A stretch of DNA of 42,266 nt from an uncultured Prevotellaceae bacterium (GTDB taxonomy: Bacteria; Bacteroidota; Bacteroidia; Bacteroidales; Muribaculaceae): the NCBI GenBank assembly GCA_900318345.1, contig ONKD01000015.1, forward strand, positions 1-42,266, written 5' to 3'. The notes under the pieces are model-generated. The model did no database searches, had not been told where the DNA came from, and was given only the letters and a program-made list of their open reading frames with translations. This document shows, one piece after another, positions 1 through 42,266 of the stretch. Made by a program: the position numbers and the translations under genes. The first letter of the stretch is position 1. Every line of letters begins with the position of its first letter.

Positions 1-1
1 G

Positions 2-337
2 AAGCACCTCCAGGGTGGCGTCAAGAAGGGCGCTTTCACCGAGGAAGAGGCTCAGAAGCGTTTCGAGGCCTGGAAGGCCGAGAAGCAGGCTAAGCTCGAC
101 GCTGTCCGCAACAAGGTTCGCGACGACAAGAAGGCTGCTGACAAGAAGAACATCGCTGAGGAGGCCAAGAAGAACGAGGCCAAGGCTGAGGCCGTAGCCA
201 AGAAGAAAGCCGAGATCGCTGCCGCTAAGGCCGCTGCCGAGGCTGAGGCTGCCAAGGCTGCTCAGGAGGCCGCTGCTGCTGAGGCTCCCGCCGAGGAAGC
301 TCCTGCCGCTGAAGAGGCTCCCGCCGCTGAGGCTTAA
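2..337 (+). CDS. rpsP: 30S ribosomal protein S16, C-terminal part (5' end outside window)
   Basis: The reading frame is open from base 2 to the TAA at 335-337 and encodes 111 residues. The first part (KHLQGGVKKGAFTEEEA, then FEAWKAEKQ) resembles the C-terminal core of Bacteroidetes S16, a small-subunit protein that binds 16S rRNA. The rest is a long low-complexity tail of Lys/Ala/Glu changing to Ala/Pro/Glu, as usual for Bacteroidetes S16, where the tail extends far beyond the roughly 80-residue core of other phyla. The N-terminus is missing, so identification rests on the junction and the tail. A strong hairpin follows the stop codon, so this is the end of a transcription unit. The neighbouring gene is convergent. 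Confidence 0.8.
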   Translation, partial: KHLQGGVKKGAFTEEEAQKRFEAWKAEKQAKLDAVRNKVRDDKKAADKKNIAEEAKKNEAKAEAVAKKKAEIAAAKAAAEAEAAKAAQEAAAAEAPAEEAPAAEEAPAAEA

Positions 338-364
338 AAAGAACCCCGTTCTTTTTAACACCAC

Positions 365-400
365 ACAAGCTCTCGATTATTGGATCGGGAGCTTGTTTTA
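365..400 (+). terminator. Rho-independent terminator after rpsP
   Basis: The arms at 365-377 and 384-396 form a 13-bp stem with one G-U pair and a 6-base loop, followed by a run of T. It lies 28 bases after the rpsP stop and before the convergent gene ending at 422. Confidence 0.85.
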
Positions 401-421
401 TATTCATATGAGTTAAAAACC

Positions 422-3262
422 TTATTGTTTAAAATGCTTTAATCTCTCATACCATTCACACACCCTATCGATCGCAGGTGTCTCGATACCGTTTAATCTC
501 GCAGTGTCACGGATATAAAACGTTCCACACTCAAAGTCCTCGGTGAAATAACGACTATCCAAATCAGGTATAAAGCCATTTCCAGCTTGTTTCATTGGGG
601 ACATAATTGACTTGAATGCTGGGATAGAACGTATTTTGCGTGACAAAGAGGATGCATCGGTCGATTCATAGTAATCAAGAATCGATGGAACACTCATCGG
701 GTCAACTGGCAAATGCTTCAATAATTCTTGCAACTCATTATCCATGTCGATGAGTAATTGAGAAGCCGCATCATCCCACTCGCCATAGAAAGGAGGAATC
801 TGCTCATATTGTACAGATGGATTCCAGTCCTTCCACATGGTGTAGAGTCGTGCCGGGTGCAACAAGGGATTGCTGTTAGAGATACTTACCTCGTAGAAAT
901 TACTTAACAACTTCACAGGTGTGTGCAGCAAGTGTTCTATCGTCAGGCGTATTGCGTTCCCATTGCCATTTTCCACACACAGGCTGAGTGACTTCTTTGA
1001 GCCCAAGAGATCGGCCTCTTTGCCGTATTCAACAATTCTCGATATGAACGGAACACGCTGAAAGCCGAAAACTGTCTGTTTTGGGATCACTTCATGGGCA
1101 TGAAAGAAAAAGCCGGTATTCGACACAATGGTGCCGACTATCGTTTTCTTGTTCAGATACGGCTTTATTTGCTCAAGCATTGACTTGATGTGGGGACCAG
1201 GTAAGCAGATAAAGACCATATCGGCATCAGGTATGACCTGTTCGGCTTTTGATGTCACGAGATTCAATTTACCATTCAGCGCTTCAGAACCGCTTGGATT
1301 CTTTACATTGATTTTCAAAGAATCAGACCATTTATCGGGATGTCCTGTTAAGACATTTACACGATGGCGTCCTTGTGAAGCCAAATATCCGGCCATCACA
1401 TGACCCAGATTACCACCACCACAGATGCAAATATTCAATCCGTTAAGGCTCTTAAGCGCATCCACAAGCTGGTTGTTGTCCTTCTCGTCACGAATGGCAA
1501 TCCTGACAAAATTCTTTCCTTCGAGGCCTGTTTTAGTGTCACAGTCTTTAATTAGTATATTATGGTCATTCAGCAACATTTCAGTCAGCTGCCTTGACGT
1601 GTAGTGCTTCGTCACTTGGCACAAGAAGTAATTGGCCTGTGAGGGTATTACCCTGAGATAAGGAATTAAAGATAATTGCTCGGCAAAACGATTGCGCTCA
1701 TGCACAAAGCTGACACAGGCATTTTTATAGAAAGATTCATACTTGTTGAAAATCTGCATATAGAACTCAGCGAACGAATTGATGTTCCAAATGGCAACAT
1801 CCTTTTTCATTCTATTCAGCAAATCGGTATCGGCGCCTGCCAGGATTCCAAGTCTTAGGCCTGGAACACCGTAAGACTTGCTGATGCTCTTCATAACCAA
1901 CAGATTCGGGTATTTCTCCAAGATATCATCATTCAGCAAAGAATTAGCAGGTCCTTCGTTTGAGAAATCCACAAACGATTCGTCCACAATCAGCCTGATA
2001 CCGCGTTGAGTACACCATGTAGCTAAATCAAGCACATCGTCCTTGGGAATGAAGTTTCCAGACGGATTGTCGGGATTGATGAGCAGTAATGCCTTGATAT
2101 CCTTTGACTCATAGAATGCTTTTAAATCATCGGTGGAATAGTGCAAATCAGGAAGATCCGGATAAAAGGGCACAATAGCCTCCTTAGCCAAACGATGAGG
2201 ATACTCTTCAAATGTCGGATACACGACTCCCACCTTATTACCCTTCTCCGTGGTTTGTTCCATTAAGCTCTTTATCAGCTCGGCAGCACCATTTCCCACA
2301 ATGATATACTGAGTGCTGACCCCAAAATACTTTCCAGCCAACAGCGAATTGACAGCCATGCCGCTGGGATATTGTGTCAAGAGTTCGTCAAAGTTGGCTC
2401 GCATTTCATCTCTCATTCGTTTCGGTGGGAAAAACGGATTGACGAGATAACAGAAATCCAACATTTTAGGAAATCTCCAATAGCCGCCATACCTTAAATG
2501 GTACTTTTGCAAACGGTCTTTCTCGGGAGAAAAAATGGCCTCGGCAATATCCTTATCCTGCACATCATCGATCTCATACCATGGCTTGTCCCCGATGGGC
2601 AATGCTTTGAGATTGGCCTGATCCAACAATGTGATCACGCGCAGTACTTGCTCGTAATACTCATTGTTTCCCATTACCTTGCAATAAGCGTCCAGGAACG
2701 GCACATAGACCTTGGTCGAGAACTCCCTGCTGAACTTGTAGACATTTACCGTTTTATAATAGGAGTCCACCTCAGAATACTTGAAAGCCTTTTTGGGCAC
2801 AAAGTTGACAATGTTGTTATCCTTGTCGATGCGTACCATCGTGCCGTCCATCCATGTCTCATATTTAGCTACAAGCGCCAAGTTGGGAAACGGGTTATCC
2901 AAAATCATCTGGAAAAGACCGTCATCCAGAATCAAATCACTCTCGATGAGAAGCGTGTCATCCTCGACCATTTTGTCCTTGACTAAGGCCAAAGAATAAA
3001 TGTTGTTGGTCTTGTCATAGACAGGATTCTCGGCAAATTCAATCTTCAACCTGCCATCATAACGATCACCGATATACTCCATCAATTCCTTGCCTTTGTA
3101 TCCAACGACCAAAACAAGGCGAGAAAGGTTTAACTGGCACAATTGTTCCAACATCCTGTCAATAAGCCTAACTCCATTGACTGGTAACATACACTTGGTG
3201 TTGTCGCGGGTGTATTTGCCTAACCTGCGGCCCATTCCGGCCGCTAAAATTATCGCTTGCAT
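422..3262 (-). CDS. Trifunctional fusion: nucleotidyltransferase, CobD-like PLP enzyme, opine-type dehydrogenase
   Basis: The protein has 946 residues and three enzyme domains. Residues 1-240 form a LicC-like sugar-phosphate or phosphocholine nucleotidyltransferase with the signature LAAGMGRRLG (6-15) and acidic ESD (107-109). Residues 250-608 form a fold-type I PLP enzyme with VGNGAAELI (322-330), NPDNPSG (396-402), DESFVDF (427-433) and the likely PLP lysine K462 in SKSYGVPGLRLG. These motifs look more like CobD (threonine-phosphate decarboxylase) than classical HisC. Residues 609-946 resemble NAD/NADP octopine/nopaline dehydrogenases, with a GGGNLGH Rossmann loop (615-621), the NPLLHPA helical-domain motif (798-804) and a conserved-looking D831. 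It is the last gene of the glycan operon, 21 bases after licD. Inference: it makes, N-alkylates and CDP-activates a phospho-amino-alcohol used by LicD. The substrate is not known from sequence. A simple aminotransferase role for the middle domain cannot be excluded. Confidence 0.85.
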   Translation of the reverse strand: MQAIILAAGMGRRLGKYTRDNTKCMLPVNGVRLIDRMLEQLCQLNLSRLVLVVGYKGKELMEYIGDRYDGRLKIEFAENPVYDKTNNIYSLALVKDKMVEDDTLLIESDLILDDGLFQMILDNPFPNLALVAKYETWMDGTMVRIDKDNNIVNFVPKKAFKYSEVDSYYKTVNVYKFSREFSTKVYVPFLDAYCKVMGNNEYYEQVLRVITLLDQANLKALPIGDKPWYEIDDVQDKDIAEAIFSPEKDRLQKYHLRYGGYWRFPKMLDFCYLVNPFFPPKRMRDEMRANFDELLTQYPSGMAVNSLLAGKYFGVSTQYIIVGNGAAELIKSLMEQTTEKGNKVGVVYPTFEEYPHRLAKEAIVPFYPDLPDLHYSTDDLKAFYESKDIKALLLINPDNPSGNFIPKDDVLDLATWCTQRGIRLIVDESFVDFSNEGPANSLLNDDILEKYPNLLVMKSISKSYGVPGLRLGILAGADTDLLNRMKKDVAIWNINSFAEFYMQIFNKYESFYKNACVSFVHERNRFAEQLSLIPYLRVIPSQANYFLCQVTKHYTSRQLTEMLLNDHNILIKDCDTKTGLEGKNFVRIAIRDEKDNNQLVDALKSLNGLNICICGGGNLGHVMAGYLASQGRHRVNVLTGHPDKWSDSLKINVKNPSGSEALNGKLNLVTSKAEQVIPDADMVFICLPGPHIKSMLEQIKPYLNKKTIVGTIVSNTGFFFHAHEVIPKQTVFGFQRVPFISRIVEYGKEADLLGSKKSLSLCVENGNGNAIRLTIEHLLHTPVKLLSNFYEVSISNSNPLLHPARLYTMWKDWNPSVQYEQIPPFYGEWDDAASQLLIDMDNELQELLKHLPVDPMSVPSILDYYESTDASSLSRKIRSIPAFKSIMSPMKQAGNGFIPDLDSRYFTEDFECGTFYIRDTARLNGIETPAIDRVCEWYERLKHFKQ

Positions 3263-3283
3263 TATATCCTGTTTATATCATTG

Positions 3284-4093
3284 TTAGTCGTAAAATTCAA
3301 GACGCTCGACATGGTGGTAGACATTATCGAGATTGTCGGGGAGCTTCATATAGTCGCCATACATGGTTTGGAGCATATGTTGACTGTTGGATGGAACCGA
3401 AAGTTGAACACCCTCAAAAACATGAGTTGTCAACGGGAACACATCTTTTAGGTCATAGATGTTGTGGAACGGGATTCCGTAGTCGCACATGAGTGCCTTG
3501 GTGCCACTCAGACGGCTGACGGCACGCAACAACGGAAAAGCGAAATGACGGTTGAACCACGTCAAAACCCTGATTTTTTTCATTGCTGAGTCATTGCCAT
3601 CACCCTTGCGGAAGATGTTGTAGGCCATGCTCTGCAAACGTAAACGCTGCGTCCAAGGCAAGAGTATGTCCAATGGGAAAATATCGATGAAGATACCTCT
3701 TTCTTTAAACACCTTATCAAAAATTCCCTCATCAAGGAAAGACCGTTTATCCCTCAGTTTACCGACAAAATAGAAATAATTCTTGTCGGTGTCATTGGTC
3801 TGCAGGGCAATGTGCTCGGGTAGTTCATCTGGCAAGACTTCCAAGAAACGCTTGTAATCACGGCGCATCATGGCCACATCCAGGTCGTCATCCCAAGGAA
3901 TGAATCCATTGTGTCGGAATGCACCCAACAAAGTTCCGCCATATAGAAAGTATGGTATATTGTGCTTCTTGCAAATCCGGTCGAGAACTTTTGCCATCTC
4001 CAGCATGACCATCTGTTGGCGGCGCAAAAGAGAACCCTCAGGGTTAAATCTAGCCCTAAGTTCCTCTTGATTGAATACGGGATTGTCTGCCAT
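3284..4093 (-). CDS. licD: LicD family phosphotransferase
   Basis: The protein has 269 residues and the LicD signature: GTLLGAFRHNG (53-63) followed by PWDDDLDVAM (66-75). It resembles nucleotidyltransferase-fold enzymes that move phosphocholine or similar groups from CDP carriers to glycans. The carboxylate cluster DDDLD is the expected metal site. LicD proteins act at the inner face of the membrane or in the cytosol on lipid-linked or nascent glycans. It lies 17 bases downstream of galE and 21 bases upstream of the fusion gene, whose first domain is of the CDP-forming type. The pair therefore reads as donor synthesis plus transfer. The acceptor glycan and the true transferred group are unknown. 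Confidence 0.88.
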   Translation of the reverse strand: MADNPVFNQEELRARFNPEGSLLRRQQMVMLEMAKVLDRICKKHNIPYFLYGGTLLGAFRHNGFIPWDDDLDVAMMRRDYKRFLEVLPDELPEHIALQTNDTDKNYFYFVGKLRDKRSFLDEGIFDKVFKERGIFIDIFPLDILLPWTQRLRLQSMAYNIFRKGDGNDSAMKKIRVLTWFNRHFAFPLLRAVSRLSGTKALMCDYGIPFHNIYDLKDVFPLTTHVFEGVQLSVPSNSQHMLQTMYGDYMKLPDNLDNVYHHVERLEFYD

Positions 4094-4110
4094 TTATCTT
4101 GCCGTGTCTA

Positions 4111-5145
4111 TTACATGATACCGCGCTCGCGGAGGCGTTTCTGCCAGTTCCAAGCGCTGAGCATGGTGTCGTCGAGGGAAATCTCGGCATGCCAGCCCAG
4201 GACCTCGTTGGCTCGCTTGGGGTCGGCCCAAATCTGGACGATGTCACCGGGACGGCGTGGAGCGATCTTGTGAGGCACTTTCACGCCCGTGGCACGTTCG
4301 AAGGAGTGCAGCAGTTCCAGCACCGAAGCGCCGTTGCCAGTACCGATGTTGAAGATTTCCAACGCTTCGTCGCTCTTGTCCTCGAGCATACGTTCTAGGG
4401 CCTTAACATGGGCCTTGGCCAAGTCCACGACGTTAATGAAGTCACGGATACAAGAACCGTCACGCGTGGGATAGTCGTCGCCAAAGATGCTCAACTCCTT
4501 GCGCACACCGATAGCAGTCTGTGTGAGGAAAGGCACCAAATTCTGGGGCACACCATTGGGCAACTCGCCGATTTCGGCACTGGGATGAGCGCCGATGGGA
4601 TTGAAGTAGCGCAGCAGGATGGCCTTGATGGGGCTGCCGCTGCGGATAACGTCGGCAATAATGTCCTCACAAATCTGCTTGGTGGCGCCATAGGGCGAGG
4701 TAGCCTTCTTGGTCGGCGCGTCCTCGGTAATGGGGTTCTTGTCGGGCTCACCATAGACGGTGCATGACGACGAGAACACAAAGCCCTTCACGCCAAACTC
4801 GGGCATGAGTTCCAGCAGGTTGAGCAGGATGTTGAGGTTGTTGCGGTAGTACTTGATGGGCTTCTGCATGCTCTCGCCCACCGCCTTGCTGGCCGCAAAG
4901 TTGATGATGCCGCTGATGCCGGGATTGTCCTCAAACAGCTTACGCAGCACTGCCCTATCGGTGCAATCGCCCTTGACAAAGATGGGACGAATGCCAGTGA
5001 TGCGCTCGATACCGTCAAGCACCTCGATATTACTATTGCTCAGGTCGTCGATGATGACCACATCATAGCCAGCCTGTTGCAACTCTACTGTAGTGTGTGA
5101 ACCGATGAACCCGGTTCCGCCGGTTACTAAAATCTTTCCTTTCAT
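4111..5145 (-). CDS. galE: UDP-glucose 4-epimerase
   Basis: The 344-residue protein is a short-chain dehydrogenase-fold epimerase interconverting UDP-Glc and UDP-Gal (or their N-acetyl forms). The NAD loop TGGTGFIGSH is at residues 8-17. A catalytic SSS...YGATK pair (Ser, then Tyr and Lys in SPYGATK) and the C-terminal RRPGDI segment typical of GalE are visible. The length is normal for the family (about 338-345). It is in the surface-glycan operon between the flippase and licD, so it probably supplies a galactose-type sugar for the same glycan. There is no Leloir-pathway gene beside it. Substrate preference for N-acetylated sugars cannot be judged. Confidence 0.95.
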   Translation of the reverse strand: MKGKILVTGGTGFIGSHTTVELQQAGYDVVIIDDLSNSNIEVLDGIERITGIRPIFVKGDCTDRAVLRKLFEDNPGISGIINFAASKAVGESMQKPIKYYRNNLNILLNLLELMPEFGVKGFVFSSSCTVYGEPDKNPITEDAPTKKATSPYGATKQICEDIIADVIRSGSPIKAILLRYFNPIGAHPSAEIGELPNGVPQNLVPFLTQTAIGVRKELSIFGDDYPTRDGSCIRDFINVVDLAKAHVKALERMLEDKSDEALEIFNIGTGNGASVLELLHSFERATGVKVPHKIAPRRPGDIVQIWADPKRANEVLGWHAEISLDDTMLSAWNWQKRLRERGIM

Positions 5146-5160
5146 AGTTATCTATATTTT

Positions 5161-6630
5161 TTATTGATGATGTCTTGATTTCTTGGAACGGATAAACTCA
5201 ATGCACTCCTCGAGGATCCTTGCCCGCAACAGTTTCATCGTTATAACGTAGAGTGCCGCCGCCAACAGGATGCGCGCCACGAGCAGGAAGTACATATTGC
5301 TGATGCTGAGTGTCACGAGATAGGTCACCGCCATCGCTACCAGTGCAATGACCATAAATGGCAACAAATCGCGCAGCATGCTTACAAAGCGGTAACCGAT
5401 GAGCCGATAGGCAAACAATTGCCAGGCCAGCAGCCACAGGATGTTGATGCAAGCAAACGCAATCACCATCGCTGTAATACCTAACTTGTGGCAAGCTAAT
5501 ACCGCAATGAGCATGACGGCAATCTGTGAGATGGTGAGCCACATGTAGGTATCGGATTTCCCTTGACTGAGGAATAAATTCTGATAAACTGTGTACAGTG
5601 GGATGAACGCGCCGCTGATGCACAGGATCTGCAACAACGGGATGCTGTCAACCCATTTCTCGCCGATGGCCAGAAGTATCACCTGTGGCGCAACAATCGC
5701 CAAGCCAAACATGGCAGGGAAGGCCAAAAAGGCCGTGAAGCGCAACATCTTGCCGAAGACCCGACGTTGACGCTCTTGGTCATCGGTGATGCGTGTGAGG
5801 ACTGGCTGTGCTACCTGGGCTACAGTATTGGAGACCAGCTGATTGGCCATTGTGTTCCACTTATTGGCCTGTGTGAAATTTCCCACAGCTTGAGCGGGGA
5901 ACAAGCGACCAAATATTACCGTCAACATGTTGTTGTTGATTGTGGTCAATACCGCGGTAACCAGCACCTTGTAGCTGAATGAGAACATCTGTTTCACGGG
6001 GGTAAAGTCCACCTTGAGCGTCGGGCACCAGCGGGTATAATAGAAGCGCCCGATGACGATGACCACATTATATAATATCTGTTGCGTTGCCAGGCTCCAG
6101 TAAGAAAAACCCTTCAAAGCCATAATCACAGCTACGGTGCCTGATACCACCAGGGCCGACAGCGATGTGATCGCCTTTTCCTTCATCTTCAATTCCCTCA
6201 CGAGCATCGCGTTGGGGGAGATGCCCAGCGAAGCAATGACAAACGCCAGGAAAACAAAGCGCGATAACGACACCAGACAAGGCTGATGAAAAAAGGCGGC
6301 AATCAACGGGGCACACAGAAACAGGATCAGGTACAACGAGAGACTCATCCCCACGTTGAACCAGAATACCGAGTTATAGTCGTTGTGCTTGATGTCCTTA
6401 ATATTGACGAGCGCCACACCAAAACCGCTCTCTTGCAAGTTGTTGGCAAGAAGGGTGAAAATGGCCAGCAAGCCAACAATGCCATACTCTCCAGGCGACA
6501 ACAGACGGGCCAAAAAGATACCGATAATCAGGTTAAGCAACTGGATGCCCCCGCTGCTGAGAAAAGCCCAAAATAGACCCTGGGCAGTTTTCTCTTTCAG
6601 GTTCTGATTATCAATATCGTCACTTTTCAT
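5161..6630 (-). CDS. Wzx-like polysaccharide flippase (MOP superfamily)
   Basis: From the chosen start the protein has 489 residues, almost entirely hydrophobic helices (about 12-14), with the family N-terminus NLKEKTAQGLFWAF. It belongs to the polysaccharide-synthesis group of MOP exporters, which flip lipid-linked oligosaccharides across the inner membrane. An ATG at 6657 would add nine residues. The ATG at 6628-6630 is preferred because it overlaps the stop of the upstream phosphatase gene as TAATG, a typical coupled junction, and gives the family-like N-terminus. No Wzy polymerase is visible in the operon, so the exported unit may be a single repeat or be polymerised by a protein encoded elsewhere. 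Confidence 0.88.
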   Translation of the reverse strand: MKSDDIDNQNLKEKTAQGLFWAFLSSGGIQLLNLIIGIFLARLLSPGEYGIVGLLAIFTLLANNLQESGFGVALVNIKDIKHNDYNSVFWFNVGMSLSLYLILFLCAPLIAAFFHQPCLVSLSRFVFLAFVIASLGISPNAMLVRELKMKEKAITSLSALVVSGTVAVIMALKGFSYWSLATQQILYNVVIVIGRFYYTRWCPTLKVDFTPVKQMFSFSYKVLVTAVLTTINNNMLTVIFGRLFPAQAVGNFTQANKWNTMANQLVSNTVAQVAQPVLTRITDDQERQRRVFGKMLRFTAFLAFPAMFGLAIVAPQVILLAIGEKWVDSIPLLQILCISGAFIPLYTVYQNLFLSQGKSDTYMWLTISQIAVMLIAVLACHKLGITAMVIAFACINILWLLAWQLFAYRLIGYRFVSMLRDLLPFMVIALVAMAVTYLVTLSISNMYFLLVARILLAAALYVITMKLLRARILEECIEFIRSKKSRHHQ

Positions 6631-7148
6631 TACCTTGCCAATATCAAATCGATCCATTCACGCACGCAGGCATCACCGCCGCGGCGCTGCAGGATGTGTA
6701 TTCCTGGAATTGATCTTACCTTTTCGCATGCATCGGCAGGACAAGCCGCCCATCCCACTGCCGCCAGCAGATCGTAGCAGTTCACATCGTCGCCCACATA
6801 GGCGACATCTTGCAAAGTGATTCCCAGTTCGTCGCATATCTCCTGTGTAGCGGCCAACTTGCCGCCATCACGGGCACTCTGCTTGAGGAAATCCACTCCC
6901 AGCTTGCGGGCACGATTCACATTGATGGGCGTGTTCTCACTGGTCACGATACCCACCTTGACGCCAGTGCGTTGCAGCAACTGCAGCCCCATGCCGTCGC
7001 GGGTGTTGAATTTCTTGAATTCAGTCCCGTCGCTGCCATAGTACATGCCGCCGTCGGTGAGCGTACCGTCAACATCGGTCAAGAACAGCTTGATGTCACT
7101 AGGAGCTGGTACAGGTATTCTATGTTCGTTGTTCGTTAGCTCTGCCAT
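6630..7148 (-). CDS. KdsC-like HAD phosphatase
   Basis: The 172-residue protein is a small HAD phosphatase of the KdsC type (3-deoxy-manno-octulosonate-8-phosphate phosphatase), without a cap domain. Motif I, DVDGTLTDG (25-33), has the two catalytic aspartates. Then follow GIVTSEN (motif II region), the conserved Lys region and GDDVNCYDLL (motif III and IV). The length fits KdsC (about 170-190). No other Kdo genes are near, so it may instead dephosphorylate another sugar acid or a precursor of the glycan decoration made by this operon. It begins 3 bases after the glycosyltransferase stop and its stop overlaps the flippase start, so it is translationally linked to both. Confidence 0.82.
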   Translation of the reverse strand: MAELTNNEHRIPVPAPSDIKLFLTDVDGTLTDGGMYYGSDGTEFKKFNTRDGMGLQLLQRTGVKVGIVTSENTPINVNRARKLGVDFLKQSARDGGKLAATQEICDELGITLQDVAYVGDDVNCYDLLAAVGWAACPADACEKVRSIPGIHILQRRGGDACVREWIDLILAR

Positions 7149-7151
7149 AAC

Positions 7152-8093
7152 TCATTTGACGTATTTTTCAATATGATAACGTGGACGGTGCTTGCCCTCG
7201 GTGTAGATGCGCCCAATATAGACTGCGATGATACTCAAGCAGATCAACAGGCAACCCCCGACGAACCAAATCGAGAGCATGAGCGAAGCCCATCCTTGCA
7301 CGCCATTGCCACGGCACAGCGAAACGATGACGTAAACCAAAATCGCAAGACTGATCAACAGGAAAATGGTGCCAAGGTAAAAAATCAGATTCAACGGCTT
7401 CACACTGAATGAAGTGACGCCATCAATCGCAAACGACAACATCTTGCTGAAGGGGTACTTGCTCTCCCCCGCCTCGCGCGACAAGCGGTCATAATAGACC
7501 ACATCGCTCTGATAGCCTATTTGGGGTACAAGACCCCTCAAGAACAGGTTGCGCTCCTCATAATCGCAGAGGGCACTCACCGCGCGACTGCTCATGAGCC
7601 TGAAGTCGGCATGGTTGTCAATCGTTTTAGCGCCCATGTCTTCCATGAGCTTATAGAACAGCCGGGCTGATGTACGCTTGGAGAAAGAGTCGTGTTCACG
7701 CTTGCGACGAACGCCATAAACGATGTCATTGCCGGCATCAAACTTCCTGATCATCTCGGGAATGACGTTGATGTCATCCTGCAAGTCAGCATCGATGGTG
7801 ATGGTCACATCGGCATCAACATTAGCGGTTTCCAATCCCGCCATGAGTGCATTCTGGTGCCCCACATTGCCTGCCAATTTCAAGCCACGCACATGACTGC
7901 CCACATAACCCTCGATCAACTGCCACGTACCGTCACGCGACCCGTCATCAACATAGAGGATGTAGCTGTCATCACTGACGATGCCATCGCGCATCATGCC
8001 GCCAAGTAACGCTCCCAGCCGCTCGTTGGTCTGCGGGAGCATATCGAGCTCATTAAAGCACGGCACGATGATTGCTAAAGTCGATTTATCCAT
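7152..8093 (-). CDS. GT2 glycosyltransferase, polyprenyl-phosphate type (DPM1/GtrB-like)
   Basis: From the chosen start the protein has 313 residues. The N-terminal GT-A domain has IVPCFNE (9-15), VDDGSRDGT (48-56) and the metal site DADLQDD (101-107). Two C-terminal membrane helices lie at about 225-300. This is the layout of GtrB-like enzymes that load a sugar onto undecaprenyl phosphate at the inner membrane. The frame is open to an earlier ATG at 8159. That start is rejected because a near-perfect promoter (-33 at 8152-8155, -7 at 8124-8131) lies inside the extra part and the family N-terminus begins at MDKSTLAIIVP. It is the first gene of the six-gene operon. The sugar transferred is unknown. 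Confidence 0.9.
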   Translation of the reverse strand: MDKSTLAIIVPCFNELDMLPQTNERLGALLGGMMRDGIVSDDSYILYVDDGSRDGTWQLIEGYVGSHVRGLKLAGNVGHQNALMAGLETANVDADVTITIDADLQDDINVIPEMIRKFDAGNDIVYGVRRKREHDSFSKRTSARLFYKLMEDMGAKTIDNHADFRLMSSRAVSALCDYEERNLFLRGLVPQIGYQSDVVYYDRLSREAGESKYPFSKMLSFAIDGVTSFSVKPLNLIFYLGTIFLLISLAILVYVIVSLCRGNGVQGWASLMLSIWFVGGCLLICLSIIAVYIGRIYTEGKHRPRYHIEKYVK

Positions 8094-8123
8094 ATTCTCG
8101 AGAAGTCCAAATAGACTAAAATG

Positions 8124-8155
8124 CAAAAGTACACATTTTTGACCGAAATGGCAAA
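8124..8155 (-). promoter_or_regulatory. Bacteroidetes housekeeping promoter for the glycan operon
   Basis: On the minus strand, TTTG (8155-8152), 20 bases and TACTTTTG (8131-8124) match the Bacteroides sigma-ABfr consensus. Transcription would start near 8117, about 24 bases before the ATG at 8093. It also decides the start codon of the glycosyltransferase. Confidence 0.8.
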
Positions 8156-8228
8156 ACAATTCTTGCAGTGGCAGTGATTTTTATTAGCGATTTGGAGAGA
8201 AGAATGATGCCAAGTTACATAAATTTTG

Positions 8229-8236
8229 TAATTTTG
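8229..8236 (+). promoter_or_regulatory. Candidate -7 box for the yicC-gmk-nadD operon
   Basis: TAATTTTG fits TAnnTTTG and lies 31 bases before the yicC ATG. No good -33 TTTG is found at the usual spacing, so this is a partial match only. Confidence 0.45.
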
Positions 8237-8267
8237 TGCGTTGAACCGAAGAAACATTTTTTGAACT

Positions 8268-9149
8268 ATGATACTTTCCATGACAGGGTTTGGCAAGGCT
8301 GTTAAGGTTTATAATAACAAAAAAATCACAGCCGAGGTCAAATCTTTAAATAGTAAGCAACTGGATTTTGGGACACGCACGCCTCAAAATTATCGTCAGA
8401 TTGAAATGGACTTACGCAACCTTGTCTCACAATCGTTGATGCGCGGCAAGATTGACCTTTATGTCTATTGCGAGCCCATCGAGGGAGCGACATCGGGCAC
8501 CATCAACATCCCCATGCTGCAACAGTACAAAGCACAGATCGAGGAAATGGCTGAGCAATTGAACATTCCCCAGCCCGACGATTGGTATGCCACGCTGTTG
8601 CGTATGCCTGACGCACTCAGAACCGACGCCAAGGCCACTGAAGCCGACGAGGAGGAACTGCAAGTCGTGAAAGAGGTTGTTGCCCAAGCCACCGAGCAAC
8701 TGATTGCCTTCCGCCGTCAAGAGGGAGAGAGACTGGCCACATTCTTTGAAGAGAAAATCGCCGCCATCCAGGCTTTGCTCGACGAGGTGCCCAAATATGA
8801 GGTGCCGCGCACCGAAAAAATCAAGCAGCGCATCCTTGACTCTCTCGCTAAACTCAAGGAGGTGGATTATGACAAAAACCGCTTTGAGCAGGAGTTGATT
8901 TACTATATCGAGAAACTCGATATCACCGAGGAGAAAATACGGCTGCAAAATCACCTGAAGTATTTCCTTGACACCTTGAACAGTGACGAGCCTGGCCAGG
9001 GAAAGAAGCTGGGGTTCATCAGCCAGGAAATCGGGCGTGAGGTGAACACCATGGGCTCCAAGGCCAATCAAGCCGACCTGCAAAACCTGGTCGTGCGCAT
9101 GAAGGATCACCTGGAGCAAATCAAGGAGCAAGTCTTAAATGTGCTATAG
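8268..9149 (+). CDS. yicC: YicC/YloC family endoribonuclease
   Basis: The 293-residue protein has the family N-terminus MILSMTGFGKA, the middle region rich in Glu and Lys, and the C-terminal signature GKKLGFISQEIGREVNTMGSK followed by VVRMKDHLEQIKEQVLNVL (the latter matching the conserved E-Q-x-x-N end). YicC proteins are metal-dependent endoribonucleases acting in the cytosol. Size matches the family (about 290). It is the first gene of an operon with gmk, a pairing seen in many bacteria. The gmk start lies within or just after its last codons. Confidence 0.93.
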   Translation: MILSMTGFGKAVKVYNNKKITAEVKSLNSKQLDFGTRTPQNYRQIEMDLRNLVSQSLMRGKIDLYVYCEPIEGATSGTINIPMLQQYKAQIEEMAEQLNIPQPDDWYATLLRMPDALRTDAKATEADEEELQVVKEVVAQATEQLIAFRRQEGERLATFFEEKIAAIQALLDEVPKYEVPRTEKIKQRILDSLAKLKEVDYDKNRFEQELIYYIEKLDITEEKIRLQNHLKYFLDTLNSDEPGQGKKLGFISQEIGREVNTMGSKANQADLQNLVVRMKDHLEQIKEQVLNVL

Positions 9150-9156
9150 CAATATC

Positions 9157-9738
9157 ATGGAAGAGGGCAAATTGATTATCATTTCGGCGCCGTCAGGGTC
9201 AGGCAAATCGACCATCATCGGGCGCGTGATGCAAGACGAGTCACTCGGGCTCGCATTCTCGGTATCGGCCACTACCCGACCCCGCCGCGGTCAAGAAGTG
9301 CATGGTGTGGACTATTATTACTTGACAGTAGACGAGTTCAAGCACATGATAGAGAAGGACGAACTGGTGGAATACCAGGAGGTGTATGAAGGACGATTCT
9401 ATGGCACCCCCAAGAGCGAAGTAGAGCGCATCACTGCCCAGGGCCGTAACGTAGTGCTCGACCTAGACGTGCTGGGCGGCGTGAACGTCAAGCGCATGTA
9501 TGGCGACCGCGCCCTGTCGATTTTCATCCAGCCGCCTAGTGTTGAGGTCCTGCGCGAACGCCTCATCAAGCGCGGAACCGACAGCATGGAGGACATCCAG
9601 AACCGAGTCGATAAAGCAGAGTTCGAGATTTCCATCGGCCCGCAATTTGATTATACCGTCATTAACGATGACCTCGACACCGCTGTGGCCCAAGTCCACG
9701 ACCTCATCGCCGACTTTGTCTCTCACGAAACCACATAA
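9157..9738 (+). CDS. gmk: Guanylate kinase
   Basis: The enzyme phosphorylates GMP to GDP with ATP. The P-loop SAPSGSGKST lies close to the N-terminus. SATTRPRRGQEVHGVDYY and then EYQEVYEGRFYGTPKSEV form the GMP-binding region, and DLDVLGGVNVK follows. From the ATG at 9157 it is 193 residues, normal for the family. The frame is open to an ATG at 9139 that overlaps the end of yicC by 11 bases and would add MCYSNI. The later start is preferred because it gives the usual short lead before the P-loop, but the first is possible. It is eight bases upstream of nadD. Confidence 0.95.
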   Translation: MEEGKLIIISAPSGSGKSTIIGRVMQDESLGLAFSVSATTRPRRGQEVHGVDYYYLTVDEFKHMIEKDELVEYQEVYEGRFYGTPKSEVERITAQGRNVVLDLDVLGGVNVKRMYGDRALSIFIQPPSVEVLRERLIKRGTDSMEDIQNRVDKAEFEISIGPQFDYTVINDDLDTAVAQVHDLIADFVSHETT

Positions 9739-9746
9739 TAATCATC

Positions 9747-10343
9747 ATGAAGATCGGGATTTTTGGAGGGTCGTTTGACCCGATACATACGGGGCACGCG
9801 ATTATTGCCCATCACATCATCAGCAACGGAATTGTGGACCGCCTGTGGATGATGGTATCTCCCTTAAACCCGCTAAAACTCGATAAAAAACGGCAGGTGG
9901 CCGACACCGACCGGCTGCGCATGGTGGAGATGGTGACACGCCACATGGAGCATGTCGAGCCATCGGCCTTTGAGTTCACGATGCCCAAGCCGTCTTACAC
10001 TATCGACACGCTCAATGCGCTGCAAGAGAAGTTCCCCGACGACGAGTTCTATCTGGTTATCGGCGGAGACAACTGGAAGGTGTTTGACAAGTGGCGCAAT
10101 AGTGAGGAAATCCTTGCCAAGTATCATCTGCTCATTTATCCACGCCTGGGTTATGAGGTGACTATACCCGAAAAGCTAAAAGACCGTGTCACATTGGTTG
10201 ACGCGCCGATCATCGAGCTGTCATCGACCCAAATCAGGGAGCGCCTGGCCAAGGGACAGAGCGTTCGCTACTATGTGCCTGATGAAGTCTTGGAATTTAT
10301 CGAGCGTAATCACCTTTATTCCAAAAACGAACAACCGAAATGA
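9747..10343 (+). CDS. nadD: Nicotinate-nucleotide adenylyltransferase
   Basis: The 198-residue enzyme makes deamido-NAD from nicotinate mononucleotide and ATP. It has the nucleotidyltransferase motifs GGSFDPIHTGH (7-17) and, near the C-terminus, ELSSTQIRERL (the SSTxIR motif). Length is as expected. Its last four bases overlap the ATG of the next gene (ATGA), so the two are translationally coupled. Confidence 0.95.
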   Translation: MKIGIFGGSFDPIHTGHAIIAHHIISNGIVDRLWMMVSPLNPLKLDKKRQVADTDRLRMVEMVTRHMEHVEPSAFEFTMPKPSYTIDTLNALQEKFPDDEFYLVIGGDNWKVFDKWRNSEEILAKYHLLIYPRLGYEVTIPEKLKDRVTLVDAPIIELSSTQIRERLAKGQSVRYYVPDEVLEFIERNHLYSKNEQPK

Positions 10344-10843
10344 TGGAGAAATTAACACCTAACGAATTGGCGTTCATCGCCCTCGCCAACGAGTATTGCC
10401 ACGCATTGGAGCGCTCGCTGGATTATGAGTCCCGTGAGCAATTTATGGGCACGATGCTCAAACTGCTGCCACGGCTCTATATCACTATGAGCGACCTGGA
10501 TGATGATCCGTATGCCGACGCCTATATCGAGTCGGCACTTGAGGAGGACGTGTATGACATGATGCGTGGCCGAGTGGCACAAATCATGGCCGAGGAGGAT
10601 ATCTACCTTGAGGTGTTTGTTGAGGACATGAAATATAGCGACACGCCCATCTCGGCCTCGGTGTCAGAGAACCTCGCCGACTTGTACCAAGAGTTCTTCA
10701 ACCTCATTCACTCGGTACAAGAGGCCTTGACCGAGACCCAGCATGAGATGCTGTGCCAGTGCAGGTTGAATTTCGTCAACTATTGGGGACAGACCCTGTG
10801 CAACGTGTTGCGGGCGTTGAATGCCGCTTTTTATGGATGGTAA
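10340..10843 (+). CDS. DUF5063 family protein
   Basis: The 167-residue protein is acidic, probably all-helical and has no signal peptide or membrane segment. It resembles the Bacteroidetes DUF5063 family, whose function is not known. Visible features are an N-terminal helical segment with CHALERSLDYESREQF, a cluster of acidic residues near DLDDDPYADAYIE, and a C-terminal helix with FVNYWGQTLCNVLRALNAA. It overlaps nadD by four bases, so it belongs to the yicC-gmk-nadD operon. The family name is from recognition of the overall pattern, with moderate certainty. Confidence 0.75.
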   Translation: MMEKLTPNELAFIALANEYCHALERSLDYESREQFMGTMLKLLPRLYITMSDLDDDPYADAYIESALEEDVYDMMRGRVAQIMAEEDIYLEVFVEDMKYSDTPISASVSENLADLYQEFFNLIHSVQEALTETQHEMLCQCRLNFVNYWGQTLCNVLRALNAAFYGW

Positions 10844-10863
10844 CAACTAAATAATCATAAACA

Positions 10864-12162
10864 ATGAAGAAAAACGACAAGTATGTGGACTCGCTGCTCG
10901 AGTTCCTGGACAACAGTCCGTGCAATTTCCTTGCTGTGGACACAGTGAAGAAAATCTTGACCGCTAACGGTTTCAACGAGAAGAAAATAGACGACAAGAT
11001 GACAGCTAAGGCTGGTGACAAGTTCTTTTTCACTAAAAATGACAGTGCCATTTTCGCTGTCATCGTGGGCAAGAAAAAGCCGGCCGATACCGGTTTCAAA
11101 ATTATTGCCGCCCATAGCGACTCGCCCTGCTTCAGGATCAAGCCCGCATGTGAGATTCCCGGCGAGGGGGGTATCATGCGTCTGAACACCGAAGTCTATG
11201 GAGGTCCCATCCTCTACACCTGGTTTGACCGCCCCCTGTCACTGGCTGGCCGCGTGTTGCTCAAGGGCAAGGATGCGCTCCACCCCGTGACTAAACTCAT
11301 CAAGATTGAGCGCCCGCTCATGTGCATCTCCCATCTGGCCATCCACTTCAACCGAGCCGTCAACGAGGGCAACCACCTGTCGAAGCAAAAGGACATGCTC
11401 CCCATCCTCGCCAAGATCAACCGCGACATGGAGTGGCAGAACACTATGCTCAATACCGTTGCCGACGAGTTGCAAGTAGAGGCAAGCGACATCATTGACT
11501 TTGACCTGATGCTCTATGATGTGAGCAAGGCGAGCCTGTTCGGTCTGAACAACGAGTTCATCTCAGCAGGAAGGCTTGACGACCTGAGCATGGTCCATGC
11601 AGCAATTACTGCCATCACCGAGGCCAAGGATAAAGACTCGACGCTGGTAGCAGCCATCTTTGACAACGAGGAGACCGGCAGCGGCACCAAGCAGGGCGCC
11701 CACTCGCCTGTGCTGGCCAACATGTTGCTCAGGCTCGTCATGGCGCTGGGCGGCGACTTTGAGGACTATGGTCGTGCTGTTCACCGCTCATTCATGATCT
11801 CGGCTGACAACGCCCACGCATTCCATCCCAACTATCCCGAGAAATATGACCCCACCAGTCATCCGTCACTGGGCGGTGGTCCGTGCGTGAAGATCAACGC
11901 CAACTGCAAGTACATGAGCGATGCCCACTCGGCAGCCATTTTCAAGAGCCTGTGCATTGAGGCTGGTGCGCCATTCCAGTACTTCGTGAACCACAGTGAC
12001 GTGGCTGGCGGTAGCACGTTGGGCAACATCTTGACGGGTCAGATGGATATCGAGGGCGTTGATGTGGGCAATCCCGTGCTGGCCATGCACTCGGTGCGCG
12101 AGACCGGTTCGGTGGACGACCACGTGAACATGATCAAGGTGATGAAGCAGTTTTTTAGCTGA
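10864..12162 (+). CDS. apeB: M18 family aminopeptidase
   Basis: The 432-residue metalloenzyme removes N-terminal amino acids, typically acidic or hydrophobic, from peptides in the cytosol. M18 motifs are visible in order: AAHSDSP (zinc His84 and Asp86), SAGRLDDL (bridging Asp), DNEETGSGT (catalytic and zinc Glu pair), ISADNAHAFHPNY (Asp) and NHSDVAGGSTLG (C-terminal His). All metal ligands appear intact. Length fits the family (430-480). It starts 20 bases after the DUF5063 gene and may share its transcript. A palindromic element follows the stop codon. Confidence 0.93.
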   Translation: MKKNDKYVDSLLEFLDNSPCNFLAVDTVKKILTANGFNEKKIDDKMTAKAGDKFFFTKNDSAIFAVIVGKKKPADTGFKIIAAHSDSPCFRIKPACEIPGEGGIMRLNTEVYGGPILYTWFDRPLSLAGRVLLKGKDALHPVTKLIKIERPLMCISHLAIHFNRAVNEGNHLSKQKDMLPILAKINRDMEWQNTMLNTVADELQVEASDIIDFDLMLYDVSKASLFGLNNEFISAGRLDDLSMVHAAITAITEAKDKDSTLVAAIFDNEETGSGTKQGAHSPVLANMLLRLVMALGGDFEDYGRAVHRSFMISADNAHAFHPNYPEKYDPTSHPSLGGGPCVKINANCKYMSDAHSAAIFKSLCIEAGAPFQYFVNHSDVAGGSTLGNILTGQMDIEGVDVGNPVLAMHSVRETGSVDDHVNMIKVMKQFFS

Positions 12163-12200
12163 TTAATTGAGGGTGTGTCATAGTTTATCTACTGGAATTA

Positions 12201-12302
12201 TAACCGCCCTTCGGGCGGGAAATTAAAACAAATTCTATATTAATATTTTTATAATAATTTATTCAAGTAATTTGTTTGAATTTCCCGTGCGTAGCACGGT
12301 TA
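12201..12302. repeat. REP-like palindromic element with two hairpin arms
   Basis: Two 34-base arms (12201-12234 and 12269-12302) are inverted copies that differ at only six positions and flank a 34-base AT-rich centre. Each arm contains its own 6-bp hairpin: CCGCCC/GGGCGG at 12204-12218 and CCGTGC/GCACGG at 12285-12299. Four of the six differences are paired changes that keep the hairpin (C-G to T-A and C-G to G-C). This is the structure of a REP pair or a small non-autonomous element. It lies between the M18 peptidase and the ABC-F gene. Confidence 0.75.
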
Positions 12303-12361
12303 ATAAACATTGCGACGTAGAATTATGGTAGAACCACGGCGCACAGAACAATATAATACCC

Positions 12362-14236
12362 ATGGTGAGTTATTTGCAGGTTGAAGGCCTGAGCAAGGCG
12401 TTTGGCGTGGATGTGCTCTTTGAGGACATCACCTTTGGCATTGCCGAGGGTGAGAAAATAGGACTCATTGCCAAGAACGGCACCGGCAAATCCACCTTAC
12501 TGGATATCCTGGCTGGCGTTGCCAGTCAGGACAGCGGCACCGTGATCTACCGCAACAACCTGCGAGTGGGCTACCTGCCGCAGTTGCCCGACCTGGGCGG
12601 CGCGCAGACCGTGATCGATGCCTGCTTGCACGCCGATGACGCTTCCTCACAGGCTATTGTTGCCTATGAGAACGCCCTGCGCAAGGGTGACAGCGAAGGC
12701 ATTACAGCAGCCATCCAAGCGATGGATAATGCTGCAGCATGGGACTATGAGGAGCGTTTTAAGCAGATTCTCACTCAGCTAAAAATCACCGACTACAACC
12801 AGCCTGTCAAGGAATTGAGCGGTGGTCAGGTCAAGCGTGTAGCGTTGGCCCGGTTGCTGCTCGATGAGCCGCAGTTGCTCATCCTTGACGAGCCCACCAA
12901 CCACCTCGATATCGACATGATCGAATGGCTGGAAAACTACCTGCAACGCAGCCGTGTGACCCTGCTGATGGTAACCCACGACCGCTACTTCCTGGACAAC
13001 ATCTGTAACCGCATTATGGAGATGGATCAACACAGTATCTTCTCCTACAACGGCAATTACAACTATTATCTAGAGAAACGCGCCGAGCGCATCGAGGCAC
13101 AGAATGTCCAGGTGGAGCGGGCCCGCAACCTGTTGCGCACCGAACTTGACTGGATGCGCCGCCAACCCCAGGCTCGTGCCCACAAAGCACAATACCGCAT
13201 CGATGCCTTCTATGACCTGCAAGAGCGGGCCCAGCAACGCCGTGACGACGGCGAGGTGGAGTTGAATGTCAAGAGTGCCTACATCGGTAAAAAGATTTTC
13301 ACTGCCCATCACGTGAGCAAGCGCTATGGCGACAAGGTGATTCTCGACGATTTCAACTACACGTTTGCACGCTATGAGAAGTTAGGCATTGTGGGTGACA
13401 ACGGTGTGGGAAAGACCACTTTCATCAAACTGTTGCTCGACATTGTCAAGCCCGACAGCGGCTACTTTGAGATCGGTGAGACTGTCAAATTTGCCCACTA
13501 CAGTCAAGAGGGTGTCAACTTTGATGAGGGCAAGCGGGTGATTGATGCCGTGCGCGACATCGCCGAGTACATCTACTTTGACGAGAAACACCACTACACC
13601 GCCATGGCGTGGCTGAACCATTTCCTGTTCGCGCCACAGGACCTGCTCAAACCCATCGCCAAGCTGAGCGGCGGAGAGCGACGTCGCCTGTATCTCGCCA
13701 TGGTGCTGATGACAAAGCCCAACTTCCTGATCCTTGATGAGCCCACCAACGACCTGGACATCTCCACACTAGAAATTCTGGAGGAGTACCTGTCTCAGTT
13801 CAATGGTTGTGTCATCATCGTGAGTCACGACCGCTTTTTTATGGATAGGACTGTTGACCACACATTTGTGTTCACGGGTGACGGCCACGTGAAGGATTTC
13901 CCTGGCAACTACAGCGAATATCGTGCATGGAAGCAACGCCACGAGCAGGAAGCGGCACAACTAGCCAAGGAGCAAGCCGCAGCCAAGCCTAAAGAAAACA
14001 CTTGGGCCAATCGCAGCCAACAGAAACGCCTCAGCTACAAGGAACAGCGTGAGCTTGAACAACTCACCGCCGACATTGAGGCATTGACCCGTGAGAAAGA
14101 AGAGCTCGATGCCTTGTTTGCTAGTGGAGATGTCCTTGACGATGTAGCGGCCAAGGCGGCCCGCTACCAGCAGGTAAAAGATTTACTGGATGAGAAAGAA
14201 ATGCGTTGGCTGGAACTCTCTGATAGTGAACAGTGA
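12362..14236 (+). CDS. ABC-F family ATPase (Uup-like)
   Basis: The 624-residue protein has two ABC domains in one chain and no membrane segments. Domain 1 has Walker A AKNGTGKST (37-45), LSGGQ and LILDEPTNHLD. Domain 2 has Walker A GDNGVGKTT, LSGGE and LILDEPTNDLD. Between them is the helical linker characteristic of ABC-F proteins. The C-terminus (about 540-624) is a Lys/Glu-rich coiled coil as in Uup. ABC-F proteins act on the ribosome during stalled or difficult translation; Uup is also linked to transposon excision and branched DNA. There is no sign of the long linker of antibiotic-resistance members, so a housekeeping role is more likely. It starts 59 bases after the palindromic element. 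Confidence 0.92.
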   Translation: MVSYLQVEGLSKAFGVDVLFEDITFGIAEGEKIGLIAKNGTGKSTLLDILAGVASQDSGTVIYRNNLRVGYLPQLPDLGGAQTVIDACLHADDASSQAIVAYENALRKGDSEGITAAIQAMDNAAAWDYEERFKQILTQLKITDYNQPVKELSGGQVKRVALARLLLDEPQLLILDEPTNHLDIDMIEWLENYLQRSRVTLLMVTHDRYFLDNICNRIMEMDQHSIFSYNGNYNYYLEKRAERIEAQNVQVERARNLLRTELDWMRRQPQARAHKAQYRIDAFYDLQERAQQRRDDGEVELNVKSAYIGKKIFTAHHVSKRYGDKVILDDFNYTFARYEKLGIVGDNGVGKTTFIKLLLDIVKPDSGYFEIGETVKFAHYSQEGVNFDEGKRVIDAVRDIAEYIYFDEKHHYTAMAWLNHFLFAPQDLLKPIAKLSGGERRRLYLAMVLMTKPNFLILDEPTNDLDISTLEILEEYLSQFNGCVIIVSHDRFFMDRTVDHTFVFTGDGHVKDFPGNYSEYRAWKQRHEQEAAQLAKEQAAAKPKENTWANRSQQKRLSYKEQRELEQLTADIEALTREKEELDALFASGDVLDDVAAKAARYQQVKDLLDEKEMRWLELSDSEQ

Positions 14237-14290
14237 AGAGTTAACAGTAAAATGGTCCACAATTATCTCTTATCTATTAACTAATTACGC

Positions 14291-15583
14291 ATGTATGGCC
14301 TGATTGACTGCAACAACTTCTTCGTTTCCTGTGAGCGGGTATTTGACCCCAGGCTTGACGGGAAAAAGGTTGTTGTGCTGTCAAATAACGACGGCTGCGT
14401 CATTGCCCGCAGCAACGAGGCCAAAGCCGCCGGCATCCCCATGGGCTGCCCGGCATTCAAGATAAAAGAATATACCAATCCCCATGACGTCATCCAGCTC
14501 TCGGCACGCCACATCCTGTATCGCGACTTGTCCAATCGAGTGATGGAATTGTTGGGCGATGAGGTGGGCAATTTGCAGGTTTACTCGGTTGATGAGGCAT
14601 TTTTTCGCCTGCCCTATGAGGACGTCGAGACCAGCCACCGAGTCATGGCCGAGGTGGTGAGGAAAGTCAAGCAATATGTGGGCATCCCTGTGAGCGTAGG
14701 CTTTGCCCCTTCACGCACGCTCGCCAAGATTGCCAACCACATCGCCAAAAAAGACAAACGCATCACCGATGGCGTCTATTGGCTCGTGCGCCCCGAGGCC
14801 ATCGACATCATCCTGCGCCGAACCCCCATCGAGGACGTGTGGGGCATTGGCCGACGACTGGCCTACTCGTTGCAAAGCCGCGGTATCAAGACAGCTGCCG
14901 ATTTTGTGAGAATGCCGCCGTCGCTCGTGCGGTCGCTATACTCTGTCACCCTGGAGCGCACCCAGCGCGAACTCATGGGCCATGACTGCCAAATCGTCAA
15001 CCCCGTGAACATTGCCCACAAGACCATCATGACCTCGCGCACATTTGGCAAAATCATTACCAGCTATGATGAAATAGCCGATGCTATAGTCTCATTTGCC
15101 GAGAAGACGGCTCGTCAACTCAGGAACGAAGACAGTGTAGCGGGAAGCATCATGACCTATGTGAGGGGGGACCGATTTCGCGAGGACTTGCCATTTTATT
15201 CCAACTCGTGCCAGTTAAGACTCGACACGCCGTCAAATGATACCATGACCATCGTCCAACGTGCGCTCAATGCCCTGAATAACATCTGGCGCGAAGGCTA
15301 TGCCTACCGCAAGGCGGGTGTGATGGCACTTGACATCGAGCACGGTGGAGCCATCCAGCTCAATCTGTTCGACCAGGTGGATCACGGCAAGCTGCGCCGA
15401 CTGATGACAAGCATCGACGGCATTAATGACCATTACGGCACCCGATCGGTGAAACTCGCTCCCGGAATCAGTCGAGGCCAGTGGGCACCCAGCCAATCCC
15501 ACCTTCACACCACCAGCAAAACCCTTCAGTTCATGACATTGTCAAGACTCCCACGCAAGCGGGATAACAAATCAGGCCAATAA
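14291..15583 (+). CDS. umuC: Y-family DNA polymerase V catalytic subunit
   Basis: The 430-residue protein has the Y-family active site: D6 in GLIDCNNFF, the SNNDGCVIARS fingers motif (31-41) and D101/E102 in VYSVDEAFF. The helix-hairpin-helix region DVWGIGRRLAYSLQSRGI and a C-terminal segment of DUF4113 type (QLNLFDQVDH to the end) place it in UmuC and not DinB. UmuC makes error-prone translesion DNA synthesis and normally needs processed UmuD'. No umuD is seen beside it, so the partner must be encoded elsewhere or be replaced by another protein. It is 54 bases downstream of the ABC-F gene and converges with tamL. Confidence 0.93.
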   Translation: MYGLIDCNNFFVSCERVFDPRLDGKKVVVLSNNDGCVIARSNEAKAAGIPMGCPAFKIKEYTNPHDVIQLSARHILYRDLSNRVMELLGDEVGNLQVYSVDEAFFRLPYEDVETSHRVMAEVVRKVKQYVGIPVSVGFAPSRTLAKIANHIAKKDKRITDGVYWLVRPEAIDIILRRTPIEDVWGIGRRLAYSLQSRGIKTAADFVRMPPSLVRSLYSVTLERTQRELMGHDCQIVNPVNIAHKTIMTSRTFGKIITSYDEIADAIVSFAEKTARQLRNEDSVAGSIMTYVRGDRFREDLPFYSNSCQLRLDTPSNDTMTIVQRALNALNNIWREGYAYRKAGVMALDIEHGGAIQLNLFDQVDHGKLRRLMTSIDGINDHYGTRSVKLAPGISRGQWAPSQSHLHTTSKTLQFMTLSRLPRKRDNKSGQ

Positions 15584-15622
15584 CGACATGATGGCCATCA
15601 AAGACCGTAAGCGAAAACCCGT

Positions 15623-17923
15623 TTAGAAAGGATAGCCAATGGCAAGATGGAAGGCCAGGGCTTTCTTAAAGCTAGGCATGTTGAAATAGCCGCTCTTGCC
15701 CGTGTCATAGGGAGCATGGATACCAATACCCAAGTCGGCTCGCACAACGAGCATCTGCATATCAAAACGCAATCCAACACCTGTACCCACAGCCAGCTCC
15801 TTAAAGAAGTTTTTCATCTTTAACTGGCCACCAGGGCGATTCTCATCATTCTCCAATAGCCAAATGTTGCCAGCATCCAGGAAGACAGCGCCCTTGAAAT
15901 AGCCCAAAATGGGGAAACGGTACTCGGCGTTGGCCTCAAACTTGAACGTGCCAGTCTGGTCATAATAGGAGAAGCCGCTAATGGAATCAGGAGTAAAACT
16001 ACCAGGACCCAACGTGCGAACAGCAAAAGCCCTCACCGAGTTGGATCCACCCACATAGAACTGCTCCCTGTAAGGCATCTCGCTGCTGTTGCCATAGGCA
16101 TGGCCCAGGCCCAAGAACAGACGGGTTGCCAAAGCCGAACTGCCCACCAGACGGCGCGTCCACACCACCTGCCCCTGAGCCTTGACGAACTGCGAGAACG
16201 GCGTCCCCAACAACTGCTTGGTGCCCTTAGCGCCAAACAGTGACCACAGCCCTGAGGCAATATTGCCCGCCTCGGACACGCTACCGACAAAGGTGATATG
16301 GTCACGATAAGTGATATCACGATCAAAGGTATAGGTATATTCAATCTTGGGGATAAAAGTACTGTTGAAACTCTGCTCCAACGCTTGGTTATTTCGCATC
16401 AACTCCTCAAACTTGTCGGTCTTGCTCAGCAGGCGGTTATAGGTGAGTTTGAAGGGAGTCAACACATGGCTTGAATAACGGTCGGCGTGCCATTCCCATG
16501 TTGCGGCAAATGACAACTGCGACATCTTGAAGAAACCCGGACGGTTCATCAGGTCGGCACTGAGCGAGAAACGGGTCCAGTTGGTGTAACGGCGGGAGGG
16601 ATACAGGAACTTGGGAGCCAAGAGGCGCGGAAAATCCAGTTTGGACTCGATACCGAACTCATAAGAATTGAAATCAGCACCCTTGTAGTTGCCGGCGCCA
16701 CCCGTCTGCCACTCATAGTCGCCATATACATCCAAGGAGAACTTCTCTCCTGCGCCAAAAGCATTTTTATGGCTAACACCGATTTCCAAACCAGGGCCAA
16801 TAAAACTGTTACTCTTGGATGTGCCATGCATCTCAAACGTCACCTCCCACGGCTTGTCCAGCTGGGTGTTAATGGCCAGGTCGAGTAAACCCTCGCCACT
16901 GGGAGTCACGCTATCCAGCGCATTTACCTGAATATCCACCATGCTGAAAATACCCAGGCGCGACAGGGCCGCTTGGGTGCGGTCAATGCTGTTGACACGG
17001 AACTGACGACCCTTGCGGGCACGTATGTTGTTAGGAATCACATGGTCCTTGATGTGGACAGGCTCAAACTTGATGAGGGTGCATCGGTCAGTCTCAATCG
17101 TGTCTGGCTCCCCTACTCCATCGTCATTGACCACAGTGGCCACAATGTCATGGGTAAGGTAGCGCATGCGGGCATTGTTGGGAATATCACCCGATTCAAC
17201 AAGTCGCATGTGGATGATGCCCTTGTCTTGCACGCTATCGGCAAGATACTGGATGTACTCGGGGCGGAAGAAATAGTAACCGTGATTGCGCACGTAATTG
17301 GTGATGTCAATTCTCACAGCGCTCAACGAGTCCAGGCAATAGCGGCTGCCCGTCTTCAAGTAATGGTTCTCGCGGGCTAGCGAGTCTACCATCATCATGA
17401 GGGGATCCTTGCCGCCAGTGTATTGCACATTGCCAATCGTGTAAGGCTGATTGACATAGACATCATAGGAAATCTTGGCCTTCTTAGGATTTTTCTTGGG
17501 ATGAATGTTGTAACTGGCCGAGGATGTGAAATAACCGTTGTTGCGAAGGATCGTGTTGATCATATCCACGCGAGTCTGGGGATTCACTCGCTTGATGAGG
17601 ACGGGCTTGGCTGCAAAATGCTTGTAGAGCCAGCCCTTGAAACCCTTGGCATCCTCGTCAATGTTATTGTATATCATCAGGCCAATTGGGAATGGCGTAC
17701 GGTAATAAGGAGAGTACAAGGGGTTATTGGGACGAACGTTGATAGCGGTGAAGATATCGTCCTTCACACCAGGGTCCAGCTTGGTGCCTTCCTCATGATA
17801 CTTGAGGTGTTTCACACCGGTATAGAGCACATCATTCTCGCCCAACTTCTTGGTCGTCGAGCAAGATGCAGTCATCAAGACGAGTGCTGCGGCGAGCAAT
17901 ATGTGGATATGCCTAATCTTCAT
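15623..17923 (-). CDS. tamL: TamL-type outer membrane lipoprotein (TamA/BamA family)
   Basis: The 766-residue protein starts with a lipoprotein signal: basic MKIRHIH, a hydrophobic stretch, and a lipobox LMTASC with C21 as the lipidated residue. Residues of about 30-400 contain POTRA-like segments, and the C-terminal half is an Omp85 beta-barrel with FYVGGSNSVRAF, the VRGF-like motif of lid loop 6, and a final strand ending in F. Bacteroidetes encode lipidated TamA homologues called TamL that work with TamB in outer membrane assembly or lipid traffic. Its start overlaps the end of tamB by 11 bases, which supports a joint role. The convergent umuC ends 39 bases away. Confidence 0.9.
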   Translation of the reverse strand: MKIRHIHILLAAALVLMTASCSTTKKLGENDVLYTGVKHLKYHEEGTKLDPGVKDDIFTAINVRPNNPLYSPYYRTPFPIGLMIYNNIDEDAKGFKGWLYKHFAAKPVLIKRVNPQTRVDMINTILRNNGYFTSSASYNIHPKKNPKKAKISYDVYVNQPYTIGNVQYTGGKDPLMMMVDSLARENHYLKTGSRYCLDSLSAVRIDITNYVRNHGYYFFRPEYIQYLADSVQDKGIIHMRLVESGDIPNNARMRYLTHDIVATVVNDDGVGEPDTIETDRCTLIKFEPVHIKDHVIPNNIRARKGRQFRVNSIDRTQAALSRLGIFSMVDIQVNALDSVTPSGEGLLDLAINTQLDKPWEVTFEMHGTSKSNSFIGPGLEIGVSHKNAFGAGEKFSLDVYGDYEWQTGGAGNYKGADFNSYEFGIESKLDFPRLLAPKFLYPSRRYTNWTRFSLSADLMNRPGFFKMSQLSFAATWEWHADRYSSHVLTPFKLTYNRLLSKTDKFEELMRNNQALEQSFNSTFIPKIEYTYTFDRDITYRDHITFVGSVSEAGNIASGLWSLFGAKGTKQLLGTPFSQFVKAQGQVVWTRRLVGSSALATRLFLGLGHAYGNSSEMPYREQFYVGGSNSVRAFAVRTLGPGSFTPDSISGFSYYDQTGTFKFEANAEYRFPILGYFKGAVFLDAGNIWLLENDENRPGGQLKMKNFFKELAVGTGVGLRFDMQMLVVRADLGIGIHAPYDTGKSGYFNMPSFKKALAFHLAIGYPF

Positions 17924-20900
17924 CTTCCTTGCGGTTTACGGTAGGTTTGTCAATAGCCTGGCCATCATCGAGGGGGACAACGTAAGTATCGTCATCACTG
18001 GTGATGGCATCAATAGCATCTTCCTGCAGTTTCAAGGCCGCCTTGCGGGCTTTCTCCAGCGAGTCACGCAGGAGATATTCACGCGAGTGCTTGAAGGTAA
18101 ACAGGTTCCTCAAGTCGGTGAGTTTGCGCTTAATTACATAGGCCACACCGGTCTCGGTCACCGGTCCCTCCAGCACGTTCTCATAGCTCGCATGGCGGAA
18201 GAGTTTCAAGTAACGGGTGGCGTTATCGTTGAGGTAATACTCCAGCGACACGTCGTTGAAGAGGTTGCTGGCAATGTGCTCAGCTTCGACCGCATCGGTG
18301 CTGTATTCACCACCCACCACAATCTTGAAGCGGTCGTTGAACAGTGATTTGGCCAAACGGTAGCTGTAGCTGGTCTCTGTTCCGCCACTGTTGCCACCCT
18401 CATACTGGTTGATGCCAAACGAGAGGTCGATACCCGGCAAGGTCTGAGCGGCCCAAGCATTAAGTTTGGATTGCAGGAATGAGAACAAGGCCGACGAAGC
18501 GGTCATGTTATTGATATTGCCTGCACTATTGGTTCCAGAATAAGTGTTGTAGAGCAACAGGTTGATGGCAGCCTGTGAACGCTGGCTGTCGCTCATCGAC
18601 TGCAATTCATTCTTCACCGTGGGGCTATTCTCGCAGCTCAAGTCAAACTTCAAGTCGATGTTACTCAGGGTGCCTCCCACATGGGCGTCAATCAGGAAAT
18701 CCACCGGATCTTTCTCGCCAATCACGCCAGTCTTGACACGCTCTGTTCCCTTGAGGTCAAGTTGGGGGTTGAGCATTTCACCAGTCCATGATATCGTGCT
18801 GCCACTACTGATGTTGAAGTTCTTTTGGGAAATCAAAGGTGGCGTGTAACGCAGGTTACCACTGGAGATTGTATAGGTGCCCGTCAGATTGTCCTTTCCC
18901 GCAAAGTCAAGGCTGTATTTCAAGCGACCGCTACCGTCAATCGTTGCACGATTCTGACCGTCCTCCGACAGATAGGCATTGATTTTGGCACCTTGCTGAA
19001 CATCGATGTTGGCAATGATGTTGGTGGCGCTACTGCTGCCCTTGCCAGTCACCAAAATCGTCTCGTCGGTAGTGTTATTGAAGTCAGTAAACGTTACCAT
19101 ACCTTCATCTACCGCCGTCGAGAGTTGCGAGATGTCATCTTTCATGACATAAGTGATATTGGAACCCGATAGCAAAGTGGCATTAGCCCGCACATTCATC
19201 ATGTTTCCATGGCTCTTGACCGTGGCATCGATGTCGGCAAGGCCCTTGCCAAATAGCTGCGTGAAGTCATCTTGCTTACTGTTCATGAACTGGACTTCGC
19301 GTCCCTCGGCTTTGAGGTCGATAATCATATTGTCAAGGTCACGCAGGTCCACATATCCATTGATCAATACAGGACTGCGGTTGGCGCCGGTAAGCCTGTA
19401 GTTGTCGAACGTGATAACATTGTCCTTGACAGGAATGCGGTTAGTTGCCAGCATGAGTGAACTGCCATATCGAGGCAGGTTAAGCGTTGCCGAATCGGCG
19501 GTGAAATAGCCATTGAAACGAGGATTATCGGTTGATCCTGTCATCGTCAATTCACCCAATGCATAACCGTCGAGCCATACGTAATCACCGGGAATAAACC
19601 CATTGACACGGCTCAAGGGGAATCGATTGAATTGTGCGCCCAACTTGAGCGGGGAATCAGAGTTGACATCATTCAGCGTTCCTTGCAGTACCATCGCCTG
19701 TTTACCGTCAAGCATGAGGTCGGCAGTAAGGCGTGTTGTCGAGGTGGCTGGGTCAAGGTCAAAGTCGGCATTAAGGGTCACGTCGCCCTCAGGCTTGCCA
19801 TTATACACAAAGTCCTTGATGTCAATAGTGCCATCACCATCGGCGTTCACACCGTCCCATTTGATCTCGATGTCAGCATCCAGAGTGCCGCTTGTTCGGT
19901 CAAGCATGGGCACAATCTGGGTCCATTCCTCCAGTTTCAGGTTGTCAACATAGAGCATGATGTCCTCACTATCCTCGCTAGGAATGCGGTTGGTGAGCAG
20001 CACCAGATTGCTGCTGTCACTCTCGAGCGACAATTTGGCGTCTATCAAGCGGGTCTTGTAGTTCACATTCAAGAAATTGTCCTCATTGACGGTCCAATGC
20101 CGGTAACCAATCACTGGATCATCGCCAAAAAGCCTCATCCTCACCTCATCATCAGTGAGTCGTGCGTTGCATCCCAGGTGATAGCCTGTTTGACCCTTGA
20201 TGTTCCGTTGATTGAGCATGAAGTCAAGAGCCTGCCCCTTGATGCCACCCTCGATATCAACCTGGGCATAGTCATCCCAAGTGCCTGGTCGGTTACCCAT
20301 GTGGGCGTTAAAGGCGAGGTACTCGTTGTGCAACTCATTGGCACGTATGGTAATCGTGTCAATATTGGTATCTCCATAGCTGATGCCGTTGGCCAAGCCA
20401 TTGAGATAGAGGCTAGTGTCACGGCTCATCTCGCAACTGATGTTACGGAAGTCGAACTCATATTGCTGCAAGTAGCGCTGCACGAGTCCGTCAGTACCCA
20501 TGTGCATGTCGAAATCAAATCGGGGCATCGGCTCTTTCAAGCGCTCCACGTCAATCCATCGCTCGTCATACTGGCGCTTAATCTCCTTAGCGGTATTTTG
20601 GAAGTCCTCGATCAGCGACGTCATTCCGCTGGGCGCATTCAAGTGGGCATAATTGTCCTCGTTCTCAACCATAATGCAGGTGAGCCACGGAGTGCTGTGC
20701 AACGTCGCGTGGGCATCATCGGTTACGAGATAGCTGCTGTCGAGCTGCCAGTCCAGGTCGGTGAGATGAAGGTCGGCATCCCACTCCTGGGTGCGCAGGT
20801 TGATGTCGCCCTCGGCATGAAGCTTTGTAGAACCATTGCACACGCCATCATACATCCCCAGGTGTTTCAGGTCCAAGTCACGCACATTGCCGTCGGCCGT

Positions 20901-22814
20901 AAAGACGTAATGATCGTCACAGATAGTGCCATGGGCATTAACATCGAGGTCACTACCCTTATTGGCGCTGGAAGCGTACACGTCGGCATAGCCGCCACGC
21001 AATTTGCCTCGGGCCTTGATGTTGCCGTAGCGAGTGCCGTCATAACGCACACTGCCCAGATTGACTGTCGCATCGGTCCAGGTAGAGCCGCAATCGGTGA
21101 AATCAAATCCGTGCCCCTTGGCCTTGACGCTGGCTGTCAGACCCTGCACGTCATAGTCGGGAAGGAACGACTTAACGGGGAAATTGTTAAACGTGGCATC
21201 CACGTCATAGTCCTCGTTGCACATGTCATAGTAACCATCGCCCCGCATGGTTCCACCACCGGTGGAGACGCGCAGGTTGCGCGCCACATAGCGGCAACCT
21301 TCTTTATTGATCTTGCCACTCAGTTTCATGGGCGGCAGTTTCACGCCATCCAGGCCCAGCATCTTGTTCAACACGCTGGGATCACGCAGGTCGACCTCAG
21401 TATCCAGGTCAGCCTTCATTTTGTCGAAGTCGGTGGGGTTGTAGATGGTTCCCTTGCCCTTGATGCGCCCTACTCCTGGCACATCGGCATCCAGCGACTG
21501 CACATCGACACGTTTTTGGTTGCCTCGGGCTTTGGCTTTGACGCGCACGGGCTTGTTGTGGGGAATGTCTTTCAGCGCCTTGCGGGCCTCGGGAACGAGC
21601 TTCTCCACCTCGTTGAGGTCAATCTTACTGTCGGTGTCGATGGTGGCTTTGCCGTTAGGCTTGCCGTCGAGCATATCCTGGTCAACGTGAGCATCCATCT
21701 TGATGTCACTGCCCTTGGTCTTGAGTTTCATGTCATCGAGGTCAAGACCGTTCTTGTTCTTGCTCACGGTACCGCTGGCATCCTTGACCTGGAGGCCGCT
21801 GCGCTCCTTGCCCGAGAGATGCTTCACAGGCACTTTCATGTTCTCGCCGTCATACTCAAAGTTATCGACGGCGGCGTTCACGTCTTCTACCTCGATATTG
21901 TCAGGATCAAGCGTCGTGCCTGGTTTATTGGGCTTCTTACCCGTCTGGGAATACTTGCCCTTGCTGTTGTTCAAGCGCACTTTGTCGGCCTTAACCTTCC
22001 AGGGCTTATCATCCTTGTCGTCAGTCTTTTGGTCCTTGGGCATGGGATGATCCTTGCTGTATTGCTTGGCGTCTTTCTCGCTGGGATATTCATATTTCAC
22101 ATCAGCCTCGTCAATATCCAGTGAGCCCACGTCAACCGTCTGCTCACCAGTATCGACTTTCACGTTCTTGGCCTCGGCATGTTTGACTTTGGCATCAAGC
22201 TTGTCGATGGTGGGCTTCATGTCCATCTTGTAGTCCACATCGTCGGCAGTGACCTTATTGGCATTAACCTTCCAGGGCTTGCTGGGCTCCTTGTCAGGAT
22301 CGGGCTTCTTTTTCTCGGGCTTATAGCTGAGTTTAGCCTTACCGCCCTTCAATGCTGCATTATTGACATCAACCTTGTTATTGTTCAGGTCCACCTTAGC
22401 ATTGTCAATCTTAGCTTCGTCAAGGTCGACATCCAGGTCAGTTGACCCATCCTCGGTTTTGATTTGGCTCTTGGCACCCTTGAGTGACGCGTTCTCAACC
22501 TCAACCTTCTTGTCGATTAGCGGTTTGGGCTTGACATCGGCCTTGACCTCGTCAGCCTTGAAGAGTGTGTCACCGTTCTGGTCAATGACCTGAACGTCGG
22601 TGGCAGTCACGTCAAGGGGGAACTTGATGTTGACATCGCCCACACTGATATCCATGCCGGTCTTCTCGCTGGCAATTTCGGCCGCGATGTCTGCTGCCTT
22701 GTTTTGGACCCAAGGGATATACATGGCAAACGGTAGAGCCGCTACCATACTCAATAAGCCACCGCCCACCCAAGCGGCGATCTTTGAGAACATATTTCCC
22801 TTTTTGCCAAACAT
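17913..22814 (-). CDS. tamB: Translocation and assembly module protein TamB
   Basis: The 1633-residue protein has an N-terminal membrane anchor (about 10-33) and a very long periplasmic part predicted to be AsmA/TamB beta-groove. The C-terminal DUF490 domain spans about 1200-1590. TamB bridges the inner and outer membranes and serves outer membrane protein insertion or phospholipid transport. Odd features: residues of about 60-420 are exceptionally rich in Lys and Asp, with two copies of a KPWKV(N/K)A(N/D)KV segment. The last 40 residues are charged, and the gene overlaps tamL. A strong promoter lies upstream. A large open frame on the opposite strand (19632-22124) is a shadow of its biased codons. 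Confidence 0.92.
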   Translation of the reverse strand: MFGKKGNMFSKIAAWVGGGLLSMVAALPFAMYIPWVQNKAADIAAEIASEKTGMDISVGDVNIKFPLDVTATDVQVIDQNGDTLFKADEVKADVKPKPLIDKKVEVENASLKGAKSQIKTEDGSTDLDVDLDEAKIDNAKVDLNNNKVDVNNAALKGGKAKLSYKPEKKKPDPDKEPSKPWKVNANKVTADDVDYKMDMKPTIDKLDAKVKHAEAKNVKVDTGEQTVDVGSLDIDEADVKYEYPSEKDAKQYSKDHPMPKDQKTDDKDDKPWKVKADKVRLNNSKGKYSQTGKKPNKPGTTLDPDNIEVEDVNAAVDNFEYDGENMKVPVKHLSGKERSGLQVKDASGTVSKNKNGLDLDDMKLKTKGSDIKMDAHVDQDMLDGKPNGKATIDTDSKIDLNEVEKLVPEARKALKDIPHNKPVRVKAKARGNQKRVDVQSLDADVPGVGRIKGKGTIYNPTDFDKMKADLDTEVDLRDPSVLNKMLGLDGVKLPPMKLSGKINKEGCRYVARNLRVSTGGGTMRGDGYYDMCNEDYDVDATFNNFPVKSFLPDYDVQGLTASVKAKGHGFDFTDCGSTWTDATVNLGSVRYDGTRYGNIKARGKLRGGYADVYASSANKGSDLDVNAHGTICDDHYVFTADGNVRDLDLKHLGMYDGVCNGSTKLHAEGDINLRTQEWDADLHLTDLDWQLDSSYLVTDDAHATLHSTPWLTCIMVENEDNYAHLNAPSGMTSLIEDFQNTAKEIKRQYDERWIDVERLKEPMPRFDFDMHMGTDGLVQRYLQQYEFDFRNISCEMSRDTSLYLNGLANGISYGDTNIDTITIRANELHNEYLAFNAHMGNRPGTWDDYAQVDIEGGIKGQALDFMLNQRNIKGQTGYHLGCNARLTDDEVRMRLFGDDPVIGYRHWTVNEDNFLNVNYKTRLIDAKLSLESDSSNLVLLTNRIPSEDSEDIMLYVDNLKLEEWTQIVPMLDRTSGTLDADIEIKWDGVNADGDGTIDIKDFVYNGKPEGDVTLNADFDLDPATSTTRLTADLMLDGKQAMVLQGTLNDVNSDSPLKLGAQFNRFPLSRVNGFIPGDYVWLDGYALGELTMTGSTDNPRFNGYFTADSATLNLPRYGSSLMLATNRIPVKDNVITFDNYRLTGANRSPVLINGYVDLRDLDNMIIDLKAEGREVQFMNSKQDDFTQLFGKGLADIDATVKSHGNMMNVRANATLLSGSNITYVMKDDISQLSTAVDEGMVTFTDFNNTTDETILVTGKGSSSATNIIANIDVQQGAKINAYLSEDGQNRATIDGSGRLKYSLDFAGKDNLTGTYTISSGNLRYTPPLISQKNFNISSGSTISWTGEMLNPQLDLKGTERVKTGVIGEKDPVDFLIDAHVGGTLSNIDLKFDLSCENSPTVKNELQSMSDSQRSQAAINLLLYNTYSGTNSAGNINNMTASSALFSFLQSKLNAWAAQTLPGIDLSFGINQYEGGNSGGTETSYSYRLAKSLFNDRFKIVVGGEYSTDAVEAEHIASNLFNDVSLEYYLNDNATRYLKLFRHASYENVLEGPVTETGVAYVIKRKLTDLRNLFTFKHSREYLLRDSLEKARKAALKLQEDAIDAITSDDDTYVVPLDDGQAIDKPTVNRKEDED

Positions 22815-22853
22815 TTATTGTCACATTAATGCACAATAATCCATTTTAACCTA

Positions 22854-22886
22854 CAAATTTACAAAAGAATTGGAAACACCACCAAA
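22854..22886 (-). promoter_or_regulatory. Promoter for tamB-tamL
   Basis: On the minus strand, TTTG (22886-22883), 21 bases and TAAATTTG (22861-22854) match the Bacteroidetes consensus. The expected start of transcription is near 22847, about 33 bases before the tamB ATG. Confidence 0.75.
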
Positions 22887-22924
22887 AATCAGCAGAAAAA
22901 TCACCCAAAAATCAATTTCGGCAC

Positions 22925-22963
22925 AAAAAAAGAGCCTATCGACCTCAATCAATCGATAGACTC
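22925..22963 (-). terminator. Terminator of the dockerin protein gene
   Basis: The stem is 22953-22963 with 22932-22942 (11 bp, one G-U pair, 10-base loop). On the minus strand it is followed by seven T at 22931-22925. It lies 23 bases after the stop of the gene at 22986-23879. Confidence 0.85.
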
Positions 22964-22985
22964 CTAATAGTCGTTTAAAAAATTA

Positions 22986-23879
22986 TCAATTCAGTAATTT
23001 ATCAATGAGCGCCGTTACATCCGAGATTCTGATGTTTCCACTGTCATCCACATCGGCGTTATCTAGAACGATACTAGTATGACGTGTCAACAAATAGTCA
23101 ATAAGGGCTGTCACATCGCTAATGTTTAAATTATTGTCACCATTAACATCACCCAGAATATATGATAAAGATGCATATTTAAAGAGATTAGCGTTATAGC
23201 CATCAAGTTCATAATCATCATTAATAATCAATATAATTTCAAACCAATATGAAAATCCCGTATCTACATAGTAAGTGTTGCTAGATCCTTTTACCAATGG
23301 GGTATATTCTGGATGGCCCATCATCTCATCAAAAATAAGAACTGGCTCGTTACCAGGAGCTCCATAGGTCACTCCATCTATCACAAAGCGAAAATGCGAA
23401 ACATCATAATCATACATTGATGAATATAAATTAATTACGTTTGCATATCTTCCATTATTCATTGGCATAAGGGGGAACCAAACTTCATTACCTAATATTC
23501 TATCGAGAATGACTATCCAGTACCCTTCGTTGTGAGGATCTTGTTCCCAAGTGACATCATCAAATGTCACGGTCAATGTCGCATAGCCTGTCGCTTTCAC
23601 TGTTATGACCACAACGTGAGTTCCATAGTTTGGCAATTTGATTTTGTGGTTGACTATCGATACATTGGTACCGTTCACAGTTGCACTCAAGGTCACATTC
23701 TCGGTTCCAACGTATTCAACTGGAACCCAACCATTGGCGTCAACATCACCCACTCTCACATAACCAGTGAGGGGTAACACTTGCAGTTGCTCGGTCATAG
23801 CATTTCCCGCAGGATGGGGTGCCGATAACGCTGACAACCCGAGGCAAGCACAAACTAGGGTAATCAATAACTTTTTCAT
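22986..23879 (-). CDS. Secreted protein with C-terminal dockerin type I domain
   Basis: The 297-residue protein has a signal peptide (MKKLLITLVCACLGLSALSA). Residues of about 30-230 are rich in Tyr, Asn and Val and look like beta-sandwich modules; no known catalytic motif was recognised. Residues 238-297 are a dockerin domain with two EF-hand-like repeats, GDVNGDNNLNISDVTALIDYLL and ADVDDSGNIRISDVTALIDKLL, each with acidic calcium ligands followed by a helix. In Bacteroidales such domains are common at the ends of exported proteins even where no cohesin scaffold is known; they may serve surface attachment or stability. The gene stands alone, with its own terminator. Function of the N-terminal part is unknown. 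Confidence 0.8.
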   Translation of the reverse strand: MKKLLITLVCACLGLSALSAPHPAGNAMTEQLQVLPLTGYVRVGDVDANGWVPVEYVGTENVTLSATVNGTNVSIVNHKIKLPNYGTHVVVITVKATGYATLTVTFDDVTWEQDPHNEGYWIVILDRILGNEVWFPLMPMNNGRYANVINLYSSMYDYDVSHFRFVIDGVTYGAPGNEPVLIFDEMMGHPEYTPLVKGSSNTYYVDTGFSYWFEIILIINDDYELDGYNANLFKYASLSYILGDVNGDNNLNISDVTALIDYLLTRHTSIVLDNADVDDSGNIRISDVTALIDKLLN

Positions 23880-23936
23880 AACTCATTGTAATGCCACATC
23901 CACTACAATCCCCTACAGTTCAGCGGCTTAATATGA

Positions 23937-23944
23937 CAAACATA
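23937..23944 (-). promoter_or_regulatory. Candidate -7 box for the dockerin protein gene
   Basis: TATGTTTG on the minus strand fits TAnnTTTG and lies 57 bases before the ATG. No clear TTTG was found 19-21 bases upstream. Confidence 0.35.
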
Positions 23945-24040
23945 AAGTATCAATCTAAAAGGGAGGGATTGATTCGTCGTTTTATCGCAACTCAGATGAT
24001 GAAACTAACGAACACCTCATGATTGAAATCATTATCCATT

Positions 24041-26086
24041 CTAACGCTTGATGCCATCACGCTGCATCATGGCATCGATGCGGGGCTCACGGCCACGGAA
24101 GCGTTTATAGAGCGTCATGGGCGGCTCGGTACCGCCACGCGACAACACATGATCCAGCCACGACCGGGCCGTCGCGGGGTTGAAGATACCATCCTCCTTG
24201 AACTTGGAGAACGCATCACACTCAATCATCTCGGCCCACTTGTAGCCGTAGTAGCCAGCCGCATAGCCGCCCGAGAAAATGTGAGTGAACTGCGGCGACA
24301 TGATGCAGCCCTCGACCGGGTCAAATGCCCGAACCCGCTCCATTGCCGTACGTTCAAAACCAAAGGGATCACCTTGATAAGGCTCGGTCAACGTGTGCCA
24401 TGCCATATCCAGGTAACCGAAGCTCAACTGGCGCACACAGGCATAAGCAGCCCCATACTGCGACGAGGCCAACAATTTATCAATCAGATCCTGCGGCACT
24501 GGTTCGCCAGTCTGGTAATGGCAGGCAAAGCTGTCCAGAAACTCACGCTCATACATGTAATTCTCATTGAACTGCGAGGGCACCTCGACAAAGTCCCGAT
24601 ACACGTTAGTGCCTGACAAGGACTGATACTTGCAATGGGTCAGCAGTTCGTGCAACGCGTGTCCAAACTCATGCATGAAGGTTTCCACCTCGCGAACGGT
24701 GAGCAATGACGGCTTGGCTTCGGTGGGACGAGTGAAATTCATGGTCAGTGTGACCAGCGGGCGCACGTCATTGCCGTTCTCGTCAATATACTGCTCCCGA
24801 TAGTTGGTCATCCACGCCCCACTCTGCTTGGTCGCACGGGGGAAGAAGTCCATATACAACATACCCACAGCCTTGCCGTTCTCATCGGTCACATCATAGA
24901 CCTCAACCTCGGGATGGAACACCTGGGCATCGTGGTTGGGAATGAAATGGAGGCCATACATCCGCGTGGCAAAGCCAAACACGCCCTTAGTCACCCTACC
25001 CAACTCAAAATAGGGTCTCAGCAACTCGTCGTTGATCTGGAACATCGAGTCCTTTTCCTTGTTGCTGTAGTAGCTGTAATCCCACGGCATGATTTCAATC
25101 GGCTTGCCTTCAAGTTCGGTGGCAAACTTGGTTAATCGTTCCATTTCATCCCGCTCGACAGGCAGATAGGCCTCGCGCAACCTGTCCAGCATCTGATAAA
25201 CATTAGTGGGCGTTTCGGCCATCGAACGTTGCAAGCGATATTCAGCAAAGCTATTATAACCCAGCAACTTGGCTATTTCCAGTCTGGTATTGGCAATGTC
25301 ACGCATCACCTCAAGGTTGCAGAACTCTCCAGTAGTGCATTGGCGGTTATACATCTTATATAACTGCTCTCTCAGGTCACGGCGGTCACTGTATTTCATG
25401 AACGGCACATAGCTGGGCGCATCTAGCGTCACAAGCCATTGGTCCTCACGTCCCTTGTCCTTGGCCAGCTGCTTGGCGGCATCCAGCGTGCTCTCGGGGA
25501 GCCCGTCAAGATCCTTCTCGGTAAGCCACAATTCATATTTTGAGGTCTCCTTGAGGGCGTTCTGGTCAAATTTCAAGGTCAGCCCTGTTAAGCGTTTGGA
25601 GAGTTCGCGGTAACGGTCACGGTCGGCGCCTTGCAGGTTAGCACCACTGCGCACAAATCCGTTATAAGTTTCCTGCATAAGCATCTGGTCCTCCACGTCA
25701 TGTTTATTGGTATCAAAATGTTCATAGACATGCTTTACCCGCTGCCACAGACGCTCATTGAGCGTGATGCTGTTAAAATGTTCGCTCAACACAGGAGCCA
25801 TGCGGTTGCTCACCTCATGCAGTGCGTCATCAGCGTGACATGAGAGCATGGGATAGAACACACCCAGCACGCGGTTCAAGGTCTGGCCGGCACGTTCCAG
25901 CGCGATAATGGTATTTTCAAATGTGGGCTCATCGCTGTTATTGACAATGGACTCCACCTCGGCATCATGTTCCTTGATGCCCTGACGGATTGCGGGCTCA
26001 TAGTCAGCCGTAGTGATGCGGTCAAACGGAATGGCACCACCCCGTGTTTTAAATGGACGCGAAAAAATATTATCTTTAATCATCAA
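24041..26086 (-). CDS. dcp: M3 family metallopeptidase (Dcp/oligopeptidase A type)
   Basis: The 681-residue protein has the zinc motif HEFGH (around residue 467) in FMHEFGHALHELL and the downstream third-ligand region typical of M3. Length equals that of E. coli Dcp (681). There is no signal peptide, so it is cytosolic and probably degrades short peptides. N-terminal residues IPFDRITTADYEPAIRQGI are typical of this group. It is 73 bases after mutS2 on the same strand and probably cotranscribed. The spacer between them is low-complexity A/T sequence made of repeated ATCTA/TTAACT words. Dipeptidyl-carboxypeptidase versus endopeptidase activity cannot be told apart here. Confidence 0.92.
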   Translation of the reverse strand: MMIKDNIFSRPFKTRGGAIPFDRITTADYEPAIRQGIKEHDAEVESIVNNSDEPTFENTIIALERAGQTLNRVLGVFYPMLSCHADDALHEVSNRMAPVLSEHFNSITLNERLWQRVKHVYEHFDTNKHDVEDQMLMQETYNGFVRSGANLQGADRDRYRELSKRLTGLTLKFDQNALKETSKYELWLTEKDLDGLPESTLDAAKQLAKDKGREDQWLVTLDAPSYVPFMKYSDRRDLREQLYKMYNRQCTTGEFCNLEVMRDIANTRLEIAKLLGYNSFAEYRLQRSMAETPTNVYQMLDRLREAYLPVERDEMERLTKFATELEGKPIEIMPWDYSYYSNKEKDSMFQINDELLRPYFELGRVTKGVFGFATRMYGLHFIPNHDAQVFHPEVEVYDVTDENGKAVGMLYMDFFPRATKQSGAWMTNYREQYIDENGNDVRPLVTLTMNFTRPTEAKPSLLTVREVETFMHEFGHALHELLTHCKYQSLSGTNVYRDFVEVPSQFNENYMYEREFLDSFACHYQTGEPVPQDLIDKLLASSQYGAAYACVRQLSFGYLDMAWHTLTEPYQGDPFGFERTAMERVRAFDPVEGCIMSPQFTHIFSGGYAAGYYGYKWAEMIECDAFSKFKEDGIFNPATARSWLDHVLSRGGTEPPMTLYKRFRGREPRIDAMMQRDGIKR

Positions 26087-26159
26087 CTTACTATCTATTA
26101 TCTGTAATCTAACTATCTGATATCTAATATCTAAAATCTATTAACTGTTAACTATTAAC

Positions 26160-28616
26160 TCATTCTAAGTCCACCACCGTGATTCCCGCGCCGCCAAACT
26201 GCACGTGTTCATCGCGGTAACTCTTCACACCAGTCACCGAAGACAGATATTGGCGTATCGCCACTTTCAGGGCTCCAGTTCCCGTTCCATGCAGGATGCG
26301 TACGCGCTGGGCACTGAACTGGATGGCGTCGTCAATGAAATAGGTGATGGCCTGTAATGCCTCATCGGCTCTCATGCCACGCACGTCGATGTCGGGCTTG
26401 AAGTTGAGCTGTCGAGTGCGTATCTCGTCAGTTGTGCTTCGGCCCAGCGACTCGGCCTTAGGTGTCTTTTCTTTGCGCATAGTGCGCTCCACTTGATTGG
26501 CCTCGATTCGCGTCTTGATGTTACCAAAAGCCACTAGCGCATATTTCTCGTCAATGCTGATGAGCGAGCCCACAGTGTTGCTGCCCTTGATGACCACGTT
26601 GTCACCAGCTTGTAGCGGACGTTCTTTAGGTGCGGCAGGCTTGGCGGCTTTCTTGGGTTGGCGGTGGCGCGGCTTGTCCTTGGGAGTGATATCCTTCAAG
26701 CGTTGAGGCTCATCAGGCTCTTGATCGGCGTTTAGCCTTCTCTTGAAGTCCTCTAGCTGGCGGCGCAACTCTTTGGTATGCTCCTTCTCGGCCTGGCGTG
26801 CCCGAATTTCCTTGATGGTCCTTTCAATCTGCGCATTGCTGGAACGCAGGATTTCCTCGGCCTCGTTGCGGGCATCATGGATGATTTGGCGATGCTCGGC
26901 ACGGATGCTGTCAAGGCGGTCGTCATAATCGGCTATCAACTGATCGAGGCGTTTCTCCTTAGCGCGAATGTCTTGGCGTTTATTCTCCCAATAGCGGCGG
27001 TCGCGCACGATATCGAGCAGGTATTTGTCCATGTTGATGTAGTCACTGCCCACAATCTCGCTGGCCTTGTCGATGACCTCACGGGGCAAGCCTGTCTTGC
27101 GCGCGATCTCGATTGCAAACGAGCTACCCGGATAACCCACCGACAACTGGAACAGCGGCTGCATGTGCTGCCGATCATAGAGCATGGCTCCGTTAACCAC
27201 GCCATCGGTGTCCTCGGCAAATTGCTTGAGGTTCTGGTAGTGGGTCGTCACCACACCCATCACTTGATGCTCATTGAGTTGCTCGAGAATGGACTGAGCG
27301 ATGGCACCGCCTATCTGAGGTTCGGTCCCGCTTCCCATCTCGTCAATGAGGATAAGTGTTTCTTTGCCACCCTTCGACAAGAAGAGTTTCATGTTCTGCA
27401 GGTGGCTGCTATAGGTACTCAAGTCATTCTCGATGCTCTGCTGGTCACCAATGTCGATGAAAATGTCACGAAAGATGCCCATGTGGGAATTATCACGCAG
27501 CGTGGGCAATAGGCCACACTGCATCATATACTGCACAATTCCCACTGTCTTCAGGCACACCGACTTGCCGCCGGCATTGGGCCCCGAGATGACCAGGATG
27601 CGGTCTTGGCGATTGAGTGTGATATTCAGCGGCACCACCTCCTTGCCCTGACTGCGCAACGACAGCAGCAGTGCGGGATGCACGGCAGTGTACCATTCCA
27701 CCACGGGTTTGCGGTCGACATGGCACATCTGTGCACCCACATCTTGGGCAAACAAAGCCTTAGCGCGGATGAAATCCAACAGCCCCAACGTATCGAGCAC
27801 ACCCGCCAACTCGTCCAGATGCGGTCTAATCTGGTCGGTCACCTCGGTAAGGATGCGGATAATTTCACGCGCGATCTCGGCCTCAATCTCGCGGATGCGG
27901 TTATTGGCCTCAACGATAGCATCAGGCTCGATGAAAACGGTCTTACCGCTGGCGCTCTCGTCATGCACAATACCATGCAACTTGCGCTTGTTCATGGCGC
28001 TCACTGGCACCACCAGTCTTCCATCGCGCAAGGAAGGTTGCACATCGGCCTCAAGGATGCCGTCCTGTTTACCCTGGGCAATAATGCGGCGCAGGGTGCC
28101 GTTGATGCTGCTGGTCACATGGGCAATAGACGCACGCAGGTCACGCAGTTGGGGCGAAGCGGTATCCTTGATGTTTCCCGCCTTATCCAGCACGTGTCCG
28201 ATAGCATTACTCAGCTCTGGGAAGGCATGAAGGCCACTGGTGAGCTCGCTCAAGCGAGGATAAGGAGTGCCGGCTTCTCCATCTTGAGCAAAAAAGCGCA
28301 CGACCTGACTAACGGTCACCAGCAGACGCTGCAAATCAAACAGCCGCTCTGCAGAGAGGAATGTGCCCGGAGTCGATATCTCCTTGAGCACCACTCGCAG
28401 GTCAAAATAGTAACTCAGCGGGAATTCACGCTTCGCCTGAACAATAGACAGAAACTCATTGGTCTGTTCCAGCCAACGTATCACCTCGTCGCGGCGCGTC
28501 GAGAAACGCAAGCGAGGCACATTAGAGGCACCAAGCGCACTGACGCAATAGCGCTCAAGCTCGCGGCGTACTGCATCAAACCCTATCTTTGACTCAAAAT
28601 TTGAGGGATAAATCAT
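26160..28616 (-). CDS. mutS2: MutS2 family protein (Smr-domain ATPase)
   Basis: The 818-residue protein has the MutS2 core, Walker A GPNAGGKS (345-352), the DEMGSGTEP Walker B region and the STYSSHL motif. A long charged coiled coil follows (about 520-640). The C-terminal Smr nuclease domain has the DIDVRGM motif and HGTGTG. The MutS mismatch-reading domains are absent, as usual for MutS2. These proteins act in suppression of recombination or rescue of collided ribosomes. The family N-terminus MIYPSNFESKIGFD confirms the start. A promoter with its -7 box only four bases before the ATG suggests a leaderless mRNA. The M3 peptidase gene follows. Confidence 0.95.
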   Translation of the reverse strand: MIYPSNFESKIGFDAVRRELERYCVSALGASNVPRLRFSTRRDEVIRWLEQTNEFLSIVQAKREFPLSYYFDLRVVLKEISTPGTFLSAERLFDLQRLLVTVSQVVRFFAQDGEAGTPYPRLSELTSGLHAFPELSNAIGHVLDKAGNIKDTASPQLRDLRASIAHVTSSINGTLRRIIAQGKQDGILEADVQPSLRDGRLVVPVSAMNKRKLHGIVHDESASGKTVFIEPDAIVEANNRIREIEAEIAREIIRILTEVTDQIRPHLDELAGVLDTLGLLDFIRAKALFAQDVGAQMCHVDRKPVVEWYTAVHPALLLSLRSQGKEVVPLNITLNRQDRILVISGPNAGGKSVCLKTVGIVQYMMQCGLLPTLRDNSHMGIFRDIFIDIGDQQSIENDLSTYSSHLQNMKLFLSKGGKETLILIDEMGSGTEPQIGGAIAQSILEQLNEHQVMGVVTTHYQNLKQFAEDTDGVVNGAMLYDRQHMQPLFQLSVGYPGSSFAIEIARKTGLPREVIDKASEIVGSDYINMDKYLLDIVRDRRYWENKRQDIRAKEKRLDQLIADYDDRLDSIRAEHRQIIHDARNEAEEILRSSNAQIERTIKEIRARQAEKEHTKELRRQLEDFKRRLNADQEPDEPQRLKDITPKDKPRHRQPKKAAKPAAPKERPLQAGDNVVIKGSNTVGSLISIDEKYALVAFGNIKTRIEANQVERTMRKEKTPKAESLGRSTTDEIRTRQLNFKPDIDVRGMRADEALQAITYFIDDAIQFSAQRVRILHGTGTGALKVAIRQYLSSVTGVKSYRDEHVQFGGAGITVVDLE

Positions 28617-28620
28617 ACCA

Positions 28621-28651
28621 CAAAATTAGTGCAAGTTGAGAGCAGAACAAA
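28621..28651 (-). promoter_or_regulatory. mutS2 promoter placed for a leaderless transcript
   Basis: On the minus strand, TTTG (28651-28648), 19 bases and TAATTTTG (28628-28621) form a full consensus match. The -7 box ends four bases before the ATG (28616-28614), so transcription would start at or beside the first codon. Confidence 0.7.
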
Positions 28652-28675
28652 ATGAAAATGGAAAATTTTCATTTT
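28649..28675. promoter_or_regulatory. Inverted repeat overlapping the mutS2 -33 box
   Basis: Perfect 11-base arms (28649-28659 and 28665-28675) with a 5-base spacer touch the -33 TTTG. It could be an operator or simply an AT-rich hairpin. No regulator is identified. Confidence 0.4.
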
Positions 28676-28757
28676 TTATGCCGAAACGTAGCCTAATTTA
28701 TCCAACATTAGTGCAAGTAAAGAGTCACCGACTGATAGCATACACCATAAAGACAAA

Positions 28758-28823
28758 AGAACCTCCAGCGAACCAGGCTTTGTTGCTCACGTTAGCAAGC
28801 CTTGGTTCACTGGAGGTTTTTTT
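28758..28823 (-). terminator. Terminator of the FGE-like protein gene
   Basis: A long imperfect hairpin has outer arms at 28761-28779 and 28798-28817 (19-20 bases, one bulge) and an inner 5-bp stem (28783-28787 with 28794-28798). On the minus strand the stem is followed by TTCTTTT; on the plus strand it is followed by seven T. It therefore could work in both directions. It lies downstream of the gene ending at 28901 and upstream of mutS2. Confidence 0.75.
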
Positions 28824-28860
28824 CTTGAAACCGCCTTTTAGCGGCTACGATAAGAGTCAA

Positions 28861-28890
28861 TACAGGCCATCGCCACGGCGATAACCTGTA
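28861..28890 (-). other. Tetraloop hairpin just after the stop codon (candidate DGR cruciform)
   Basis: A 6-bp stem (28861-28866 with 28885-28890), a 2x2 mismatch, a 5-bp stem (28869-28873 with 28878-28882) and a 4-base loop make a compact hairpin. It begins 10 bases after the stop of the FGE-like gene and is separate from the terminator. DGR target genes are known to carry a hairpin with a 4-base loop just downstream of the variable repeat; the position fits. No T-run follows, so it is not a terminator. Confidence 0.5.
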
Positions 28891-28900
28891 TAGCTAGAGA

Positions 28901-28996
28901 TTACAGAGCGAGACGCAGTCCCAAGTAAGCGGACGTTGTCGTCGGCATGTTGTTGACCCTGAGGGACACGCGGCTACTCGTAGCGGGAAGTACCCA
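28901..28996 (-). other. Candidate DGR variable region (VR)
   Basis: The last 31 codons (W536 to L566 plus stop) have the frame of FGE-like DGR variable repeats: RGGCW, a scrambled stretch, then GLRLAL. Positions where relatives usually carry Asn codons hold GTA, CTT, CCC, GCT, AGT, AGC, CTC, GTC, TCC, GCT and TAC. The first two bases are scattered while the third is mostly C or T, as expected for mutagenesis of AAY template codons. The end (TTGGGACTGCGTCTCGCTCTG) is GC-rich and A-poor, like an IMH. No template copy or reverse transcriptase is in the window. Confidence 0.5.
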
Positions 28997-30601
28997 GCAA
29001 CCACCACGGAATACGCGGAAGGCACCTGTTGAGGGACCAGTGGGATTAGTTTGAGGCTGGCTGCTATATTTGCCATAGATGTCCTGGCACCATTCCCACA
29101 CGTTACCCGACATGTCATACAAGCCCAACTCGTTGGGAGCCTTTGTTGCCACGGGCTGAGTCATTGAGGTAGAGTTAGCACTGTACCATGCCACTTCGTT
29201 GACATCGTTACTACCAGCATATTTGTAGCCTTCGCTCTTCTTGCCACCGCGGGCTGCAAATTCCCACTCGGCTTCAGTAGGCAGGCGGAATGTCATGCCG
29301 GTCATCTCGTTCAACTTTTCAATAAACAACTGGCAGTCATACCAAGATACCCTTTCAACGGGACGGTTAATACCACTTGAGAAGTTGCTCGGGTTAGTAC
29401 CCATCACAGCCGTCCACAGTTCCTGGGTCACCTCGGTCTCGCCAATGCAATAACTTGACAGCGTCACCTCGTGGACAGGAAGCTCATCGCTGGTTACATC
29501 GCTGCCTTGCTCCTCGGTACCACCCATGGTGAAGGTGCCACCCTCTACAGCGATCATCTTGAAGGTCACACCGTTTACCGTATAGGTATCGGTCACGGGC
29601 GGGTTCAAGTCAATGCTACCCAAGAGGTAGTCAATCAACATGGTCGCGTCTTTGATGCTCACGCTCTCGTCGTGGTTACAGTCAGCGTTGGTCTCGCTGA
29701 ATGGTGCTTCCACCTCACCACCAAGCAGATAGTCGATGAGTTTGGTCACGTCACTAATCGTCACATAGCCGTCACAGTTAACATCGCCAAGTTCGGTATA
29801 AACAATTACCTCGCAAGTATCGGGAATAGCCTGCTCATCAACAGAGTTTACAACGACCATCGTTGAACCCTCAGCCAAACCGACCACCTGGATTACACCG
29901 TTCACGAGACGGGCAGCAGCTACCTCGGGATTGCTCGATGAGACTTTAATCTCAGTTTGCAGCGGAGCCATGGTGGGGAAGAGCGTCAATGCATGGTTGG
30001 GCAACAATCTTGCCACATGCCTGTCAAGACTGATTTGAATCGTGGTCTCAAGTACAGTAATATGACACACGCTCTGCTTATCAAGGCAACTAACCACAAT
30101 GTCACACTCGCCGGGGAACACACCAGTAACGATGCCGTCGCTAACGGTTGCTACCTCGGGATTAGTTGAATACCAATCAACTGATTGTGCCGAAGCATTC
30201 TCGGGCAATACAGTGGCATTGATATTCATGACACCACCAACATACAATTCGGCTGAGCTCGGACTCAGAGCCACTCCGGTCGGCTCCACGGCATCATTCT
30301 CCATTGTCGCAAAGTTGCTCCAATAATCGGCAAGGAAATAAGCTCCATAGGATGTTGAGGGCATATGCAGTATTGCGCCATACTCCAGGAATGTATTCTC
30401 AACACATGCGGGAGGTGTCGCAGCAAAGGAATAAACCACACTTGGATTTACTTGCAAGGGGCCAAGTGTACTCACACCACTACCGATGTACAGCGTTGAA
30501 CCGTCGCTATAGACGCCTTCAGCCAACTGTTCATAAGCACTCGCTGCTACAGGCAACAACGCTGCCATCAACAAAACGATTGAATGTAAAAACTTATTCA
30601 T
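28901..30601 (-). CDS. Secreted Big2/dockerin/FGE-like protein, candidate DGR target
   Basis: The 566-residue protein has a signal peptide (1-22) and an N-terminal region of unknown type (23-104). Two Big2-like Ig domains follow (about 105-183 and 187-268). A dockerin pair sits at 272-328 (GDVNCDGYVTISDVTKLIDYLL and ADCNHDESVSIKDATMLIDYLL). Residues 345-566 form a formylglycine-generating-enzyme/C-type-lectin-like domain (FKMIAVEGGTFTMGG, then RLPTEAEWEFAARGG and DMSGNVWEWCQD). FGE catalytic cysteines near the C-terminus are not seen. The C-terminus after RGGCW departs strongly from the family and looks like a diversified ligand-binding surface. The protein is therefore more likely a surface or secreted binding protein than an enzyme. 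An internal dockerin before the FGE-like domain is unusual. The gene stands alone. Confidence 0.85.
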   Translation of the reverse strand: MNKFLHSIVLLMAALLPVAASAYEQLAEGVYSDGSTLYIGSGVSTLGPLQVNPSVVYSFAATPPACVENTFLEYGAILHMPSTSYGAYFLADYWSNFATMENDAVEPTGVALSPSSAELYVGGVMNINATVLPENASAQSVDWYSTNPEVATVSDGIVTGVFPGECDIVVSCLDKQSVCHITVLETTIQISLDRHVARLLPNHALTLFPTMAPLQTEIKVSSSNPEVAAARLVNGVIQVVGLAEGSTMVVVNSVDEQAIPDTCEVIVYTELGDVNCDGYVTISDVTKLIDYLLGGEVEAPFSETNADCNHDESVSIKDATMLIDYLLGSIDLNPPVTDTYTVNGVTFKMIAVEGGTFTMGGTEEQGSDVTSDELPVHEVTLSSYCIGETEVTQELWTAVMGTNPSNFSSGINRPVERVSWYDCQLFIEKLNEMTGMTFRLPTEAEWEFAARGGKKSEGYKYAGSNDVNEVAWYSANSTSMTQPVATKAPNELGLYDMSGNVWEWCQDIYGKYSSQPQTNPTGPSTGAFRVFRGGCWVLPATSSRVSLRVNNMPTTTSAYLGLRLAL

Positions 30602-30638
30602 TTTAGATTTTGATAATAATTAAGTGATAATGAAAGTG

Positions 30639-30668
30639 CAAAATTAGATAAAAAATCTGATTCATAAA
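30639..30668 (-). promoter_or_regulatory. Candidate promoter for the FGE-like protein gene
   Basis: On the minus strand, TAATTTTG (30646-30639) fits the -7 consensus. A TTTA at 30668-30665 lies 18 bases upstream, an imperfect -33. The -7 box is 37 bases before the ATG. Confidence 0.5.
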
Positions 30669-30883
30669 CCATTCACGACAAAAAAACGCCCCACTTCCAC
30701 CGACAACTGTGGGAAGGCTAAGGTAACTCGTATGCCATAATCACCCTCCAGTGGCTATCATCAATCCTGGCGCCCAAACAAACGCTTACAGCACAAGAGG
30801 AGGACAATGGCAGTGCCCACTTGACTTAAAAGTGAAAATGAATATTTTTCACCATAATCTATAATCGGTATCTAGTTTTTTTT

Positions 30884-30891
30884 TACTTTTG
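30884..30891 (+). promoter_or_regulatory. -7 box of the candidate small RNA
   Basis: TACTTTTG fits TAnnTTTG exactly and follows a T-run. No clear -33 is present. Transcription would begin near 30898, just before the first hairpin. Confidence 0.45.
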
Positions 30892-30897
30892 CGGCAT

Positions 30898-31016
30898 CAT
30901 CGGGGCCAAGTGCCCCATGATATCATCATCAATCAAATCTTATCAAGTCTGATCCTAAAAAAAACGGTGCCCCGACAGTGGCTAAATGGCCATCAAAGGG
31001 GCACTTTTTGTTTTTT
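30898..31016 (+). ncRNA. Candidate small RNA or leader of about 120 nt
   Basis: A GGGGC/GCCCC hairpin (30902-30906 with 30912-30916) lies near the 5' end. An A/U-rich linker follows, then a terminator-type hairpin: outer stem 30967-30973 with 30998-31004 and inner stem 30979-30982 with 30989-30992. It ends in TTTTTGTTTTTT. The 5' sequence AAGTGCCCC (30908-30916) is the exact complement of GGGGCACTT (30998-31006) in the terminator, so two exclusive folds are possible. This may be a free sRNA, or an attenuated leader upstream of the C1B peptidase whose own -7 box lies further down. No Rfam family was recognised. Confidence 0.5.
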
Positions 31017-31062
31017 CGCCACAATTAAATCACCTAAAACAGGATATTTCAAAAAAAACTAT

Positions 31063-31070
31063 TAAATTTG
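31063..31070 (+). promoter_or_regulatory. Candidate -7 box for the C1B peptidase gene
   Basis: TAAATTTG fits TAnnTTTG and lies 61 bases before the ATG at 31132. The -33 region is not a clear match. Confidence 0.45.
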
Positions 31071-31131
31071 CATCTTGGAATATCAAAGACATTAACCTAA
31101 AACAGTTATAAATTAAACAAAATCAGTATTT

Positions 31132-32337
31132 ATGAAGAAATTAGTTTTTGCTTTATTGGCTTCGGCAATCGCTTTCAACATGATGGCCGATGACAAGGTT
31201 GTCATCCCCGACAGCACCGGTTTCAAGTTTACCGACACCAAGGAGATCCGTCACACCGCCGTCAAGGACCAGAACAAGTCCGGTACGTGCTGGTGCTACT
31301 CCACCAACTCCTTCTTTGAGAACGAGATCCTGCGCCGCACGGGCAAGGAAGTTCACCTCAGCGAGGGTTTTGTTGTAAACCACTGCTACTATGACAAGGC
31401 CATCAAGTACATCCGCATGGATGGCCAGATCAACTTTGCTGAAGGTGGCGCTGCCGAGGACGTTCCCTACGTTTGGCGCAACTACGGTATGGTGCCCAAC
31501 GAGGTTTACACCGGCATGACCTATGAAGACAAGAAGTTTGACACCAGTGAGCTCACCTCGTTGCTGAGTGGCTATGTAGGCACCATCAACAAGAACATGC
31601 GACGCAAGCTCACTCCTGCATGGAAAGATGGTTTGCAGGCTATCCTGAACAGCTACATGGGCAAGATGCCCGAGACCTTCGTCTATGAGGGCAAGACCTA
31701 CACACCGCAGACTTGGGCTGCCAGCCTCGGCCTGAACATGGACGACTATGTGCCCATCGCATCGTTCACCCATCACCCCTACTATCAGCCCTTCATCCTT
31801 GAGGTGGCCGACAACTGGTTGTGGTCCAGCTATCAGAACGTGCCCATCGACGAGCTGCTGGAGATTGCCAACTACGCTATCGACAACGGCTACAGCATCG
31901 CTTGGGGTGCCGACGTCAGCGAGAAGGGATTCAAGTGGCGCAACGGTTATGCCATCCTGCCCGTGAAGAAAGACGTGCCCGATGCAGCCGGTACCGACAT
32001 GGCTCGTTGGGCTCAGCTCAGCGATAAGGACCGCGAGGCCGAGCTCTGGGACATCAAGGGCCCGGTTAAGGAGCAGTGGGTAACCCCTGAGGAGCGTCAG
32101 GAGATGTTTGACAACAAGGAGACCACCGACGACCACGGCATGGTTATCATGGGCAAGGCCGTTGACCAGGAGGGTAACAAGTACTTCAAGGTACAGAACA
32201 GCTGGGACACCAACCAGCTCTATGAGGGCTACTTCTATTGCAGTGAGGCCTTCTTCCGTGCCAAGACGTTGAACATCCTCGTTCACAAGGATGCCATTCC
32301 CGCCAAGATTGCCAAGAAAATGGGCATCAAGAAGTAA
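31132..32337 (+). CDS. Exported C1B cysteine peptidase (bleomycin hydrolase/PepC-like)
   Basis: The 401-residue protein has a signal peptide (MKKLVFALLASAIAFNMMA). Papain-fold catalytic residues are in order: Q47 in KDQNKSGTCWCY, C53, H335 in DDHGMVIMGKA and N356 in VQNSWDT. Bleomycin hydrolase/aminopeptidase C relatives are normally cytosolic hexamers; Bacteroidales have many exported versions such as this one. The mature C-terminus ends in Lys-rich KKMGIKK. It probably trims peptides in the periplasm. It is monocistronic: a 14-bp terminator follows the stop. Codon use is strongly biased toward C and G in third positions, suggesting high expression. Confidence 0.9.
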   Translation: MKKLVFALLASAIAFNMMADDKVVIPDSTGFKFTDTKEIRHTAVKDQNKSGTCWCYSTNSFFENEILRRTGKEVHLSEGFVVNHCYYDKAIKYIRMDGQINFAEGGAAEDVPYVWRNYGMVPNEVYTGMTYEDKKFDTSELTSLLSGYVGTINKNMRRKLTPAWKDGLQAILNSYMGKMPETFVYEGKTYTPQTWAASLGLNMDDYVPIASFTHHPYYQPFILEVADNWLWSSYQNVPIDELLEIANYAIDNGYSIAWGADVSEKGFKWRNGYAILPVKKDVPDAAGTDMARWAQLSDKDREAELWDIKGPVKEQWVTPEERQEMFDNKETTDDHGMVIMGKAVDQEGNKYFKVQNSWDTNQLYEGYFYCSEAFFRAKTLNILVHKDAIPAKIAKKMGIKK

Positions 32338-32346
32338 AATTTTCCA

Positions 32347-32384
32347 TTCAAGTCCTGGGGCATGACCCCGGGACTTGAACTTTT
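32347..32384 (+). terminator. Terminator after the C1B peptidase gene
   Basis: A 14-bp stem (32347-32360 with 32366-32379, one G-U pair) with a 5-base loop is followed by CTTTT. It begins 9 bases after the stop. Confidence 0.85.
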
Positions 32385-32440
32385 GAATATTATATCTATA
32401 TCATTTCTTTAACCGACTTATTTCTAACAACTAAAGAAAA

Positions 32441-32815
32441 ATGAAAGTATTAAACACCGATAAGGCACCTGCTGCCATTGGACCTTACAGCCAGGCTATC
32501 CGCACCGGCAACCTCGTTTTCGTCTCGGGCCAGCTGCCCATCGACCCCGCCACTGGCGCCTTCCCCGAGGGAGGCATCAAGGAACAGACCAATCAGAGCC
32601 TGCTCAATGCCCGCGCCATCCTCCAGAGTGAGGGTCTGGACCTGTGCAACGTCGTTAAGACTACCGTCTTCCTGAGCGAGATCGCCAACTTCGGTCCCAT
32701 GAACGAGGTCTATGCCGAGTTCTTTACCGCACCCTACCCCGCCCGCTGCGCCTTCGCTGTTAAGGACCTGCCTAAGGGCGCCCTCGTTGAGATCGAACTC
32801 ATCGCCGAGGCTTAA
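32441..32815 (+). CDS. ridA: RidA family enamine/imine deaminase
   Basis: The 124-residue protein hydrolyses reactive enamines and imines, such as 2-aminoacrylate, made by PLP enzymes. Family motifs are IGPYSQAI (13-20), VFVSGQLPIDP (26-36), the catalytic arginine R102 in ARCAFAV, and the final VEIELIAEA with the conserved glutamate. Length is typical. It has no signal peptide and acts in the cytosol. It is isolated from its neighbours by the upstream terminator and a long repeat-bearing spacer. Confidence 0.95.
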   Translation: MKVLNTDKAPAAIGPYSQAIRTGNLVFVSGQLPIDPATGAFPEGGIKEQTNQSLLNARAILQSEGLDLCNVVKTTVFLSEIANFGPMNEVYAEFFTAPYPARCAFAVKDLPKGALVEIELIAEA

Positions 32816-33085
32816 CCCTAACATACTTCCAGAAATAATATTACGCCCTGTGTTTGCAACGTCAAGCGCAGGGCTTATTCTTTCCACCCAACAATTCCAC
32901 GTTAATTACCATGAATTTTTCATGAATTAATGACCATTTCACGACAATTCACGTGAAAAGAATCTTTTAATGCGAATTACGCGAATGAACGCGAATTTTT
33001 TATTTTTTGAATTCGTGGTAATTCGTGTAATCAGCATTTAATTAAAAAATGTTTTCTTAGTTGTCCCAGTTGTTTTTAAACCCGG

Positions 33086-33182
33086 GCGGGGATGCCGTAG
33101 GGCCTCGCCTTGGCGTGGCCGTCATCTACAGACCCTATTTAACAGTCATTCCTGTGTATTATTATTTCACATATAATTACCA
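33086..33182 (+). repeat. 97-base direct repeat, copy 1
   Basis: This is identical over 97 bases to 33317-33413 (offset 231). It starts with GCGGGGATGCCGTAGGGCCT and contains an imperfect hairpin around CGCCTTGGCG. Confidence 0.85.
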
Positions 33183-33316
33183 TGAATTTCTCATTAATTA
33201 TATGATTAATTCACGACAATTCACGTGAAAATATCTTTTAATGCGAATTTCGCTAATTCAACCAAGTACACTAATAATAAATTCGTTCAATTCATTTCAT
33301 TCGCCGAAAGTAAAGC

Positions 33317-33413
33317 GCGGGGATGCCGTAGGGCCTCGCCTTGGCGTGGCCGTCATCTACAGACCCTATTTAACAGTCATTCCTGTGTATTATTATTTCA
33401 CATATAATTACCA
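33317..33413 (+). repeat. 97-base direct repeat, copy 2
   Basis: Second copy of the block at 33086-33182. Homology continues at lower identity for about 90 bases, giving a tandem unit of about 231 bases. Confidence 0.85.
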
Positions 33414-33624
33414 CGAATTATCCATTAATTAATGATCAATTCACGAAAATTCACGTGAAAATATCTTTAAATGCGAATTACACGAATGAACGCGAATTAA
33501 TTTTTTAATCCGCGTAATCCGCGTTTAAAAAAAGTTGTATTAGTTGTTCCAGTTGTTTTTAAAAGCTCGTGTAGGTCCCCCTCAGAAAAATCAGAATAAT
33601 CCGTAGTATTCTTTAAAAAAGCAT

Positions 33625-33632
33625 TATCTTTG
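33625..33632 (+). promoter_or_regulatory. Candidate -7 box for gpmI
   Basis: TATCTTTG fits TAnnTTTG and lies 48 bases before the gpmI ATG. The -33 is not evident. Confidence 0.5.
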
Positions 33633-33680
33633 CAGTCCTAAAAAAACAGGTAAATAATATTTTAAGGTAATATTTCTATT

Positions 33681-35204
33681 ATGGCTAAGAAAGCTTTATT
33701 GATGATCCTTGATGGCTGGGGCGAAGGACCCAACGGCCACAGCAACGCGATTTACAGTACTCCGACTCCATATCTCGATTTCCTCAGGGCCGCTTATCCC
33801 CACAGCACACTCAAGGCCTGTGGTGAGGACGTAGGTCTGCCCGACGGTCAGATGGGCAACAGCGAGGTGGGCCACCTGAACATCGGTGGCGGTCGCGTGG
33901 TCTATCAGGACCTAGTGAAAATCAACCGCAGCATCGAGGACGGCTCTATACTGAAGAATCCCGAGATCGTGAGCGCCTACTCCTATGCCAAGGAGCACAG
34001 CAAAGCCCTGCACATCATGGGACTGACTAGCGCTGGTGGCGTACACAGTTCACTGGGTCACCTGATGGCCCTGTGTGACATCGCCAAGGAATATGGATTG
34101 GACAAAGTGTTTGTGCACTGCTTCATGGACGGTCGCGACACCGACCCCGAGAGCGGCAAGGGCTTTGTTAACCAGGTGGTTGAGCACTGCAAGCAGAGTG
34201 CCGGCACAGTGGCAACCGTCATCGGCCGCTATTATGCCATGGACCGCAACAACAACTGGGACCGAATCAAGGTGGCCTACGACATGCTCACGGCCGCACA
34301 AGGCAAGCAGAGCGACGATATGGTAAGGGCCATCCAGGAGTCCTATGACGAGGGCGTGACCGACGAGTTCATCAAGCCCATCGTCAACACGACCGTTGAC
34401 GGCCGCATCCAGGAGGGCGACGTGGTGATCTTTTTCAACTTCCGCAACGACCGCGCCAAGCAGCTCACCATTGCGCTCACCCAGGAGGACAAGCCCGCTG
34501 ACGGAATGACCATCGTCAAGGACCTGCAGTACTACTGCATGACCCCCTATGACCCCACCTTCAAGGGCATGCACATCCTGTTCCCGAAGGAGAATGTCGA
34601 TAACACGCTGTCAGAGTACCTGTCAAGCCAGGGCAAGCGCCAGCTGCACATCGCCGAGACCGAGAAGTATGCCCATGTAACCTTCTTCTTCAGCGGTGGC
34701 CGCGAACAGCCCTTTGCCAACGAAGACCGCATCCTGGTGCCCTCGCCCGACGTGGCCACCTATGACCTGAAGCCTGAGATGAGCGCCTATGAAGTGCGCG
34801 ACAAGCTCGTTGCCGCCATCCGCGAGGACAAGTACGACTTCATCGTGGTGAACTATGCTAACGGCGACATGGTGGGTCACACCGGCGTGTATGAGGCCAT
34901 CACCCAAGCCGTGAAGGCCGTTGACCGCTGTGTGCACGACACCGTCGAGGCCGCTCGCGCCACGGGTTATGAGGTCATCATCATCGCCGACCACGGCAAT
35001 GCCGACCATGCCATCAACACCGACGGCACACCCAACACGGCTCACTCGCTCAACCCCGTGCCCATCATCTATGTGACCGAGAATCCCGAGCTCATCATCA
35101 ACACTGGTCGCCTCGCCGACGTGGCTCCTACCATCCTGCAAATCATGGATTTGCCTCAGCCCAAGGAAATGACGGGTCACGGCCTCATCGACGTAACCAA
35201 GTAA
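33681..35204 (+). CDS. gpmI: 2,3-bisphosphoglycerate-independent phosphoglycerate mutase
   Basis: The 507-residue glycolytic enzyme interconverts 3- and 2-phosphoglycerate with two manganese ions. It has the alkaline-phosphatase fold motifs ILDGWG (D11) and the nucleophile S61 in [14 protein letters not shown]. The substrate-domain segment [12 protein letters not shown] follows, with metal ligands later in [13 protein letters not shown] and [12 protein letters not shown]. Length is standard (about 505-515). It stands alone with a -7 box upstream and a small hairpin after the stop. Codon use is strongly biased, as in other highly expressed genes here. Confidence 0.97.
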
Positions 35205-35220
35205 CAAACTAAACTGTAAT

Positions 35221-35240
35221 CGTCTTGTAGCAAGACGTTT
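35221..35240 (+). terminator. Weak terminator-like hairpin after gpmI
   Basis: A perfect 7-bp stem (35221-35227 with 35231-35237) with a 3-base loop is followed by only three T. Confidence 0.5.
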
Positions 35241-35250
35241 GAATACATAT

Positions 35251-35459
35251 TAACTTGAGTTCGACGAAAAAAAGTGCTATCTATTAACTCCTCCCCTTAA
35301 GGGAGGTGGCGCGAAGCGCCGGAGGAGTATGATTTGTCCTCGAAATATATCTTAGATAGTATCAACGCCCCCGCCGCTCCCGCGGCACCCCCTCTTATCC
35401 AAGAGGGGGAGTTGCCTACGCCTTGATTGACAAACGACATATTCATCGAACTCACGTTA
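35251..35459. mobile_element. MITE-like non-autonomous element with terminal inverted repeats
   Basis: Inverted ends at 35251-35268 and 35442-35459 match at 16 of 18 positions (TAAC..GAGTTCGA core). Inside are two GC-rich hairpin groups in opposite orientation: one at 35287-35328 (outer ACTCCTCC/GGAGGAGT, inner GGCGC/GCGCC) and one at 35373-35409 (GCCGC/GCGGC and CCCCCTCTT/AAGAGGGGG). TAT flanks both ends and could be a short target duplication. There is no open frame. It occupies most of the 315-base gap between gpmI and hydC. Confidence 0.6.
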
Positions 35460-35460
35460 T

Positions 35461-35504
35461 ATTAACAAGAGAGCAGGGCTTTAAAGCTCTGCTCTCTTGT
35501 TAAT
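35461..35504. terminator. Bidirectional terminator between gpmI and the hydrogenase operon
   Basis: A 20-bp stem (35461-35480 with 35485-35504, one G-U pair) has loop TTAA. It is 15 bases after the hydC stop on the minus strand. The T-run is short, but the stem is very stable. Confidence 0.8.
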
Positions 35505-35519
35505 ATGTGTCTAGGGTGA

Positions 35520-36014
35520 TTAGCCCTCGTTGGCCATGTCGTCGAGGATCTTGCGAACATCCTTGACGTCCAGGCGGCCATAGACGTGCTCACCAATCAT
35601 GACAACGGGTGCAAGACCGCAAGCGCCGACGCAGCGCAGGCAGTCGAGCGAGAACTTGCCATCGGGGGTGGTCTCGCCCACCTCGATGTTCAAGACGCGC
35701 TTGATCTCCTCAAGCAGACGCTCTGAACCGCGAACATAGCAAGCGGTACCCAGGCAAACTGAAATCGGGTGCTTGCCCTTGGGGGTCATGGTGAAGAACG
35801 AGTAGAACGTCACTACGCCATAAACCTTGGAAGCGGGGATACCCAGCTTGCGGGCGATGATGCGTTGCATCGGCTCGGGGAGGTAGCCGTGCAATGCCTG
35901 GCACTCGTGCAGCACGTTGATCAGTTCACCGGGCTTGTTGCCGTGCTTGTCGCAGATCTCCTCGACCTGTTGAACAACGGTACACGCCAGCTTGATTTCT
36001 TCTTTCTTCTTCAT
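35520..36014 (-). CDS. hydC: NuoE-like [2Fe-2S] subunit of NADH-dependent [FeFe] hydrogenase
   Basis: The 164-residue protein has the thioredoxin-like ferredoxin fold of NuoE/HydC. The four cluster cysteines are in CLGTACYVRG and CLRCVGACG. The helical N-terminal part with LINVLHECQALHGYLP is typical of the family. In trimeric hydrogenases this subunit relays electrons between the flavin subunit and the hydrogenase subunit. It is the last gene of the hydB-hydA-hydC operon, 26 bases after hydA, and is followed by a strong terminator. Confidence 0.9.
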   Translation of the reverse strand: MKKKEEIKLACTVVQQVEEICDKHGNKPGELINVLHECQALHGYLPEPMQRIIARKLGIPASKVYGVVTFYSFFTMTPKGKHPISVCLGTACYVRGSERLLEEIKRVLNIEVGETTPDGKFSLDCLRCVGACGLAPVVMIGEHVYGRLDVKDVRKILDDMANEG

Positions 36015-36040
36015 ATCGTTATTGATGTTTTGATTCGAAA

Positions 36041-37810
36041 TTAGTGAATAGACTTATCAAAGTAATGCGTGTGAAGCAGGTGATGTGCTTTCTCGCCACA
36101 GGGCTCGCCCAGGAAGTCCTTGTAGAGCTTCTGGATGTCGGGGTTCTCGTGGCTCTTGCGCAGGGCCTTGCCCTCGTCCTCGCGGTAAACGGCAGCGGCA
36201 CGGGCCTTGAGAATCTCGATGTTGCCGTGGTGGTAGGGCTGACCAGCGCCACCAATGCAACCGCCGGGACATGCCATCACCTCAACAACATGGTAGTTGA
36301 GCTTGCCGGCGCGCAGCAGTTCCATGACCTTGCGTGCATTGCTCAGGGTGTGAGCGATGCAGACCTTGAGCTCAAAGCCGTTGAGGTCGATTGTAGCTTC
36401 CCTGATGCCTTCCAGACCACGCACTTCGTTGAACTCGAGGTGCGGCAGGGTCTTGCCGGTGTGCACCTCATAGACGGTGCGCAATGCGGCCTCCATCACA
36501 CCACCAGTGTTGGCGAAGATAGCGCCTGCACCTGTGGACTCGCCCAGAGGAGAATCAAAGTCGCCGTCGGGCAGGTTAGCGAAGTCGATGTTGGCGCGCT
36601 TGATCAGGCGGCCCAACTCGCGGGTCGAGATGCTGTAGTCCACATCGGGATTGCCATCAACCTTGAACTCGTCACGGCCGCACTCGTACTTCTTGGCCAA
36701 GCAGGGCATGATTGAAACGACAACGAGTTTCTCGCGGGGGATACCCATCTTCTCAGCCCAGTAGGTCTTGGCAACAGCGCCAAACATCTGAGCGGGCGAC
36801 TTGGCAGTCGAGGGATACTCGAGCAGATCAGGGAACTCGTGCTCATAGAAGTTAACCCATGCGGGGCAGCATGAAGTCATAACAGGCAGTTTCACATCCT
36901 TATCGCCAGCAAGGAACTTGTTGAGGCGACCCAGGATCTCGGTGCCCTCTTCCATGATGGTAAGGTCAGCACCGAAGTCGGTGTCGAACACATAGTCAAA
37001 GCCGAGGTCACGCAATGCGGTAGCCATCTTGCCAGTCACGATAGTGCCGGGCTTCATGCCGAACTCCTCGCCCAAAGCGACGCGCACTGCAGGTGCGGGC
37101 TGAGCAACAACCACCTTGTCGGGGTTGGTCAGGTCGTCCATGAGCTGGTTGGTATAGTCATGCTCGGTCAAGGCACCAGTGGGACATACGGCGACGCACT
37201 GGCCGCAATAGGTACAGTTGGTGTCGGTGAACATCTTGTCGAAGGTGGGAGCGATGGTGGTGTTGAAACCACGGCGGATAGCGCTCAGCACGCCTACAGA
37301 CTGAACATTGTTGCAGACACTCTCGCAACGGCGGCAGTAAACACACTTCTCCATGTTGCGTGAGATGGCGGGCGTCAACTCTTGTTTGCGCTCGCTCTGC
37401 TCACCACCGTTATAAGGCATTTGGCGGATGTTGAAGCGCATAACCAGACGCTGCAACTCACAGTCACTGCACTTGGGGCAGGTCAAGCAATCGTTGGGAT
37501 GGTCGCTAAGCATCAGCTCGGCAACGGTCTTGCGGGCGCGAATAACGCGGGCACTGTTGGTGTGAACCACCATACCAGGAGTCACGCGGGTAGCGCAGGC
37601 AGGAGCCAGATTGCGACGGCCTTCGATCTCCACAACACAAATGCGGCACGATGCGGGCATGTTCTGAACACAGGTGCCCTCGAGGTCGATGTGGCACAGG
37701 GTGGGAATGCTGATGCCCACAGTCTTGGCGGCATCGAGCAGCATGGTCCCTGCGGGAACATTTACCTCGTGTTTATCAATCGTCAGAGTGATCATATTCT
37801 TTTCTTCCAT
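36041..37810 (-). CDS. hydA: [FeFe] hydrogenase catalytic subunit
   Basis: The 589-residue protein reduces protons or oxidises H2 in the cytosol. Domains in order: N-terminal [2Fe-2S] (cysteines 39-72 region), a His/Cys cluster (HPNDCLTCPKCSDC, 104-117) and two [4Fe-4S] sets (CVYCRRCESVC and CTYCGQCVAVC). The H-cluster domain has L1 TSCCPAW (312-318), L2 MPCLAKKYE (368-376) and L3 MACPGGC (512-518). All H-cluster cysteines are present. It is shorter than the Thermotoga HydA because the extra C-terminal [2Fe-2S] domain is absent. With NuoF-like and NuoE-like partners it fits the trimeric, NADH-linked, possibly electron-bifurcating group. The maturases HydE, HydF and HydG are not in the window. 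A downstream Met (MITLTI) five residues in is an alternative start. Confidence 0.95.
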   Translation of the reverse strand: MEEKNMITLTIDKHEVNVPAGTMLLDAAKTVGISIPTLCHIDLEGTCVQNMPASCRICVVEIEGRRNLAPACATRVTPGMVVHTNSARVIRARKTVAELMLSDHPNDCLTCPKCSDCELQRLVMRFNIRQMPYNGGEQSERKQELTPAISRNMEKCVYCRRCESVCNNVQSVGVLSAIRRGFNTTIAPTFDKMFTDTNCTYCGQCVAVCPTGALTEHDYTNQLMDDLTNPDKVVVAQPAPAVRVALGEEFGMKPGTIVTGKMATALRDLGFDYVFDTDFGADLTIMEEGTEILGRLNKFLAGDKDVKLPVMTSCCPAWVNFYEHEFPDLLEYPSTAKSPAQMFGAVAKTYWAEKMGIPREKLVVVSIMPCLAKKYECGRDEFKVDGNPDVDYSISTRELGRLIKRANIDFANLPDGDFDSPLGESTGAGAIFANTGGVMEAALRTVYEVHTGKTLPHLEFNEVRGLEGIREATIDLNGFELKVCIAHTLSNARKVMELLRAGKLNYHVVEVMACPGGCIGGAGQPYHHGNIEILKARAAAVYREDEGKALRKSHENPDIQKLYKDFLGEPCGEKAHHLLHTHYFDKSIH

Positions 37811-37824
37811 GATGCTATCGAAAT

Positions 37825-39732
37825 TTAATAAACCGAGATGGCGTCGAAGCGGCAGTTAGACTTACACATACCGCAGCGGATGCACTCGAAGGGGTTAATA
37901 ATGTGAGGCTTACGCATGTCGCCCATAATGGCGTTAGCGGGGCACTTGCGGGCACAAGCGCCGCAACCCTTACACTTGGAGGCTTCAATGCTGTAGGTCA
38001 CGAGGGCCTTGCACTGCTTAGCGCGACAGGTGTGCTGTTTCACATGCTCAACATATTCGTCCCAGAAGTTGTTAATCGTCGATAACACGGGATTGGGTGA
38101 AGTCTGACCGAGGCCACACAGGGCGGTGTCCTTGATGATCTCGCCCAGTTCTTTCAGGCGATCAAGGTCTTCCATGGTGCCCTTACCCTCGGTAATGCGG
38201 GTGAGGATCTCAAGCATACGCTTGTTACCGATGCGACAGGGCGTGCACTTACCGCAGCTCTCGTCACAGGTGAACTCGAGGTAGAACTTGGCCACGCTGA
38301 CCATACAGTCGTCCTCATCCATAACGATCATACCGCCAGAACCCATCATCGAGCCTGCAGCAGTAAGATGCTCATAGTCAATGGGAGTGTCGAGGTGCTT
38401 TGCAGTCAAGCAACCGCCCGAGGGGCCACCAGTCTGCACAGCCTTAAACTCCTTGCCATTCTTAACGCCACCACCGATGTCGTAGATGATCTCACGCAGT
38501 GTCGTGCCCATGGGAACCTCGATAAGGCCCACATTATTAATTTTACCTGCAAGAGCGAACACCTTGGTACCCTTGCTCTTCTCGGTACCGATCGAAGCAA
38601 ACCAGTCAGCGCCCTTGGTCAAGATGATGGGCACATTGGCGAGGGTCTCAACGTTGTTCACGTTGGTGGGCTTCATGTTGAAACCAGCCTCAGCGGGGAA
38701 CGGCGGCTTCAGGGTGGGCTCACCGCGCTTGCCTTCCATCGAGTGGATAAGGGCGGTCTCCTCACCGCAGACGAAAGCGCCAGCACCGTAGCGAATCTCA
38801 ATATCAAAATCAAAGTCTGTACCCAGAATCCTCTTGCCGAGCAGGCCATACTCGCGAGCCTGCTTGATAGCAATCTTCAGGCGGTTTACAGCCAGGGGAT
38901 ACTCAGCGCGGATGTAAATCAAACCCTTGTGGGCGTTGATACAGTAACCGCAGACGGTCATGGCCTCGATCACCGAGTTGGGGTCACCCTCCATGATAGA
39001 GCGGTCCATGAATGCACCGGGGTCGCCCTCGTCAGCGTTGCAGACCACATACTTCTCGTCGGCATCATAGCCACGGGCAAAGCCCCACTTCATACCGGTG
39101 GGGAAGCCAGCGCCACCACGTCCGCGCAGACCTGAGGCCTTGATGATCTCAATCACCTCTTCGGGGGTCTGGTTGAGCAATGCGTTAGCAATACCCTGAT
39201 AACCGTCACGGGCGATGTATTCCTCAATGTTCTCGGGGTCAATCAGGCCGCAGTTACGCAAAGCGATACGCATCTGCTTGCGGTAGAAGTCCATGTGCTT
39301 GCTGTCGCTTACCGTCTTCTGGGTCTTGGGGTCAACATAGAGCAGGCGCTCCACGCGACGACCGCCAATGATGTGTTCCTTGACGATTTCGGCAGCATCC
39401 TCGGGCTTCACCTGGGTGTAGAAGGTGTTGTCGGGGATAATCTTCACGATGGGACCTTTCTCGCAGAAACCGAAGCAACCGGTAGTGATGACATCCACCT
39501 TGTCGGCAATGCCATTCTCCTCGCACGCAGCTTTCAGGTTATCAACGATTTTGTGGCTGTTGGACGCCTTGCAACCAGTACCGCCGCAGCACAGCACTTG
39601 CAGATGCTCGGCTCCGGTAGCAAGACCACAACACTGCTCTGACGCCTGGTCAGAACTTTCCTCGCGCAGCGCCAATGCCTGCTGCGCACGCTTCCTCAAG
39701 TTCTCGAGGTCGTTAATAGAAAGTATTTTCAC
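37825..39732 (-). CDS. hydB: NuoF-like flavin/FeS subunit of NADH-dependent [FeFe] hydrogenase
   Basis: The 635-residue protein has three parts. Residues of about 45-130 form a thioredoxin-like [2Fe-2S] domain (CCGGTGC, then CFGFC). Residues of about 190-560 form the NuoF core with the NAD/FMN loops GLRGRGGAGFPTG and CNADEGDPGAF and the [4Fe-4S] motif CDESCGKCTPC. The C-terminal end has two [4Fe-4S] ferredoxin sets, CKGCGACARKC and CIRCGMCKSNC. This is the architecture of HydB of bifurcating hydrogenases, which binds NAD(H) and probably ferredoxin. It is the first gene of the operon, 14 bases before hydA, with a promoter upstream. Confidence 0.94.
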   Translation of the reverse strand: MKILSINDLENLRKRAQQALALREESSDQASEQCCGLATGAEHLQVLCCGGTGCKASNSHKIVDNLKAACEENGIADKVDVITTGCFGFCEKGPIVKIIPDNTFYTQVKPEDAAEIVKEHIIGGRRVERLLYVDPKTQKTVSDSKHMDFYRKQMRIALRNCGLIDPENIEEYIARDGYQGIANALLNQTPEEVIEIIKASGLRGRGGAGFPTGMKWGFARGYDADEKYVVCNADEGDPGAFMDRSIMEGDPNSVIEAMTVCGYCINAHKGLIYIRAEYPLAVNRLKIAIKQAREYGLLGKRILGTDFDFDIEIRYGAGAFVCGEETALIHSMEGKRGEPTLKPPFPAEAGFNMKPTNVNNVETLANVPIILTKGADWFASIGTEKSKGTKVFALAGKINNVGLIEVPMGTTLREIIYDIGGGVKNGKEFKAVQTGGPSGGCLTAKHLDTPIDYEHLTAAGSMMGSGGMIVMDEDDCMVSVAKFYLEFTCDESCGKCTPCRIGNKRMLEILTRITEGKGTMEDLDRLKELGEIIKDTALCGLGQTSPNPVLSTINNFWDEYVEHVKQHTCRAKQCKALVTYSIEASKCKGCGACARKCPANAIMGDMRKPHIINPFECIRCGMCKSNCRFDAISVY

Positions 39733-39788
39733 GTTGTAGAAATGAATTAGTTATTAGTGTTATAGATTTATGTACGGTTATTGCGGGT

Positions 39789-39820
39789 CAAAAGTAGTGG
39801 TTTTTTTTTGATTACAGAAA
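39789..39820 (-). promoter_or_regulatory. Promoter for the hydBAC operon
   Basis: On the minus strand, TTTC (39820-39817), 20 bases and TACTTTTG (39796-39789) match the consensus with one change in the -33. The -7 box lies about 56 bases before the hydB ATG. Confidence 0.65.
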
Positions 39821-39885
39821 TATTTCGGCAAATATTTTAGAATTATGTATAATAATAGATTTTTAGTTTTCTGATTCATGAAATC

Positions 39886-39923
39886 AAAAAACCACCGGTA
39901 TCCTGTCAAAAGGATACCAGTGG
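39886..39923 (-). terminator. Terminator of rpsA
   Basis: A 13-bp stem (39911-39923 with 39892-39904, one G-U pair) with a 6-base loop is followed on the minus strand by six T. It lies 43 bases after the rpsA stop. Confidence 0.88.
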
Positions 39924-39966
39924 CATCAACATATAACGCGATGGTTATATATTTCTCGATTGGGAT

Positions 39967-41793
39967 TTACTCCTCAGCCTTGGGAGCATCGTCGCTAGCC
40001 TCGGGGGCCTCGTTCTTCTCGAGCTGGGCCTTCAGGGCAGCCAAGTCAGTCACGTCACCCAGCGTGGTCTTCTCGACCTGGGGAGCGGCGGGAGCGGCCT
40101 CGGCAGCGGGCTTGTTGGCAGCAGCCTGACGGCGTGCCTTGCGAGCCTCGTTGCGCTGCTCATCCTCAAAGATGCGGCTGTGAGACAGGATGATGTGCTT
40201 GCTCTCCTTGTTGAAGTCAATCACCTTGAACATCAAGGTCTCACCCTGCTTGGCAGTGGTGCCATCCTCCTTGGTGAGGTGCTTGGGGGTTGCAAAGCCT
40301 TCAACACCGTAGGGATCGAGACGGATCTGACCGCCACGCTCGGTGAGCTCGCTGATGGTACCCTCGTGCACGCTGCCACGGGTAAAGATGGTCTCATAGT
40401 TCTCCCAGGGATTCTCCTCGAGCTGCTTGTGACCAAGGCTCAGACGACGGTTCTCCTTGTCGATGTCGAGAACGACAACGTCGATGGGAGCGTCAACCTT
40501 AGTAAACTCGCTGGGGTGTTTGATCTTCTTGGTCCAGGACAGGTCGCTGATGTGGATCAGACCCTCAACGCCCTCTTCCATCTCAACAAAGATACCGAAG
40601 TTGGTGAAGTTGCGCACCTTAGCGGTGTGCTTGCTGCCAACGGGGTACTTCTCCTCGATGGTGTCCCAAGGATCGTTGGTGAGCTGCTTAACGCCAAGCG
40701 ACATCTTGCGGTCAGCGCGGTCCAGAGCCAGGATAACGGCCTCGACCTCGTCACCCACCTTCATGAAGTCCTGTGCAGGACGCAGGCGCTGTGACCAGCT
40801 CATCTCGCTCACGTGAATCAGGCCCTCAACACCGGGAGCCACCTCAACAAATGCACCGTAGTCGTACATAACGACAACCTTGCCCTTGATGTGGTCGCCC
40901 ACCTTGAGGTTGGGATCCAGAGCATCCCAGGGATGCGGCTGGAGCTGCTTGAGACCCAAAGCGATGCGGTTCTTCTCCTCATTGAAGTCGAGGATAACGA
41001 CGTTGAGCTTCTGCTCGGGCTCGACGATGTCGGCGGGGTTGTTTACGCGGCCCCACGACAGGTCGGTGATGTGAATCAGACCATCCACGCCACCCAGGTC
41101 GATGAACACACCATAGTTGGTGATGTTCTTAACGGTACCCTCGAGTACCTGACCCTTCTCGAGCTTGGACATGATCTCTTTCTTCTGCTGTTCGAGCTCA
41201 GCCTCGATGAGTGCCTTGTGCGAAACAACAACATTGCGGAAGTCCTGGTTAATCTTCACGATCTTGAACTCCATAGTCTTGTCAACGTAGTCATCATAGT
41301 TGCGGATCGGGCGCACGTCAATCTGTGAACCGGGCAAGAAGGCCTCGATGCCAAATACATCGACGATCATACCACCCTTAGTGCGGCACTTGATGTAACC
41401 CTTGATGATCTCGTTTTTCTCAAGCGCTTCGTTAACGCGATCCCAGCTCTTGGCCTGACGGGCCTTGCGGTGCGACAGCACGAGCTGACCTTTCTTGTCC
41501 TCACGGTTCTCGACATACACTTCAACAGTGTCGCCCACCTTGAGGTCGGGGTTGTAACGGAATTCGCTAACGGGAATAATGCCGTCCGACTTTGCACCAA
41601 TGTTAACCACAACCTCGCGCTTGTTGATCGAGATTACGGTACCTTCGGTCACTTCGTCCTCCTGGAATGCGTTCAGGGACTTGTCGTAGGTTTTTTCCAG
41701 TTCTTCAAAAGATTTGTCTCTTTTGGTTTCGCCTTTCTCATAGGCGTCCCAATCGAAATCGGCGATTGGAGAATTTTTTAATTCTTCGCTCAT
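39967..41793 (-). CDS. rpsA: 30S ribosomal protein S1
   Basis: The 608-residue protein has six S1 RNA-binding domains, at about 46-115, 130-198, 213-281, 298-368, 385-455 and 470-540. Each has the VEGLIH(I/V)S(D/E)-like core in the central copies. An N-terminal acidic region and a C-terminal Ala/Glu tail flank them. S1 helps mRNA bind the small subunit; in Bacteroidetes it is important because Shine-Dalgarno signals are weak. Length is usual for the phylum. The mRNA leader contains, or is preceded by, a truncated phage gene whose promoter-like -7 box may serve rpsA. A terminator follows. Confidence 0.96.
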   Translation of the reverse strand: MSEELKNSPIADFDWDAYEKGETKRDKSFEELEKTYDKSLNAFQEDEVTEGTVISINKREVVVNIGAKSDGIIPVSEFRYNPDLKVGDTVEVYVENREDKKGQLVLSHRKARQAKSWDRVNEALEKNEIIKGYIKCRTKGGMIVDVFGIEAFLPGSQIDVRPIRNYDDYVDKTMEFKIVKINQDFRNVVVSHKALIEAELEQQKKEIMSKLEKGQVLEGTVKNITNYGVFIDLGGVDGLIHITDLSWGRVNNPADIVEPEQKLNVVILDFNEEKNRIALGLKQLQPHPWDALDPNLKVGDHIKGKVVVMYDYGAFVEVAPGVEGLIHVSEMSWSQRLRPAQDFMKVGDEVEAVILALDRADRKMSLGVKQLTNDPWDTIEEKYPVGSKHTAKVRNFTNFGIFVEMEEGVEGLIHISDLSWTKKIKHPSEFTKVDAPIDVVVLDIDKENRRLSLGHKQLEENPWENYETIFTRGSVHEGTISELTERGGQIRLDPYGVEGFATPKHLTKEDGTTAKQGETLMFKVIDFNKESKHIILSHSRIFEDEQRNEARKARRQAAANKPAAEAAPAAPQVEKTTLGDVTDLAALKAQLEKNEAPEASDDAPKAEE

Positions 41794-41825
41794 TTAAATT
41801 GTTAATAATAAGTTAGTTAAACAGC

Positions 41826-42110
41826 CTACAAAAATCTTCTTAACAACTGAAAAATCTGAAATTCCAGCTCAACCTGCAACCCCGTCACCTCGCTCGCCGT
41901 GTAGGCCGTCGTCGCACCCAACCGCCTCCCCTCGTCAGTCAACCCAGCAATCCCAGCCTTCGTCGATCCCAATACACCAGCCAACTTGCTATTCGCTTGC
42001 TCAAAGTCTTTGGTCTGCTCATTAACCTTGTGGATCTCCCTCAATGCTTGGTTCGCATTCAAGCTCATCACCCACTCGATATAATCCGGTGTCAATCTAG
42101 ATTTTGCCAT
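41826..42110 (-). pseudogene. Truncated phage tail tape-measure protein fragment
   Basis: The 94-residue frame starts with MAKSRLTPDYIEWV and runs through a helical region. It continues to RRLGATTAYTASEVTGLQ, a motif of TP901-type tail tape-measure proteins, which continue for hundreds of residues. Here the resemblance stops at about residue 82 (VEL) and 12 unrelated residues (EFQIFQLLRRFL) end the frame. No other phage gene is in the window. It lies 32 bases upstream of rpsA on the same strand and has a -7 box at 42128-42135. It is a phage remnant that may now be part of the rpsA leader. Confidence 0.65.
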
Positions 42111-42127
42111 ATTTACTTTTTTTATGG

Positions 42128-42135
42128 CAAAGGTA
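42128..42135 (-). promoter_or_regulatory. Candidate -7 box upstream of the tape-measure fragment and rpsA
   Basis: TACCTTTG on the minus strand fits TAnnTTTG and lies 17 bases before the fragment's ATG. A TTTTA stretch near 42153-42157 is a poor -33. It may be the rpsA promoter, since no better one was found closer. Confidence 0.5.
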
Positions 42136-42170
42136 GAAGACGCATCATTAGAATAAAAGGACTAAAAAAA

Positions 42171-42207
42171 AGAGGGTGTGTCATAATTCTGGCACATCCT
42201 CTTTTTG
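42171..42207. terminator. Bidirectional terminator hairpin
   Basis: A 13-bp stem (42171-42183 with 42190-42202, two G-U pairs) has a 6-base loop, A-run on the left and T-run on the right. It probably ends a gene beyond the window edge. The left arm shares GAGGGTGTGTCATA with 12169-12182. Confidence 0.75.
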
Positions 42208-42229
42208 TAACATGCTGTAAAACATATAA

Positions 42230-42261
42230 CAAAGCCTCTACTTTCCCAAGCGGAGGCTTTG
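42230..42261. terminator. Second hairpin at the window edge
   Basis: Arms CAAAGCCTC (42230-42238) and GAGGCTTTG (42253-42261) form a 9-bp stem with a 14-base loop. It may be a terminator of a gene outside the window. Confidence 0.5.
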
Positions 42262-42266
42262 CCATG

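Follow-up and report, generated by a model that had tools for sequence, protein, structure and literature searches.

A candidate pathway for an opine-type phosphoethanolamine tag on a Bacteroidales surface glycan

The window, a 42,266-nucleotide stretch of DNA from an uncultured Prevotellaceae bacterium, encodes a single protein that joins a nucleotidyltransferase (NTP) domain, a PLP domain and an octopine/opine dehydrogenase (ODH) domain, and this fusion probably supplies a surface glycan with activated phosphoethanolamine in an "opine" form. In the scheme that we posit, the PLP domain would remove CO2 from an O-phospho-amino acid, O-phosphoserine being the likeliest, and so yield phosphoethanolamine, and the NTP domain would use CTP to activate the phosphate. 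The ODH domain would join the primary amine to a 2-oxo acid, pyruvate being the likeliest, and reduce the resulting imine with NAD(P)H, leaving an N-(1-carboxyalkyl) group. LicD would then take N-carboxyalkyl-phosphoethanolamine off its CDP carrier and attach it to a sugar of the Wzx-exported glycan. N-alkylation could precede or follow CDP activation in this scheme, and the substrates, acceptor and stereochemistry are likewise provisional. A similar pathway had been proposed in the first-pass annotation, and it is supported on the points that sequence can address: the enzyme classes, the pairing of the unfused genes, LicD close to most though not all loci, a second, unrelated reductase family in the same slot, and a 2-aminoethylphosphonate (AEP) gene set that closes with this second reductase.

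The predicted group has a chemical precedent. Among the groups listed for O-polysaccharides of Proteus mirabilis is N-[(R)-1-carboxyethyl]ethanolamine phosphate (PMC9630907), a chemical structure from another phylum. The annotation had named such carboxyethylated groups in serogroup O14 of this species; the group itself is in the list, but the serogroup was not seen in the available part of that source. The literature searched yielded no gene for this group, and a literature search on Bacteroidota O-glycans returned nothing on the subject. For a listed O-polysaccharide group, the fusion offers a candidate, assayable pathway in commensals that are human-associated or live in the rumen. Zwitterionic phosphoethanolamine would become a net acidic group through the reductase, changing surface charge.

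The fusion gene and its operon

The evidence begins with what can be read directly from the genes, namely enzyme families, conserved active-site residues, fusions, gene pairing and reductase swaps. The ORF call and Pfam confirm one 946-residue chain of three enzyme classes (NTP_transf_3, 40.2 bits, cut-off 27; Aminotran_1_2, 127.5 bits, cut-off 19.7; Octopine_DH, PF02317, 103.9 bits, gathering score 30), and all of the motifs reported earlier (VGNGAAELI, DESFVDF, GGGNLGH, NPLLHPA and K462) are found in its translation. LicD adjoins the fusion as claimed, 21 bp upstream; both genes lie on the minus strand, and the plus-strand frame across the two contains many stops. The genes for GalE, Wzx, a KdsC-like HAD protein and a GT2 enzyme continue the run on this strand up to position 8159 (Table 1). 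The flippase scores under the cut-off of NF058658, the Bacteroidota O-glycosylation flippase model. Flanking genes, assigned by eye, are a ribosomal-protein-S16-like end and yicC.

Table 1. Fusion, domains and neighbouring genes in the window
Feature	Position	Strand	Basis
Triple fusion NTP-PLP-ODH, 946 aa	422..3262	-	ORF; Pfam, NCBIfam
LicC/PntC-like nucleotidyltransferase domain, residues 1-245	2528..3262	-	nearest solved structures 1jyk, 6pd1
CobD / serine-phosphate-decarboxylase-like PLP domain, residues 246-607, PLP lysine K462	1442..2527	-	TIGR01140, 6oux
Octopine/opine-dehydrogenase domain, residues 608-946	425..1441	-	PF02317 above cut-off; 3c7a by profile
LicD family phosphotransferase, 269 aa	3284..4093	-	PF04991 148.1 bits (cut-off 22.6)
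GalE-type UDP-sugar 4-epimerase, same operon	4111..5145	-	TIGR01179 399.1 bits (cut-off 262.3, passed)
Wzx-type flippase	5161..6657	-	PF13440 258.3 bits; NF058658 659 bits (cut-off 720, missed)
KdsC-like HAD phosphatase	6630..7148	-	TIGR01670 123.9 bits (above cut-off 106.95); NF058599 161.3 (below cut-off 180)
GT2 family glycosyltransferase	7152..8159	-	PF00535 83.6 bits

An assembly join as the origin of the fusion is ruled out because full-length fusions occur in independent assemblies: one of 946 aa whose residues 1-607 are 98% identical to those of the window (L053), and three with 83-88% identity to it (G940, G905, G966). The triple fusion is rare, with 5 assemblies seen to carry it, and is an uncommon form of a gene set that is widespread in Bacteroidales.

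The nucleotidyltransferase and PLP domains

The NTP domain has a nucleotidyltransferase fold closest to LicC (1jyk, 48.4 bits) and then to the PntC-AEP transaminase fusion (6pd1, 39.7 bits), and its predicted substrates are CTP and a phospho-amino-alcohol. PF12804 and PF00483 both score above cut-off in this domain, and several sugar-phosphate nucleotidyltransferase models match it weakly, every one below cut-off. In lic1-type phosphocholine tailoring choline is imported, whereas here the amine would come from an amino-acid phosphate and then undergo reductive alkylation; LicC-like CDP activation and LicD transfer to a glycan are common to both (PMC6697681 for the lic1 type). E107, present in 80/80 aligned NTP-PLP rows, aligns with PntC Glu104, for which a contact with the AEP primary amine is reported (PMC6697681). 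The PntC fusion, Treponema denticola Tde1415, likewise couples a LicC-like cytidylyltransferase to a PLP enzyme that provides an aminoethyl-phosphorus substrate for surface tailoring (PMC6697681). It differs in having a class V transaminase and a phosphonate product, whereas the window's PLP domain is CobD-like and of class I/II, not class V, and is followed by an added imine-reductase domain. A phosphonate route in the window was rejected, as the highest-scoring PEP_mutase match in the host genome, at 25.8 bits, falls below the cut-off of 31.5.

The PLP domain is best matched by the NCBIfam model for CobD, threonine-phosphate decarboxylase (TIGR01140; 200.1 bits for the domain, 196.7 for the whole protein), and misses the equivalog cut-off of 290.55, as does the cobalamin-linked CobD-like gene of the same genome (240 bits). 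Its nearest solved structure is 6oux (154.8 bits), a "threonine phosphate decarboxylase-like enzyme", a name shared with SMUL_1544 of the Sulfurospirillum norcobamide cluster; CobD itself (1lc5) comes third. Norcobamides contain ethanolamine, and SMUL_1544 presumably releases CO2 from phosphoserine. CobD and SMUL_1544 are the closest PLP relatives among solved structures, but the window's domain is fused to a nucleotidyltransferase and lies away from cobamide genes; a cobamide role was rejected, with a separate CobD-like gene among the cobalamin genes and the fusion in a glycan operon. The PLP lysine and the fold-type-I motifs are present: across 80 aligned rows, D427, N396 and R470 are invariant and K462 and R587 are kept in 79/80, while the position aligned with CobD Arg323, which like Arg337 we take to have a role in that enzyme, varies (K in 45, R in 29, S in 5, one gap). 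Phage records gave 7 matches, all below 32% identity and all within the PLP part.

These affinities bear on the choice of substrate. The pathway could be the same except that O-phosphothreonine is decarboxylated, as by CobD, and 1-amino-2-propanol phosphate forms the base of the tag in place of ethanolamine phosphate; the rank of the CobD model and the presence of 1lc5 among the top structures lean this way. We consider this variant unlikely, given the name that 6oux shares with SMUL_1544, the annotation of a Sulfurospirillum relative from the plasmid collection (H17, 31.2% identity) as "norcobamide biosynthesis serine-O-phosphate decarboxylase", and the occurrence of the alternative reductase described below in an AEP gene set, AEP being a two-carbon amine. 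Serine-phosphate decarboxylation in capsule synthesis also has a precedent in Campylobacter Cj1436 (PMC12409886). That capsule pathway uses both kinds of PLP enzyme, Cj1436 and Cj1437 (PMC12409886), so the window's domain might instead be a transaminase that converts, for example, dihydroxyacetone phosphate to serinol phosphate, which is then CDP-activated and N-carboxyalkylated; histidinol-phosphate transaminases are indeed the next-best models after CobD (162.8 bits). Such a reaction is quite unlikely: the CobD model and CobD-like structures outscore the transaminases, and the phosphonate parallel indicates a plain aminoethyl group. Decarboxylation of O-phosphoserine thus stands as the preferred first step.

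Two exchangeable reductases

The third domain belongs to the opine dehydrogenase family, whose members couple an amine reductively to a 2-oxo acid, and this would be its expected activity. By profile it is nearest to octopine dehydrogenase (3c7a, 196.9 bits). H802 and D909, aligned with the catalytic dyad that we take to be His212 and Asp329 of octopine dehydrogenase, and R904, aligned with its NADH-sensing arginine, are present in 48/48 ODH rows, as is Arg736, whose aligned residue in octopine dehydrogenase is Thr. The window's domain thus shares the fold family, by sequence, of the Pecten maximus enzyme and keeps equivalents of the His-Asp dyad and Arg324 described for octopine dehydrogenase (PMC2924402, PMC10787698), but would act on an anionic phospho-amine.

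In relatives, this place can be taken by an unrelated protein of the ornithine cyclodeaminase (OCD)/mu-crystallin family. Among 80 named NTP-PLP loci, which include Prevotella, Hoylesella timonensis and Bacteroides cellulosilyticus, tblastn within 1.5 kb found ODH in 46 (2 fused), OCD in 18, neither in 16 and both in none. These counts were taken from tblastn because an initial ORF-based neighbour count missed OCD in two loci (L081, L090), where longer opposite-strand ORFs hid the gene. Of the 44 unfused cases, 24 show a 4-bp overlap between ODH and the NTP-PLP gene. At least 14 changes between ODH and OCD are placed on the NTP-PLP tree, and one syntenic locus in the window's genus carries a fused ODH in 4 genomes and OCD in 4; the window's own genome lacks OCD, the cassette form occurring only in relatives. 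A mixed NTP-PLP and ODH alignment, in which the ODH rows reached no more than 14-19% identity to the window, was discarded as misaligned. That two unrelated reductases have replaced each other repeatedly at one position amounts to a natural experiment and indicates a shared step.

What that step might be is suggested by both families being known to include opine makers. Tauropine dehydrogenase joins taurine to pyruvate, and taurine, a two-carbon amino acid, resembles phosphoethanolamine. The sponge enzyme is an OCD-family member that acts as an opine dehydrogenase (PMC4113996, PMC3840593), although it serves animal energy metabolism rather than glycan tailoring. The Lys and Arg that hold the alpha-carboxylate in ornithine cyclodeaminase (PMC3497308) are kept in 25/25 cassette OCD rows (23 distinct). 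In one genome (G229) a cassette-type OCD shares 4 bp with the end of a fusion of the PntC-AEP-transaminase type, itself preceded by PEP mutase and phosphonopyruvate decarboxylase, a 2-aminoethylphosphonate gene set.

Alternatively, the NTP and PLP domains and LicD might yield plain phosphoethanolamine, with ODH or OCD merely co-inherited and working on another amine of that glycan or of the cell, for instance an amino sugar or an amino acid. The 16/80 loci with no nearby reductase would fit, as would another ODH type in a polysaccharide locus that lacks NTP-PLP (L171). Independence of the reductases is nonetheless decidedly improbable when two unrelated families fill one slot, never together and often in overlapping or fused frames, when ODH is fused either to NTP-PLP or to LicD (the latter in L065, L070, L075 and L099), and when OCD stands beside an AEP pathway. 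The reverse searches are partly circular, because their ODH and OCD profiles were built from cassette members. Because 16 of the 80 loci have no reductase nearby, the base product is probably phosphoethanolamine without the added group. In the order sample, 10 further genomes carried the NTP-PLP unit, of which 3/10 had neither reductase and 2 had ODH on another contig; in Fusobacterium and Gloeothece the unit was found with LicD, but neither ODH nor OCD was seen nearby.

More tentatively, Bacteroidales may possess an "opine switch" in which a bifunctional CDP-ethanolamine maker is served by an exchangeable ODH or OCD. The two reductases might give opposite handedness or use different 2-oxo acids, a one-gene swap would change the epitope, and the same OCD type could also serve aminoethylphosphonate.

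LicD and the acceptor

The first-pass annotation had asked whether LicD always neighbours the unit and had counted homologues that lack both LicD and a glycan context as evidence against the pathway. By profile, LicD lies within 8 kb in 64/79 loci and is not near in 15/79, and a strict tblastn search placed it away from 21/80; the association is therefore common without being universal, and the adverse case is borne out in part, some relatives having no nearby LicD. One of these (G042) has NTP-PLP and ODH genes and then a CDP-alcohol phosphatidyltransferase in place of LicD, and plasmids of Erwinia and Rahnella pair an NTP-PLP fusion with the same phosphatidyltransferase family. Such pairs raise the prospect that the tag is placed on a lipid, which for the window is highly improbable: its LicD lies within a flippase and glycosyltransferase run, and a two-seed CDP-alcohol profile gave no match at 40 bits in 79 loci. 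A glycan acceptor is hence preferred. We also considered the separate NTP, PLP and CDP-alcohol set as a substitute for phosphatidylserine decarboxylase, a candidate that was rejected, as the latter enzyme is present in 13/13 genomes.

Enzyme identity of the three domains

The first-pass annotation had described a three-enzyme chain beside LicD, and this arrangement was borne out: Pfam scores exceed the cut-offs for LicD and for the nucleotidyltransferase (NTP; LicC/PntC-like), class I/II PLP (CobD/serine-phosphate-decarboxylase-like) and Octopine_DH (ODH, PF02317) regions of the fusion, the latter being the only PF02317 match at E 0.001 in its genome. The same-strand run extends to 8159, adding GalE, a Wzx flippase, a KdsC-like HAD protein and a GT2. 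The annotation further posited that an O-phospho-amino acid is decarboxylated, its amine N-carboxyalkylated, and the product CDP-activated and transferred by LicD to a glycan. As judged from sequence comparison, this pathway is the best-supported reading and likely correct. N-[(R)-1-carboxyethyl]ethanolamine phosphate is named among P. mirabilis O-polysaccharide components in PMC9630907; by title and abstract start, no description of the pathway was found among the open-licence matches listed for octopine dehydrogenase-LicC-LicD and carboxyethyl-O-antigen.

The closest solved structures to the NTP domain are LicC (1jyk) and the PntC-AEP transaminase fusion (6pd1; AEP, 2-aminoethylphosphonate); E107, kept in 80/80 aligned homologues, aligns to PntC Glu104, for which PMC6697681 reports contact with the AEP amine. 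For the PLP domain the best structure is 6oux (154.8 bits), a 'threonine phosphate decarboxylase-like enzyme', followed by 3ftb and CobD 1lc5. Because SMUL_1544 of the Sulfurospirillum norcobamide cluster is so annotated in PMC7755780, 6oux is probably that enzyme. A Sulfurospirillum relative with 31.2% identity to the PLP domain is annotated 'norcobamide biosynthesis serine-O-phosphate decarboxylase'. At 200.1 bits the domain falls short of the 290.55 required by the CobD equivalog model, as does, at 240, the other CobD-like gene of the genome, which lies among cobalamin genes. The ODH domain most resembles Pecten octopine dehydrogenase, with which it shares, at aligned positions, the His, Asp and NADH-sensing Arg (kept in 48/48 rows). 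Arg736, likewise present in 48/48, stands opposite a Thr of that enzyme; an invariant Arg here would suit an anionic amine.

Features of the window and of fetched loci (L; source genome, G, in brackets)
Locus	Position	Strand	Feature
Window	422-3262	-	946-aa NTP-PLP-ODH fusion ORF
Window	3284-4093	-	LicD ORF, 21 bp from fusion
Window	28901-30601	-	Single protein with bacterial Ig-like, dockerin and formylglycine-generating-enzyme-type domains
Window	36041-37810	-	Iron-only hydrogenase with NADH-dehydrogenase-type iron-sulfur domains
L043 (G266)	9003-10953		NTP and PLP as two ORFs, the first running slightly into the PLP part; split or disrupted gene
L065	11858-13648		ODH-LicD single protein
L070	11838-14606		ODH-LicD single protein; ~300 extra residues without Pfam match at the limit used
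L075	2447-4258		ODH-LicD single protein
L099	11818-13617		ODH-LicD single protein
L092	8412-9941		IspD-like cytidylyltransferase fused to LicD; NTP-PLP gene directly downstream
L144 (Erwinia rhapontici plasmid)	7980-10458		Cluster common with L145: NTP-PLP fusion, CDP-alcohol phosphatidyltransferase, HAD proteins, ATP-grasp protein
L145 (Rahnella sikkimica plasmid)	7980-10458		As L144
L147 (Gloeothece)	5977-9439		NTP-PLP fusion, then methyltransferase, then LicD
L167 (G229)	4614-9838		PEP mutase, phosphonopyruvate decarboxylase, PntC-AEP-transaminase-type fusion and cassette-type OCD, consecutive
L171 (G183)	6964-8175		Different ODH type in polysaccharide locus without NTP-PLP, adjoining sugar-transfer-associated ATP-grasp protein

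Two reductases and their exchange

The NTP-PLP unit (usually one protein) may instead adjoin a reductase of the unrelated OCD/mu-crystallin family (OCD). Among the best 80 of 506 relatives (some also sampled genomes: L054 = G940, L066 = G878, L055 = G970, L107 = G101), tblastn placed ODH within 1.5 kb at 46 loci (2 fused), OCD at 18, both at 0 and neither at 16, one of which (L131) has an ODH 3.5 kb off. Since some loci carry neither reductase, they show the predicted N-alkylation to be an optional step. ODH overlaps the NTP-PLP gene by 4 bp at 24 of the 44 unfused ODH loci, and for each of the 8 OCD proteins checked, Pfam gave the same label. LicD is near in most loci (within 8 kb at 64/79 by profile, with L120 left out for lack of a called ORF; 59/80 by stricter tblastn): its link to NTP-PLP is common, not universal.

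When these 80 NTP-PLP sequences are placed on a tree (quick method; 33/77 inner branches starred), the 65 labelled rows require at least 14 changes between ODH and OCD, with OCD in L079 and L087 amid ODH in the close rows L077, L085, L088 and L089. Seven of the 14 matching family-sample genomes whose loci were compared share with the window the order GT2, HAD, Wzx, GalE, LicD, NTP-PLP, with yicC alongside; G940, G905, G966 and the window carry the fused ODH, and G945, G981, G962 and G878 an unfused 607-aa NTP-PLP protein with an OCD in convergent orientation and nothing matching ODH. Identity across these loci is 96-97% for GalE and 81-90% for NTP-PLP. At the remaining seven, OCD adjoins NTP-PLP in four (G950, G738, G807, G844) and ODH in three (G925, G759, G970). 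Five assemblies showed the triple fusion, namely the window's own, L053, L054, G905 and G966.

PMC3497308 describes a modelled ornithine cyclodeaminase in which the carboxylate of the substrate is bound by Lys69 and Arg112 and the proton goes to Asp228; the cassette (NTP-PLP, reductase, LicD) OCD keeps counterparts, Lys69 and Arg108, in 25/25 rows (23 distinct). The family includes a sponge tauropine dehydrogenase, according to PMC4113996 and PMC3840593. The order sample holds four OCD genes at 417-532 bits: those of G139 and G034, both beside NTP-PLP and themselves members of the profile; that of G239, on a short contig with two LicD-family ORFs; and that of G229, which shares 4 bp with the end of an NTP-AEP-transaminase fusion. 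At 140 bits a fifth match, in G240, is weaker and lacks neighbors of these kinds. In G229 the PEP mutase, phosphonopyruvate decarboxylase and fusion all exceed NCBIfam cut-offs; this single case is the best pointer to 2-aminoethyl phosphate or phosphonate as the amine, and the gene row is a candidate route to N-carboxyalkylated aminoethylphosphonate. In the congeneric G694 the OCD type lies where the contig stops, which leaves its neighbor out of view.

Distribution and other partners

The cassette gene set is widespread in Bacteroidales. At E 1e-60, 76/297 genomes of the family sample match, including 23/40 of the window's genus, and 2/395 of the phylum sample (own genome counted in both). 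Among 295 order genomes, ten besides the window's own have the unit, with ODH adjoining in three (G018, G042, G266) or on a separate contig in two (G194, G293), OCD adjoining in two (G139, G034), and neither found in three (G286, G101, G151). Conversely, cassette-type ODH (449-551 bits) occurs in six of the 295, all with NTP-PLP, a result partly circular because the profile was made from loci of the same six; a distant type (174-193 bits) occurs in six others, all without the unit. The L171 ODH perhaps serves another opine-like glycan group.

Distant NTP-PLP fusions (32-48% identity) occur in Fusobacterium, Gloeothece, Pseudonocardia, Priestia, Erwinia and Rahnella records of a plasmid collection. 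In Fusobacterium vincentii NTP-PLP and LicD are present, and the 25.8 kb examined showed neither a cassette ODH nor a cassette OCD. The Gloeothece set could provide N-methylated phosphoethanolamine for a glycan. In G042, ODH is followed by a CDP-alcohol phosphatidyltransferase. Separate NTP and PLP genes precede a ~210-218-aa ORF at L044-L048, L050 and L051 (G050, G279, G204, G089, G288, G176, G284); the one such ORF checked by Pfam (L045) is a CDP-alcohol phosphatidyltransferase. A CDP-ethanolamine lipid route is possible for these sets; phosphatidylserine decarboxylase is present in all seven genomes. The Erwinia/Rahnella plasmid cluster looks like a natural-product cluster.
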